Shown here one piece after another: positions 1-64,000 of a stretch of 64,000 nucleotides of DNA (the first letter of the stretch is position 1; each line of letters starts with the position of its first letter). This DNA is from Cavenderia fasciculata (taxonomy: Eukaryota > Evosea > Eumycetozoa > Acytosteliales > Cavenderiaceae). The position numbers and the translations under genes are program-made. Location: NCBI RefSeq assembly GCF_000203815.1, contig NW_004457723.1, positions 1,550,001-1,614,000 on the forward strand, read 5' to 3'. The notes under the pieces are model-generated. The model searched no databases and had not been told where the DNA came from. It saw only the letters and a program-made list of their open reading frames with translations.

Positions 1-612
1 TAGAATTTACTGGTGATTTAATTCAATCAAATGATTCAACTACTATTATTTTAGTAACTGATAAAAATAATTCAAATGGTAAGAAAGAAAGAATGAGTAA
101 AAACATAATATTTAAATTAAAGAATAATTTATTAACTTTTCTTTTATTATTTTCTATTAGTTAAAGTGAATGGTAATTTTAGTGTAGATGGTGAATTAAT
201 TATTTATGTTGATAATAAAAGATTGAGGAATGGTGCTGGTTCTGAACATGGATCTTTTGAAATTGAAATCATTACTAGTAACTCTGTAATAAGTGGTGAC
301 TATAGAAATGGTATCAAGATTATTGAATACGAAGGACAAGTAGTTGATGATCCATGTAAATACAAGGTTCAGAAAAAAGAAAGATCATTTGCAATGTTGG
401 TCAATTTGGATCAATCGTGTAGTTCATCTAGTCAAGAAGCATCCAAAGCATTGTTTAAAGATACAAAAACAAAGATTGGTTTATTGGTTGGTGTATTTGG
501 TTCCATTGCCATCATCTCTGTTATTTGTACAGTCATTATCATGAAGAGGCATCAAATCAATACCTTTTTAAAAATTAAACAACAATCACTTAGACACAGT
601 CGTGTATTATAA
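1..612 (+). CDS. C-terminal part of a single-pass membrane protein (partial)
   Basis: The 5' end lies outside the window. The visible exons are 1-78 and 161-612, separated by an intron at 79-160 (GTAAGA...TTAG). Joining them in the frame that starts at base 3 gives about 175 residues and a TAA stop at 610-612. The visible part is a beta-rich, Asn/Ser-rich extracellular-type segment with two cysteines (CKY and QSC). It is followed by one strongly hydrophobic stretch encoded at about 472-543 and a short basic tail (KRH...KIKQQ), as expected of a type I plasma-membrane protein with a cytosolic C-terminus. Dictyostelids have many large cell-surface proteins with this ending. I do not recognise the family from this fragment and assign no function. 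Confidence 0.7.
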
Positions 613-733
613 AACTAATATATAAATAATAAATTAGAGTATACTATTTACAAAATGATTATTTATTTTATTTTATTTTCTTTGTTTTAATGTTATTTAC
701 AAATTAAAAGAATGTTTGTCATATTCCTTTGTT

Positions 734-1092
734 TTAAAAGACTATACCAGAACCAGTTAGCTTTACCTCCTTTTTGTTTTCATCCTTTACTGATTGGATC
801 TTTTCTCTTTTTTCTTGTTTCTAAAAAAAAGAAAATAGATAGATATTAATATCAAAGTTAAAGGTTTGTTATTATTATTGAAATAATTTACTTGTAATAA
901 TTTATCCTTTGCTTCTTGCATTTTTAATTCTTTTGCAGCCCATTCAGATCTCTTTAATTCATTGTATTCATTGGCATCTTCAATATCTTGAATGGTACGA
1001 ATTGAATAAAAGCATCGTCCAGATGACATTGGCTTGGAGAGTGGTGCTTTGAACCATGGAATTAAACCAACTAATCTTCTAGAGTTATTCAT
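734..1092 (-). CDS. Small protein, possibly mitochondrial, unknown function
   Basis: Two exons, 1092-892 and 820-734, are separated by a 71-bp intron (GTAAAT...TTTTAG, phase 0). They encode about 95 residues. The first 35 residues are rich in Arg, Ser and Phe with no acidic residue (RRLVGLIPWFK, then SSGRCFYSIR), which resembles a mitochondrial presequence. The rest is a charged, probably helical segment (ELKRSEWAAKELKMQEAK) with a short KLTGSGIVF end. Without splicing the frame runs into a Lys/Asn-rich intron translation, so the spliced model is preferred. No family is recognised. A small matrix or inner-membrane accessory protein is only an inference. Confidence 0.6.
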
Positions 1093-1530
1093 TGTTATTT
1101 TTATGAGGAAGAACTTGTTAAGTTATTGATAGATATTATTGAAGAAGAAGATATATTTATGTATGTATGCTTATATTAAAATATTTCATCGAGACAGAGA
1201 GGATGTTGTGAGCCATTATATATCGATGAAGAGGAGGATGAAAAAGAAAAAATTAAATAAATTAAATTCCGTGTGCCAATTTTCCTTTTTTGGTCCATCT
1301 TTTTGAATTGATTTTTTTTTTTCATCAATTAACAACATTAATTAATTGTATGGGTACACACCATACACCCCCAATAAACAAATAAGTTGTATTCATTCAG
1401 TTTCACACTCAGCTCTGCTAAACTTTTCACTGATGAACAATGAATTGAATGTATGGAGGATCAAATTAGATTTAATATTATTATTATTTATACAATTTTA
1501 TTATTGGGGGTGTAATTATTATTTAGATAT

Positions 1531-2938
1531 TTAATTACTATCACCATTAGAAGTTGAAGAATCAACTTCAAGTTGATTGATTTCTTCTTCCATTCTTTTA
1601 CTATTATTATTACTATTATTATTATTTTCAATTATTTGTTGTTTTGAATTTGAGTCATCCATTTCAATAAAAACATTAGAGTTTCCGTCAAATGGAGCCA
1701 CAGATTCTTGTTGTTTGGAAATAGTTATTGAAATATTTCCTGTACCTGACCCTCCTCCACCTCCTCTTTTATTATTTGATAAATCTATATGGTACGGAAA
1801 TAAATAAATGTATTAATAAATCAAATACTTTTAAAATGATTTAATTTCTTTTATATTATTTACCTTTTGATGATGAATTTGATTTTTCAATATGAGTACG
1901 TTTAAATAGGAAATAATTTTTAAACTTTCCACCGGCGAGACAATAGAGTACAATTATCATTTGACCTCCATCAATGACAAATGTGATACTAACCTCTGAT
2001 GGAAAGTATTTATAGGTGTGTTGGTCTAGGACAAAGACAAATGCAATGTCATGGGCAAGAGTCATTAAAACGATTGCTGCAGCCGTAACCAATAATATCT
2101 TGGTGTTTCTAATGGTACGACCAAAGGTTGATGATTTTTGTGAACTTTGTTTGAGTGCTTTAACAAACCCAACTCCATTTACTGCCACTGCCGATCCAAA
2201 TGAAATCATATATACCAAGAATCCAATACCCTCTAACAAACTCCAATCCTCATGTGTACTGACACACAGAACAGTCACTGAAACCTCCCAACAAAAGAAT
2301 ATGGTTATCAAGAAAATAAAGAATTTTCTAACCTTGGATGTATTTTCAAAATGAATATCATCGGCAATATAAAATGTATACAACATCTTTGTCCAAAATT
2401 CTGTTATAAATATCCATGAACAAATTAAAAAGAATGTTCCTAAAAGAATAAAAAGAATAAAAAAAAAAAAGAAATATTAATAAATATATTTAAATTATTT
2501 TAGAATATAGATATACAAACCCCAAGAGAAACAAAAATACCACCAACTTCCAACTCTATATTCACATGGTTGATTATAATGTACAATATCTCCAATCACT
2601 CTGCATAAACAAAAGGTTCCTTGAAATGTAAATACCAATAATCTAGTTGATAGCTTTCTACCCTTTTCTCTAATTTCAAGATATACTTGACCAAAATTAA
2701 TTAAAAAGAATAATGCATAAAAAAAGGTTCTAATTCCCCTATAATTAAATAACTGGTAAATTAATATTATTGACTTTTAAAAGTTGAAATTTCATACTTA
2801 CCAAAATGAATACATCAACTTGTCGGTTGCAAAATTATCGGTATATGGTCTATTACATTCATCATCCAACAATGATGAAGTTAATGTAGTATTGTCATCT
2901 GCAGTATTAGAGACTGCCTGATAAAGATATTCAATCAT
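1531..2938 (-). CDS. Multi-pass (about 7 TM) membrane protein, possibly THH1/TOM1/TOM3-like
   Basis: Four exons (2938-2802, 2738-2521, 2439-1864, 1784-1531) give 394 residues with every junction in frame. The N-terminus is a short Asp/Asn/Thr-rich segment. Roughly seven hydrophobic helices follow, including WGIRTFFYALFF, the TFFLICSWIFITEFW region, SFGSAVAVNGVGFVKAL, ILLVTAAAIVLMTLAHDIAF and VSITFVIDGGQMIIVLYCLA. The tail of about 100 residues is cytosolic-looking, poly-Gly then poly-Asn, and ends in SNGDSN. Topology and the R-T-x-F motif in an early helix recall the THH1/TOM1/TOM3-GPR137 group of seven-TM proteins. This rests on pattern memory, and another dictyostelid 7TM family is equally possible. 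Confidence 0.7.
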
Positions 2939-3838
2939 TCTATTATTATTTAATTGTTCTGATTCTGATTGATTCCTTTTCCGACTCCGACTCTATCTAA
3001 TTAATTCTATTTTTTGAAGATATTCTCTTATCTCGATTCTCCTTTTATTATTATTTTTATCGGGTTGGTGTTTCGAAATAAATATCGAGCGTAAGAAAGG
3101 GCGATGCGATTGTGTGTTGTAAACAATGAATTATTAGTTGTATCTTTAAAAACAAAAAAAAATATTAAAATAAACTTTCTTTCTATTATTCATTGTTAAT
3201 CGACAGTGGTTTGTTTAGAGTATCGACGATAAGGTGGAGGAATGGGCAACATTGTCTTTGCAGGGTCATGAAAGTTGAACAAGGAAGACTCTTTTATCCC
3301 CAAACCGTCTCTACAAATTTTATAATAACTCCTCGCAGAAGAATATCATTGTACCCCTAGCAAACTCTTTTTGTCAGTTAATTGATCATGGGGCCGATGT
3401 ACTTTTTCAACATTATTCATTTCTCTCTTTCTCGATCGAGGCACATTCTGACCCCCTTCGATAATAGTATCTTTTGATTTTTTTTGTCCTTGTTCGAAAA
3501 GTACCCGTTTTTTTATTCGGAGACGGTTCGTTAAAAACAACAAAAATTATCCAAGACATCTTTGCATTGTCCAAGGATATTTTAGATGTTGTTGTAAGCG
3601 AGCTGCAACGGCTCATTACTAGTAGTCTATTTTTGATGTACGTATCCGTCGAAAGGGTGAAGTCGTAAAAGAATGTTCGGCAATTGTTCCTCCGAGTCCG
3701 GAGAACGATAATACTGTTTAGATTTTAAAACACATGATACTTTTTTTATTATCGAAAAGGAGTATGAAATGTACTCCTCAAACAAGTATACTTGGTGTGA
3801 ATATCTGATCGGTGAAGTACAAAGAAGAAGAGGATGAT
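2939..3838. other. Gene-free stretch with a GC-richer, possibly decayed segment
   Basis: This 900-bp stretch lies between the 3' end of the Abp1 gene and the 5' end of the 7TM gene. Bases 2939-3200 look like an ordinary AT-rich promoter. Bases about 3205-3780 are less AT-rich than other intergenic DNA here and contain only short ORFs (60-90 codons) on both strands, with no splice pattern I could join. It may be a decayed gene or mobile-element remnant. No functional RNA was recognised. Confidence 0.4.
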
Positions 3839-5359
3839 TTAAAGTTGAACAAAGTTTTTGGGGAAGAAACCAACAGCTCCATTGAGCTCTCCTTGCCACC
3901 ATCCAGATGGATCGGATTGATCGAGAACCTTGATAGAATCACCTTCACTAAAAATAGAAAGAAATAGGTTAAATATAAATATATAAATAATAAATATACT
4001 TTATAATTGTACATACGCAAAAGAAAGATCACCTTCATTTTCACCTTGGTAGGCATAGAGAGCAGTGGCATATGGGTAATCACTTTGTTCGTAACCTTGT
4101 TGATCATCATATTGTTGTTGTGATTCATCATAGGCTTGCTCTTGGTGTTGATCATAACCTTGTTGTTGTTGATCATCATAGTGTTGTTGTTGGTCATCAT
4201 AGGCTTGTTCTTGGTGTTGATCGTAACCTTGTTGTTGATCGTCATAGTGTTGTTGTGATTCATCATAATGTTGTTCTTGTTGATCGTAACCTTGGTCATA
4301 TGATTGTTCTTGTTGTTGATCGTAACCTTGATCATATTGTTGCTCTTGTTGTTGGTCATAACCTTGATCATATTGTTGTTCCTGTTGATCGTAACCTTGA
4401 TCATATTGTTGTTCTTGTTGTTCTTCATAGACTGGTTCAGGTTCTGGTTCTGGTTGACGAACGACGACTGGTGGCTTGGGAGCAACCTTTGGCTTGGGAG
4501 CTGGAGTTGGTGCAGCTGGAGCTTGTTGTTGTTGTGGTTGGAAACGGTTGGCAACATTTCCGGTAGTTCTTGGTGGGGGTGGTTTGACTGGCTCTGTTTG
4601 GGGAGCAGCTGTCATTTGTTGGAAACGATTGGTAATGGTACGTGAGGGAGGTGCCGATGTAGTCGAGGACGATGAGATGGGGGCAGATGTCTTGGGAGCG
4701 GTAGCATTATCCTTCCAATAGTTCTCACGTTCAGTGGTGATGTTGTACTCGGAACGGTCGGGACGGGCAGGTTCCTTGGTGGCAGGTGCAGAGTTGCTCT
4801 TCCAGTATTGAGCCGACTCATCCTTTTTGTTGTAATCGGTCTTGTCAAATGTCTTTTGCGAGACGTTGGATTGAGTGGCAGCAGTTCTACCCTGTGACAC
4901 AGAGGTTGGTACATTGATCTTGGACGAACCTTGCACCTTGGCACCAGAGTCGTACGAGGCACCAGTAGCCTTGTTCAAAGCACTGATAATCGATTTCTCA
5001 TCGACATCATCTTCGTTACGAGCGTTGACTTGGTGATGGAGTGGTTTGAGAATACGACCAATCTCGATGGCGTGACCACTAAAGCTTCCCTTGATGGGAC
5101 CGTTGACACCGTCACCACAATAGGCAATGTAGACAAACTTGTTCATGTTGTTAATCTCGTAACGAATGTAAGCATAACGAATCGAAGAGTCTGACAACTC
5201 TTCACGCAATTCTTCGAGGCCACCATTTCCACTCTCATAAAACTTGATCTTGTTCATGCTCTTTGGTACGTATCCCAAACACATCCATCTCTCACTGCCA
5301 TCTTGAACAGCTTTAATGTGTTGCATAATCTCTGGGTCTGATAAATCTGGTGTTGTCAT
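3839..5359 (-). CDS. abpE: Abp1/drebrin-like actin-binding protein (ADF-H + SH3)
   Basis: Exons 5359-4017 and 3947-3839 (intron GTATGT...TTTTAG) encode 483 residues. Residues about 5-130 form an ADF-homology domain (DPEIMQHIKAVQDGSERW at the start, SIRYAYIRYEI, FVYIAYCGDGVNGPIKGSFS). The middle is Pro/Ser/Thr-rich with two copies of an N-R-F-Q-P/Q motif. Residues about 311-431 are a Gln/Tyr/Asp tandem repeat of YDQGYDQQ-like units. The C-terminus, about 432-483, is an SH3 domain (ALYAYQGENEGDLSFAEGD, WWQGELNG, GFFPKNFVQL) completed only by the second exon. The domain order matches Abp1/drebrin-like proteins, which bind F-actin and link it to endocytic and Arp2/3-regulating partners in the cortex. 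The gene symbol follows dictyostelid usage as I remember it. Confidence 0.93.
4060..4430 (-). repeat. Tandem repeat coding for YDQGYDQQ-type units in Abp1
   Basis: The Abp1 linker contains imperfect repeats of units such as EQQYDQGYDQQ and the later variant QQHYDDQQQGYDQHQEQAYD. At DNA level these are GTTGTTCTTGTTGATCGTAA-like units (plus strand) of about 33-50 bp. The repeats lie just before the SH3 domain. They are likely to vary in copy number between strains and may act as a Tyr-rich flexible or phase-separating linker (inference). Confidence 0.85.
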
Positions 5360-5720
5360 TTTGTTATTTAATTTATTGATGATCTTTTAAATCTGATCTA
5401 CTACTACTTATATACGTATATATATATTACTTTTACAAAACTATTTAAATATATATTTATATATGTGTGTGATTATATATATATATTAGATAGTACTTTT
5501 TTTGATGAATATCTTTAAAAATACAACAAACTACTTATTTTAAATAATGAATGAGGAGGATTTTACTTTAATTACCTTGTCTTTGTGTCCTCAAAATATT
5601 TAAGATTTTTATTTTTTTTTTCATTTTTTTTTCACGCAGCGTAAAAACAAAGAAAGAAGTGAAAGAATGAATAGGGTTATAGTTTTTTAATTTATTACTA
5701 CACTTGTTTGACGCACTTCT
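5360..5720. other. AT-rich intergenic region upstream of Abp1
   Basis: This 361-bp region lies between the Abp1 start and the 3' end of the GH25 gene. It contains TA-rich microsatellite-like sequence (5410-5490) and long T runs. There is one imperfect palindrome around TTCACGCAGCGTAAAA at about 5631-5646. No gene is visible. Confidence 0.5.
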
Positions 5721-6464
5721 TTAATAGTAGTTTTTATTTACATACAAACCACATTCGACAACATCACTATTGTATTGTTTGATGGTTGGATTGATCCATC
5801 CGCCGAAAGGTGAAAAGTCAGAGAACGATGGTATGTTATCCAAGTTGGAATACCAGAGTGGGAATGAGGCAGCACCATCCCATTGACCCATGATTTGGGA
5901 CCATTGCTCAGCCGACGTGTATACACCGACAGCATAACCAGCAGCATTGGCTCCCATCACCATAGATTTAAAGAATGCTTGGTTTTCATCTGGGTAGAGG
6001 GACCAGTATCCTGGACCTTGTACATCAATCCATACCAATCCAAACTTGGCATTGTATGCCTTGATCGATTGGATCATACCAAATACTTGACTATATCCAC
6101 TTCTACTAACGCATAAAGGACATGGCATTGCATAAACATCTACTTTGGTCATACCACCATCCCACTATTAAAACATAAACATAAACATAAATTATGTTAA
6201 TTAGAAGTTGTAAAAATGTTTTGGTTTGTTGGTATTGGTCGAACTACTAAAACTACTTACAGCATTTTCAATAGATTCTGGGCCATTTGGATCAGGTTGA
6301 CCATATTTTAAACCACGAATAATGACATATGTAAAACTATTTGATTTTAGACAATCAAAAGTAGAACTATTGGTTTGGGTAGAGATATCAACACCCAAAG
6401 TGGCTGTAGATAGACCAAAGATGGTAAAGAATAAAACAATAAATAATATGATTTGTTTGTGCAT
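5721..6464 (-). CDS. Secreted GH25 lysozyme/counting-factor-50-like protein
   Basis: Exons 6464-6261 and 6164-5721 (intron GTAAGT...AATAG) encode 215 residues. Residues 1-21 are a clear signal peptide (LFIVLFFTIFGLSTA). The mature protein begins TLGVDIS, the first GH25 strand with its conserved Asp. The fold continues through FTYVIIRGLKYG, a DVYAMPCPLC segment, VFGMIQSIKAYNAKFGLVWIDVQG, VGVYTSAEQWSQIMG and PLWYSNLDNIPSF. GH25 enzymes cut the peptidoglycan glycan chain. In dictyostelids related proteins include the CF50 subunit of the counting-factor complex, which limits aggregate size. The family's DxE catalytic pair reads D-V-Q here, so the expected glutamate is replaced by glutamine, and hydrolase activity is doubtful. 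A role in the extracellular signalling complex or in feeding on bacteria are alternatives. Confidence 0.85.
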
Positions 6465-6758
6465 TTGTTTTTTTTAAAAAAAGAAAGAAGAAATAAATAA
6501 ATAAATGATAAATGATCAATTCAACTCTTTAAATCAATATCACAAAGGTGCAACCATCAGGATATTTAAAAGGATAATTGGAAATTTCCATCCATACGCA
6601 AAATAATCTAAAATTTAAAAAATATCGGGATAAAGATTAATTAAATATCTGTTCACCTACAAACATTTCTTAAACACTCAAGCAATCAAGTTTGCAAAAG
6701 TAAGAGAGTCGTGGAAAACACAATAAAGGTTAAACACTATTTGATTTATTTTAGTTAT

Positions 6759-8996
6759 TTAGAAAATTTCATCCAATTGTTTAATAGTAAATGGAAATTG
6801 AATTGATTTTAAATAATGAATGATAATATAATGAGTTGTACAATTTTCTGTGAGTATGGAGGGATTTAGAGTTACTTGATTGAATAAATAAGATTTGAGA
6901 CTATTACTGTCATTATCTTTGGAGAGAGCCCATTGAATTGAAGGGACACTTCTACGTTGATAGGCATATCTAATTATTTCTTTTAGAAAATGTGTTTTGT
7001 TTGTATAGATTTCATTGTCGTAGAAATAGTCTAATACATGTAATTGATTATATACAACTGCCTCTTTTTGAAATTCCAATACAATAGAGAGAGTTTCGTT
7101 TTGATCATGTCCATCTAATAGTCTTGCTACAAGATTGACATTTCCATATTTACAAGCCGATGCCAATGAATAGGTACGAGCAGTTTCTAAACTAGTCACT
7201 GATATTAAGTGGTTGAGTATGGTGAGATCACCTCGATGTCCAACCGACTCCATTGCTTCAGTTGCTATTTTGTGTGTGGTTGGACATGGTTGGATATACC
7301 CGTCACTGAATAACATATTAATCACCTGTGGTGCATACGCCAACAAAGCCTGTTGAAGGAGTTGGTGACAGATGGGTACTTGCACATGTTCACTCTTTTC
7401 CCCGAGCAAACATTTTTGCAGCAGTTTTTTGGCAAGGTTGGCATCATCTAGTTTGAGAATAAAGAATAGTGGGGATTGGTCAAGATCAAGCTTGACATCA
7501 CCCACCAAATCACAGAGATAGAGGTCTAGCATACGACGATCTCTAGAGTAGTTAGAGAGGCATGTGATGCGTGGTGGGTGTCCCAGTTTCATCAGTCTCG
7601 CGTATCCATAGACAGTAGGTTGGGTGGTCAGGCCCGACGATGTACGTAGTGTAGACTGTGGGTCTGATAACCGGGGATACTGTTCGAGTAGATACTCACT
7701 GACATTGTCTAGTCGGTCGACCGATGCAAAGTACGCTCTCACCAGTGTACGATCATCCATCTCTGGTTCGTCACGACCCAAAATACTCTTGTGAATGGCT
7801 ACTATTTGGTCATACGTACAACCCTGTTCTATAAACATGGAAAATGAGTGGTTCTTTGAGAGGTAGCATAGAAACTCGGTGCTGTGCTCTGACAACTTGC
7901 CAAAGAATGATTCGTCACTAAGACGAATCGCTTTCGACATTTTAGCAATATAATGTGCAATCTGATCATCCAACGTGACAAAATGGTATGATTTGGGGTC
8001 TTTTGGAGGGAATTGATAACTTGCTTTGGCATGTTCTTCAGTGGTGATCATTTCTTCGACTTGGAGACGATCAAGAAGTAATTGAATGATTTGATGTTGT
8101 GTCGTGGGATGATGGTGGTGACGATACGTGTCGAGGTATATGTTGAGTTGATGCATTGGGTTCTTCTTGGTAGCGAATTGCTTGATAATGTCAGTGTCGC
8201 CTGAAACCAATTCAAAATGGTCGATTACTCCACGTCGATTGGACTGTACAAACTTGGCAAAACATTCTTCCGACACCTTCCCCCGTATGTATTCGTAAAC
8301 ATCTGTACGTCCAAAATGAGATAATGCACCTTGAAATGTATAGAATGGGTCGGGTGAAGTAGAAGATGACCACTCGACAGGCAGTTCCTTGAACAAGTAT
8401 TCCAACACGTTGAGATGACCACCTTCACAAGCTTGCTCGATTGCAAGGTCACGGGGAAGCACACGAGGTTCAGTCTGAGCCATCAACAATTTGATGATTT
8501 GCATATTACCAGCTTTACAAGCATTGGCAATCACCAAACGATGTACAAACCATTCTCTACGACGATTGTAAATCTCTACAAACAATGAATAGTCTGTCAG
8601 AGTAGAACAGAGTACCAATACACCACTCTCAGTGACACGCATACAGGATGACTTCTTACTACTGCTACTACCAACTATCTTGTCATAAAGTAATCTATGA
8701 TACCCATTGCGACACATATCTTCCAAATCAATCCAATCATCGTACTTCCACTTTCTAACAGTTGCAAATGCCTTGATTGTCAATGCAAATGTATGTCCCC
8801 ATCTATCTAACCTCTGTTTCTTTTGTTCATTGAATATCTTTTTAGTTAGAAAGTTATTCTTTATTATTGAAAAGAATAATGTTGTTGTAGTTGTAGTTGT
8901 ATTATTCTGATTCTTATGTTGTTCATTTATAATCTCTTTATTATTATTATTATTCTCTATTGTTGATGTTGTTGATATTGTATCTTTATTATTCAT
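6759..8996 (-). CDS. Ankyrin-like repeat protein, dictyostelid family (copy 1)
   Basis: A single exon. I take Met at 8996 (MNNKDTIS...) as the start rather than an in-frame Met at 9083, because the extra 29 residues translate AT-rich promoter-like DNA. The product is about 745 residues. An Asn/Thr-rich N-terminus is followed by a FLTKKIFNEQ segment and scattered ankyrin-like helix pairs, for example IANACKAGNMQIIKLLMAQ, IEQACEGGHLNVLEYLFKEL and LASACKYGNVNLVARLLDGH. The C-terminus ends IQFPFTIKQLDEIF. The same ending pattern (FPFT plus an acidic helix) recurs in the gene at 9830-12478, so the two are paralogues. Dictyostelids carry many such proteins and their function is not known. Protein-protein binding is the only safe inference. 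Confidence 0.85.
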   Translation of the reverse strand: MNNKDTISTTSTIENNNNNKEIINEQHKNQNNTTTTTTTLFFSIIKNNFLTKKIFNEQKKQRLDRWGHTFALTIKAFATVRKWKYDDWIDLEDMCRNGYHRLLYDKIVGSSSSKKSSCMRVTESGVLVLCSTLTDYSLFVEIYNRRREWFVHRLVIANACKAGNMQIIKLLMAQTEPRVLPRDLAIEQACEGGHLNVLEYLFKELPVEWSSSTSPDPFYTFQGALSHFGRTDVYEYIRGKVSEECFAKFVQSNRRGVIDHFELVSGDTDIIKQFATKKNPMHQLNIYLDTYRHHHHPTTQHQIIQLLLDRLQVEEMITTEEHAKASYQFPPKDPKSYHFVTLDDQIAHYIAKMSKAIRLSDESFFGKLSEHSTEFLCYLSKNHSFSMFIEQGCTYDQIVAIHKSILGRDEPEMDDRTLVRAYFASVDRLDNVSEYLLEQYPRLSDPQSTLRTSSGLTTQPTVYGYARLMKLGHPPRITCLSNYSRDRRMLDLYLCDLVGDVKLDLDQSPLFFILKLDDANLAKKLLQKCLLGEKSEHVQVPICHQLLQQALLAYAPQVINMLFSDGYIQPCPTTHKIATEAMESVGHRGDLTILNHLISVTSLETARTYSLASACKYGNVNLVARLLDGHDQNETLSIVLEFQKEAVVYNQLHVLDYFYDNEIYTNKTHFLKEIIRYAYQRRSVPSIQWALSKDNDSNSLKSYLFNQVTLNPSILTENCTTHYIIIHYLKSIQFPFTIKQLDEIF

Positions 8997-9403
8997 TATA
9001 TTTAAAAAGAAAGATAAATATAAATAGATTAATAAAGAATGAAAATGAAACTTAAAGTTGAATGAGTGAATGGAATGACCCACCCTTCTTCCTCTCTCAA
9101 CTATCTCATTCCCCTTTCTTTTGATAATTCCTTTTGAGAGTTTGAGTGGTTGAAGACCCTTTAAATTTCATTGTACTCAACTCCTGTCAAGATCGTCGAT
9201 TCAAAAAAATTCCCCCTTAATTTAGTGCCCAAAACAATCCATCCAATTTCAAATAAAGACAAGGGTTTTTTTGGTCATGATTTTAACTAATTTTTGTCTT
9301 GTGATTAAGTACTAGGGTGTCTTTGCCTCTTTTGTTGCTACATTATATTATTTTGAATACTTGTATATAGTCAGAATAGAGATAGATAGATAATCATATA
9401 AAA
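8997..9403. promoter_or_regulatory. Divergent promoter region between ankyrin copy 1 and a small gene
   Basis: This 407-bp spacer lies between two divergently transcribed start codons (8996 minus, 9404 plus). It contains pyrimidine-rich and CCC-containing tracts (ACCCACCCTTC, TTCCCCCTTAA) that stand out in AT-rich DNA. No specific element was identified. Confidence 0.4.
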
Positions 9404-9677
9404 ATGTCAGGATCAGCATCATCATTAAAAAGTCACTTTGAAAAGGTACGCTATTGTTGGATATCGAATGGAAGGGAATTTCTCTTGTTGGTATATTTGA
9501 TATATTCTAACAGTCATGATTGTTAATGCATTATAGGAAATTGAAAGAGCTAACGAACCAGCAGGGAGAAAGGAGCGTGTCTGGACGCCTAAATCAGACG
9601 ATTCATACAATCGTCAAACTACAAAACAAGTGGCTGGAGGTCCACCACCAAAAAAATCAATCAGTGATTTACCATAG
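9404..9677 (+). CDS. Small 60-residue protein, unknown
   Basis: Exons 9404-9445 and 9537-9677 (intron GTACGC...TATAG, phase 0) encode about 60 residues. The product is polar and probably unstructured. It starts MSGSASSLKSHFEKEIERAN and is Arg/Lys-rich in the middle (GRKERVWTPKSDDSYN). It ends in a PPPKKSISDLP tail. No membrane segment or signal peptide is visible. The first exon codes for only 14 residues, which explains why the gene is easy to miss. No family is recognised. Confidence 0.6.
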
Positions 9678-9829
9678 ATTCAAGATGATCATCTTAATTA
9701 TTTGTAACTTTACTTACTAGTTATAGTCAATTATTAGCAATAATAATAATAATAATAATACACATCAAATTTGTACATATTCATTTATTTATTTAACCAA
9801 AAAAATTAATTAATTAATTATTATTATGA

Positions 9830-12478
9830 TTAATAATTATCTTTATTTAAATATTTTAATATTTGATGATTATCACTATTACTATTACTACGACTATCGA
9901 TTTTATCTTTTTTTTTTTGATCTCTATGTCTTTCCTTTTCTGCCAAAACATTTAAATGTTCATTTTGTTGTTCCATCATTAATAATCTTTCAGTACTATT
10001 ATTTAATCGATTTCTATCTTTTAGTTCTTTGAGAATCTTGAATTTCAAAATATCAAATGAATAGTTTACACTAAAATGTTTGTTTACATAATCTGATATT
10101 TCATCAAGAGTAAATGGGAATCCAATCCCATTATATAAATATACCAACATTGCAGCTTGATCATGTGCATTTACCAATACTTCTCTTTGATCCAATGAAA
10201 ATAATATATTCTTTACTTTTAATCCTAATACTAATCTTGTTGTTTTTGATGGAGGATTCTCTGTTGCCATTTGACTAGAGTTGAAAGTTTGGTCCAATGA
10301 TAATGATCTTGGACTAACAGTACGTAATCTTTTTTTTCTTTTGTTATTGTTGTTGATAGAGTTGTTATTTTTGCTGTCATAAAGTACATGGGCCAATAAT
10401 GAGACATGTCCATGTTTAATGATTACTGGTAATAGTATATCCCAACGTATAGTATCAGCCGATGCATGATAGATTTGACAAAAGTAATCAAATACCTCTA
10501 CACTACCACTTTCACATACTTGTTTCAAGAGGTTGGTAGGATCGTTTGACTCGTCTGAAAATGACTTGTCACCACCAATAATATGTTTGATCAATTTGAT
10601 TTGGTGATATTTGATGGCATGGTGTTGAACGATTTGGCTATGCTCTTGATTCATTGATGCGAGTCGGTCGTACAACTCGACTGAAGCACATCGACCAATA
10701 CCGTCACGAATGTCCTGTGCGACGGTACCAAACACCTCCCAATCACGGTACCCCAGATACTCGTTGAAAAGGTCGAGTACGTTGACCAGGTAACTCTCAG
10801 ACTTTCCTTTTTCTATCTTGTCAATCTTGTGTTTTCCAATACTTGTCCATTTGGTCTTTTCCAATCGATCCAATTCAACCATTTCCTTTTCCTCCAATCC
10901 ATCTGTTGATTGAGACGAGCAAGTTTGAAGTTCAACGATTCTTTCATCATTGGTTTGAAGTGTTTCTAAAATCGATTGTAACAAGTCAATTCGTTCAGAT
11001 TCGACAGTGTATTCGAGTGCCATTTGTTTCTTTTGGTCACAGTTGTTTTCGACGGCACCGAGAAAGATGGATTGTACTATTTGGTCAATTGACATGGCAT
11101 CTAGAAGAGTTGGGTGACATGCAAAATGATGCTTGTCAAAAAAGGATGGCAAATGAACACGCAACCATCCCAAAATATCGGTCATCTCTGCATCACGTCT
11201 TTTAAACAATACCTCGGTGTAGGACGACAGTTCATCTTCGACACTCTCCATTTCATTGTCTGCCAACCATTGAATCTGAGCTAAATTGCATACTGGCAGA
11301 ATAACACGTTTAGCATCACCAAACAACGAGTCGATTGCATAATCCATAACCTTGTCCAAATCACCACTCTTGTCCAACAATTCAAACGATATAATATCCT
11401 CTTGACTCGTCCCACCTCCCTTTAAATAATTCTTGTATAAATATTTAACTATTAATTGATTTAAATATTCATATTGATCATTATCTCTATTATTTAAATT
11501 TGGATGACGATGAATAATTTCTAATCTTGTCTTTTGTATAAATTCATCAATTGTTGTCATTTCATTATTATTATTGTCTCTTGGAACAAAAATAAATTTA
11601 AAATAATCTATTTGAGTTGAAGGAGATTGTTGAAAGGTTGAATAGATGTATTTAAGTGTTGGATCGTATGACAGGTATTCATAGGGTAGGTCTTGTCCTC
11701 CGTTGGCTGGTTTGGGTAGTCCGATGATATCGTGTACTCGGACCAATAAGAGACGGTAGTTGCTAGTGTACTCGAGGTTACTGTTAAAGTTGGAGATGAC
11801 CCATCGAATGGCATCTCGACATCCTACGGTCGGCTGGACATCTTCGAGCCATTCGTTCCACATGTGAAACTCGGTAAAGTCTGGTGGCTGCACGTCGGTC
11901 GTCTTGAGATGTTGGAGTATTGACAAATGACCACCTGCAATAGCACCGGCATACGCCAACGATCTGTCAAGTTGAATAGGCTCGGTTTGATGTAGAAGCA
12001 TTTTGACAATATCAAGTGACCCACCTCTACAAGCGTTATAGAGTATCTTTGGTGAGACGAATAGTGGTCGTTGGTGATTATACACAACAGTAAAATCAGA
12101 GAGACGTGTCATCTTTAGACACACCATTTCAATAGCTCGTTCACTAAATACTACGTCTTGACCATGCTTGATCTTATCGACTAGTAGTCCAGTATGGTTG
12201 TACCAACACACCATATCCATCGCGTCGTTCCATTGATGGTATCGCATCAACTGCAAATACCTAGACCGATCGACACACTCTCCATTCCTATCTCTGTCTC
12301 TATACAATTGTCTATGTATCTCTCTAATATCTCTCTTTATCAATTTAAATATATATTGATTCTTTAATATTAAACTAAATGATCTAAAGATAGAGATAAA
12401 AAACAAATTAAAAAAAAAGAATAAAAAATAAATACAAATAATTAAATACAAATAATAATGTTTGTTTATTTGTTTCAT
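9830..12478 (-). CDS. Ankyrin-like repeat protein, dictyostelid family (copy 2)
   Basis: A single exon of 882 codons if Met 12478 is used. The first 30 residues are extremely Phe/Tyr/Ile-rich, so the true start may be further downstream or in an unseen exon. The body repeats the plan of copy 1: an N-terminal IFKLIKRDIREIHRQL-like segment, then FTVVYNHQRPLFVSPKILYN. Next come ankyrin-like pairs (ACRGGSLDIVKMLLHQTEP, GAIAGGHLSILQHLKTTD) and a long divergent helical middle, followed by VCESGSVEVFDYFCQIYH. The last conserved motif is GFPFTLDEISDYVNKHF, and a charged Asn/Ser/Asp tail follows. The LLHQTEP and LLMAQTEP segments of copies 2 and 1 align directly. Function is unknown; it is probably an adaptor. 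Confidence 0.8.
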   Translation of the reverse strand: MKQINKHYYLYLIICIYFLFFFFNLFFISIFRSFSLILKNQYIFKLIKRDIREIHRQLYRDRDRNGECVDRSRYLQLMRYHQWNDAMDMVCWYNHTGLLVDKIKHGQDVVFSERAIEMVCLKMTRLSDFTVVYNHQRPLFVSPKILYNACRGGSLDIVKMLLHQTEPIQLDRSLAYAGAIAGGHLSILQHLKTTDVQPPDFTEFHMWNEWLEDVQPTVGCRDAIRWVISNFNSNLEYTSNYRLLLVRVHDIIGLPKPANGGQDLPYEYLSYDPTLKYIYSTFQQSPSTQIDYFKFIFVPRDNNNNEMTTIDEFIQKTRLEIIHRHPNLNNRDNDQYEYLNQLIVKYLYKNYLKGGGTSQEDIISFELLDKSGDLDKVMDYAIDSLFGDAKRVILPVCNLAQIQWLADNEMESVEDELSSYTEVLFKRRDAEMTDILGWLRVHLPSFFDKHHFACHPTLLDAMSIDQIVQSIFLGAVENNCDQKKQMALEYTVESERIDLLQSILETLQTNDERIVELQTCSSQSTDGLEEKEMVELDRLEKTKWTSIGKHKIDKIEKGKSESYLVNVLDLFNEYLGYRDWEVFGTVAQDIRDGIGRCASVELYDRLASMNQEHSQIVQHHAIKYHQIKLIKHIIGGDKSFSDESNDPTNLLKQVCESGSVEVFDYFCQIYHASADTIRWDILLPVIIKHGHVSLLAHVLYDSKNNNSINNNNKRKKRLRTVSPRSLSLDQTFNSSQMATENPPSKTTRLVLGLKVKNILFSLDQREVLVNAHDQAAMLVYLYNGIGFPFTLDEISDYVNKHFSVNYSFDILKFKILKELKDRNRLNNSTERLLMMEQQNEHLNVLAEKERHRDQKKKDKIDSRSNSNSDNHQILKYLNKDNY

Positions 12479-12998
12479 ACCTTTTTTTTATATCCATATT
12501 TAAATTTTAATTATTAATTATTTAATATTAAAATGTTTAAAAATTGTTTTAGGTTTAGGTTCACATTTAAAATAAAAGTATCAATGAAGGAGATGGAATA
12601 GAATTCTATTCTATTCTCTCAAAAGTTAATAATAAAAAATCGTAGTTTAACTTTATGTGAACCATTGCCAATGAGTAAAAACTAATAGTAATAATTAATT
12701 TACTATTTTTATTTGTAAAAAGAGTAAAAAATCTTGAATGAATCGTCACACTCCTTGAACTGAGATTTCATTCTTTCTTCTTTGCAGCCGACTGTATCAT
12801 AGTACTACTCATATACTCTACTCTCTCTAGTATCGACACACTTGTTATAAACAATCTGTTACACTAACATTAGATTTCTCGTATGTGATCTCTGTCAAAT
12901 CTAATATTTTGATATAAAGAATATTTTAAAATATATATGTGAGGAGTATTAATATTACCCTTTTTTTTTTGTAACAGAGATAAACATTTAAAAAGATA
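12479..12998. promoter_or_regulatory. Divergent promoter region, ankyrin copy 2 / YdhR-like gene
   Basis: A 520-bp AT-rich spacer between divergent starts (12478 minus, 12999 plus). T/A tracts, including a poly-T stretch at about 12961-12970, sit just before the YdhR-like ATG. No ORF or structured RNA was seen. Confidence 0.4.
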
Positions 12999-13319
12999 AT
13001 GTCAGTAATACTTCAATTTGATTTTGAATATCCATCACATTTATTGGGAGATGTATTGGTTCAAAATGCTACACCACTTGCAGAGAGTATCAATAAGGAA
13101 CCAGGATTCATTTCAAAGATATGGACAGAGAATACAAAGACTGGTGAAGCAGGTGGATTATATTTGTTTGATAATGAAGACAATGCCAACAAATATCTTG
13201 CCATGCATGTTGAACGTGCCAAGAGTATGGGTGCTCAAAACATCCGTCATAAAATATTCTACATCAATTCTACTCTCACCAAACTAACTCATGGTGATAA
13301 GTTTACACAAGGTTTCTAA
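12999..13319 (+). CDS. YdhR-like putative monooxygenase (dimeric alpha/beta-barrel)
   Basis: An intron-less gene of 106 residues with A/T-rich sequence before the ATG. The sequence matches the small YdhR/monooxygenase-type ferredoxin-like fold. It has a strand at VILQFDFEYP, a helix through LAESINKEPGFISKIWTEN, then GEAGGLYLFDNEDNANKYLAMHVERAKSM. The latter two are the hallmark G-F-x-x-K-x-W and G-G-x-Y-x-F elements of that family. Members are about 100 residues and form dimers. Their physiological substrate is generally unknown and the monooxygenase label is by analogy. There is no targeting signal, so it is probably cytosolic. Confidence 0.8.
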   Translation: MSVILQFDFEYPSHLLGDVLVQNATPLAESINKEPGFISKIWTENTKTGEAGGLYLFDNEDNANKYLAMHVERAKSMGAQNIRHKIFYINSTLTKLTHGDKFTQGF

Positions 13320-13806
13320 CTTAACAAATATCGTATAGTAATTTAAATTGTATGACTTTTTCAAAGACTGCAACTTCCTATCCTTTAAATCTGGAAAAGG
13401 TTGAAGTTGTTCAATAACTGGGGATATATGAATAAAATTTAGCATTCTTGGTGTCAAGATCATCATTTACCAACACACTCAAACTATTATTATTTGTAGA
13501 GTTTTGAAGTCTACTCAACTGGTTGATTGTCATTCTTAAAGTAAAAAGTGATTATTTGATTGCACAAGTGTTGGAACCATGTTAGAGGGGAGAAAAGAAA
13601 TAAATAAAAAATAAAAAATAGTATTGGTAGCAGTTCCTATTTTTTTATATTGTGTTAAACGTAATTCGGATAATAATATGAATGAATGTTCATAGTTAAT
13701 ATAAAGTGTGGGTTAACTAACACTCGCACATTCAGTGTTTGTTATCTTTGATTCAAGATATACAGATAGAGTGAAAGATAGAGATATATTTAATTTTTAT
13801 AAAAGT
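13320..13806. other. Intergenic region before the mitochondrial carrier gene
   Basis: A 487-bp stretch with AT-rich DNA and short T/A tracts. A GTG-initiated extension of the carrier frame begins at 13735 but lacks an ATG, so this part is treated as 5' UTR or promoter. Nothing else was recognised. Confidence 0.4.
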
Positions 13807-15274
13807 ATGAATAGATTTAATAATAATAATAATAATAATGTTAATCAATCAACATCATCTACATCTACAACGACAACTACAACTACAAAGACAAATACTA
13901 TTGCACCATCACATGCATTACTTGGATTGGCTGGTGCGATGTCAAGAGTTGTAGAATCATCTATTATGTTTCCATTGGATACGATCAAGACAAAGATACA
14001 ATTCCATGCTCATACAACTGTCAATGAACAACTAAATAAGACTACAGCGGCGTCGGCAGATGCTGCATCAAAGAATCGTCGATTTGATAAAGGATTTTGG
14101 ACACCTTTTAGTAGTATTGTAAAGACTGAAGGAATAAGAGGATTATATCGTGGATTCATGCCACATCTTTTATATGTTATACCATCTGCATCTATATCGT
14201 ATGTATGTTTAAATTAAAGAAAGATATTGACAAAATATTACAATACTAACTAAATCTATATATATATAAATATATTTGTTAGATTTGTATGTTATGAATC
14301 AATATCAAAATATTATCGTCATTCTTCTTCTACTACTACTACAAAAGGTGAAGAAGAAGAGATAAATAAACATTCAGTATTGGTACCATTGTTTGGAATG
14401 ACGATTGCTAGATTATCTGGATCAATTATTAGAACACCATTTGATATCATCAAGATGAGATTACAAGTATCACATGATGTTCAAGTACAACAACAACAGC
14501 AACAACAGCAACAACAACAAAAGATGACAAATGGTGGTACGATGAAACCAAACCATCGAATTGTATCTGTATCATATGGTCAGACACCGATGGAAACCTT
14601 TACAGAGATTGTCAAAAAGTCTGGGTATAGAGGATTATTTAAATACAGTTATGTGACGATACTTAGGGACCTTCCATTTAGTGCCATCTACTTTATCACC
14701 TATGATATGACTAAAAACATGTTGCTCAAGAAAAATGGCGGGCAGGCCAACCCTCTAGTCTATGTATTGTCTGGATCAATCGCTGGATCCACTGCAACTC
14801 TCTTTACCATTCCAATCGATGTCATTAAAACTAAACTTCAAACTCAAGTATGTATATGTGTGTGTGTGTGTGTGTGTGTGAGATTGTCATTACCATCAAT
14901 GGTTTACACAACCAATTATAACTATAATATCATAATAATCATTTCATTAATCTCTTCTTCTTCCTCTCTCTCTTTATATTATAGGATAACTTACCAAAGC
15001 AAAAGAGATTAAGTGGTGTTGTGAATGGGTTAAAATCAATCTTTAAAAGTGAAGGTGTTAGAGGATTAACAAAGTTTGTATCAATATGAATATTCATATT
15101 AATCCATGATCATTGGAATAATTTAATATTAATATTAATTTCAACAATCCATTCAATCACAAATCAACCAACCAACCAACCAATCTAGGGGCATTTTTGT
15201 TAGAATGATACACATTGTACCATCAGCTTCAATATCATTTGCCAGTTATGAGTACTTTAAAATCTTATTGACTC

Positions 15275-15326
<52 letters not shown>

Positions 15327-15336
15327 GCAACAATAA
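13807..15336 (+). CDS. Mitochondrial carrier family (SLC25-type) protein
   Basis: Four exons (13807-14198, 14283-14847, 14985-15073, 15189-15336) give 397 residues with consistent phases. All three carrier signature repeats are visible: FPLDTIKTKIQ in repeat 1, PFDIIKMRLQ in repeat 2 and IPIDVIKTKLQ in repeat 3. Each is followed by the G-(L)-Y/F-R/K-G type element (GIRGLYRGFMP, GYRGLFKYS, GVRGLTKGIF). The protein should therefore have six helices in the mitochondrial inner membrane. An Asn/Ser/Thr-rich N-terminus, a poly-Gln insertion in the middle loop and a C-terminal run of 20 Gln are dictyostelid additions. The substrate is unknown; the P-L-D-T-I-K-T-K form of repeat 1 occurs in several subfamilies, including the S-adenosylmethionine carriers. 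Confidence 0.9.
14857..14880 (+). repeat. (TG)12 microsatellite in a carrier intron
   Basis: A pure dinucleotide run of 12 TG units, just downstream of the GTATGT donor of intron 2 of the carrier gene. It is probably length-polymorphic. Confidence 0.95.
15274..15333 (+). repeat. CAA repeat coding for 20 glutamines at the carrier C-terminus
   Basis: Twenty consecutive Gln codons, nearly all CAA with one CAG, immediately before the TAA stop. Such runs are typical of dictyostelid coding DNA. Here it forms the extreme C-terminal tail of a mitochondrial carrier. Confidence 0.95.
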
Positions 15337-16053
15337 TAACAATAACACGATAACATTGCAATCTAGATTCGCTGCTAAAAGAATACTAGTGAATGAATAA
15401 TCGTCTATCTTTCCCCCACCCCACTTTCATCATGATTCCCCACTCCATATCCACCCCATTTCTCACACACACCACAGTGTTTTATATGGGGGGGGGTGGG
15501 TTGGAGAAATATATATATTGCCAAACACGCTTTGTCAATATAACAATAATCATAAAAGACACAAAACTACTACTCTGCAGATTTCATCCTCCTCCTCTTT
15601 GTATTACAAAAGTAAAATATTAATATAATAATAATAATATTAGAGTCATTGTCAAACACAACTAAAAACTACAACACTTATCATCATTCATTCCCTGCTA
15701 TCTATCAGTTGGATCAACTCTCTTTCTCTCACTCTCTCAATTTCATTGTCAATCAATCAATCAATATATTACTCATCAATATATTTATAGATTGGTATAC
15801 AGATAGACAGACAGGTAGACAAACAAGTCAGACAGTTATTATTATTATTATTATTATTTCAACACACTCCCTTTTAAATAATATTCCAAATCAACAAACA
15901 ATCAATCCATCTCTTCTGTCATTTTTTCTCTTTTCTCTTTTTTTTTAAAATATCCATTTCATAATTAATTACCTGTATATATATATTATTAGTTTATTTA
16001 TATATATTAGGAAGTAATTACAATTACAAAAAAAAAAAGAAAAAGAAAAAAGA
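15337..16053. other. Intergenic region with a G tract and ATT repeat
   Basis: A 717-bp stretch between the carrier and the PP2C gene. It contains a C-rich then G-rich segment, with a run of nine G at 15488-15496 followed by TGGG, which is exceptional in this AT-rich sequence. It also has an ATT microsatellite at about 15836-15858. An A-rich run directly precedes the PP2C ATG. ORFs of 76 and 99 codons here are low-complexity and are not called as genes. Confidence 0.5.
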
Positions 16054-18194
16054 ATGAATATAATTAATTATTTTAGACATTCTCAAAATTATTCTTTATA
16101 TAATAATCCAAATCCTATATTTCATCAAGTCAATGATTTAAATGGATCTCAAGAACCAAACAATAATAATAATAATAGCAGTAATAATGGTAATAACGGT
16201 AATAATAATAATAGTAATAATGGAAATCAAAAACAATCATCATCATCATCATCTCAATCATCAACCTCTCAATTACAACCATCACAAACACAATTATCAA
16301 TACTTCAACAAAATGGAAAATATAATAATGGAAATACACAAGTAAACCGAACAAGTAGTTTTACACCTTCACCAGTGTTGTATATGACACCAATGGCACC
16401 AATCGATTATGGTATTTCAGACGATATGTTGATGGAAGAGAAATTGGATGGTGGTTGTTTATCTGCAACCTCTAGTCCTGCATTTCCTTCGAGTGAACAA
16501 GATGCAGTTGTTCCTGATTACATTTCAAGTATGATGATGTCTTGTTTAGACTCTGAACTCTCCATTAAATATGGTATTTCAAGTTTCCAAGGTACTCGTA
16601 GATATATGGAAGATAGACAAAAAATTAAAATTGGTTTTGATAATAATCCAAATGTTTCTTTATTTGGTGTATTTGATGGTCATGGTGGTTATGTAAGAAA
16701 TGAAAAACAAACAAACAAATAATATTTAATATTAATCTTTCTTTTTATTTGTTTCTTTGTATCTTTTAGAAATGTGCAGAATTTGTAAAGAAAAGAATTG
16801 TACAATATATGAATAAATTTTTAAAAGAGAATAAAACTGGATACTCGAGTGGAAAGAATAGTAATGGGTCATCGGCAGCTTCGAGTCCAGCAATGTACGA
16901 GTCACCAAATTGGCTAAAGAAAAATGTGATTGGGTGTGGTAGTTACAATGAAATTCAACAACGAAGCGAGTTTCTTCAACAAGCGTTATTTAGTACCTTT
17001 CAAACACTGGACAATCGTTATTACAAGAAATACAGACAAAAGAATGAAAGTGGAACTACATGCTTGGTGGCACTATTATCTGCTCCTCCAAACCTTCAAC
17101 CTCTGTTGATTGTAGCCAACGCCGGTGATTCACGTGGAGTACTGTGTCGCAGTGGCAAGGCAATTGCGCTGTCATTTGACCACAAACCTGGTAATCCAAA
17201 AGAGAAACAACGTATCAATACGGCTGGTGGAAAGGTCGAATGGGATTACTCTGAACGTATTTGGCGTGTAGCAGGTGTATTGTCAGTGTCACGTGGTATT
17301 GGTGATATTCCACTTAAAAAATGGGTTATATGTGATCCAGAGTTTGTAGTCATTCCACTTAAATGTATATCACCTAATAGTCAAGTAGGTGTCAGTAGTG
17401 GTGGTGGTGGTGGTGGAGCAGGTGCCAACCTTCGAAACAGTGGAAAGTTCTTTGGTTACTCTTCACCATTAAGTGTCGGTTCGCCACTCACCCCATCCAA
17501 ATTATCGTCATCTCCATTCAGTCCCAAACTACTGCTCTCACGTAAGAGCAAGCGTCATTCATCCCCTCTCAATACCCACAACCAAACACCTGCTGGTTAT
17601 GCAGCATCCTCTCCCATGTCTGGTGCTTCAAATCCTTTGTCACCAGAATCATCAATACCATCTTCACCAAATTTTAATAATCATTCAAACAACGTACCAA
17701 CAACAACAACAACAACAACTAGTACATCAGACGATTCAGTTGTACCAGATATTGATAATAACAATCCAATTGAAATTGTCAGTCATCAACATCGAAATCA
17801 TTTATCAAATTCTTCGAGTCCAAACTCATCACCAAAACTATCTAGAAGACAATCAGTTGGTGTTGTTAAAAAGTCAGCTCAACCAAGCTCCACGTCCTCT
17901 AACCAACAAGGAAGTTACAATATTAGTAAAAACAAACATTGTTCTCCAATGCAACCAGCCACACCAAATATAGAATTGGATCAATATTTTGTTGTTGCTA
18001 CCGATGGTATTTGGGATGCGTTTACCAACCAAGAATTGATTGATTTCATCAACAACACCATCTATGATATCTACAGTACAAAGAGATTGGATTGGGATCC
18101 AACAGATATTGCTAAACGAGTCACAATGGAGGCTTGCATTAGAGGTAGTGGTGACAATAGTACTGTCATCATTGTCAAATGTTTATCTCAATAA
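16054..18194 (+). CDS. PP2C-family (PPM) Ser/Thr protein phosphatase with large insertion
   Basis: Exons 16054-16692 and 16770-18194 encode 687 residues. Residues 1 to about 165 are Asn/Ser/Gln-rich. The phosphatase domain begins near 170 with ISSFQGTRRYMEDRQKI, then FGVFDGHGGYKCAEFVKKRI, whose DGHGG holds a metal-binding Asp and which is created across the splice. It continues with SGTTCLVALL, VANAGDSRGVLCRSGKA, LSFDHKPGNPKEKQRI, VLSVSRGIGDIPLKK and, after a gap, FVVATDGIWDAFTNQE and GSGDNSTVIIVK. All metal-coordinating acidic motifs are present, so it should be an active Mg/Mn-dependent phosphatase. Residues about 411-615 are a Ser/Pro/Asn/Thr-rich insertion inside the domain. The substrate is unknown. 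Confidence 0.95.
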
Positions 18195-18508
18195 ATAAAT
18201 TAATTAATTAATATATTTTAAATTATATTATTTTTTTGAATAATTATATATGTTTAGTTATGAGAGAAAAAATCAACATTCCAACACACAATTTATGTAT
18301 TAAAAATCATCGATGAACAATCCATCACCATCATCACCTCTTATTCTTTTCTTTTAAAAAGAATAATGAATATACATTATACATTATACATTATACATTA
18401 TATATATATATCTTCAGATCAACTCTATAAAACATCAACATTAATATAAAATAGAGAGAGAGAGACAAAAGACAAATCTTTAGGGATTGATTAACAAACT
18501 TGTTAATC
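18195..18508. other. Intergenic region between PP2C and membralin genes
   Basis: A 314-bp AT-rich stretch containing the 7-bp tandem repeat listed separately, a TA run and a GA run (about 18453-18466). No gene is visible. Confidence 0.5.
18373..18400 (+). repeat. Tandem repeat, TACATTA x4
   Basis: Four perfect copies of the 7-bp unit TACATTA, followed by a TA run, upstream of the membralin gene. It is a simple minisatellite with no known role. Confidence 0.95.
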
Positions 18509-20413
18509 ATGGATGATGCAACCTTTATAGGATATATTCATTTCATTAGATATATTAATGTTAGGACAACACCAAAGATTAGATTATTGGTAGAGATATT
18601 CTGTTTGTTTGTCATTGCTATCTTTTCAGCTGCTCTATTATTATTACATACTCAATATGTTGGCAAAGTATGATCAAAGTTATAATAAAGAGAATGATTT
18701 ATTTACTTATTCATAATATGTTATTATAGGCAGATTGTATTCTAGAAGTATTTAATAGTAATTTCCCAAAGTATAAATTTGATATACTTTCCATTCATGT
18801 AGGAGGAGAACAAGAAGAAAATACTTGAAAGAAAGAAAGAAAGAAAATATTAATAATAATTTAAATTATTGAATATTTAGATTAAAGAAGAAGATCTTGC
18901 ATATAGTCATTTAAGAGATATTGTATTATCAGGATCATCACAAACTACTGGTAGTAGTGGTAGTAGTGATTTGGATGGTACTGAAGAAGATGGAGGAGAT
19001 AGGGAGAAAAAAGATTATCATTGGGATCCAGTAAGTGGAACTACAATTGGAGGTAAAAGAGTACCTGGTGGTGGTGGTAGTGGATCATCAAAGATTGGAG
19101 ATAATTATCCATTTTCTCAACCTATAGAAGATCGTCATCATCATTTGAAAAGACCTAATCCCAATTTATATGAATCATTACAATCAAAGAAAAGAGTGGT
19201 AGCAACACAAGAAGAGAATATGGAGCTATTGAATCTATTTCTTTACGAGACTCAACAGAAATATGAGTTTTCATTACAAAAAGGATTCTTACTTCTCTCA
19301 CCAGACATACGGACAATGTACAACATTACAACATTTCAAATCAATATATTCACCAATCAAACTTGTCTTGGTGGACCATACCACAAGATGCTTATTAAAT
19401 TACTAGGTTATGATATTGTTATTATCAATAATTTGGTTAATAGTTTTAAAGGAAATGGTTATTTAAAGATATTTGATGATAATTCTTTAATTAATCTTTC
19501 TCAATATTCTTCTCCTGAAAGAGAATTTTCTTATGGTATGTAAATATAAATAATTAATATAATTATATTGTTTGTTATATTAATATTCTATTTATTTATT
19601 TAATTTTTAGAATATATTATTTATTTAATTCAATGTATAGTCAAAGTTAATTTAATATTTTTTTCAACTATTATTGTTTTTGGAATTGGTAGAATTGGAG
19701 TATTTTTCTTATCACGGTGTATGTAATCAACTAAATATCAACAATTCATTCTATAATAATATTTAATTAATTAATTATTTTTAAATTATAGTTTTTGATG
19801 CAAGTCCTCGAGGGTTTCATGTTTTAATGATTCATAATTGTATCATTGGATTAATTTTTGTAATTGTACAGATTGGCAACATTTATTTATTCTCATATTT
19901 CCTATTACCAGAATATCTGGTATTTTTAATTTGTTCTCTTTTTTCTTCCTATGTTTCAACTTGGGGGTATGTAATATATACACTTAATCAAATGAAATAT
20001 GAAACTAATATTAATTTTCGTACCTTAGATTAAGATCAAAAGAAAGTATAAAATATTATCCAATTATGTTTCTTGGTATTTTATATCTTTTAGGACACTA
20101 TGTTATGATATTTCCATCAGGTTTTCATATGATATCTTTTTGCTTATCATATACAACCACCGAGTATCTACTAGTTTTATGCATTTTAAATTTCGAATTA
20201 CCTGCAGTCATGAATAATCGAATACCATCACCCTATAATTACATGGATGTCGATATCAATCAAATAATTAATAATAATAATTTATACTCTGAAGAGGAGG
20301 AAGAGGAAGAAGAAGAAGAAGAAGATGATGAACAAGAAGAGGATGAACAACAAGAGTATGATGAAGGACAACAACAACAACAACAACAACAACAAGAACA
20401 ACAAGTACAATAA
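18509..20413 (+). CDS. Membralin (TMEM259) homologue, ER membrane protein
   Basis: Six exons (18509-18667, 18730-18798, 18881-19535, 19611-19718, 19792-19966, 20029-20413) give 516 residues, all junctions in frame. Residues 1-53 contain the first membrane helix (RLLVEIFCLFVIAIFSAALL). A luminal region with a Gly/Ser/Asp-rich insert leads into LYETQQKYEFSLQKGFLLLS, ITTFQINIFTNQTCLGG and LLGYDIVIINNLV. The conserved multi-pass part follows (YIIYLIQCIVKVNLIFFST, then RIGVFFLSRFFDASPRGFHV, the most membralin-like stretch). The tail is acidic and poly-Gln. Animal membralin resides in the ER and takes part in ER-associated degradation; the same role is inferred here. The many small exons made this gene easy to miss. 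Confidence 0.8.
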
Positions 20414-20732
20414 TGAATCACCAAATTTGAATAGTTGGAATTGGTTTAATTGAATAAATTCAAACCTCAACATATAGTTTATACTATATTACCAATTATA
20501 GTCATACATGGAATATAAAGGGGTGTCCTTGAATACAAGGCAAATCGATCACTTGAAACCAGAGACATTTTCCACCTTGAATGATTTTTTCAGATATTTA
20601 AAGGAAATTCATAGGTCATAAAAATTGATGACGTTGAAGACGCGGGTTCTCTCTCCTGCAAATATAAATATTGTAAAGGAATAGCCTATCTATCTTTTTT
20701 CTACATATACATATATCAATTTATCTATAGAG
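20414..20732. other. Intergenic region before the fatty-acid hydroxylase gene
   Basis: A 319-bp stretch with an inverted element TATAGTTTATACTATA (about 20474-20489) and a GC-containing segment GACGCGGGTTCTCTC. The latter was examined as a possible tRNA 3' half and rejected. It otherwise looks like a promoter. Confidence 0.4.
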
Positions 20733-21440
20733 ATGGAATCAATTTTAGAAAACTTTGTAGAGGTTACACTTGTACCTTCTGCAGTATGTGTATTTGTGTT
20801 TTTTGCAACATGTATTACATTCGATCTTATTGCAGCCAACAAGACATTAAGAAAAAAGTTTATGATTCAACAAGTAACAGAAACACCTGAAAAGATCAAA
20901 GAGATGATCAGTGTGGCAATGAGAAACCTCTTTGTCGGCATGATCATTTTGTTTTTGTTACATCCATTACACAAGCTCATCATTACCGTCGGAGATTATG
21001 ATGTGCTCAAGGAACTTGGTGTATTAGTAGTCATGCTCTTTTTGGCAGACGCAGACTTTTATTGGAGTCACAGACTCTTGCATCACAAATACTTTTATGC
21101 CAGTTGTCACAAGCTCCATCACTCGTGCAAGCATCCAGTACCATGGACAAGTCTCTATGTCGATTGGGGAGAGTTTTTTATTGCCATTCTCTCTAGTTTC
21201 TTGGTGCCACTCTGGACTGCCCCTCTACTTGGTCTCCATCCACACTACTACACCTACAGTTTGTACTTGTTGGTCATCACCTTTTCATTGGTCATGTCAC
21301 ATGATGGCATGGAATTGCCTTTCCTATCGGCCACCCATCATGACGAACATCACCTTTTATTCACTGGTAACTATGGTTCGAGAATCGGTCTTTGGGATGT
21401 ATTATGTTCTACAACAATCAAATCTAAAAAATCAAATTAA
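20733..21440 (+). CDS. Fatty-acid hydroxylase/sterol desaturase superfamily membrane enzyme
   Basis: A single exon of 235 residues. The N-terminal half has two or three membrane helices (VPSAVCVFVFFATCITF, LFVGMIILFLLHPL). The histidine boxes of the di-iron membrane-bound hydroxylase family are clear: SHRLLHHKYFY, then CHKLHHSCKHP, then SHDGMELPFLSATHHDEHH. The protein should bind two irons at the cytosolic face of the ER and hydroxylate or desaturate a lipid or sterol using oxygen. At 235 residues it is compact for the family but has all the His boxes. The exact substrate (C4 sterol, sphingoid base or fatty acid) cannot be told. The next gene starts only 110 bp downstream on the same strand. 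Confidence 0.9.
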   Translation: MESILENFVEVTLVPSAVCVFVFFATCITFDLIAANKTLRKKFMIQQVTETPEKIKEMISVAMRNLFVGMIILFLLHPLHKLIITVGDYDVLKELGVLVVMLFLADADFYWSHRLLHHKYFYASCHKLHHSCKHPVPWTSLYVDWGEFFIAILSSFLVPLWTAPLLGLHPHYYTYSLYLLVITFSLVMSHDGMELPFLSATHHDEHHLLFTGNYGSRIGLWDVLCSTTIKSKKSN

Positions 21441-21550
21441 TAAATTAATAATCAAACAATTACAAAACATAACAATGACATTCTTTTCTTTTTTAAACAA
21501 TTTCTATTTTATTATTTTAATATTATCTTTAATTGGATTGAATATTCGTA

Positions 21551-22711
21551 ATGTTTAAGAGTGGATCAATTAGAGATCAAGAAATATTAGATACACTCGA
21601 ATTAAATAAAGAATATGTAAAGTCATTATTAAATAACAATGGTCTTCAACAACAAAGATCTGTAGTACTCAACAGTAACAACAATGATAATGATAAAGGA
21701 ACAATCTCTTCAACGACAACTACTACAAAGGATGATAAAACAGTTGATGATCATGAATTGATGATGAGAGATAGAGGTACTGGTAGAAACTTTAGTCCTA
21801 GTATTGGTTATCTTCAAAATGTAATACACCATATGGTCGATCACAACACTTATCTTACAGATCAAGAATCAAAATTGTACAATTCAACAACAACAAATAA
21901 CAACAAGAATCGTAATGATGATCATACTCCTTTTAAACAAGGTCGTTCCTCTTCATCATCTTCATCTTCAACTTTATTCTCTCCTTATTCAAGACATCAA
22001 GACAATCATAAAAGAAGTAGAAACGTTCAAAGAAGAGAACCAACATCACAGTATGATAGAGAAAGAGATGAATACAACAAAAAGAGAGAGCAGACATATA
22101 ATAATCGAATGAAATCAATGCTCCAACCATCCCCATCTTCAACAACAACAACAACAAAAAGAGATCGTGACGATAATTATTATTACAACTCCTCTGAAGA
22201 TGATCATTATAGTGATGATTATTCAATGGATTCTGGTTATGATGACAATGACGACGACGAGATCCCAGAGATATTGACAAGAACTCAAGTAAGAGGTAGA
22301 GGAAGGATTGGAAGCAGAGCCAATGATGAACAAAAAGATAAGGAATTGTTGTACAGATTAAAAGACAATTATGGAATTAATTTAGATGTGTATGGACCAT
22401 CGGAAAGAAGAAGTAGAAGTAGGACAAGAAGTAGGAGTCCAAGTCAAAATAGGTTTAGAAGTAAGAGTCCAATAAGCAAAAGAGATCGTCACAAGACCCG
22501 CCAAGATCTAGATTGGAAATCTTCAAGTACAAAAAGAAAAGAAAGGAAATCGAGTCGATCAAGAAGTACTTCGTCATCATCATCAAGTGACGGTAGTAGT
22601 GAAGATGAAAAGAAAAAAAGAAAGAAAAGAAAAGAAAGGAAAAGAGAAAAAAGAAAAAAGAAAAAGAGTAAAAGGAAAAATAAATCAACAGATGGCAGCA
22701 ACAAGGACTAA
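21551..22711 (+). CDS. RS/Lys-rich nuclear protein, possible splicing-associated factor
   Basis: A single exon of 386 residues. A short ordered-looking N-terminus (RDQEILDTLELNKEYVKSLL and later GRNFSPSIGYLQNVIHHMV) is followed by Asp/Ser/Tyr-rich sequence. Then come RRSRSRTRSRSPSQNRFRSK and an RSRSTSSSSSSDGSSEDEKK tract, and an extremely Lys/Arg-rich end. Alternating Arg-Ser dipeptides and a basic tail are typical of RS-domain proteins of the spliceosome or related nuclear speckle factors. No RNA-recognition motif is present, so I cannot assign a particular factor. Its stop is only 78 bp from the stop of giant gene A on the opposite strand, so 3' UTRs probably overlap. Confidence 0.75.
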   Translation: MFKSGSIRDQEILDTLELNKEYVKSLLNNNGLQQQRSVVLNSNNNDNDKGTISSTTTTTKDDKTVDDHELMMRDRGTGRNFSPSIGYLQNVIHHMVDHNTYLTDQESKLYNSTTTNNNKNRNDDHTPFKQGRSSSSSSSSTLFSPYSRHQDNHKRSRNVQRREPTSQYDRERDEYNKKREQTYNNRMKSMLQPSPSSTTTTTKRDRDDNYYYNSSEDDHYSDDYSMDSGYDDNDDDEIPEILTRTQVRGRGRIGSRANDEQKDKELLYRLKDNYGINLDVYGPSERRSRSRTRSRSPSQNRFRSKSPISKRDRHKTRQDLDWKSSSTKRKERKSSRSRSTSSSSSSDGSSEDEKKKRKKRKERKREKRKKKKSKRKNKSTDGSNKD

Positions 22712-22789
22712 GCCCCCTAAAGTAATTGATCGACAATGATTATGATTAATTGTAAAACATTATATATTTATTTTTATTGATTGGGAATT

Positions 22790-23490
22790 TTATTCGAAAA
22801 TGGTTCTATTGTAAGCAGATTTGAATAATAGACGATGAGATAAACTAAAGACTGATAAAGTTTCAGAGTCTGATTCCATTTCATTCTCGAGGAATTCGTA
22901 ATCGTCAACACCAATTTCATTTAGGGCTTCATGAATTTTGGGCAGCGAGGATTTCTTGAATCCAATATTGTCAACCCATTCCACGAATTCTTGGTAACTT
23001 TGGATTGGAGTTCGTTGCTGGCGTCGTTCCTCAGCGTTGTTCCAAATGAGATTAAAATGGTTTTGAGACAAACGAGATGAGAATTTAGATTGAATACCAT
23101 TCCCATCTTCGTCCATAAATGCAAACAAAATATCAAAAGTGTCTATAGAATTGCTTTCGAGATCCATGATAATTTGGTCGGCAATATTGTTTTCATTTGG
23201 AAGGTATGCTCTGATCCAATTAAATATATCTTCATTTCCGAAAACCTTGGGTCTTTGTTGACATCGTGTCTCGGCATCTCTCCAAATATAGTTGAATTTG
23301 GCTGCTTTCAAACGAGATGAGAATTTAGATTTTATCTTCTCGAGATCCTGGTCCATCGCCGAAAACAACTGTTCAAACGTGTCAATGCCTTCTGTTTGTA
23401 GATCTGAAATGATTTCATCAATACAGGCATCATTTTTGAGGGTATCTTTGATCCAACCAAAGAGCTCTTCATTTTTAAATATTAAAGTGG
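22790..23490 (-). other. Two-and-a-half SAM-like helical repeats at the giant's C-terminus
   Basis: The end of gene A holds two copies of a roughly 77-residue unit. Copy 1 runs from FKNEELFGWIKDTL through IDTFEQLFSAMDQDLEKI to FSSRLKAAKFNYIWRDAE. Copy 2 runs from FGNEDIFNWIRAYL through IDTFDILFAFMDEDG to FSSRLSQNHFNLIWNNAE. A third, more divergent unit follows (SYQEFVEWVDNIGFKKSSL, VDDYEFLENE, LSVFSLSHRLLFKSA). The W-at-start, I-D-T/D-D-Y-x-x-L/F and final S-x-R-x-x-x pattern resembles SAM domains, which polymerise or bind partners. Confidence 0.6.
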
Positions 23491-26400
23491 CTCGCTTGAC
23501 AAGTGGTGTGGATTGCAGATGACTTGATTTGGATGATAAAGAAATATCTTGTTGTTGGTTGGTCAACGTTGTTTTATATCCTTGGATAAAAATTTTACTG
23601 TTGGGTTGGGAACTTAATTGTTTCTTTGGAGGATTGTATGTTGGACTTTTCAATTTCTCTGGTGTTTCATTGACAATAGGTGTGACGGCTTCAGGGGTTG
23701 ATATCTTGTGCTCGTGTACTTTTTCATAAATCAACAACACACAATTTCTTGATAGACTCTCTTCAATGTTTGAAGTAATCACACTGTTAGTGGTTGCACA
23801 TCTAAGATGAATATCTTGTTCTCGATGTTTGATATATAATACTGGTTTTTCTTTGTTGCTCAGGTCCTTTTCACGACACTAGATAAAGTTAAGAATAAAT
23901 AATTGGCCACTGATTTGATTTTAAATATTTGATTGTTATATACATACTAGAATTGATTGAATATTATACTCATAAATGATTCCAGAGGAATTATGGTATT
24001 CATCCAATTTAATAGTCTCTTGATATTGTAAATGATGTTTTTCCTTTTCATTATTATCTCTCTTGAAACTGACAAACAAATATTGTGGAGCTTCCATTAA
24101 TCGTTTGATTTGATTGACTGTCCCACATTGTTTGCAACTATAATATTTAAGAAAAGTATGTGTTAAAATATATATTCCTCATAGCCAATGATTTGATTAA
24201 CTTACAAGAATGTATTTGAACTTTGATCTTTAGCAATGTCTTTGATTAGATCTTGGACATTGGTATCTTGACGTAATGGTAATACTCTTTCAAAGAGCAT
24301 ACTTTCATTTCTTTGACTGTCTGGAACTGTTGCTTTACATTTACCACAAATCGATTGAATCTTTGCACTGTAAAGTTTCTTGATACCATTATCATTTTCC
24401 ATTTGAGCCAGTATTGACAATATTTGAATCAATAAATCACCTGGTAATGTAAATGTTACAATTGAGAATTGTAGATAAAGTTTAGAGATATCAATCGGAG
24501 ATGTTTGGTTCTTTTGACATCTTGACCAGAATCTTTGAAAGAGTGAGGAGAGTGGTCCCAAGTCTTTTTGTTTGGAGATCATCATTGGGATGTTGTGATT
24601 GGCATATCTGATCCAATTGAATAGACAATGAACAATGTCTACATTCTTGATTGGAAGAATTGGTCTGAGACTAAAATTGAATTCATTTTCAATGGCTTGC
24701 TCCTCTTCTTCCTCTTTGGTATCATCCTCGTCCAAGAAACAATAATTGTTATCATAATATTTGAAATTGAGTTCTGGATTTTTCTTTTCCTGCTCTTCTT
24801 CCCCTTCCCCTTGTTTTTCCTCTATTGTTAATACTTCTTCATCTGATTCATCGAGTTGTTGTTTGGTTTTCTCTTCCTCTTCTTTTTCTTTTAGTTTCTT
24901 TGTGTGATCGTTGAATTGAGTGATAAATGGTTCGTTGTATTCTTTGATTTGGTTTTGACTGTTTTGAGAATCCAAATAGAGAATTGAAAGGATTTCATGT
25001 AATGTTCTCATAAAGTATGCATAGTATGACATTGGAAGAGTTGGTGATGTCATCTCTTCAACTTTGATGAAATCCAATGGCGTACTTGAGTTGTTGATAT
25101 GTGAGAATAAGAGTTTGAGGTGATGGTCTGGTTGTGACTTTTTGATATCATTGATGCATTCTTGAGAACATAAATCTTGAACAATACCTTTGAGATATTG
25201 GATACCTTTGTATATCTGTAGTCCACCACCACCACTGATGGCTGTAATATAATAATTCTTCATCTGATTTAAGTGATCGATGAAGTCTGGATTTGGATCA
25301 GTTGGTTCTTTGGTTACATTTGAGTACAAATAACCATAGGAGAGATATCCTTGAATTACAATGTCTGCCAATGTCTTGATGTTGTTGATCTTAATGCTCT
25401 CCAACAATTTAGTGATTTGGGATGGGATGTTGGTGTTGTCAATTCCAAACTTTGAGTTGAAATGCATGATTGGAAGACCGATATCTTCAGCATCCTTTTC
25501 CTTGTGAACCAATCGAGTAATGGTTGATACCAAACTATTGGCAAATGATTCCAACTTGACTGAACTCAATTTAGATCGACATGTTGCTGTGATTGGAGCA
25601 AAGATGGACACTTCTATTTCATGAGCATAAATCCTTGATTCCAATTGATCTTTCATATCTATCAAGTTTTTGATTGGTTCTGGAACGAGTCGAGAGTGTG
25701 GAAGCTTTTCAATGGTTTGATCTTTGGATTCAGTAACTCTTTTGAATGGGAATTCACCAGTAAAGTTCTTGAGTTGTCGACCAGTACTCTTTCCAGATGC
25801 AAATTTGTAGATCAACTTTTGTTGAATGAGTGCCAAGTTTGGATGGAAATTGGTTCGTTGGAATTGGTGGTAATGAGAGACTGATTCGATGAGGAACTTT
25901 TGATAGTCTGCAACTTCAAAGTTGGATCCCAACAAGAGATAGTTGTCTCCATAGTCGAATGGTATTTCACCAATATCCATTGTTTGCAATCTATCTGTCA
26001 TTTTTTCGAGAATAGATGCAAATAGGGCTGACTTTGGAGCAATAGTAATCTTTGATACAACCTTTCCTTGGGTATCGGTCATCCAATTGTTAATCAGTCT
26101 AATAATTTCACCACCTCCATTTTTAAGCTCTGGCATGTTGATTAGTTGACTGACTAGTGTGGTATCATCGATTGGTGGAATGATCTTTTCGTATTCTGGA
26201 CGAGCACGACAACCACCTTCTGAGAACATTGAGATGTCTGGTGATTTCAATCCAACTTGATTTCAATTTGTTCCATGATTTGGTCATTTCTTCAATGTTG
26301 GATTCATCTTCGATATTTTGATTCTTGAGATATTCTATACATTCCGAGATTGTATTGTTTGTATAATTCTCTGGTAATCTTCTTGCAAACATTTGATAGA

Positions 26401-29400
26401 ACAACTTGAGGAAACGAATCAGATTCTTGAAATATTTGCTGATGCAAATAGCTGATACATTCTTTGTGAAATACATTAACAAGTCCATATCCTTGGGTGA
26501 CCCGTCTGTTTGACTTTCTTCAATAACAAACTGATTGACCAAGTTGTTAAAGATTGATTGGTATTCATAGAGTGGTGATGAAAATACGTTGGTGAGGTTT
26601 TGACGAATTGAGGCGATGAGGCTGTTGGCAACATAACCTTGGAGACGATCTGCTTTGAGTTGTGCGTATTGTGATCTGACATTCTTGATCATTTCAGTGA
26701 GATAGTTTTCATAGACGACCACTTCAGTGTGACCTGCAAAGGTTGACTTTTTATGAGGAGCACGTGAGTCGTAACAATCATTCCAAATGCTGTAGAGCAA
26801 CTCAGACACGAAATGGTCAGCTTCGATCTTGTCGTCGATGATTTCCTTTGTATTAATGATGTGGCTGAACGATGTTAATGCACGGGAATGAATATAGTCA
26901 ACCAACTTTTTGTGAGAGGGTCCACCAAATTTAGGTTCGAAAAAGTCATCACCGTTGACAAAATGACGTTCTTTTTTGTTGATCAACTTTTCGTAAACTC
27001 CTTCATCGCAAATTGAAACATACCATGCAAACGAACTCCAAAAAGTGACACCAACCAAGATTTTGTTGAGGTAATTGTTATTCATACAATCAGCTTTGGG
27101 TTCGATACCAATCTCGTACTGCATACCACAGTCTCTGAACATACCATCACAGGCAGGATAATATTCCCCAGCGACCAAGAATGGGTTATTGTCAACCATG
27201 TGGTAGAGATATGAATTGTTGTTTGAACCAATGGCAATGGCAACACTATTGACCCATATATGTCTGGCTGATGTATCTTGAGGTGAATCATCCTTTGTCA
27301 TGAGAAGTCTGTCAAACACGACAGTTGAATCAAATTGTGCGACAAGAATCTTGTTGAAAAGTGGAGTATATTTGGCAAGTGAGAGTTTATCTATGACTGA
27401 TTGTTTGAGTTGTCGTTTGATGAATTGGGTTTGAGGTGCTTTTTTTTCTTGATACATTTGATATGATATCAAAAAGAGAGACATTCTAAAGAATCCTTGT
27501 TGTTTAGTTGTTCCACTGTTGTGTGCCAATACTTCATTGAATGCATCCAATGAACAATCACAAACTGATTTCAATATCTTGTTGTAAACAATACCATCTG
27601 GTGAGTCTGGGTAATATACAAATGGTAAGAGACCTAGATTTGGAATGTTTTCAGCAGTGATATGGAATTCAGCCAATCCAAGTAGTTCAAGGAGTTTTTG
27701 GTTTCCGACAAGCTGAATCAATGTCGACTCATTTTGGATCTTGTTGAAAAAGAATATTCTATTCCAAATGCAACTGATTTGTGCTGTCTTTTCTTTGGTG
27801 TCCTCCAAATAAAGTAGGTCTTTGATAATTTGACCAAATGCTTTGTTCTCTGTTAGATTGAGACCTTCGACAAACGTATCCAATGATGATTCTTTGGCCA
27901 ACATGCTTGTAAATACTTCTAAATTAGTGGTATTGAGTGCAAGAAGTTCAATCTTTGACATTGCATCTGTCTTTTTACAGAGATTGAGCCAATGGTCAAC
28001 CAGTTCTGATTGTTTGGTGTCATCGAATCGTACTTTGTGTTCTTGAACAAAGTTGTAATAGATTGCATCGATCAATGGTGGGTTTCTTGGATATTGATTA
28101 AACTCTTCAATGTTCATCTTGAAGAATGCAAGAACTTGATCTGAAGGAATGAGCATGTCTGTTGATGTTGTAAATTCTGTGCTCTGTGATGAACATAAAG
28201 AAAGCATCACTGGATTGGCTTGGATCTCTAGATTGACAAACTTGGCATTGATTAGCTCTCTGTAATGTGTTTTGAGAGCTGGAATTGGTCGATGGAATGC
28301 AATGATATTACATAACCAACCAAATGGTATCTTTTTGAGATAATCTCTGTGTTGTTCAAATGAACCATCGATATTGATAATGCTGAGGAAATCTGTGAGG
28401 ATGGACTCTGAGTGAGATAAAGGTCCGATAACATCCAAATAACAACTAATATCAAATGAATTAAAGTTGTTTGAGAATTGGGTTGTGATTTCGAGGAGAC
28501 ACTTGTCCAACAATGTAATTGGTCTGACTGAGTTATAGATATGTTTCAAACGATCTGGAATATCGATATCATCAGCAGTCATTGCGATGTTCATTACCAA
28601 TTGATATACCATCGACAAGTATACGGCTTTGAGTTTGTCTTGTTTGTCCAATGTCTTGATCAATGATTCCAATGAAACTCGATTAAAGAGATCTGTCATT
28701 GATGACGCCCAATTCGATGTCCATTCTACAATATTATTTGGATCAATTGTTTTACCTTTAACAACATAATCGTAGATGATATCTATTGTTATTTGAGAGA
28801 ATGTTGATTTGATGGTCTCTGTGTTCTTGAGGTTTTTAGCAGTCAGTTGGTTGATGATCTTGTTGCCTGGTGATAGTTGTAAGAGTGGAGTGGTCATATT
28901 GTTGACAAAGTTGATGGTTGATGATCCAAAGTGATGTGCAACTGTGTATTGCAAGATACCAGAGTGCTTGACTGAGAATAAACTCTCCATTACTGCAATG
29001 AGTGATGAATCATTTCTGTCAATGTTGAGTGTGTACTTTATAAAGTCTGATTGATAAGCCATCAAAAGATTGTTATCAATGTATTCGACAACCCTTCCAA
29101 ATGGATCTTTCTTGACACACTTGACAAATAGATCATAGACGATGTCGATTTCAGGATCATTGCTTATTGTCGATTGTTTTTTTAGATTAGTTGATCGGTG
29201 GAGTACCTTTTCGAATAGTGATGAAAGGATTTGTGCAATCCAATGGTATAACGGAATAGATGTGTTGAGATCTTTGGATGGTGAACGAGAAAGAAGGATT
29301 GGTTCGTATCTTTGAGCGATATTGGATGATATCTTTGGTAGTTTGATACATTTGATGATTTCACATACCAATTGGCTGCTTGGTTCATCAAGTGATTCGA

Positions 29401-32400
29401 TTGATGGATATGATTGATAATTGGTCACCAATTTGAATACTTGTGAGATGACTGGATAGAAGTATGATTCCAATGAACTTTTGATTGAATCGATAAATGA
29501 ATGTGTCAACTTGCCAGTGAGAATCAAATCGGAAATGTTGGAGATAATCGTCATTAAAAGATCGTCTTCTGACCATTTGTTGGTGAATGATGTGACAACT
29601 GCTTTGTACCAAGATGAGTTTGCTCTGAATAGGTTCTCGATCATTTCACCACGACATTTAGATTCAAGGTAGAATAGTCTATGGTCATCCTCCATACCAA
29701 GGTAGTTGTTATTGCTTGCCAAGTTTGAGACAAGACGCAATTGAGTAAAGAACATTGATTCGAATGTGTCATGTAATGAAGTGGGATCTATTGGATAATC
29801 TAATCGATAAGCAGATGACAACCATGATCTGATGTTTGGATCCCATTCCATCAAATCTGAATCAATCTTGACTCCAAATGAATCGATATACATGTATTCT
29901 GTATCATTGAGGAAGATACTATTCAATTTGGCTTGATTTGACAATGAGAATTCAACTGGATAATGACAAATAGTCACCATAATCTTGGAGGATTGAGAGG
30001 TATCAAATTGTTCGTTGATAAAGTTGACTTGGTGTTGGTTGATTGATTCCATGTCTGCAATGACCAAACATATCTTTTGTCGGTCATCTTTGTTAAACTC
30101 GTTGATCATATCTTGACATTGTTGACTTGTCTTGATTGATGTCAGTTGAATGATTTGGAGTGTTGCCAATTTGTCAATCTCGAGTACTTGTTTGTCTTTC
30201 TCGGTTATAGACTGTAACAAGATATCATAGAATGATTTCATTGTTTTGTCAGATGCGATATCTTTGAGATGGTGTAATGTCAATGAAGATCGAGTGTACA
30301 AGATCCATCGATTGGAAACATTCTCGTTTTTGACAAACTTTTTGGAAAAGAGATCAGTGATGAAATGGAAGAGGTTAAAGTGTTCTTGACGAAGAAGGAA
30401 CTCTTCCACATATGATTTGGGCATCGATAGACATCTGAATACACTTTCAGGTCTTGCAATTTGTAATAATTTCCAGTTGAAAAGTCGGAATTCAAAATGA
30501 TCAACAGAGTTGAATGTGTTGGGTAGTTGAGCAACACCAACCAATGTATCAACTCGTTGTGGTTGGATGTTGATGGATCCAGATTCATAGAGTTTCTTGG
30601 CAATGGTGTAGATCAATGATGGGATGGTTCCAGTCTCTGAGAATCCACAAAGAAGTGACTCTGATGATCCAGTATGGAATTCGTTGACAAAGTGAGAGGC
30701 GGATGTCTTCATCTTTTCAAAGTATTCAATATGTTGTGGAAGGTTTTGAGAGATATAGTGGTCAACCATTGTGTTGATTGAAAGATGATACTTTTCAAAT
30801 CTGTTTAACCATGGTAATGGTGTTTGGGGAAGTCGAGATTGTGGCAAGTGGACAATAATCTTAAAGTCTGAATGTACTTGGCAGAATACTGTATGTGTAC
30901 CAAATGATACATTGGCCATTGTCAAGATCTTATCGTCATGTGGCATTTTGGTAAAGTAACGATTGAATACATCATAGAAACATGCATCAATCGATTGAGT
31001 ATTGACCAACACAACAGTTTCACCTTCTGACATTTCATTCTTGATTTGAGAGACAACATCGATCAAACTGCTGGTTTGTGTGTCGTTTTCGAATCCACCA
31101 ACTCTGATGACCTTGTGTTTGATACCTAATTCCTTGAGTACCATGAGTGATGATTCATTCTCGGTTGGATCGATTAACATGATGTATCTGAATGGACATG
31201 TTCCTGGATCTTCTGTTGGTTGTAACTTCTCTTGTAATGATTCTTGTATTCTGGTGATCGTGTTGTCATTTCTGTCATAGTCAGCATTGATAAATTGTTT
31301 TTGATTGTGGAAAGCCATTTCATCCATAAACATAGAAATGATTTTCTTCATCTGATCGGGTGGAACACCACCAAAGTTACGTTCGATACTCGTTGCCAAT
31401 ACTTGTGGACTGAGATAGTTGTTGTTTTGATGCATTCCTCTTGCCAAGTGATGTAAAAAGTAAACAAAATCTCGTTGATGGAACATATCTGGTTTGGTTG
31501 ATTTGGCAAATGTGTTGACCTTGTTGTAGGCGGAGCAGAGAGCTTTGGAAACGTCGATTTGATTGATGGTATTTTTATCCTTGAACAGACATCCTTTGAC
31601 CAACATCATCTTGTCATCATTGGAAATGGTTTGTGGGTGCATGAGCATCATCATACGACTTGTTTTAGCAGCATCGAGAATACGATTTGAAAGAATGATG
31701 ATTGATATCTCTGCTTCTGATTGATCAATCTTTTTTGCCAAATTATCGAGATAGTCGTGCATAATCTTCATGGGTGAGTCAAATTCATTGACAAGACCTG
31801 CTTCATCAAAGAATGCTGTTGCTCGTTTACCACCAGATATGTTGTACACCTTTTGACGGTTGATAGCATTTTCAAAGTTGTTCTTGATCTCTATATCGGT
31901 GGTGTGTGGTGTGCATTGGTAACGGAATGGATCTGCACCAACCATCAATCTCCAAGGTGATTCATTTCCTTTGATGGTGGTGGCTGTGTTGTCATTCTTG
32001 TTGGCATTGATATTGTTGAGTACAATAGTGAATGACAGTGTCTTTGAAGAACCTGGTGGTCCAACGATACAAATCGGAATACAAGTGTTGATTGATACGA
32101 CAATAGTAAATATATTGAGTTTGAGTGTATCTGTCAATGCAATACCAGCTGGTAGAGTAGTATATTCTGAACTGCAGAATGAGTTGATGACCTTGTTAAA
32201 CGCTCCTAAAAACCCAATGTTCTTGATACCAACTTTTCTAGGTGCCTCTTGACTTAAATATTCATTGAAACACCAAAGCATAGTCGAACGTGAAGCTGGA
32301 TCAACACGAATATAATAAGATAGTGCCATACTGACGATCATTGACCACCAATGAATGATTTCTTCTGAATTGTTTGTGTCTCCAATAGCAACATTGAGAA

Positions 32401-35400
32401 TGGATATACCAACTTGATGAGTTCTAAAGAAACTGTAAAGATCAATGACACGATAGATATCACGGATCGATACATGTGTACGTGCTTGTTTGACCTGTCG
32501 AAGTGCATCTTGTCCAACAAGAATAAATCGTTTAAATTGATCCATGGGACTTTTGGCTGTTACAATGCGTAATCTTCGACCAATGGTGCTGCACACATCT
32601 TTGATCATTGGACAAATATTTGGACGGAGAGTGAACAATGATTCGAGGAATGGTGTTTCATTGTCTGTTGAAAACTCTCCATAACTGAGTGTGAGGTGAC
32701 GCATCGATGGTGGTATGGGTTTGACAACAAATGATTCTGTCGTCGATTTGGTATCGATACCAGTGTGGTCCATAGTCAATTTGTTGTCGGCACTCGTGTT
32801 GTCCACCAATTTCTGGTCATCAGAACCTTGGACCTTTTTTGGTTCATTCATTGCACCAACCCAGAATATGTTATCTGGAATGACAGTACAACCATCCAAT
32901 ACACCATCAGTAAATACTTCATTGATCAATGCCAATGTATCATCTGGTGCTGTGTTGAATTCATCGATAAATACAACCAACTTGAGATCCACTCCAATCG
33001 ATTCGAGAGGGTTTGCCTGCTCGATGATTGATTTAACCTTGTCAATGAATTGATCAGAACTATACTTTTGATGCATGATAATTCTTTCAAACAGATTCTT
33101 AAAGTTCACAGTCATGATCTCTTTGATGCATTGGAACAACTGATCCTTTTTGGTGATGATACCTCCCGATGGATTGGACTTTAACTCGGCAAGGAGTGCC
33201 TTTTGAGAGGAATTGATATCGATGAGCTGATTCTTTTCAAGTATACCAATAACCAACTTTTCCATTCCTTGACAAAATTCTAAAAATGAAAATTGTTTCT
33301 TTGGAACTGAGTCGATTTCCTGATCTGGGTCATAGTCTGCAATATGAGTAAGGAATTCCAGTACCATCTCGAGTGGAGGACTACCTGGAAGAAGCTTTAA
33401 TAGAATCCTTTCCTTTCGCTTGTCAGACATTTTAACATTTTTCTTTTGCTCGTCTGTCAATTGAACCTCATCATCTACTTTGGCAACGACTGTATACTTT
33501 TTGAGCAAGTCAGGGAACTGTTCAATGTATCCGTTGATATATTCTTTGATATCATATGCGATATCTGGAAGAACCATCGCATTGATGAGAAGAGAGTAGA
33601 AGAGAAGATTGTGAGTCTTTCCAACACCAGTGTCACCAGTCAGCACCAATGATTTGGTATTCTTTGCCTTGCAATGGAGGATGATCAGACGAACTGCAAA
33701 GTCTGCTGTGATGACATATTTAAACCGTGTACAAAGTGAATAAATAAGATTGGTCTTGTCAATACCAAATGCTGTTGCAATGGCCAATCTAAGGGATGTT
33801 GTATCGTTTTTGACCTTGTCGTATGTGATCAAAGTTTCAACACGCTTTTCCAAGCCATAGTCTGATGGCCCAAGTGCAATGTAGTTGACAGTACATCCAT
33901 CCATGAACCTACCAGACTCTTCATCGTATGCTTGCATTTCTTGTTTTGATCTTGCAGTGATGAGAGGAGGATTGGCCCAAATACTCGAAGTTGAAGAGTA
34001 AATTGGATCTGCTAATTTGGCAGATTCGTAAACAAAGAACTGGAAGAGTTCATGGGGAGGTAATAATGAGGATTGATTCAACAATTCTGGTTCTTCATCC
34101 ACAGTTGGAATATTGATGTAAAAGGGGTAATAGAGTTTGTTGAGGAACTCTAATCTCTCGCTGAGCAATTTAAAGAATGTCTTTTTCTGTGTCAAATACA
34201 AAATATCCTTCAAATACTTTGGTTTGTAGTCAAAAGTATTCAATACACGCATCACAAAGTTGATAAAGTCTGGTTCTTTGACTGATAGTGCCTTTCTTTG
34301 ATCTGGTAACTGGTAATAACCGAGTGGTTGTTCGTGGCAGGCAAGACATATGAGTTCGGCATCACCAATCTCCCAATCTGTCATGGGTTGGAAGTAATGC
34401 ATCGACAAGTTGAAGATGAGTGATACAGTATCGAGGAGGTATTGTTCGTGTGATTGGTAGTGAGCATCTAACAAAGGGTCACCAATCTCGACAAAGATAG
34501 CCAATTTCAAGTGATCAGATACACTTACAAAATCTTTGATACCATCGCCAAATATGTATCCTTGTGTGATCAATGGATAGATCGTTGTGATGAATGCTTC
34601 AAAGTCACAATAGGGTGATAGTTTAAAGTGAACTGTGACCGTTTCTTGGCCTTTGTTTGAACGATTTGCATCCTTAACCAACCTCTTGAGCTTTTTGATA
34701 AACCCTCCGATTTGATAGTTTGGACGAACATGAACTGTGATGAACTGTGATGCAATCTCTTGTCGTTTTGAACGAATAAAGAAACTCTTTCCAGTGCCAC
34801 TCGGTCCAGATACAAGCTGAAGGCTGTGTACTCCTCTTCGATTATCAACCCATTCATCTTTGAATGGTTGCCAATTCTTTTCAAACGATGTTGAATTCAG
34901 TTCAATAAACGAGAATAGGTCGAGCAATGTGGCATCTTTGGTAGCAGTGATGATATAAATTCGAGTCAAATTCTTGAAGTCACCAGAACTGTACTTGTCA
35001 GAGAGCCAGTTGAGCAATGATATCTTGTCTGATGGGATACCAACGAGGAATATACATGAACCTCTGTACTGTTCAACAATCTTTTTAAAGATTTCAAAGT
35101 CTTTTGAGAGAGATGATCCATAGAACAATTGTGATGGATGTGGTAGAACAAACCCATTCAATTGCATGAGACAGTTGTACAAGTTGTTTTTGTCTTGTAA
35201 TGGAACCAGAATTGGTCCTCTCTCTGAAATGTCTTCCTCCCATGATATTTCTTTCTCTTTCGACTTTTTATCCAAATAATCGATCAACTTGGTAAAGAAT
35301 TCGTTTGTAAGTGGAAGCTTGTTGATATCTTCAAATAGATTCAATTCGATCAATGCACTAAAGATCCCTTCTTGTGTTGTTAATGAATATGGATAGCAGT

Positions 35401-38400
35401 ACTTGATAAATGGCAAGAGAGCGCATGCAAGTTGGTTTACTCGTTCAGTGAAAAACTCTTGTTTGACAGTGTCACTTGCATTGTCTACAATCTTGAATCC
35501 CTTCAAGAAGTAGTTATAGTTGAATATCAACGATGATATTCCTTGTATCTTGAGTAACCACAATCGACTGGGAAGAGTATTGATTTCATCCAACCAATCA
35601 TCAAGGTCCTTCTGCAACTCTGATGCTTTTGCTTGAAGGCTAGCCAAGCAATGCGAATCGACTTTGATACTAATCATCCCATCAAGATATTTTTGATGAT
35701 ATAAACGATCGAGGTTGGTGTGCAACTCGTGAATGGAACGGAGTTGGATGACAATATTTTCAAAGTGATCTGCATGTTGCATTTGTTCTCCTTTTGAGAA
35801 AAACTTGAGACCTTGAACAAAATCATTGACTGCCTCTTGAGTGTGTTCCTTTTTCATTGCTGCATTGTCGATACCAGTGGCAATCAACCATCCAGAAGAA
35901 CCACCGACAGATTTGGAGGTGGTTGATCTAAATTCCGAGCCTTCAAGAATAAGATTGACCGATGCTTTGATTGATCCAGAATCATATCCACCAGCTGATG
36001 CATACAATCCAATGATTTGTGGTAAATTGGTTCCAAATGATTTTAAATGTAACAGTGATTTGGCAAAGTTGGATCCTTCTGTCAACGATTTGACCTTTGA
36101 ACAAATATCAGTGATACTTTTAAGTGTCACTGGTTTGGAGAGATACAATTCTACAAAACTCTCTATCATCTGAAGTGTGTGGACCGATGCATTCATCAAT
36201 GCAGAGTTATAAGTGTCTGAAAGGTGATTGGTTGTGAGAATCTGATTCTTTGTTGAAAAGTTGTTCTGAACCTCTTTGATATCTTTTCCAAATTGTGAAA
36301 AGAATTGTAAAATCGATGGATTGATGTATTCAAAGATTACCAATTCGTTGTATTCCAATCCTGCTAATAATGGCTTCAAAGATTCCAAATTACTCTTGCT
36401 TTGACCCAATGTCATCTTTTCTTGATCAATATCTTTCAAAAATTCGTGAACATTGGCTATGTCTTTATCCTTGTTGGTGATAACCAGATAATTGTTTGTT
36501 TCGAAAAAATTATTTAAATATTTAATATTATCTCGATAACCAAACAATGACTTGGCTCGTTGAATAAAATCTTTCAATTGACTTTCTAATTCTAAATTGA
36601 ATGGCTTGTGAGGCTCAAAGAATAAATACCTATTTTTGAAAAAATAAATAAATTAATATTTTATAATAATATTAATATTTTATATTAATGTTTTTTTTTT
36701 TTTAATTATTTTTAATACATACATTGATTTTAATTCTTTTTGTAAATTGATAGTACTTTCTTCCACGACCAACGATTTGAATATATTATTCAAAGGAATT
36801 TCACTCTTGGTGTCCAACAATTGCTTCATAAATGTTGAAACTTCTTTTACAATGTCATCCATTGATCTTCCATCGTACGACATTGCATTATCATAGTAAT
36901 AAAAGATAATGTTAAAAAGATGATGTTGATCGGTATCGTTACTACTATTGGCACTGCTGCTGCTGGCAAAGTGACAAAGGAATTTAATGGTAGCATCAGT
37001 TTCTACTCTATACTTTGTGCCTTTGGTTTTAGTTGTAATTAACTCCTTTGTTGTTGCGATGATTTGGTCGAGTGGTTCATGGTTTGATTCATAGTCTCTT
37101 TTAACTTGAATAGGAATATGAAGTTGATCGAGATAATCAACCAATCGGAAAAGACCATTCAACTCGTAGACATGCTTGTAATATCGTTCACTTATGACCT
37201 CTGATGGTTCAATCTTTTTGTTGACAACTTCCAAAATAGTTTTAATGATAGTATATTGTTGACTAAAAGAGTCTTTCCATCTTAACTTCATCTTGTTGGC
37301 AATATCATCTATAGTTTGTATAAACTAAAAAAAATAAAATAAAAAATTAATATTAATATTATTTTTTAACAATATTCCTAAACTAAATACTAATTATTTA
37401 TAATTATTAATTATTAATTAAATACCTTTGTTTTTTGGGTATTATAACCCTCGACCTGTTCATTCCAATGGTGATCAGTGTTAATCAACATTAATCCAGT
37501 GTGCCATTGGGCGACTATTATTTTGTGTTGTAAATTTAGTTTTTCAAGTTGATAAGTTGCCAATAGAATATAAATGAGTGTTGGAGGTACTGTTTGTTGT
37601 AGATCTGAGAATATCTTTGAAATGTTAACATTCTCTAAACTTTTCTCGTTGGTGATCGTTTCACATATAGTTTTGAAAGTTGTAAACTGAGAGGACGATA
37701 GTTTGGTGTCAGGAGGGCCTCGATGAAAAGATTCCTCAACCATTGAAATCTTTTTGATTAACTCTGATGATGTAGTGATTGTCTTTGGAACGGGGATGAG
37801 ACACTGAGATCGCTTCAAAGATAAATCGGCCAATTCCTCGACTCTCATACGCTCGATGATCTTGTTTTGGAGAGTGGAAAAGGTGGTGTTGTCATGATGA
37901 GAAGGCGAGAATAACTCTTTTCGATCTTGTGGTGGGGGAGGTGATGTTTGATCATCAATCGATTGGGCCAAATTGTTTTCCAGACTCTCTAGAAACATTG
38001 AACAGTTGGGATTTAATATGAGAGGAATAAGTAGTCTCAAACCTTCATCTTGTTCTTTTCCTCCTTTGCCTGTTGTTGCCACTGGCAAAACTTTATCTGA
38101 AACCAACTTTAACAATCTGTTTTGTATTGTCGTGCTTTTGTCTGTACTCTCTTTGATGAAACGTTCTGGGTCTAGACGGAACAGTTGGAAAAGGCAGTTT
38201 TGAATTCCTCCAATTGTTGCTGTATCTTTGAAATCTTTTTCATTGTTGAGGAGTTGGCAATAAATATGGAATCTGTAAACAAGTGATTTGACTTGTTTTG
38301 GAACGATGGCAATTTGATCATGTAGTACCTGTATGTAGAGGTGTGGTTGTATCTCCTGTAAGATTTTGTTAAATAAATCGACATGTGGTTTATAATCACT

Positions 38401-38871
38401 TTTTATATCCTAATAAATAAATAAATAAATTAATAAAATATTGATTAATAATTTTGTTCAAAATAATCATGAAACTGAAAACATACATCTTCAAAAATTT
38501 TAAATTGTTTGATAAATGATTGTATCAAAATTTTTGTGTAGGCTAGAGTGATTCCAGAAATCTCTCTCTTTAGGTAATATAATACTGAGAAAAGAATGTT
38601 ATTCTCTTCGGCAAAATGCAAAGTGAAACTAAAGATTTCTGGGTCAATCTTTAGAAATGGAATACCCAAGCAGAGAATGATATGAGGGTCTTGCCAAGGC
38701 AAATCAATTGATCTTTTGATGAAATCTTTCAAGATTGGAAGAAATTCGTTTCCATTTTGCCATGGTCTAAAATTGCGCGTCATACGTAGATAAAAATGAT
38801 GAAATATCGATTGTCTGTTATTAATTCCATTTTGACCACAATGACTATATAATTAATAAATAATTAATCAA

Positions 38872-38910
<39 letters not shown>

Positions 38911-40269
38911 ATTATTTGATTTTAAATTATTTTCACAATTGATAACTACATACTTGTCAATTTTCATAAGTACAAAAAAGGAAAGCATTTCACCAAGCTC
39001 TTTTACGATTTTATCCAAAATGTATGGCTTGTTCACTTGATCTAACAAATTGTCATTGGATGCATTTATGAGGTAGAGAAATTTATCATTGTCTGGTAGA
39101 TTAGCATTTAGAGGGTCGAGTAATGACATGACCAACTGTGACAATGGTTTGCTCTCCACTTGTTGTCCTTGTGGTGGTGAGGCTAGTTTCTCGGGTGTTG
39201 GTCCGATTGGAACATATTGGATTTTATTTGAAATCTTTGCTCCCAACTCTGAAATCTTGAATAAATCGAGGTCTCTCTTGCTCATTTCCTTGAATTGAAC
39301 AACAATGTGATATTCTATTTGATTATAGGAGTCTGTGAAATCTTGAATATTCTTTCCACTCTCTAAATCAAAAAACCCGGGTAGACTGCTCACTCTGAAT
39401 GTTATGTCAGCTTCATTGGCCATTAGGATTTGAGAGATTTGAGAGAATCCCACGACGATTCTCTTTCCTTCTGTCTGCCACTCCAACTCTCTCTTGCCAA
39501 AGTCGATCAAACATTTTTGATCGCCCTCACCTCGGAATCTGTTGATTTGAATTGTGTTGACCGGTAGATCCAAGTTGTTGGTTGATGGTATTGGTCTTGA
39601 CCCTCCCAATATTTTTTGAATGTTGAGTGAATCGACTGAGGCGACTTTATAGTCTTTAAAGGAGTGAAAAAGGTTCATTGGTTCGAGGACAGACTTGAGA
39701 TTCTGTTCTTGAGAAACCTTTTCGTTGAGCTTGTGGGTATAGTAACATCCACCGTTTGCTTTAACCAAAAACGTAACAAACACCGGAATGGCAGGGACTC
39801 CAATCACAGTATATGATTTCTTTGACAAGGGTATTTGATAAGTGACGACGGTGGTTGGATCAAACTTGATTTTTTCTGTCGAGATCTGTTTTCCGATGGA
39901 CATTTGAAAGGTCGGAACACCATCCTTGACATCGTCGACAATAATCTTGCCCAATGATACCAAAACAATGCAATTTTCTACATCGGTGGCATTCTCCAAA
40001 TAAATGTCAAACGGCATTTTGTCATCGACTTGATTATCTTGTTGAATTGATTTCTCTTGTTTTTCTTCTTCTTTTTTATTATTATTATTATTATTATCTT
40101 CTTGTTGTTGCTGCTGCTGCTGCTGCTGCAAAGCTGATGAATCTGTGGAAGCATTTGAATGTGATGATGGTGATGATGATGATGAAGTGTCGGTGGTTTG
40201 TATATCTGCATGATCAGTCTCTTTTGCTGACCCTTTGTTATTATCAGCTGTCACTGATGAAGAAATCAT
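22790..40269 (-). CDS. Giant RNF213/mysterin-like AAA+ protein with USP-like C-terminal region (gene A; frameshift at about 26222)
   Basis: Seven exons: 40269-38954, 38844-38487, 38409-37426, 37324-36723, 36629-24206, 23948-24137 and 22790-23878. Without one extra base they encode about 5,653 residues. The N-terminus is Ser/Gln/Asn-rich, then a probable beta-sandwich (VLVSLGKIIVDD...) and helical exons. The 12.4-kb exon carries P-loops at about residues 1697 (GPSGTGKS), 2087 (GDTGVGKT) and 2612 (GPPGSSKT). Walker B-like segments lie at about 2310 (VVFIDEFN) and 2695 (TAFFDEAG). The second and third P-loop modules and the following helical body resemble the motor of RNF213, a giant ubiquitin-system ATPase. 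I see no RING cysteine pattern. The C-terminus instead resembles a ubiquitin-specific protease, followed by SAM-like repeats. A +1 insertion near 26222 breaks the frame relative to gene B; all else is open. Confidence 0.85.
23600..24705 (-). other. USP (ubiquitin-specific protease)-like region of giant gene A
   Basis: Read across exons 5-7, the order matches a USP catalytic fold. First is a Cys-box-like element VHCLFNWIRYANHNIPMM (C-x-x-N as in CYxNS), followed by LGPLSSLFQRFW and LPGDLLIQILSIL, in the place of the usual QxDAxEFLxxLL helix. Next is a zinc ribbon (ICGKC ... FCKQCG, formed across a splice), then APQYLFVSFKR, the usual hydrophobic-KRF element. Last is the closing strand NCVLLIYEK. 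The catalytic His motif (GHY) is not recognisable, and an acidic Glu/Asp insert precedes the Cys box. It may be a pseudo-protease or a highly divergent one. The assignment rests on motif order only. Confidence 0.5.
38871..38911 (+). repeat. (ATAA)n tetranucleotide repeat in intron 1 of giant gene A
   Basis: About ten copies of ATAA lie within the first intron of gene A, close to the 3' splice site in transcript sense. It is a simple microsatellite. Confidence 0.95.
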
Positions 40270-40619
40270 TTGCTTGAATATCTCTGATATAATTATATCA
40301 GATATTATTAATATATTATATTATTTATATTTTTTTTTTTTTGTTGTTGTTGTTGTTGTTGTTTGTTGTACAAGATGGTGATGAATGAATGATGGGTTTA
40401 AAAAATAAAATTAAATAAAATAAAAAAATTAAATATTACGAATGTGAATCAAATAAATATATAGATAGATATATATAATAAATGAATAGTGATGAATGAA
40501 TTAATCTACCTGTCTGTCAAGTGTTTGTTCAACCCTTTTTTTTCTAGATTCTCAAAAAATTAAGTTGAACTTTTTTTTTTTTTTTTCTAACAAAATATTG
40601 GGGGGTTAACAGCGCCTAG
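40270..40619. promoter_or_regulatory. Upstream region of giant gene A
   Basis: A 350-bp AT-rich stretch between gene A and the 3' end of the ankyrin gene. It contains a 20-bp perfect palindrome (40282-40301), a GTT repeat (about 40342-40366) and two long T runs (about 40328-40341 and 40571-40585). No ORF is visible. Confidence 0.5.
40282..40301. promoter_or_regulatory. Perfect 20-bp palindrome 13 bp upstream of the gene A start
   Basis: TCTGATATAATTATATCAGA is identical to its own reverse complement over all 20 bases. It lies in the probable 5' UTR or core promoter of gene A. It could be a dimeric factor site or an RNA hairpin. No counterpart was seen upstream of gene B. Confidence 0.5.
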
Positions 40620-42404
40620 TTAGGAGAGTGCACCGTCAGCATCAGTGGTATCCAAGACTTGTTCAGACAGATATTTTACAATGAGAGGTCTGATCGATTT
40701 CTGGTGCTCGGTGTAGCCGTGAGTGTGTTGCCCGGCAGAGGTTAACGACGCTTCAAGAATAGCTTCTGCTCTTTGACCTTTTACAAAGTCGTATCTGTCT
40801 TGCCAAAGATACCGAACCATATCAAATCGACCGTGTATGGCAGCCATCACCAGTGTCTCATCTTTTACAAATATTCCATACTCATCGTACATTGACACAT
40901 TGATCTTGGGTGTATAATGTTTGACGAGGAGTTGTAACATTTTAATATTCCCATGTCTTGATGCCCAATTTAATGATTTAATAGTTGCACTAAAAAATTA
41001 AATAATTAAATTAATTAATTAAATTAACAATTAGTAAACTATTTTTAATTATTTAAATAAATTAATTTAATATTTAATATTTAATATTTACCTTTCAGTT
41101 CTATGACTTTGTAAAAATTCAAGTACTTGCATATTATTATGTTGACATGCAAGATCGATAGAATCACCAAGTTGATCTTTGTGTCTGTTGAAATGAAGGA
41201 ATTTGATCATCTCTAAATCACCCTTTTCAGTTGCCAACTCTAGCAACCGAGGTCGCTTGTTGTAGACTGGTGTATATCTGTGTATCATTTGAAAACATGG
41301 GTGTTGGAGTCCCTTGGCAATGAGTATGTGAAATGCGTCTCTATAACCTTCAGTTCGATTGGCCAAAAGAAACTCCACTACATTGGCGTGACCGTGTCTG
41401 ACAGCTTCATCGACCGCTGAAGTAGATGCACCCTCAGTCCTATTGAAATGTAAGAATTGTATTACATGTAAATGCCCACCTCTGCTAGCCATATTCATAG
41501 CTGCTGTATTACATAAAATAACATTATCTTTTGTTTCCGATCCATCACTTTGTGATAGCTTTTTTCTTTCATGTAAATATCTAAAAATAAATAAATAATG
41601 TTAGTATGCCTATCTCTTAATGTGTATATATATACGTTTATTTACATACTGTACAATATGTAAATGACCATTCTCTGCTGCCAAATCCATTGCATTATCA
41701 TATCTAATCTTATTTGGTGGTGATTTTGATTCGATCAATTGGATTACTTTGAGATAACCTTTGATGGCAGCTGCTATGATTGGTTCAGATATAAAGCTGT
41801 GTCCTTGTTTAGAGAGATATGTAATGATCTCTAAAACCTTTTCTTCATCTTGTTGAAGACATTGAGTTAGATCAAACGACGTTCCAATATTGGTCTTGTA
41901 GGGATGTGGTGGGAGTGCACCCGATGCAATAGCAGATGGATGACAATGGTCTCTGAAATACCGAATAACATCCATATGACCTCCAATCAATGCTTGATCA
42001 ACAAACGATCCCAACCAAGCTATAGTCGATGCAGGATAGAGCATTACTATTCTTTGGAGTAACACGAGGTTACCCCCTCGCGCGGCACCTTGACATGCAA
42101 ACTGAAGCATATGACTGTTCTCTGTAATACCCATAGAACTACCCGACGAACCAGTCAAACTACCACTACCACCACCACCACCACCAGGTTTGATAACATT
42201 CCTCTCAAACTCTTCTATTCTCTTGAGTACTATATCATCAAGTTTAAAGAATGCAAGTAACTCTGCACTGTCCATGATCGTCGACCATTTGTAACATAGT
42301 CTCTCAGCATTCCTTCTTCGATTGACCCAATACACCAATGATATGATCTCTTTCTTTAATACTACATTACTAAATACTCTTGTAAATAACTCTTTCTCCA
42401 ACAT
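40620..42404 (-). CDS. Ankyrin-repeat protein, dictyostelid family (copy 3)
   Basis: Three exons (42404-41650, 41580-41092, 40989-40620) encode 537 residues. The N-terminus (LFTRVFSNVVLKKEIISLVYWVNRRRN) resembles the start of the other two ankyrin-like genes in this window. A poly-Gly/Ser linker follows. Ankyrin pairs are clearer than in the other copies: AAENGHLHIVQYLHERKK (formed across the splice), ASRGGHLHVIQFLHFNRTEG, AVRHGHANVVEFLLANRTEG, ATEKGDLEMIKFLHFNRHKD, ACQHNNMQVLEFLQSHRTER and ASRHGNIKMLQLLVKHYTP. These give at least six repeats spaced at about 33 residues. The role is unknown; a protein-binding scaffold is likely. Confidence 0.9.
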
Positions 42405-42822
42405 TCTTATTCTTTTATAACTAAAGAAAAGAAGAAGAAGATATCAAAAAGAAAAATTATTTTGGTAAACAACTTTTTTTATTTTTGTATGAACATCACC
42501 ACAAGTACCCTCGAGCCTACAGATGACGACACGGTCGTTGGCAACAACCATCCCCTTTCAATTCAGTACCTACATTTGTTAGATAGTTTAGGTCTCCCAC
42601 AACAAATATAGGCACTGAATTAAAAGGGGAAAGAATCAAATCAACCTTATTATTATTATTATTATTATAAAATCGTATCGTATTCTCAAGAGATTATTAA
42701 AAGAATATTATTATTATTATTTACTAATAATTCTATTAATAACTTTTATTTAATTTATTACGGGAATGGAGAAAAATGTATATTATTGAAAAAAAAGGTT
42801 GTTTTGCTATTTATTTAATTAA
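42405..42822. other. Intergenic region containing a strong hairpin
   Basis: This 418-bp region lies between the ankyrin copy 3 start and the ALDH stop. It holds the 80-nt hairpin at 42551-42630 (separate entry) and an ATT repeat (about 42650-42667). It also has a GC-richer patch at 42508-42560 (CCTCGAGCCTACAGATGACG). No ORF is visible. Confidence 0.7.
42551..42630 (-). ncRNA. Candidate hairpin RNA, 30-bp arms and 20-nt loop
   Basis: Bases 42551-42580 and 42601-42630 are inverted copies, pairing 27 of 30 bases, around a 20-nt loop. The three unpaired positions (42559/42622, 42568/42613, 42573/42608) are C-A mismatches on the plus strand, but each becomes a G-U wobble in a minus-strand RNA. 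The minus transcript would therefore fold into an uninterrupted 30-bp stem. It lies 147 nt upstream of the ankyrin copy 3 ATG, on the same strand. It could be a pre-miRNA-like precursor, a 5' UTR structure or a remnant of an inverted-repeat element. No dictyostelid class I RNA motif (CCTTACAGCAA) was seen. Confidence 0.45.
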
Positions 42823-44437
42823 TTAAATCTTTAAACAAACATTTTTAATTTCAGTATAGAAATCTATACTATATTCTCCACCTTCACGACCTATACCACT
42901 TTGTTTTTGACCACCAAATGGAGTTCTAAGATCTCTGATCATCCAACAATTAATCCAAACAATACCACTTTGAATTTGTTCGGCTATGCGATGTGCACGT
43001 GTAATGTCTTGTGTCCACACTGAAGAGGATAGACCGTATTGCACACTGTTGGCCAATTCAACTGCCTCTGCTTCATCTTTGAATGGGGTGATGGTGACAA
43101 CTGGGCCGAAAATCTCTTCCATAATGACACGACTATTGTTGGCGAGTCCAGTGATAATGGTTGGTTGGTAAAAGTATCCATCCTTGTATTGGTCTCCCCA
43201 AGTAACATGGCTACGTTGTCCTCCGAGTTCGATCTTTCCACCTTCTTGACGTGCCAACTCTACATAGTACTCGATCTTTGCAAGATGCTCTTTAGAGACG
43301 AGCGCACCCATATTTGTATTTGGACAAGTTGGGTCACCAACAATCCACTTTTTAGAACGTTCAACAAACTCTTTGACAAATCGGTCATAGATACTCTGTT
43401 GAACATAGATTCTAGAGTTGCACAGACAAATCTCTCCTTGATTGTTGAATGATGAACGAACTGATGTGGACAATGTCTCTTCCCAGTTGCAATCTTCAAA
43501 TATAACAGCTGGGTTCTTGCCACCCAACTCGAGTGACATCTTTTTAAGTGGTGCCATCTTTGCAATACGTTCACCTGTCACTGTGCCACCAGTAAACGAG
43601 ATTAATGGTACATCTTTGTGTTCGACCAAAGCACTACCTGCATTTGGTCCATTTCCAAATACTATATTTACAACACCTGGTGGCACACCAGCTTCATTCA
43701 ACACTTGGCCCAACAAATAAGCAGTGTAGGGTGTAATCTCGCTTGGCTTGCATACACAAGTGTTACCGACGGCAATGGCAGGTGCAATCTTCCAAGTCAA
43801 CAGATATAAAGGCAAGTTCCAAGGACTGATCAAACCACACACACCAACAGGACGTTTGTGTGTATAGTTGATGGCACGTATTGGTGTATCCTGCATATAG
43901 GCATTCTCCTTTTCATAAAGAATCAATCCACCAAAGAATCTAAAATTATCAACACATCTTGGTATATCCAATCCTCTTGCAAGTTGTTGTGGTTTACCTT
44001 GATCTCTAGATTCTGCAATTACAAATTCTTCTAATCTCTTTTCTAAACAATTTGCAATCTAAATAAATAAGAGTTAGATTTAAATCTAAAATACATCATA
44101 TATACCAAATAACTTTTTGTTACATACTCTTGTTAATACAGCCGATCTTTCTTTGACAGTAGTACGACTCCATGTTGGGAATGCCTTTTTAGCAGCTTCA
44201 ACAGCCAAATCTATATCCTTTTTATTTGAATCTGGTACTAAACTATAAACCTATTATAATCATATTAGTATACATACATTGTATACTCTAATATATATTA
44301 TATATTATACATACTTTACCAATTGAAGGATTATAATTATCCAAATACTTTAAATCGATTGGATCTCTGTACTCTCCATTGATAAAGTTTCTTATCTTTT
44401 CTATTGGTTGATTGTCATTGTTGTTAGTTGTTGTCAT
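42823..44437 (-). CDS. ALDH8A1-type aldehyde dehydrogenase
   Basis: Exons 44437-44315, 44250-44128 and 44058-42823 encode 493 residues, the usual ALDH length. Visible family elements are ISPWNLPLYLLTWK (cofactor-binding), GNTCVCKPSE, FTGGTVTGERI, LELGGKNPAVIF with the general-base Glu, and NNQGEICLCNSRIYV with the catalytic Cys. EEIFGPVVTITPF and PFGGQKQSGIGREGG follow. The GEICLC-S-R-I and V-W-x-N-C-W segments match ALDH8A1. That enzyme oxidises 2-aminomuconate semialdehyde in tryptophan (kynurenine) breakdown and was earlier named a retinal dehydrogenase. The product is NAD-dependent and probably cytosolic. It shares a 217-bp divergent promoter with the GNA1 gene. Confidence 0.92.
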
Positions 44438-44538
44438 CTTCTTTCTCTTCTCTTCTTTCTTTGTGTAGTTTGTAGTAATATAATAGTGTTGGTTGTTTGT
44501 CTAACTACAAAGAAAATTAATTAAATTAGTGTGTGAAG

Positions 44539-44550
44539 GTTCAGCTGAAC
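44539..44550. promoter_or_regulatory. 12-bp perfect palindrome in the ALDH/GNA1 divergent promoter
   Basis: GTTCAGCTGAAC is its own reverse complement and contains a CAGCTG E-box-like core. It sits near the middle of the short spacer between divergent starts (44437 minus, 44655 plus), where a shared factor site might be. The function is inferred from position only. Confidence 0.35.
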
Positions 44551-44654
44551 ATAAAATGAATTTCTACGCAAATTGCTTGATATTTAATTTAATTAGTTTT
44601 TTGTGTAGAGAGAGAAATTCATTTTTAATTTTACCGCAAGCCGACAAAAGAAAC

Positions 44655-45421
44655 ATGGAATCTAACGAATGCAGTAGTATTAGTAATAATAATATAATAT
44701 GTAGTAATAATAATAATAATGGATTGTTTCCATTATCGATGATGAATACAACTAGATATTATAATGATGGTGATATTCAATTCAGACCATTAGAAATTGA
44801 TGACTATGATAAAGGTAGGTTGATTTGTCCACACCACCCATCATGTGATGATTATTATTGATCATTCCCTCTCTTTAATATATATATATATAATGTATTA
44901 CAGGATACTCTGCACTATTATGTCAATTGACAGAAGCTAAATTCACCAAATCACAATACATTGAGAGATATAATCAAATGAAAAAGGAACTAGATAATTA
45001 TTATGTAGTTGTAGTAGAGGATAAATCAAAATCAAAGATTATAGGTACTGGAACATTGATGGTTGAAAAGAAGTTTATAAGAGGTTGTGCATTATGTGGT
45101 CATATTGAAGACATTGTAGTCGACTCTACATATCGTGGAAAAAATCTTGGTCTAAAGTATGATTAATAATATTATAAAAATATTATTATTATTCCAGAGT
45201 CACTAATATCTCTATATCTTTTCTTTTTCTCTTTTCTCTTCCTCTTTTCTCTTCCTCTTTTTAGAATGATTGAACAATTAAAATATATAGGTACACTAGT
45301 AGGATGTTACAAGTTGATATTAGATTGTGATGAAAACAATGTAAAGTTTTATGAAAAGTGTGGTTTTGTCAAGAAACAAGCTATGATGGCTCTCTACCTA
45401 CCTCCTCAACCAAAATTATAA
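44655..45421 (+). CDS. gna1: Glucosamine-6-phosphate N-acetyltransferase (GNA1)
   Basis: Exons 44655-44814, 44904-45156 and 45265-45421 encode 189 residues. After an Asn-rich N-terminus the GNAT fold follows: IQFRPLEIDDYDKGYSALL, FTKSQYIERYNQM, KIIGTGTLMVEKKFIRGC, GHIEDIVVDSTYRGKNLGLK (acetyl-CoA-binding R-G-x-x-L-G loop), CYKLILDCDENNVKFYEKCGF and a short tail. These are the hallmarks of GNA1, which acetylates glucosamine-6-phosphate in UDP-GlcNAc synthesis. An in-frame ATG at 44562 could add 31 residues, mostly hydrophobic. I chose 44655 because the Asn-rich start is typical and the upstream part looks like leader sequence. Confidence 0.9.
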
Positions 45422-46002
45422 ACAAAACAAACTATAGTTATAAACTACACTACTCTACTTTATATCTATAAATAACAATATTTACAACGCGACTATATAT
45501 CTAATCAAAAGATCTCTATTTTTCAATCGATCCGGGGACTACGCTAAATTTAACTTGTTTATTTACTTGAAATTCTATCGCCGAAGGGAGTTCACCTATG
45601 AAACATGACAGCTGCCAAATCGATGGGTAAAAAAATCATGGTGGAACAAACATTGAGAGCCAACCCCTCTTCCCTTGAAAGAAAAAAAAAAATCCAAAAA
45701 AAACTTGATTTTTTATTTAATTTTTTTTTTGATTAATCTTGGTTTGCTGTGAAGACACCTCTCTTCCTTTTTTTATTCTCCCTCTTTAACACTTTAACAT
45801 CATCACATCATTGTTGTAATATCATACCTACCTAACACCCCTCCTCACCAAATATATATACCTTTTTTACACACACACAGTTTTAGATATCTTTAGTATC
45901 ATCACAGTAGTAGCAGTAAAAAGAACAACCCTTTGTACAAATAATAATATCATCTTTGTAATTTAAAAAATCATATATAAATAATAATATAAATATAAAA
46001 TC
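45422..46002. other. Promoter region of the SDR gene
   Basis: A 581-bp stretch with a less AT-rich patch (45525-45680, CCGGGGACTACGC, CGCCGAAGGGAGTTC), long A and T runs (about 45685-45735) and a CACACACACA run. A TAATAATATA-rich leader directly precedes the ATG. T-stretch-rich promoters are common in strongly expressed dictyostelid genes, which fits the codon bias of the gene that follows. No ORF was called. Confidence 0.5.
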
Positions 46003-47184
46003 ATGTCAGACAAACCAAATGTACTTGTACTCGGAGGTGTAGGATTCATCGGCAGAAACTTGGTTCAATTCCTTGTAGAGAAACAATTAGCCAACCGTAT
46101 TCGTGTTGTTGACAAGGTGTTACCAGCCACAGCATTCTTTGGCAAGAAGCACCAAGAGGCCTTTGCCAACCCACAAGTTGAATACGTCCAAGGCAACCTC
46201 TCCAACACTGCCTCGATTGCCAAGTCGTTTGCCCTCGAAGGTTCCAAGTTCAACTATGTCTTTAACTTGGCCGGTGAGACCAAGTACGGTCAAACCGACG
46301 CCCTCTACAACGAAAAGGTCTTTGACGTCACTGTCAAGTGCGCCACCGAGGCTGCCAAGGTTGGCGTTGACAAGTTTATCGAGGTCTCTACCGCCCAAGT
46401 CTACGACTCTAACAAAAAGGCTAGCAAGGAAGATGCAAAGACTGATCCATGGACTTTAATTGCCAAGCACAAACTCAGTGCTGAACAAAAATTAAAGGAA
46501 ATTGCTGGGTATGAAAAGAAAAATTAAAAAAAAAAAACAAACAAAGAAAAAAGAAAAGAACTAATTATATTTTGTTTATTTATTAATTTATTTAGATTAA
46601 ATTATGTAATTGTTAGACCAGCAGTAGTTTATGGTCCAGGTGATATTCTTGGTCTTTCACCAAGAATTATTACAGGAGCAGTCTACAAGTATTTGGGAGA
46701 AAAGATGCAATTCTTGTGGACCGGTGATTTGAGATACAATACCGTCCATGTTGTCGATGTCTGCAGAGCCTTGTGGTTGTTGGCTCAAAAGGCCCCCAAC
46801 GGTGCCGTCTACAATCTCGCCGACAAGGGTGATACCGCCGCCGAAGACATTAGCAAGATCCTCGAAAAGGTCTTTGCCATCAAGACTGGTTTCGCCGGTT
46901 CCATCCTCTCCAACTTGGCCAAGCTCAATTTGAAGGACATTTGCGAAGAAGCCAACAACAAGCATCTCAAGCCATGGTCTGATCTCTGCAAGGAAAAGGG
47001 TATCACCAACACCCCACTCACTCCATACATTGATCAAGAACTCCTCTACAACAACCATTTGAGTGTCGATGGTTCTGCCATCGAGTCGATCGGTTTCACC
47101 TATGAACATCCAAAATTGACCGAAGAAGCCATCAAGGAACAAATCGAATACTTTACCTCTCAAGGTTTATTCCCACAATTGTAA
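46003..47184 (+). CDS. NAD-dependent epimerase/dehydratase-like (extended SDR) protein
   Basis: Exons 46003-46508 and 46596-47184 (intron GTATGA...TTTAG) encode 364 residues. The N-terminus has the Rossmann Gly motif GGVGFIGRNLV. VYVQGNLS-like and NLAGETKYG elements follow, then EVSTAQVYDS in place of the S-S-x-x-V-Y-G strand and VIVRPAVVYGPGD after the splice. The canonical Y-x-x-x-K dyad is altered: the Lys is kept (IAKHKLSAEQKL) but the Tyr position is Ile. Standard epimerase or dehydratase chemistry is therefore unlikely. Codons are markedly rich in C-ending forms (GCC, ACC, AAG, CTC), unlike neighbouring genes, which suggests strong expression. It could be a divergent oxidoreductase or an NAD(P)-binding protein without catalysis. 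Confidence 0.8.
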
Positions 47185-47721
47185 ATTGTTTAAATTTAAA
47201 AATAATTAATTCCTTTTTTTTTTTAAAGAAAATAAATAAATAAATAAATTCTAAATCACCAAACAATCAAAAAAAATATAAATATCTACACTTCTTCTTT
47301 CGGTCGGCAATATAAATAAATAATAATATAAAAAAAAAAAAAAAAGTATAGAATATTCTATCGATATCTACAACAATGTAATGAATGATTGATAAATTAT
47401 ATATTATCTATATATAGATATTTGTTGTGAACGGATTAATTTAGTCCAATAATAATAATATTGATGATCCGAGTTGTGTCTTGATTGGTTATTGTTGATT
47501 GATTATTGTTATTGTTGTTGGTTGGTTGGGAATGATAGTAGTAGTAGTCCAATATTTGTTAGATCTTTCTTTAAAGGCTTTTAGTTGTGCGATTCAATGT
47601 GTTTATTGTTTAGAGGAACTATATATTAAGTGAATAAAGACCACATGACAGTGAAAAAAGAAAAGAGAGGATTGTTAGAACTATGACTTTTATATTACTA
47701 CTACCAACTATGACAGTTGAT
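47185..47721. other. Convergent intergenic region
   Basis: A 537-bp stretch between the stops of the SDR (+) and SNX3-like (-) genes. It is AT-rich, with an A run at 47332-47345, a TATCTATATATAGATA palindrome at about 47406-47421 and a GTT/GGTT-rich stretch (47490-47530). It presumably holds both 3' UTRs. Confidence 0.4.
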
Positions 47722-48265
47722 TCATTTACATACAAGAGCTTCACCATCTTGTAAGAATTTATGCAAAAAGGGGATGAAACGGAAGAAATTGTGATTGGCA
47801 ATAGAGTTTAAGAATTGTTCTAGACCCTTTCTACGTTCCTCGATGAATTCTGGTTCAAAACGTCCTTGTCCAAATAGAGAAGAGAGATTGTTGCCTGGCA
47901 ATTGATGTAATTCACCAAACTTGATTGCCTTTGGTTTCTCTGATAGTTTTTGCTTCAAGTGTTCTCTTAGATTAACAAATTCCTTGTATCTTCTTCTAAC
48001 TGTAAAGTCTCTTTGACTATATTCTGGGAAGGTTGTCTAAACAAATGAATGAATGAATGAATGATGTTAACATTTGACATGTCTTTGTTTTCACGCATGC
48101 GCGTGTAATGTAATAGAGTCATAACAAACATACCTGAGTTGTTATTTTGTATGAAATGTAATCATCTGTTCTAACAGGATCACTAACAATGATATTTATG
48201 TATTCTGGTTCTTGATAGTCACCCTCTATTCTCTTTGTTGATGATTTCTTGTCTGGTGTACTCAT
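47722..48265 (-). CDS. SNX3/Grd19-type sorting nexin (PX domain)
   Basis: Exons 48265-48134 and 48036-47722 encode 148 residues, almost entirely one PX domain. Visible elements are IIVSDPVRTDDYISYKITTQ and VRRRYKEFVNLREHLKQK, which carries the Arg-Arg-Tyr phosphoinositide-binding motif. The PX loop (FGELHQLPGNN), then FIEERRKGLEQFLNSIANH and FRFIPFLHKFL, follow. The short length, with no coiled coil or BAR domain, is diagnostic of SNX3. SNX3 binds PI3P on early endosomes and works with retromer in cargo retrieval. It is divergent from giant gene B, with an 820-bp spacer. Confidence 0.93.
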
Positions 48266-48894
48266 TTTTCTATATTAAACTCTACTATATATCTTTGTTG
48301 AATAAAAGTCTTTCTTTTCTTTCTTTTCTCTTATCTATTTTGTATATAAACACAAGTGTTTGAGTAAAAGTATGTATATATTTAGTTTTTATTAATATAT
48401 AACTCTAACTATAATAATAGAATCAACAAACAAGTCAAAAGACAGAGAAAACTCCTCCACAGAAATAAAGTCAGCAAAAGATTTTTTTTTAAAATTGTAA
48501 TTACTGAGGGAAGTATGTGTTTAAAGATAAAAGATCAATAAAGAATAAAACCACCACCACCTCCCAGGGTAATGAATGGATGAATGATAGACTGTTGCTC
48601 TGTATTTTTCGAGAAGACTGTCTGTATTCAATGGGTTGGGTATAAATAGAGACCTGATTTATTGAAATAATACTCTGGAGCAGACTTGAAAATTTAATAC
48701 TCAAATATATCAGAGGTCTTGTGTCCATCTCGGCGATGAACTAGTTTCATTTTTTATTATTATTTTAAAATAATAATAGTACTCAGATAAAAAAAGAGAG
48801 AGACAAAGAAGAAGAAAGAAACTCACTAGTTATTATTATTGTTACTATTCGATATTTATCATCTTCTTTCATTAGAGATTTGATTAGAATCATA

Positions 48895-48925
<31 letters not shown>

Positions 48926-49085
48926 TCATCTTCATTTATCACATCTTTAAAGATCATTTATTTATTTATTTGTATTCTAGAAACACAACACACACATATA
49001 TTTGTATATATATTTATCTATATCTCAATCAATCTACTATTAGTAGTAATTTTTTTAATATCTCGAGTAGATTGCATTTACAACA
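48266..49085. promoter_or_regulatory. Divergent promoter region, SNX3-like / giant gene B
   Basis: An 820-bp AT-rich spacer between the divergent starts 48265 (-) and 49086 (+). It contains an ATT microsatellite at about 48896-48925 and T/A tracts. Short ORFs here, including one of 75 codons on the minus strand, were judged spurious. It shows no obvious similarity to the gene A upstream region, although the coding regions are paralogous. Confidence 0.5.
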
Positions 49086-49373
49086 ATGAGTTCATCAGAT
49101 ATGTTTGGTGTCAAAGCATCATTGAATGAAGACGTTGAGCTCGTTCCTCAACCAATGGATGCCAATGCACAACAGCCCGAGGATTCATCTGCATCGCACC
49201 ACTCAAAACAATACCAACAATTAGACGATGCTTCATCACAACAACGTCAAGTAATTTTACAACAACAACAGCAACAACAGAAACAACAAAAACAACAACA
49301 ACAACAACATGATCTAGAACAAGAATTCGAGAATCGTGATCTGATAGATAAGCTTGAAAAAGAAGAGAAGCAA

Positions 49374-49414
<41 letters not shown>

Positions 49415-52400
49415 TAATCAAATTGATATAAAACCATTTGAAATTACCTTAAAAAATGAAACAGAACAAGAGTGTATTGTTTTGGTATCATCAGATATAA
49501 AGGCCAAGATTATAAATCATGAAGAAGATGGTGCAGGTGTTCAGACATTTTACATGTCCAAAGGAAAACAGGCACTGAAAGAAAAAGTCAAGTTTGATCC
49601 AACCACCGTCGTCACTTATCAAGAACACCTAAACAGGAAATCACATGTTGTCATTGGTGTCTCAGCCATTCCAGTATATGTTACATTTCTGGTTAAAGCA
49701 AAAGATGGATGGTACTATGTTCACAAGCTCAACAAAAAGGTTGACAAGAAAACTCTAAAAAAGACTCTCGAGTCTGTCCTCAAACCAAAGCATCTCAACC
49801 ACTACTTTGGAAGAGTTACATCAGTCGATTTACTCAACATTCAACAAGTATTGGGACAAACAACTCAACTACCAAGCAACAACTTGGATCTACTGGTCAA
49901 CACAATTCAAATCAATAGACACTTTGGTACTAAAGGCCCTCAAAGATGTTTGATTGACTTTGTCAATAGAGTATTGGAGTGGTACACAGAAGGAAAGAGA
50001 ATCGTCGTTCAATTCTCTCAAATCTCTCAAATCTTTATCCAAGAGAGTGACAAGAGAATGACATTCCAAGTGAATGATCAACCCATGTTTTTCGATTTAC
50101 AGAGTGGAAAGAGTATGAAAGATTTTACCGACTCTAAGCAAATAGAAAACCATTATGCTCAATTCAAGGATATCAGCAAGAGAGACATCGATATATTAAA
50201 AAAGTCGGAATTGGGAGCAAAGATTTCAAATAACCTCCAATATGTCCCAATCGGACCAACACCCGATAAACTAGCTGCACCACAAGGATTATTCCCTTTT
50301 AGAAAAGATGTAGAGAGCAAACCATTTTCAGAGTTGGTCATGTCATTGACTGACCTAAAGAGGAATCCTCATCTAACAGTTGATCATTATTTTCTCTACC
50401 TCAAAAGGTCATTTATTGACAATTTGGTGCAAGAGGTAAACAAGCCACACATTATAGCAAAAATATTTGAGCTTGAAGAACGTATGCTTTCCTTTTTTGT
50501 ACTTATCCACCTTGACAAGTATGTAGTAGTGAACATAATCCAAACCATAATTGCATCATCATTAATACAAATTATCATTATTTTTTTTTTAAAATCTATG
50601 TAGTCATTGTGATAGTGGAATTCACAACAGAGAATCAATATTTAGCAAATTCCATGATCAGATGATGCAAATTAAAGATTTTAAACCATGGTTGTATGAC
50701 AAGAGTTTTCTTCATATCCTGCAGGATTTCATTGAAAAGTCAATCAGATTTAAAGAGTGGAATCAATGGCAAGACCCTCATATCATTCTCTATTTGGGTA
50801 TTCCATTTTTAAAGATTGACCAAAAAGTTTTTAGTTTCACTTTGCATTTTGCTGAAGTCAAAAACATTCTTTTTAACAACCAAAATGTTATTTCTTATAT
50901 CAAGAATCAAATCCAATCTGGGAAAGCAACAATACTCAAAGATCTCTTACAACCTTTCATCGAACTATTCCAAATTTTTGAAGATGTATGTACTTTTTAA
51001 ATGATCCAAATGTTTTTGCTCGATTATTAATATAAATATTGCTATTTTTTTATCAATTTATTAGGATATCCTAGATGATCGTCAACAACATGTCAATTTG
51101 TTCATTGAAATCATTAAAGTGATACCACAATACAAAGTGTTGGTAGAGCAACTACATGATCAAATTGCCATCGTTCCAAAACAAGTCAAATCACTTGTTT
51201 ACAGATTCCATATTTATTGCCAACTTCTCAACAATGAAAACGATTTCAACTCTAAAGCAATTGAAGGAATTCAAAACTGCTTTTTCCAACTGTTCCGTCT
51301 CGACCCAGAACGTTTCATCGAAGAGAGTACAAACAAAAGCGATGAAATCAAACAAAGATTATTAGAGTTGGTTTCGAGTAAAGTTTTATCAGTGGCAACA
51401 AGCAAAGATGGTTTGAGACAACTTACCGATCTCATATCAAAACCCAACTGTTCAAAATACCTAGGGTGTCTGGTCGATGGAAAAAATGCCAAATCGATTT
51501 ACACTCAATCATCGTCACAAGATCGAGAAAAGTTATTCACGTTTCCTCATGAAAACAATTCAATTGTCTCCACACTCCAAAACAATATTGTGAACCATCT
51601 AAAGATCGAGGAAATGGCAGATTTATCTTTGAGATGCTCTCATCATTCCTTCCTCTATAGTCCAAAGACAATCCCTACAACATCGGATCTAATCAAAAAG
51701 ATTTCAATGATTGAAGAGGATTTCCGTCAATACTCTCCTAAAACCAAACTATCGTCCTCTCGGTTTACAGTTTTCAAAACTATATGTGATACGATCAGCG
51801 AGAAAAGTTTGGAGAAGGTTTATCTTTCAAAGATATTCTCAGATCTACAAACAGTACCTCCAACACTCATTTATATTCTATTGGCAACTCACCAACTCGA
51901 AAAACTAAATTCACAATATTGTGGTGATCGATCGACGCAGCATCAAGATATAACAGTTGCCCAATGGCACTTGAAATTAATGTTGATTAATACTGACCAA
52001 GGTTGGAATGAAGAGATCGAGAGTTATAATGCCCAAAAAACAAAGGTAATTAATTAATTTAATTAATTTCACTACTCGTAATATTAATTTTATTTTATTT
52101 TTAGTTTATACAAAAAATAGAAGCTATTTCAAACAAGATGATATTAAGATGGAAAAAGTCTTATCATCAAGAACAATATACCATCATTAAAACTATTTTG
52201 GAGGCTGTCAACAAAAAGATTGAACCATCAGAGGTCATAAGTGAACGATATTACAAACAGGTCAACGAGTTACATGGTCATTTCAGAGTGGTTGATTATC
52301 TCGATCAACTTCATATTCCTATTCAAGTTAAAAGAGACTATGAATCAAACCATGAACCACTCGACCAAATCATCGCAACAACAAAGGAATTAATTACAAC

Positions 52401-55400
52401 TAAAACCAAAGGCACAAAATACACAATCACGAATGATGATACGATAAGATTCCTTTGTCACTTTGCCAGCAGCAGCAATAATAGTAATAACAATACTACT
52501 GATCAACAACATCGTATGTTTGACATTATCTTTAAATATTATGATAATGCAATGTCGCAAGATGGAAGATCAATGGATGGCATTGTAAAGCAAGTTTCGA
52601 CATTTATGAAACAATTGTTGGACACCAATAGTGAAATTCCTTTGAATAAAATATTCCAATCGTTGGTCGTGGAAGAAAGTACTATCAATTTACAAAAAGA
52701 ATTAAAATCAATGTATGTATTAAAAATAATTAAAAAAAACATTAATATAAAATATTGATATTAATTTATTTATTTTCAAAAATAGGTATTCATTCTTTGA
52801 ACCTCAAAAACCATTCAATTTAGAATTAGAGGTTCAAGTCAAAGATTTTATTCAACGTGCCAAGTCATTGTTTGGTTATCGAGATAATATTAAATATTTA
52901 AATAATTTTTTCGAAACAAACAATTATCTGGTTATCACCAACAAGGATAAAGACTTTGCCAAAATTAACGAATTTTTGTATGACATTGATCAAGAAAAGA
53001 TGACATTGGGTCAAAGCAAGAGTAATTTGGAATCTTTGAAGCCATTATTAGCAGGATTGGAATACAACGAATTGGTAATCTTTGAATACATCAATCCATC
53101 GATTTTACAGTTCTTTTCACAATTTGGAAAAGATATCAAAGAGGTTCAGAACAACTTTTCAACAAAGAATCAGATTCTCACAACCAATAACCTTTCAGAC
53201 ACTTATAACTCTGCATTGATGAATACATCGGTCCACACACTTCAGATGATCGAGAGTTTTGTAGAATTGTATCTCTCCAAACCAGTGACGCTTGAAAGTA
53301 TCACTGATATTTGTTCAAAGATCAAACCATTGACAGCAACCAACTTTGCCAAATCACTATTCTGCTTACAATCATTTGGAACCAATTTACCACAAATCAT
53401 TGGATTGTATGCATCAGCTGGTGGATATGATTCTGGATCAATCAAAGCATCGGTCAATCTTATTCTTGAAGGTTCAGAATTTAGATCAACCACCTCCAAA
53501 TCTGTCAGTGGTTCTTCTGGATGGTTGATTGCCACTGGTATCGACAATGCAGCAATGAAAAAGGAACACACTCAAGAGGCAGTCAATGATTTTGTTCAAG
53601 GTCTCAAGTTTTTCTCAAAAGGAGAACAAATGCAACATGCAGATCACTTTGAAAATATTGTCATCCAACTCCGTTCCATTCACGAGTTGCACACCAACCT
53701 CGATCGTTTATATCATCAAAAATATCTTGATGGGATGGTTAGCATCAAAGTCGATTCAAATTGCTTGGCTAGCCTTCAAGCAAAGGCATCAGATTTGCAG
53801 AAGGACCTTGATGATTGGTTGGATGAAATCAATACTCTTCCCAGTCGATTGTGGTTACTCAAGATACAAGGAATATCATCGTTGATATTCAACTATAACT
53901 ACTTCTTGAAGGGATTCAAGATTGTAGACAATGCAAGTGAAACTGTCAAACAAGAGTTTTTCACTGCACTAGTAAACCAACTTGCATACGCTCTCTTGCC
54001 ATTTATCAAATACTGTTATCCTTGTTCATTCATCATACAGGAAGACATTCATGATGCATTAATCGAATTGAATCTATTTGAAGATATCAACAAACTTCCA
54101 CTTGCAAACGAATTCTTTACAAAGTTGATCGGTTATTTGGATAAAAAGTCTCAGGAGGAAGATATTTCAGAGAGAGGACCAATTCTGGTTCCATTACAAG
54201 ACAAAAACAACTTGTACAACTGTCTCATGCAATTGAACGACTGTATTCTACCACATCCATCACAATTGTTCTATGGATCATCTCTCTCAAAAGACTTTGA
54301 AATCTTTAAAAAGATTGTTGAACAATACAGAGGTTCATGTATATTCCTCGTTGGCATCCCATCAGACAAGATATCATTGCTCAACTGGCTCTCTGACAAG
54401 TATAGTAGTGGTGACTTCAATAATTTGACTCGAATTTATATCATCACTGCCACCAAAGATGCCTCTTTGCTCGACCTATTCTCGTTTATTGAACTGAATT
54501 CAACATCATTTGAAAAGAATTGGCAACCATTCAAAGATGCATGGGTTGATAATCGAAGAGGAGTACACAGCCTTCAGCTTGTATCTGGACCGAGTGGCAC
54601 TGGAAAGAGTTTCTTTATTCGTTCAAAACGACAAGAGATTGCATCACAGTTCATCACAGTTCATGTTCGTCCAAACTATCAAATCGGAGGGTTTATCACA
54701 AAGCTCAAGAGTTTGGTCAATGAATCAAGTCATTCAAACAAAGGCCATGAAACGGTCACAGTACACTTTAAACTATCACCTTATTGTGACTTTGAAGCAT
54801 TCAGCACAACGATCTATCCATTGATCACACAAGGATACATATTTGGTGATGGTATCAACGATTTTGTAAGTGTATCTGATCACTTGAAATTGGCTATCTT
54901 TGTCGAGATTGGTGACCCTTTGTTAGATGCTCACTACCAACCACACGAACAATACCTCCTCGATACTGTATCTCTCATCTTCCACTTGTCAATGCATTAC
55001 TTCCACCCCATGACAGAGTGGCAGATTGGTGATGCCGAACTCATATGTCTTGCCTACCACGAACAACCACTCGGTTATTACCAGTTACCAGATCAAAGAA
55101 AGGCACTGTCAGTCAAAGAACCAGACTTTATCAACTTTGTGATGCGTGTATTGAATACTTTTGACTACAAACCAAAGTATTTGAAGGATACTTTATATTT
55201 GACACAGAAAAAGACATTCTTTAAATTGCTCAGCGAGAGATTAGAGTTCCTTAACAAACTCTATTACCCCTTTTACATCAATGTTGCCGCAGTGGATGAA
55301 GACAGAAAAGCATCGTATCAATCCTCATTATTACCTCCCCATGAACTCTTCCAGTTCTTTATTTACGAGTCTGCAAAATTAGCAGATCCAATTTACTCTT

Positions 55401-58400
55401 CAACTTCGAGTATTTGGGCCAATCCTCCTCTCATCACTGCAAGATCAAAACAAGAAATGCATGCGTACAATGAAGAACTTGGTATTTTCATGGATGGATG
55501 TACTGTCAACTACATTGCACTTGGACCATCAGACTATGGTTTGGAAAAGCGTGTTGAAACTTTGATCACATACGACATGGTCAACAACGATACAACATCC
55601 CTTAGATTGGTGATTGCAACAGCATTTGGGGTTGACAAGACCAATCTGATTTATTCACTTTGTTCCCAATTTAAATATGTCATCACAGCAGACTTTGCAG
55701 TTCGTCTGATCATCCTCCATTACAAGGCAAAGAATACCAAATCATTGGTGTTGACTGGTGACACTGGTGTTGGAAAGACTCACAATCTTCTCTTCTACTC
55801 TCTTCTCATCAATGCGATGATTCTTCCAGATATCGCATATGATATCAAAGAATATATCAACGGATATATTGAACAGTTCCCTTACTTGCTCAATAAGTAT
55901 ACAGTTGTTGAAAAGGTAGATGATGAGGTTCAATTGACAGACGAGCAAAAGAAAAATGATAAAATCGAAATGTCTGACAAGCGAAAGGAAAGAATACAAT
56001 TAAAGCTTCTACCAGGTAGTCCTCCACTCGAGATGATACTGGAATTCCTTACTCATATTGCAGACTATGACCCAGAGGCCGAACTACAACAAATGGTTGT
56101 CTATCAACCACCACCACCTCAAGTTGAAGAGAAACCAGAGGAAATCAACTCACCAAGAAAAGTCGAACCACCTGCAATTCCAGAAGTCGTTGTTCCAAAG
56201 AAACAATTTTCATTTTTAGAATTTTGTCAAGGAATGGAAAAGTTGGTTATTGGTATACTTGAAAAGAATCAGCTCATCGATATCAATTCCTCTCAAAAGG
56301 CACTCCTCGCCGAATTAAAGTCCAAGCCATCTGGAGGTATCATCACCAAAAAGGATCAGTTGTTCCAATGTGTCAAAGAGATCATGACCGTTAACTTTAA
56401 GGATCTGTTTGAAAGAATTATTATGCATCAAAAGTATAGTTCTGATCAATTCATTGACAAGGTTAAGTCAATCATCGAGCAGGCAAACATTCTCAAATCG
56501 ATTGGAGTGGATCTCAAGTTGGTTGTATTTATCGATGAATTCAACACAGCACCAGATGATACATTGGCATTGATCAATGAAGTATTTACTGATGGTGTAT
56601 TGGATGGTTGTACAACTATTCCAGACAACATATTCTGGGTTGGTGCAATGAATGAACCAAAAAAGGTCCAAGGTTCTATTGACCACACCGGCGTCGATAC
56701 CAAATCAACAACCCAATCATTTGTTGTCAAACCCATACCACCATCGATGCGTAACCTCACACTCAGTTATGGAGAGTTTTCAACAGACAATGAAACACCA
56801 TTCCTCGAATCATTGTTCACTCTCCGTCCTAACATTTGTCCAGAGATCAAGGATGTGTACAGCCCCATGGATCAATTTAAACGATTTATTCTTGTTGGAC
56901 AAGATGCACTTCGACAGGTCAAACAAGCACGTACACATGTATCGATCCGTGATATCTATCGTGTCATTGATCTTTACAATTTCTTTAGAACTCATCAAGT
57001 TGGTATATCCATTCTCAATGTTGCTATTGGAGACACAAACAATTCAGAAGAAATCATTCATTGGTGGTCAATGATCGTCAGTATGGCACTATCTTATTAT
57101 ATTCGTGTCGATCCAGCAACTCAAAAACGATCTTTTGTCTTGAATCAATTCAACAAATTTTTAATGGAAGAATCACCGGCTGAAATCGGTCTCAAGAAAA
57201 TTGGGTTTTTGGGAGCGTTTAACAAGGTCATCAACTCATTCTGCAGTTCAGAATACACTACTCTACCAGCTGGTATTGCATTGACAGATACACTCAAACT
57301 CAATATATTTACTATTGTTGTATCAATCAACACTTGTATTCCGATTTGTATCGTTGGACCACCAGGTTCTTCAAAGACACTGTCATTCACTATTGTACTC
57401 AACAATATCAATGCCAACAAGAATGACAACACAACCACCACCATCAAAGGAAACGAATCACCTTGGAGATTGATGGTTGGTGCAGATCCATTCCGTTACC
57501 AATGCACACCGCACACCACCGATATAGAGATCAAGAACAACTTTGAAAATGCTATCAACCGTCAAAAGGTGTACAACATATCTGGTGGTAAACGAGCAAC
57601 AGCATTCTTTGATGAAGCAGGTCTTGTCAATGAATTTGACTCACCCATGAAGATTATGCACGACTATCTCGATAATTTGGCAAAAAAGATTACAGAATCA
57701 GAAGCAGAGATATCAATCATCATTCTTTCAAATCGTATTCTTGATGCTGCTAAAACAAGTCGTATGATGATGCTCATGCATCCGCAAACCACTTCCAATG
57801 ATGACAAGATGATGTTGGTCAAAGGATGTCTGTTCAAGGATAAAAATACCATCAATCAAATCGATATCTCCCAAGCTCTCTGCTCAGCCTACAGCAAGGT
57901 CAACACATTTGCCAAATCAACCAAACCAGATATGTTCCATCAACGAGATTTTGTTTACTTTTTACATCACTTGGCAAGAGGAATGCATCAAAACAATAAC
58001 TATCTCAGTCCACAAGTATTGGCAACAAGTATCGAACGTAACTTTGGTGGTGTTCCACCCGATCAGATGAAGAAAATCATTTCTATGTTTATGGATGAAA
58101 TGGCTTTCCACAATCAAACACACTTTGCCAAAACTGTCAATGCAGTCTATGAAAGAAATGACAACACGATCACCAGAATACAAGAATCATTACAAGAGAA
58201 GTTACAACCAACAGAAGATCCAGGAACATGTCCATTCAGATACATCATGTTAATCGATCCAACCGAGAATGAATCATCACTCATGGTACTCAAGGAATTA
58301 GGTATCAAACACAAGGTCATCAGAGTTGGTGGATTTGAAAACGACACACAAACCAGCAGTTTGATCGATGTTGTCTCTCAAATCAAGAATGAAATGTCAG

Positions 58401-61400
58401 AAGGTGGAACTGTTGTGTTGGTCAATACTCAATCGATTGATGCATGTTTCTATGATGTATTCAATCGTTACTTTACCAAAATGCCACATGACGATAAGAT
58501 CTTGACAATGGCCAATGTATCATTTGCCAACCATACAGTATTCTGCCAAGTACATCCAGACTTTAAGATTATTGTCCACTTGCCACAATCTCGACTTCCC
58601 CAAACACCATTACCATGGTTAAACAGATTTGAAAAGTATCATCTTTCAATCAACACAATGGTTGACCACTATATCTCTCAAAACCTTCCACAACATATTG
58701 AATACTTTGAAAAGATGAAGACATCAGCCTCTCACTTTGTCAAAGAATTCCATACTGGATCATCAGAGTCACTTCTTTGTGGATTCTCAGAGACTGGAAC
58801 CATCCCATCATTGATCTACACCACTGCCAAGAAACTCTATGAATCTGGATCCATCAACATCCAACCACAACGAGTTGATACATTGGTTGGTGTTGCTCAA
58901 CTACCCAACACATTCAACTCTGTTGATCATTTTGAATTCCGACTTCTCAACTGGAAATTATTACAAATTGCACGACCTGAAAGTGTATTTAGATGTCTAT
59001 CGATGCCCAAATCATATGTGGAAGAGTTCCTTCTTCGTCAAGAACACTTTAACCTTTTCCATTTCATCACCGATCTCTTTTCCAAAAAGTTTGTCAAAAA
59101 CGAGAATGTTTCCAATCGATGGATCTTGTACACTCGATCTTCATTGACATTACATCATCTCAAAGATATCACATCTGACAAAACAATGAAATCATTCTAT
59201 GATATCTTGTTACAGTCCATCTCTGAGAAAGACAAAAAAGTGCTCGAGATTGACACGTTGGCGACACTCAAGATTATTCAACTGACATCAATCAAGACAA
59301 GTCAACAATGTCAAGATATGATCAACGAGTTTATCAAAGATGACCGACAAAAGATATGTTTGGTCATTGCAGACATGGAATCAATCAACCAACACCAAGT
59401 CAACTTTATCAACGAACAATTTGATACCTCTCAATCCTCCAAGATTATGGTGACTATTTGTCATTATCCAGTTGAATTCTCATTATCAAATCAAGCCAAA
59501 TTGAATAGTATCTTCCTCAATGATACAGAATACATGTATATCGATTCATTTGGAGTCAAGATTGATTCAGATTTAATGGAATGGGATCCAAACATCAGAT
59601 CATGGTTGTCATCTGCTTATCGATTGGATTATCCAATTGATCCCACTTCATTACATGACACATTCGAATCAATGTTCTTTACTCAATTGCGTCTTGTCTC
59701 AAACTTGGCAAGCAATAACAACTACCTTGGTATGGAGGATGACCATAGACTATTCTACCTTGAATCTGAATGTCGTGGTGAAATGATCGAGAACCTATTC
59801 AGAGCAAACTCATCTTGGTACAAAGCAGTTGTCACATCATTCACCAACAAATGGTCAGAAGACGATCTTTTAATGACGATTATCTCCAACATTTCCGACT
59901 TGATTCTCACTGGCAAGTTGACACATTCATTTATTGATTCAATCAAAAGTTCATTGGAATCATACTTCTATCCAGTCATCTCACAAGTATTCAAATTGGT
60001 GACCAATTATCAATCATATCCATCAATCCAATCACTTGATGAACCAAGCAGCCAATTGGTGTGTGAAATCATCAAATGTATCAAACTACCAAAGATATCA
60101 TCCAATATCGCACAAAGATACGAACCAATCCTTCTTTCTCGTTCACCATCCAAAGATCTCAACACATCTATTCCGTTATACCATTCGATTGCACAAATCC
60201 TTTCATCACTATTCGAAAAGGTACTCCACCGATCAACCAATCGCGATATCAATTATACCTATGATCGATTTGTCAAGTGTGTCAAGAAAGATCCATTTGG
60301 AAGGGTTGTCGAATACATTGATAACAATCTTTTGATGGCTTATCAATCAGACTTTATAAAGTACACACTCAATATTGACAGAAATGATTCATCACTCATT
60401 GCGGTAATGGAGAGTTTATTCTCAGTCAAGCACTCTGGTATCTTGCAATACACAGTTGCACATCACTTTGGATCATCAACCATCAACTTTGTCAACAATA
60501 TGACCACTCCACTCTTACAACTATCACCAGGCAACAAGATCACCAACCAACTGACTGCTGAAAACCTAGAGAGTACACAGACCATCAAATCTGTATTCTC
60601 TCAAATAACAATAGATATCATCTACGATCATGTTGTTAAAGGTAAAACAATTGATCCAAATAATATTGTGGAATGGACATCGAATTGGGCGTCATCAATG
60701 ACAGATCTCTTTAATCGAGTTTCATTGGAATCATTAATCAAGACAATGGACAAACCAGACAAACTCAAAGCCATATACTTGTCGATGGTATATCAATTGG
60801 TAATGAACATCGCAATGACTGCTGATGATATCGATATTCCAGATAGATTGAAACATGTCTATAACTCAGTCAGACCAATTACATTGTTGGACAAGTGTCT
60901 CCTCGAAATCACAACCCAATTCTCAAACAACTTTAATACATTTGATATTGGTTGTTATTTGGATGTTATCGGACCTTTATCTCACTTGTCAGAGCCAATC
61001 CTCGCTGATTTCCTCAGCATTATCAATATCGATGGTTCATTTGAACAACACAGAGATTATCTCAAAAAGATACCATTTGGTTGGTTATGTAATATCATTG
61101 CATTCCAACGACCAATTCCAACTCACAAAGCACGTTACCAAAAGTTAATCAACACCAAGTTTGTCAATCTAGAGATCCAAGCCAATCCAGTGATGCTTTC
61201 TTTATGTTCATCACAGACAACAGAATTCACAACATCAACAGACATGCTCATTCCTTCAGATCAAGTTCTTGCATTCTTCAAGATGAACATTGAAAAGTTT
61301 AGTCAATATCCAAGAAATCCACCATTGATCGATGCAATCTATTACAACTTTGTTCAAGAACACAAAGTAACATTCGATGACACCAAACAATCAGAACTGT

Positions 61401-64000
61401 GTAATCATTGGCTCAATCTCTGTAAAAAGACAGATGCAATGTCAAAGATTGAACTTCTTGCACTCAATACCACTATTTTAGAAGTATTCACAAGCATGTT
61501 GGCCAAAGAATCATCATTGGATACATTTGTCGAAGGTCTCAATCTAACAGAGAACAAAGCATTTGGTCAAATTCTCAAAACCCTACTTTCTACAGACAAG
61601 ACCGAAGAAAAGACAGCACAAATCAGTTGCATTTGGAATAGAATATTCTTTTTCAACAAGATCCAAAGTGAATCGACATTGATTCAGCTTGTCAGCAACG
61701 AGGAACTCCTTAAACTACTTGGATTGGCTGAATTCCATATCAAGGCTGACAACATTCCAAGTCTAGGTGTCTTACCATTTGTATATTACCCAGACTCACC
61801 AGATGGTATTGTTTACAACAAGATATTGAAATCAGTTTGTGATTGTTCATTGGATGCATTCAATGAAGTATTGGCACACAACAGTGGAACAACTAAACAA
61901 CAAGGATTCTTTAGAATGTCTCTCTTTTTGATATCATATCAAATGTATCAAGAAAACAAAGCTCCTCAAATCGAATTCATCAAACGACAACTCAAACAAT
62001 CAGTCATCGATATCCTCTCACTTACCAACTATCTCCCACTGTTTTTCAAGATTCTTCTCGCACAATTTGATCCAACGGTCATGTTTGATGAACTTCTCAA
62101 GAGAAACAATGATTTAACACCTCGAGAGACATCAGCCAGACACATATGGGTCAATAGTGTTGCCATTGCCATTGGTTCAAACAACAATTCATATCTCTAC
62201 CACATGGTTGACAATAACCCATTCTTGGTCGCTGGACAATGGTATCCTGCATGTGAAGGTCTATTCAGAGACTGTGGTATGCAGTACGATATGGGTACCA
62301 CCATGAAAATAGAGTGTATGAGTGAGAGCTACCTCAACAAATACTTGATTGCCGTCACTTTTTGGAGTTCTTTTGCATGGTACGGTTCAATTTGCGACCA
62401 AGGAGTTTACGAAAAGTTGATGTCCTCAAAACTTCATTTTGTCAACGATGAAGACTTTTTGGACCCCAAACGCAAAAACGGCGGCCCTACCCACAAAAAA
62501 TTTATCGACTTTATCAACCATCGTGCAACCACATCGTTTAACGAAATCATTGGCACCAAAGAAATCATCGACGACAAGATCGAGACTGACCATTTCGTGT
62601 CTGAATTGCTCTACAGCATTTGGAACGATTGTTACGACTCACCTGCTCCTCATAAAAAGTCAACCTTTGCAAATCGAGCTGAAGTGGTCGTCTATGAAAA
62701 CTATCTCACTGAAATGATCAAGAATGTCAAATCACAATACACACAACTCAAAGCAGATCGTCTACAAGTTTATTTTGCCAACAGCCTCATCACATCAGTT
62801 CGTCAAAACCTCACCAACGTATTTTCATCACCACTCTATGAATACCAATCAATCTTTAACAACTTGTTCGAACAGTTTGTTATTGAAGAAAGTCAACCAG
62901 ACGGGTCACCCAAGGATATGGACCTGTTAATGTATTTCACAAAGAATGTATCAGCTATTTGCATCAGCAAATATTTCAAGAATCTGATTCGTTTCCTCAA
63001 GTTGTTCTATCAAATGTTTGCAAGAAGATTACCAGAGAATTATACAAACAATACAATCTCGGAATGTATGGAATATCTCACGAATCAAAAAATTGAAGAT
63101 GAATCCAACATTGAAGAAATGACCAAATCATGGGAAGAATTGAAATCAAGTTGGATTGAAATCACCAAACATCTCAATGTTCTAGAAGGTGGTTGTCGTG
63201 CTCGTCCAGAATACGAAAAGATCATTCCACCAATCGATGATACCACACTAGTCAGTCAACTAATCAACATGCCAGAGCTTAAAAATGGAGGTGGTGAAAT
63301 TATTAGACTGATTAACAATTGGATGACCGATACCCAAGGAAAAGTTGTCTCAAAGATAACTATTGCTCCAAAGTCAGCCCTATTTGAATCTATTCTCGAA
63401 AAAATGATGGATAGATTGGAAACAATGGATATTGGTGAAATTCCATTCGACTATGGAGACAACTATCTCTTGTTGGGATCCAACTTTGAAGTTGCAGACT
63501 ATCAAAAGTTCCTCATCGAATCAGTCTCTCATTACCACCAATTCCAACGAACCAATTTCCATCCAAACTTGGCACTTATTCAACAAAAGTTGATCTACAA
63601 ATTTGCATCTGGAAAGAGTACTGGTCGACAACTCAAGAACTTTACTGGTGAATTCCCATTCAAAAGAGTTACTGAAAACAAAGATCAAACCATTGAAAAG
63701 CTTCCACACTCTCGACTCGTTCCAGAACCAATCAAAAACTTGATAGATATGAAAGATCAATTGGAATCAAAGCTCTATGCTCATGAAATCGTCACATCAA
63801 CATGTATCCCAATCACAGCTACATGTCGATCTAAATTGAGTTCAGTCAAGTTGGAATCATTTGCCAGTAGTTTGGTATCAACCATTACTCGATTGGTTCA
63901 CAAAGAAAAGGATGCTGAAGATATCGGTCTTCCAATCATGCATTTCAACTCAAAGTTTGGAATTGACAACACCAACATCCCATCTCAGGTCACTAAATTG
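49086..64000 (+). CDS. Giant RNF213/mysterin-like AAA+ protein, gene B (3' end outside window)
   Basis: Exons 49086-50518, 50604-50985, 51065-52045, 52105-52712 and 52786 onward to the window edge encode about 4,870 residues so far. The last exon frame is open throughout. The protein is a paralogue of gene A in inverted orientation, with the same exon-intron positions. Poly-Gln tracts lie at about residues 55-110. P-loops GPSGTGKS (54590), GDTGVGKT (55757) and GPPGSSKT (57358) and Walker B-like VVFIDEFN (56524) are all kept. Differences from A are: a Pro/Glu-rich insertion at about 56080-56190, loss of about 13 residues near 56853, and loss of a linker near 56678. Near 63181 it reads through in frame where gene A has an extra base. 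The USP-like tail, if present, is outside the window. Confidence 0.88.

What the first reader, a model, noticed from the sequence alone, without database searches (positions are those of the whole stretch)
22790..40269. Giant RNF213-like AAA+ protein that ends in a USP-like domain and lacks a visible RING
Seen: three P-loops and two Walker B-like motifs in a roughly 4,000-residue exon, whose second and third modules resemble the RNF213 motor. No C-x2-C...C-x-H RING pattern follows. Instead the C-terminal exons show, in order, a Cys-box-like CLFN, a DAxEFL-like helix (GDLLIQIL), a CxxC...CxxC zinc ribbon, a hydrophobic-KR element and a closing hydrophobic-YEK strand, as in USP deubiquitinases, then SAM-like repeats. 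Known: animal RNF213 is an AAA+ ubiquitin ligase acting on lipid droplets and intracellular microbes. Inference: in this lineage the same motor carries a ubiquitin-removing or ubiquitin-binding module, which may bear on defence against ingested bacteria.
Basis: partly seen in the sequence, partly recalled or inferred. Interest (0 to 1): 0.85.

Follow-up and report, generated by a model that had tools for sequence, protein, structure and literature searches.

The report
RNF213-type motor with degenerate deubiquitinase domain
A social amoeba encodes a giant relative of the human infection-fighting protein RNF213 that lacks the parts which attach ubiquitin and instead ends in a domain shaped like ubiquitin-removing enzymes, apparently inactive here but with a complete active site in some distant relatives.

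The parts
22790..40269 (-). Gene copy 1, seven exons: 40269-38954, 38844-38487, 38409-37426, 37324-36723, 36629-24206, 24137-23948, 23878-22790; public model DFA_07460 (P0002, 5595 aa)
   Evidence: Splice sites and translation; the two spliced pieces agree with P0002 except for short intron choices of the public model
34784..34807 (-). P-loop GPSGTGKS, AAA2-type (first of three); a stretch LAIFVEIGD that follows was not tested as a Walker B
   Evidence: Pfam AAA_22 at this P-loop E 6e-8; AAA2 assigned by order only, against PMC7311170 (passages)
33614..33637 (-). P-loop GDTGVGKT, AAA3-type
   Evidence: the Walker B that follows aligns with RNF213
32954..32977 (-). Walker B VVFIDEFN, AAA3-type
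32039..32062 (-). P-loop GPPGSSKT, AAA4-type
   Evidence: aligned with GKPGSSKS of RNF213
31799..31822 (-). Walker B ATAFFDEA, AAA4-type
24943..26226 (-). Region like the RNF213 C-terminal domain, conserved in relatives (approximate limits)
   Evidence: Conserved in relatives ('mid'); protist relatives' profile against animal RNF213 prob 97, E 5e-11; coordinates
23705..24681 (-). USP-fold (pseudo-deubiquitinase) domain over three exons (24681-24206, 24137-23948, 23878-23705); P0002 residues 5012-5291
   Evidence: coordinates
22790..23473 (-). Three tail repeats (x-W-I ... I-D-T-F type), four predicted helices in one unit; SAM-like only by pattern
   Evidence: no structural match; coordinate
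49378..64000 (+). Gene copy 2, inverted, head to head with copy 1, running on past the window to about 66.98 kb; uninterrupted 4162-codon frame 52751-65237 holding motor, C-terminal domain and first half of the USP domain

Best explanation
The gene encodes an RNF213-family giant AAA+ protein of a protist branch without detectable RING or RZ finger, with a USP domain behind the RNF213-type C-terminal domain. Shown: motor homology, no finger found, USP fold of the model, loss of the GHY His box and of the first Asp in this species and the aligned dictyostelid-type relatives. Inferred: the ATPase core drives self-assembly on a membrane or particle, as in animal RNF213, and the USP fold no longer cuts ubiquitin but serves as a ubiquitin-reading or scaffolding module that places the machine on ubiquitin-marked surfaces. 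In relatives with a full triad the same module is probably an active deubiquitinase. The USP most likely joined the motor in an ancestor of this branch and decayed more than once.
Against: No ubiquitin binding was tested. The window's own USP segment does not ring with Pfam UCH, and the UCH search of the own genome (35 matches) has none in the window. The conserved Cys may be the catalytic one or the Cys about eight residues further on. P0016 and P0017 have His near the His-box place and Asp at the second position of DD (C-D-S), though they lack the Cys. The tree needs 8 changes of the USP label, so a single gain is not proven; 19 of the 40 rows of the clade have no confirmed USP, some of them short models. 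Copy 1 changes frame before the USP, so this copy might not make the domain. PMC10919355 (passages) reports activity claims for USPs without a normal triad (USP39, USP52), so 'inactive' is not certain.
Confidence: 0.6

Rival explanations
1. The domain is an active deubiquitinase in this species too, using the conserved Cys of HCLFNW with replacement residues for His and Asp.
For: The Cys is kept in 10 of 12 aligned rows; in 6 of these 10 its distance from the upstream RPIK-type motif is 10 residues, as from RGIK to the catalytic Cys in P0037 (counted by eye). Activity without a normal triad is claimed for USP39 and USP52 (PMC10919355, passages).
Against: The His box reads PVLY in Cavenderia and GTY, GIY, GSY, GLY and others elsewhere; no row has GHY; the first Asp of DD is Cys in all 12. 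Two rows lack the Cys. A low-confidence profile comparison puts the Cys at the later, non-catalytic place.
Confidence: 0.08
2. The USP fold is a purely structural or self-regulating piece (for example closing on the motor), with no ubiquitin contact.
For: Triad loss, and an invariant Cys (C253 of the model, at the place of the first Asp) and Trp (W27) in the 12 rows; pseudo-deubiquitinases acting as scaffolds are known (PMC10919355, passages).
Against: The whole USP fold is kept and dN/dS is 0.33, but neither separates reading from scaffolding.
Confidence: 0.25
3. The proteins are annotation chimeras of neighbouring motor and USP genes.
For: Most relatives are gene models, not transcripts.
Against: In copy 2 motor and first USP half share one uninterrupted 4162-codon frame; the same order recurs in 22 of 97 proteins.
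Confidence: 0.02
4. Copy 1 is a decaying pseudogene and copy 2 the working gene (compatible with the best explanation, which then rests on copy 2).
For: Frame change in copy 1 only; the public model bridges it with an 85-base intron of coding-like letters.
Against: dN/dS between the copies is 0.28-0.50 in the seven segments measured, which speaks for past constraint on at least one copy; a one-base difference may be a sequencing error.
Confidence: 0.3

Closest known systems
RNF213 (mysterin), animal AAA+ E3 ligase
   Same: Homologous motor with the same order of P-loops and Walker B motifs; C-terminal domain shared through protist relatives
   Different: No RING or RZ finger found; a USP domain follows the C-terminal domain
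USP family deubiquitinases (USP34, USP7, USP2, USP18; Pfam UCH PF00443)
   Different: His box and first Asp lost; fused to an RNF213 motor
USP39/Sad1, a USP long regarded as inactive
   Same: Second family in the profile search of PDB sequences; its His-box letters (GSYRIHV) resemble GSYSIHI of P0006; USP39 lacks the catalytic His and Cys (PMC10919355, passages)
   Different: USP39 is a splicing factor, no motor
USP15, which binds and deubiquitylates RNF213 in human cells
   Same: A USP acting together with RNF213 (PMC5343593, passages)
   Different: Separate protein in animals, one polypeptide here

Membership tests
RNF213 family | Homologous AAA3-AAA4 core | tested here: met
   E 1e-37 against solved RNF213
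RNF213 family | AAA3 and AAA4 with Walker A and B | tested here: met
   Motifs in order, aligned to RNF213 from the AAA3 Walker B on; pattern from PMC7311170 passages
RNF213 family | AAA2 that binds ATP but lacks Walker B | tested here: inconclusive
   P-loop present; Walker B absence judged by eye only
RNF213 family | RNF213-type C-terminal domain | tested here: met
   Indirect: protist relatives' profile prob 97, E 5e-11 (Cavenderia not among its rows); the window's 'mid' region matches dictyostelid relatives
RNF213 as an E3 ligase | RING domain | tested here: not met
   None by Pfam or pattern
RNF213 as an E3 ligase | RZ finger | tested here: not met
   the one RZ locus of the genome is elsewhere
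USP family (UCH, PF00443) | USP fold | tested here: met
   (predicted model)
USP family (UCH, PF00443) | Pfam UCH score above cut-off | tested here: not met
   No UCH row for the window's own segment nor in the window in the genome search; 6 of 12 aligned rows ring at E up to 0.1
Active USP deubiquitinase | Catalytic Cys | tested here: inconclusive
   Cys in HCLFNW, register ambiguous
Active USP deubiquitinase | Catalytic His and Asp/Asn | tested here: not met
   Cavenderia: PVLY for GHY, CA for DD; the relatives' profile lacks GHY opposite GHYCAY of USP18
Active USP deubiquitinase | Cleaves ubiquitin | not testable with these tools
   Needs an assay
SAM domain tail | SAM fold or SAM profile match | tested here: inconclusive
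   No Foldseek match for one unit; SAM_1 E 0.11 in 1 of 13 units and 0.029 in the P0010 tail; SAM named by Pfam in P0034 and P0037

The most novel reading that the evidence does not exclude
A branch of RNF213-type AAA+ machines works in reverse: it assembles by ATP hydrolysis on ubiquitin-marked membranes or particles and removes ubiquitin there (triad-bearing members), and dictyostelids turned this eraser into a ubiquitin reader. The fusion would also show that the RNF213-USP partnership seen in trans in animals (USP15) is ancient or has arisen twice.
Probability: 0.35. Interest if true: 0.9.

Novelty: new variant of a known kind. Interest (0 to 1): 0.74.

Why it matters
RNF213 is known as a ubiquitin ligase that coats intracellular microbes. 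A branch with the same motor but a ubiquitin-cutting fold in place of the ligase fingers separates motor from ligase in evolution and makes it testable what the motor does alone. The fusion supports, by the gene-fusion argument, a functional bond between RNF213 and USP enzymes. I found no paper on it: RNF213 with Dictyostelium, 3 papers listed, none about this by title and start of abstract; RNF213 with Amoebozoa, none; RNF213 with pseudo-deubiquitinase, none; wider listings showed nothing of the kind in titles and abstract starts. The library lacks most subscription journals and all preprints.

Tried and rejected
RZ finger hidden in the E3-shell region (GEYYPACDGMFRDCGM): rejected by eye on 44 matched stretches. 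P0035 as a further USP bearer: put by eye into a profile, then dropped because Pfam gives nothing. The first USP profile contained a wrong-frame translation of L001 and is discarded; P0046 first appeared there and was confirmed by Pfam. The comparison set held only RNF213-linked USPs (P0034, P0037, P0040, P0046), so its prob 88, E 3e-6 (second half of the domain only) is not against independent USPs. Register of the conserved Cys: not resolved. Searching Balamuthia's USP end for more giant fusions returned only itself. A search with P0037 gave 13 proteins not seen before; none shows a USP signal better than reversed controls; an earlier weak stretch in P0101 (0.0012 for one stretch) did not come back. 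SAM fold of the tail: not confirmed. Intron at the frame change: only GT-AG pairs with coding-like letters. Short intron choices of P0002 differ from mine. Rows not in the tree: P0021, P0046, P0057, P0082, P0088, P0098. Fold searches used only the PDB library, not the viral one.
Full report
Gene and coordinates. The finding lies on the minus strand of a window that is contig C7:1550001-1614000 of a 31 Mb genome. Translation and splice sites give seven exons from 40269 to 22790. The two spliced pieces agree, apart from short intron choices, with P0002, named by its source as DFA_07460 of Cavenderia fasciculata, 5595 aa. The large exon is 12,424 bases. In copy 1 its frame changes near 26.2 kb; no GT-AG pair there looks like an intron, and the public model bridges it with an 85-base intron made of coding-like letters.

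Second copy. A search of the own genome showed that the window holds a second copy, inverted and head to head, at 49378 to about 66980, 84-92% identical in DNA by segment. Its large exon is open for 4162 codons (52751-65237) straight through the place of the frame change and includes motor, C-terminal domain and the first half of the USP domain. This shows directly that motor and USP belong to one reading frame. A third, diverged copy lies on C21 (23-37% identity by segment); there the Cys of the CLFN motif is gone (by eye). dN/dS between the near copies is 0.34 (motor), 0.35 (before it), 0.49 (after the motor), 0.28 (C-terminal domain), 0.33 (USP), 0.50 (linker) and 0.46 (tail); dS is 0.09-0.15 except 0.40 in the linker.

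Motor. The exon matches RNF213 chains in the PDB sequence set at E 1e-37, from the AAA3 Walker B through AAA4 and beyond. The three P-loops and two Walker B motifs fit the RNF213 pattern described in PMC7311170 (passages); the AAA2 assignment is by order, and the absence of its Walker B was judged by eye. A profile of eight protist relatives (Cavenderia not among them) aligned with animal RNF213 in the C-terminal domain (prob 97, E 5e-11) and weakly in the stretch just behind the core (prob 45, E 2e-4); no other stretch aligned with confidence, the part that carries RING and RZ in animals included.

No ligase fingers. Pfam finds no RING or RZ on exon 1 and the large exon, the C-terminal exons and exons 2-4. 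A RING pattern rings in the two vertebrate proteins tried and an RZ pattern in one vertebrate and one bivalve protein, but neither in the window protein, P0006, P0034, P0037 or P0040; they also missed P0093, a ciliate protein with a Pfam RZ, so they are not exhaustive. The own genome has one RZ locus, on another contig.

Active site. In the 12 aligned rows no GHY is present: PVLY in Cavenderia; GTY, GIY, GSY, GLY and others in relatives; in P0016 and P0017 this place is a gap with His residues close by. The first Asp of the DD motif is Cys in all 12; the second is Ala, Thr or Ser in 10 and Asp in P0016 and P0017. The USP18 alignment puts GHYCAY opposite replaced letters. Ten of 12 rows keep a Cys in the HCLFNW motif; P0016 and P0017 have Arg. 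Whether this Cys is catalytic is open: in 6 of the 10 its distance to the RPIK-type motif is 10, as in P0037 (by eye), whereas a low-confidence profile comparison places it about eight residues downstream. No row has all three residues in place.

Relatives. By eye, P0046 has Gly for Cys but keeps His and Asp, and P0041 has Ser for Cys and no His. As a control, reversed sequences gave nothing better than 0.09 per stretch. The USP starts 696, 785, 780, 751, about 800 and 715 residues behind the E3-shell match in P0002, P0034, P0037, P0040, P0046 and P0041.

Tree. A quick maximum-likelihood tree of the motor with 91 of 97 rows, rooted on six animal proteins, puts all 21 USP rows in a 40-row clade (SH-aLRT 98); the sister group of four rows includes Naegleria; RZ-bearing rows lie outside. 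Nineteen of the 40 rows have no confirmed USP. The label needs 8 changes, so one gain with losses or incomplete models, or several gains, are all possible. Three SAM-bearing relatives (P0043, P0047, P0100) show no USP, which suggests that the USP sits between the C-terminal domain and an older SAM tail (inference). The tail repeats of Cavenderia themselves are not confirmed as SAM.

Mechanism. In animals RNF213 forms coats on microbes or vacuoles; this needs the ATPase in all three cases studied and the RZ finger for bacteria (PMC11549300, passages). USP15 binds RNF213 and removes its ubiquitin (PMC5343593, passages). By analogy I propose that the protist branch keeps the ATP-driven assembly and has the USP module as eraser (triad-bearing members) or as reader or scaffold (dictyostelids). 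Assembly, ubiquitin contact and a defence role are inferred; none was tested.

Novelty. The literature searches (listings with titles and abstract starts) gave nothing on such a fusion; the library lacks preprints and most subscription journals. I file it as a new variant of the RNF213 family, not as an E3 ligase, and as a USP-fold pseudo-deubiquitinase in this species.

Noticed in passing
window 49378-64000 (+), continuing to about 66980 on C7: Second, inverted copy of the whole gene, 84-92% identical by segment, with an intact 4162-codon frame; head to head with copy 1, about 9 kb apart.
   Followed up: yes
window about 26.2 kb: Copy 1 changes frame relative to copy 2; sequencing error or true mutation cannot be told apart here.
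   Followed up: partly
window 41091-44058 (-): Between the two copies lie ankyrin-repeat exons and an aldehyde dehydrogenase (E 1e-149); no inverted or direct duplicate of them showed in the window self-comparison.
   Followed up: partly
G000 C21:166073-179060: Third, diverged copy (23-37% identity by segment) whose USP-like region has lost the CLFN cysteine (by eye).
   Followed up: partly
G000 C1:1884753-1884908: The genome's only RZ-finger match, in a 977-codon frame on another contig.
   Followed up: no
C-terminal ends of relatives P0025, P0026, P0029, P0035: Where the USP sits in others, these motor relatives carry other modules (ankyrin-like and ubiquitin-like by eye).
   Followed up: no
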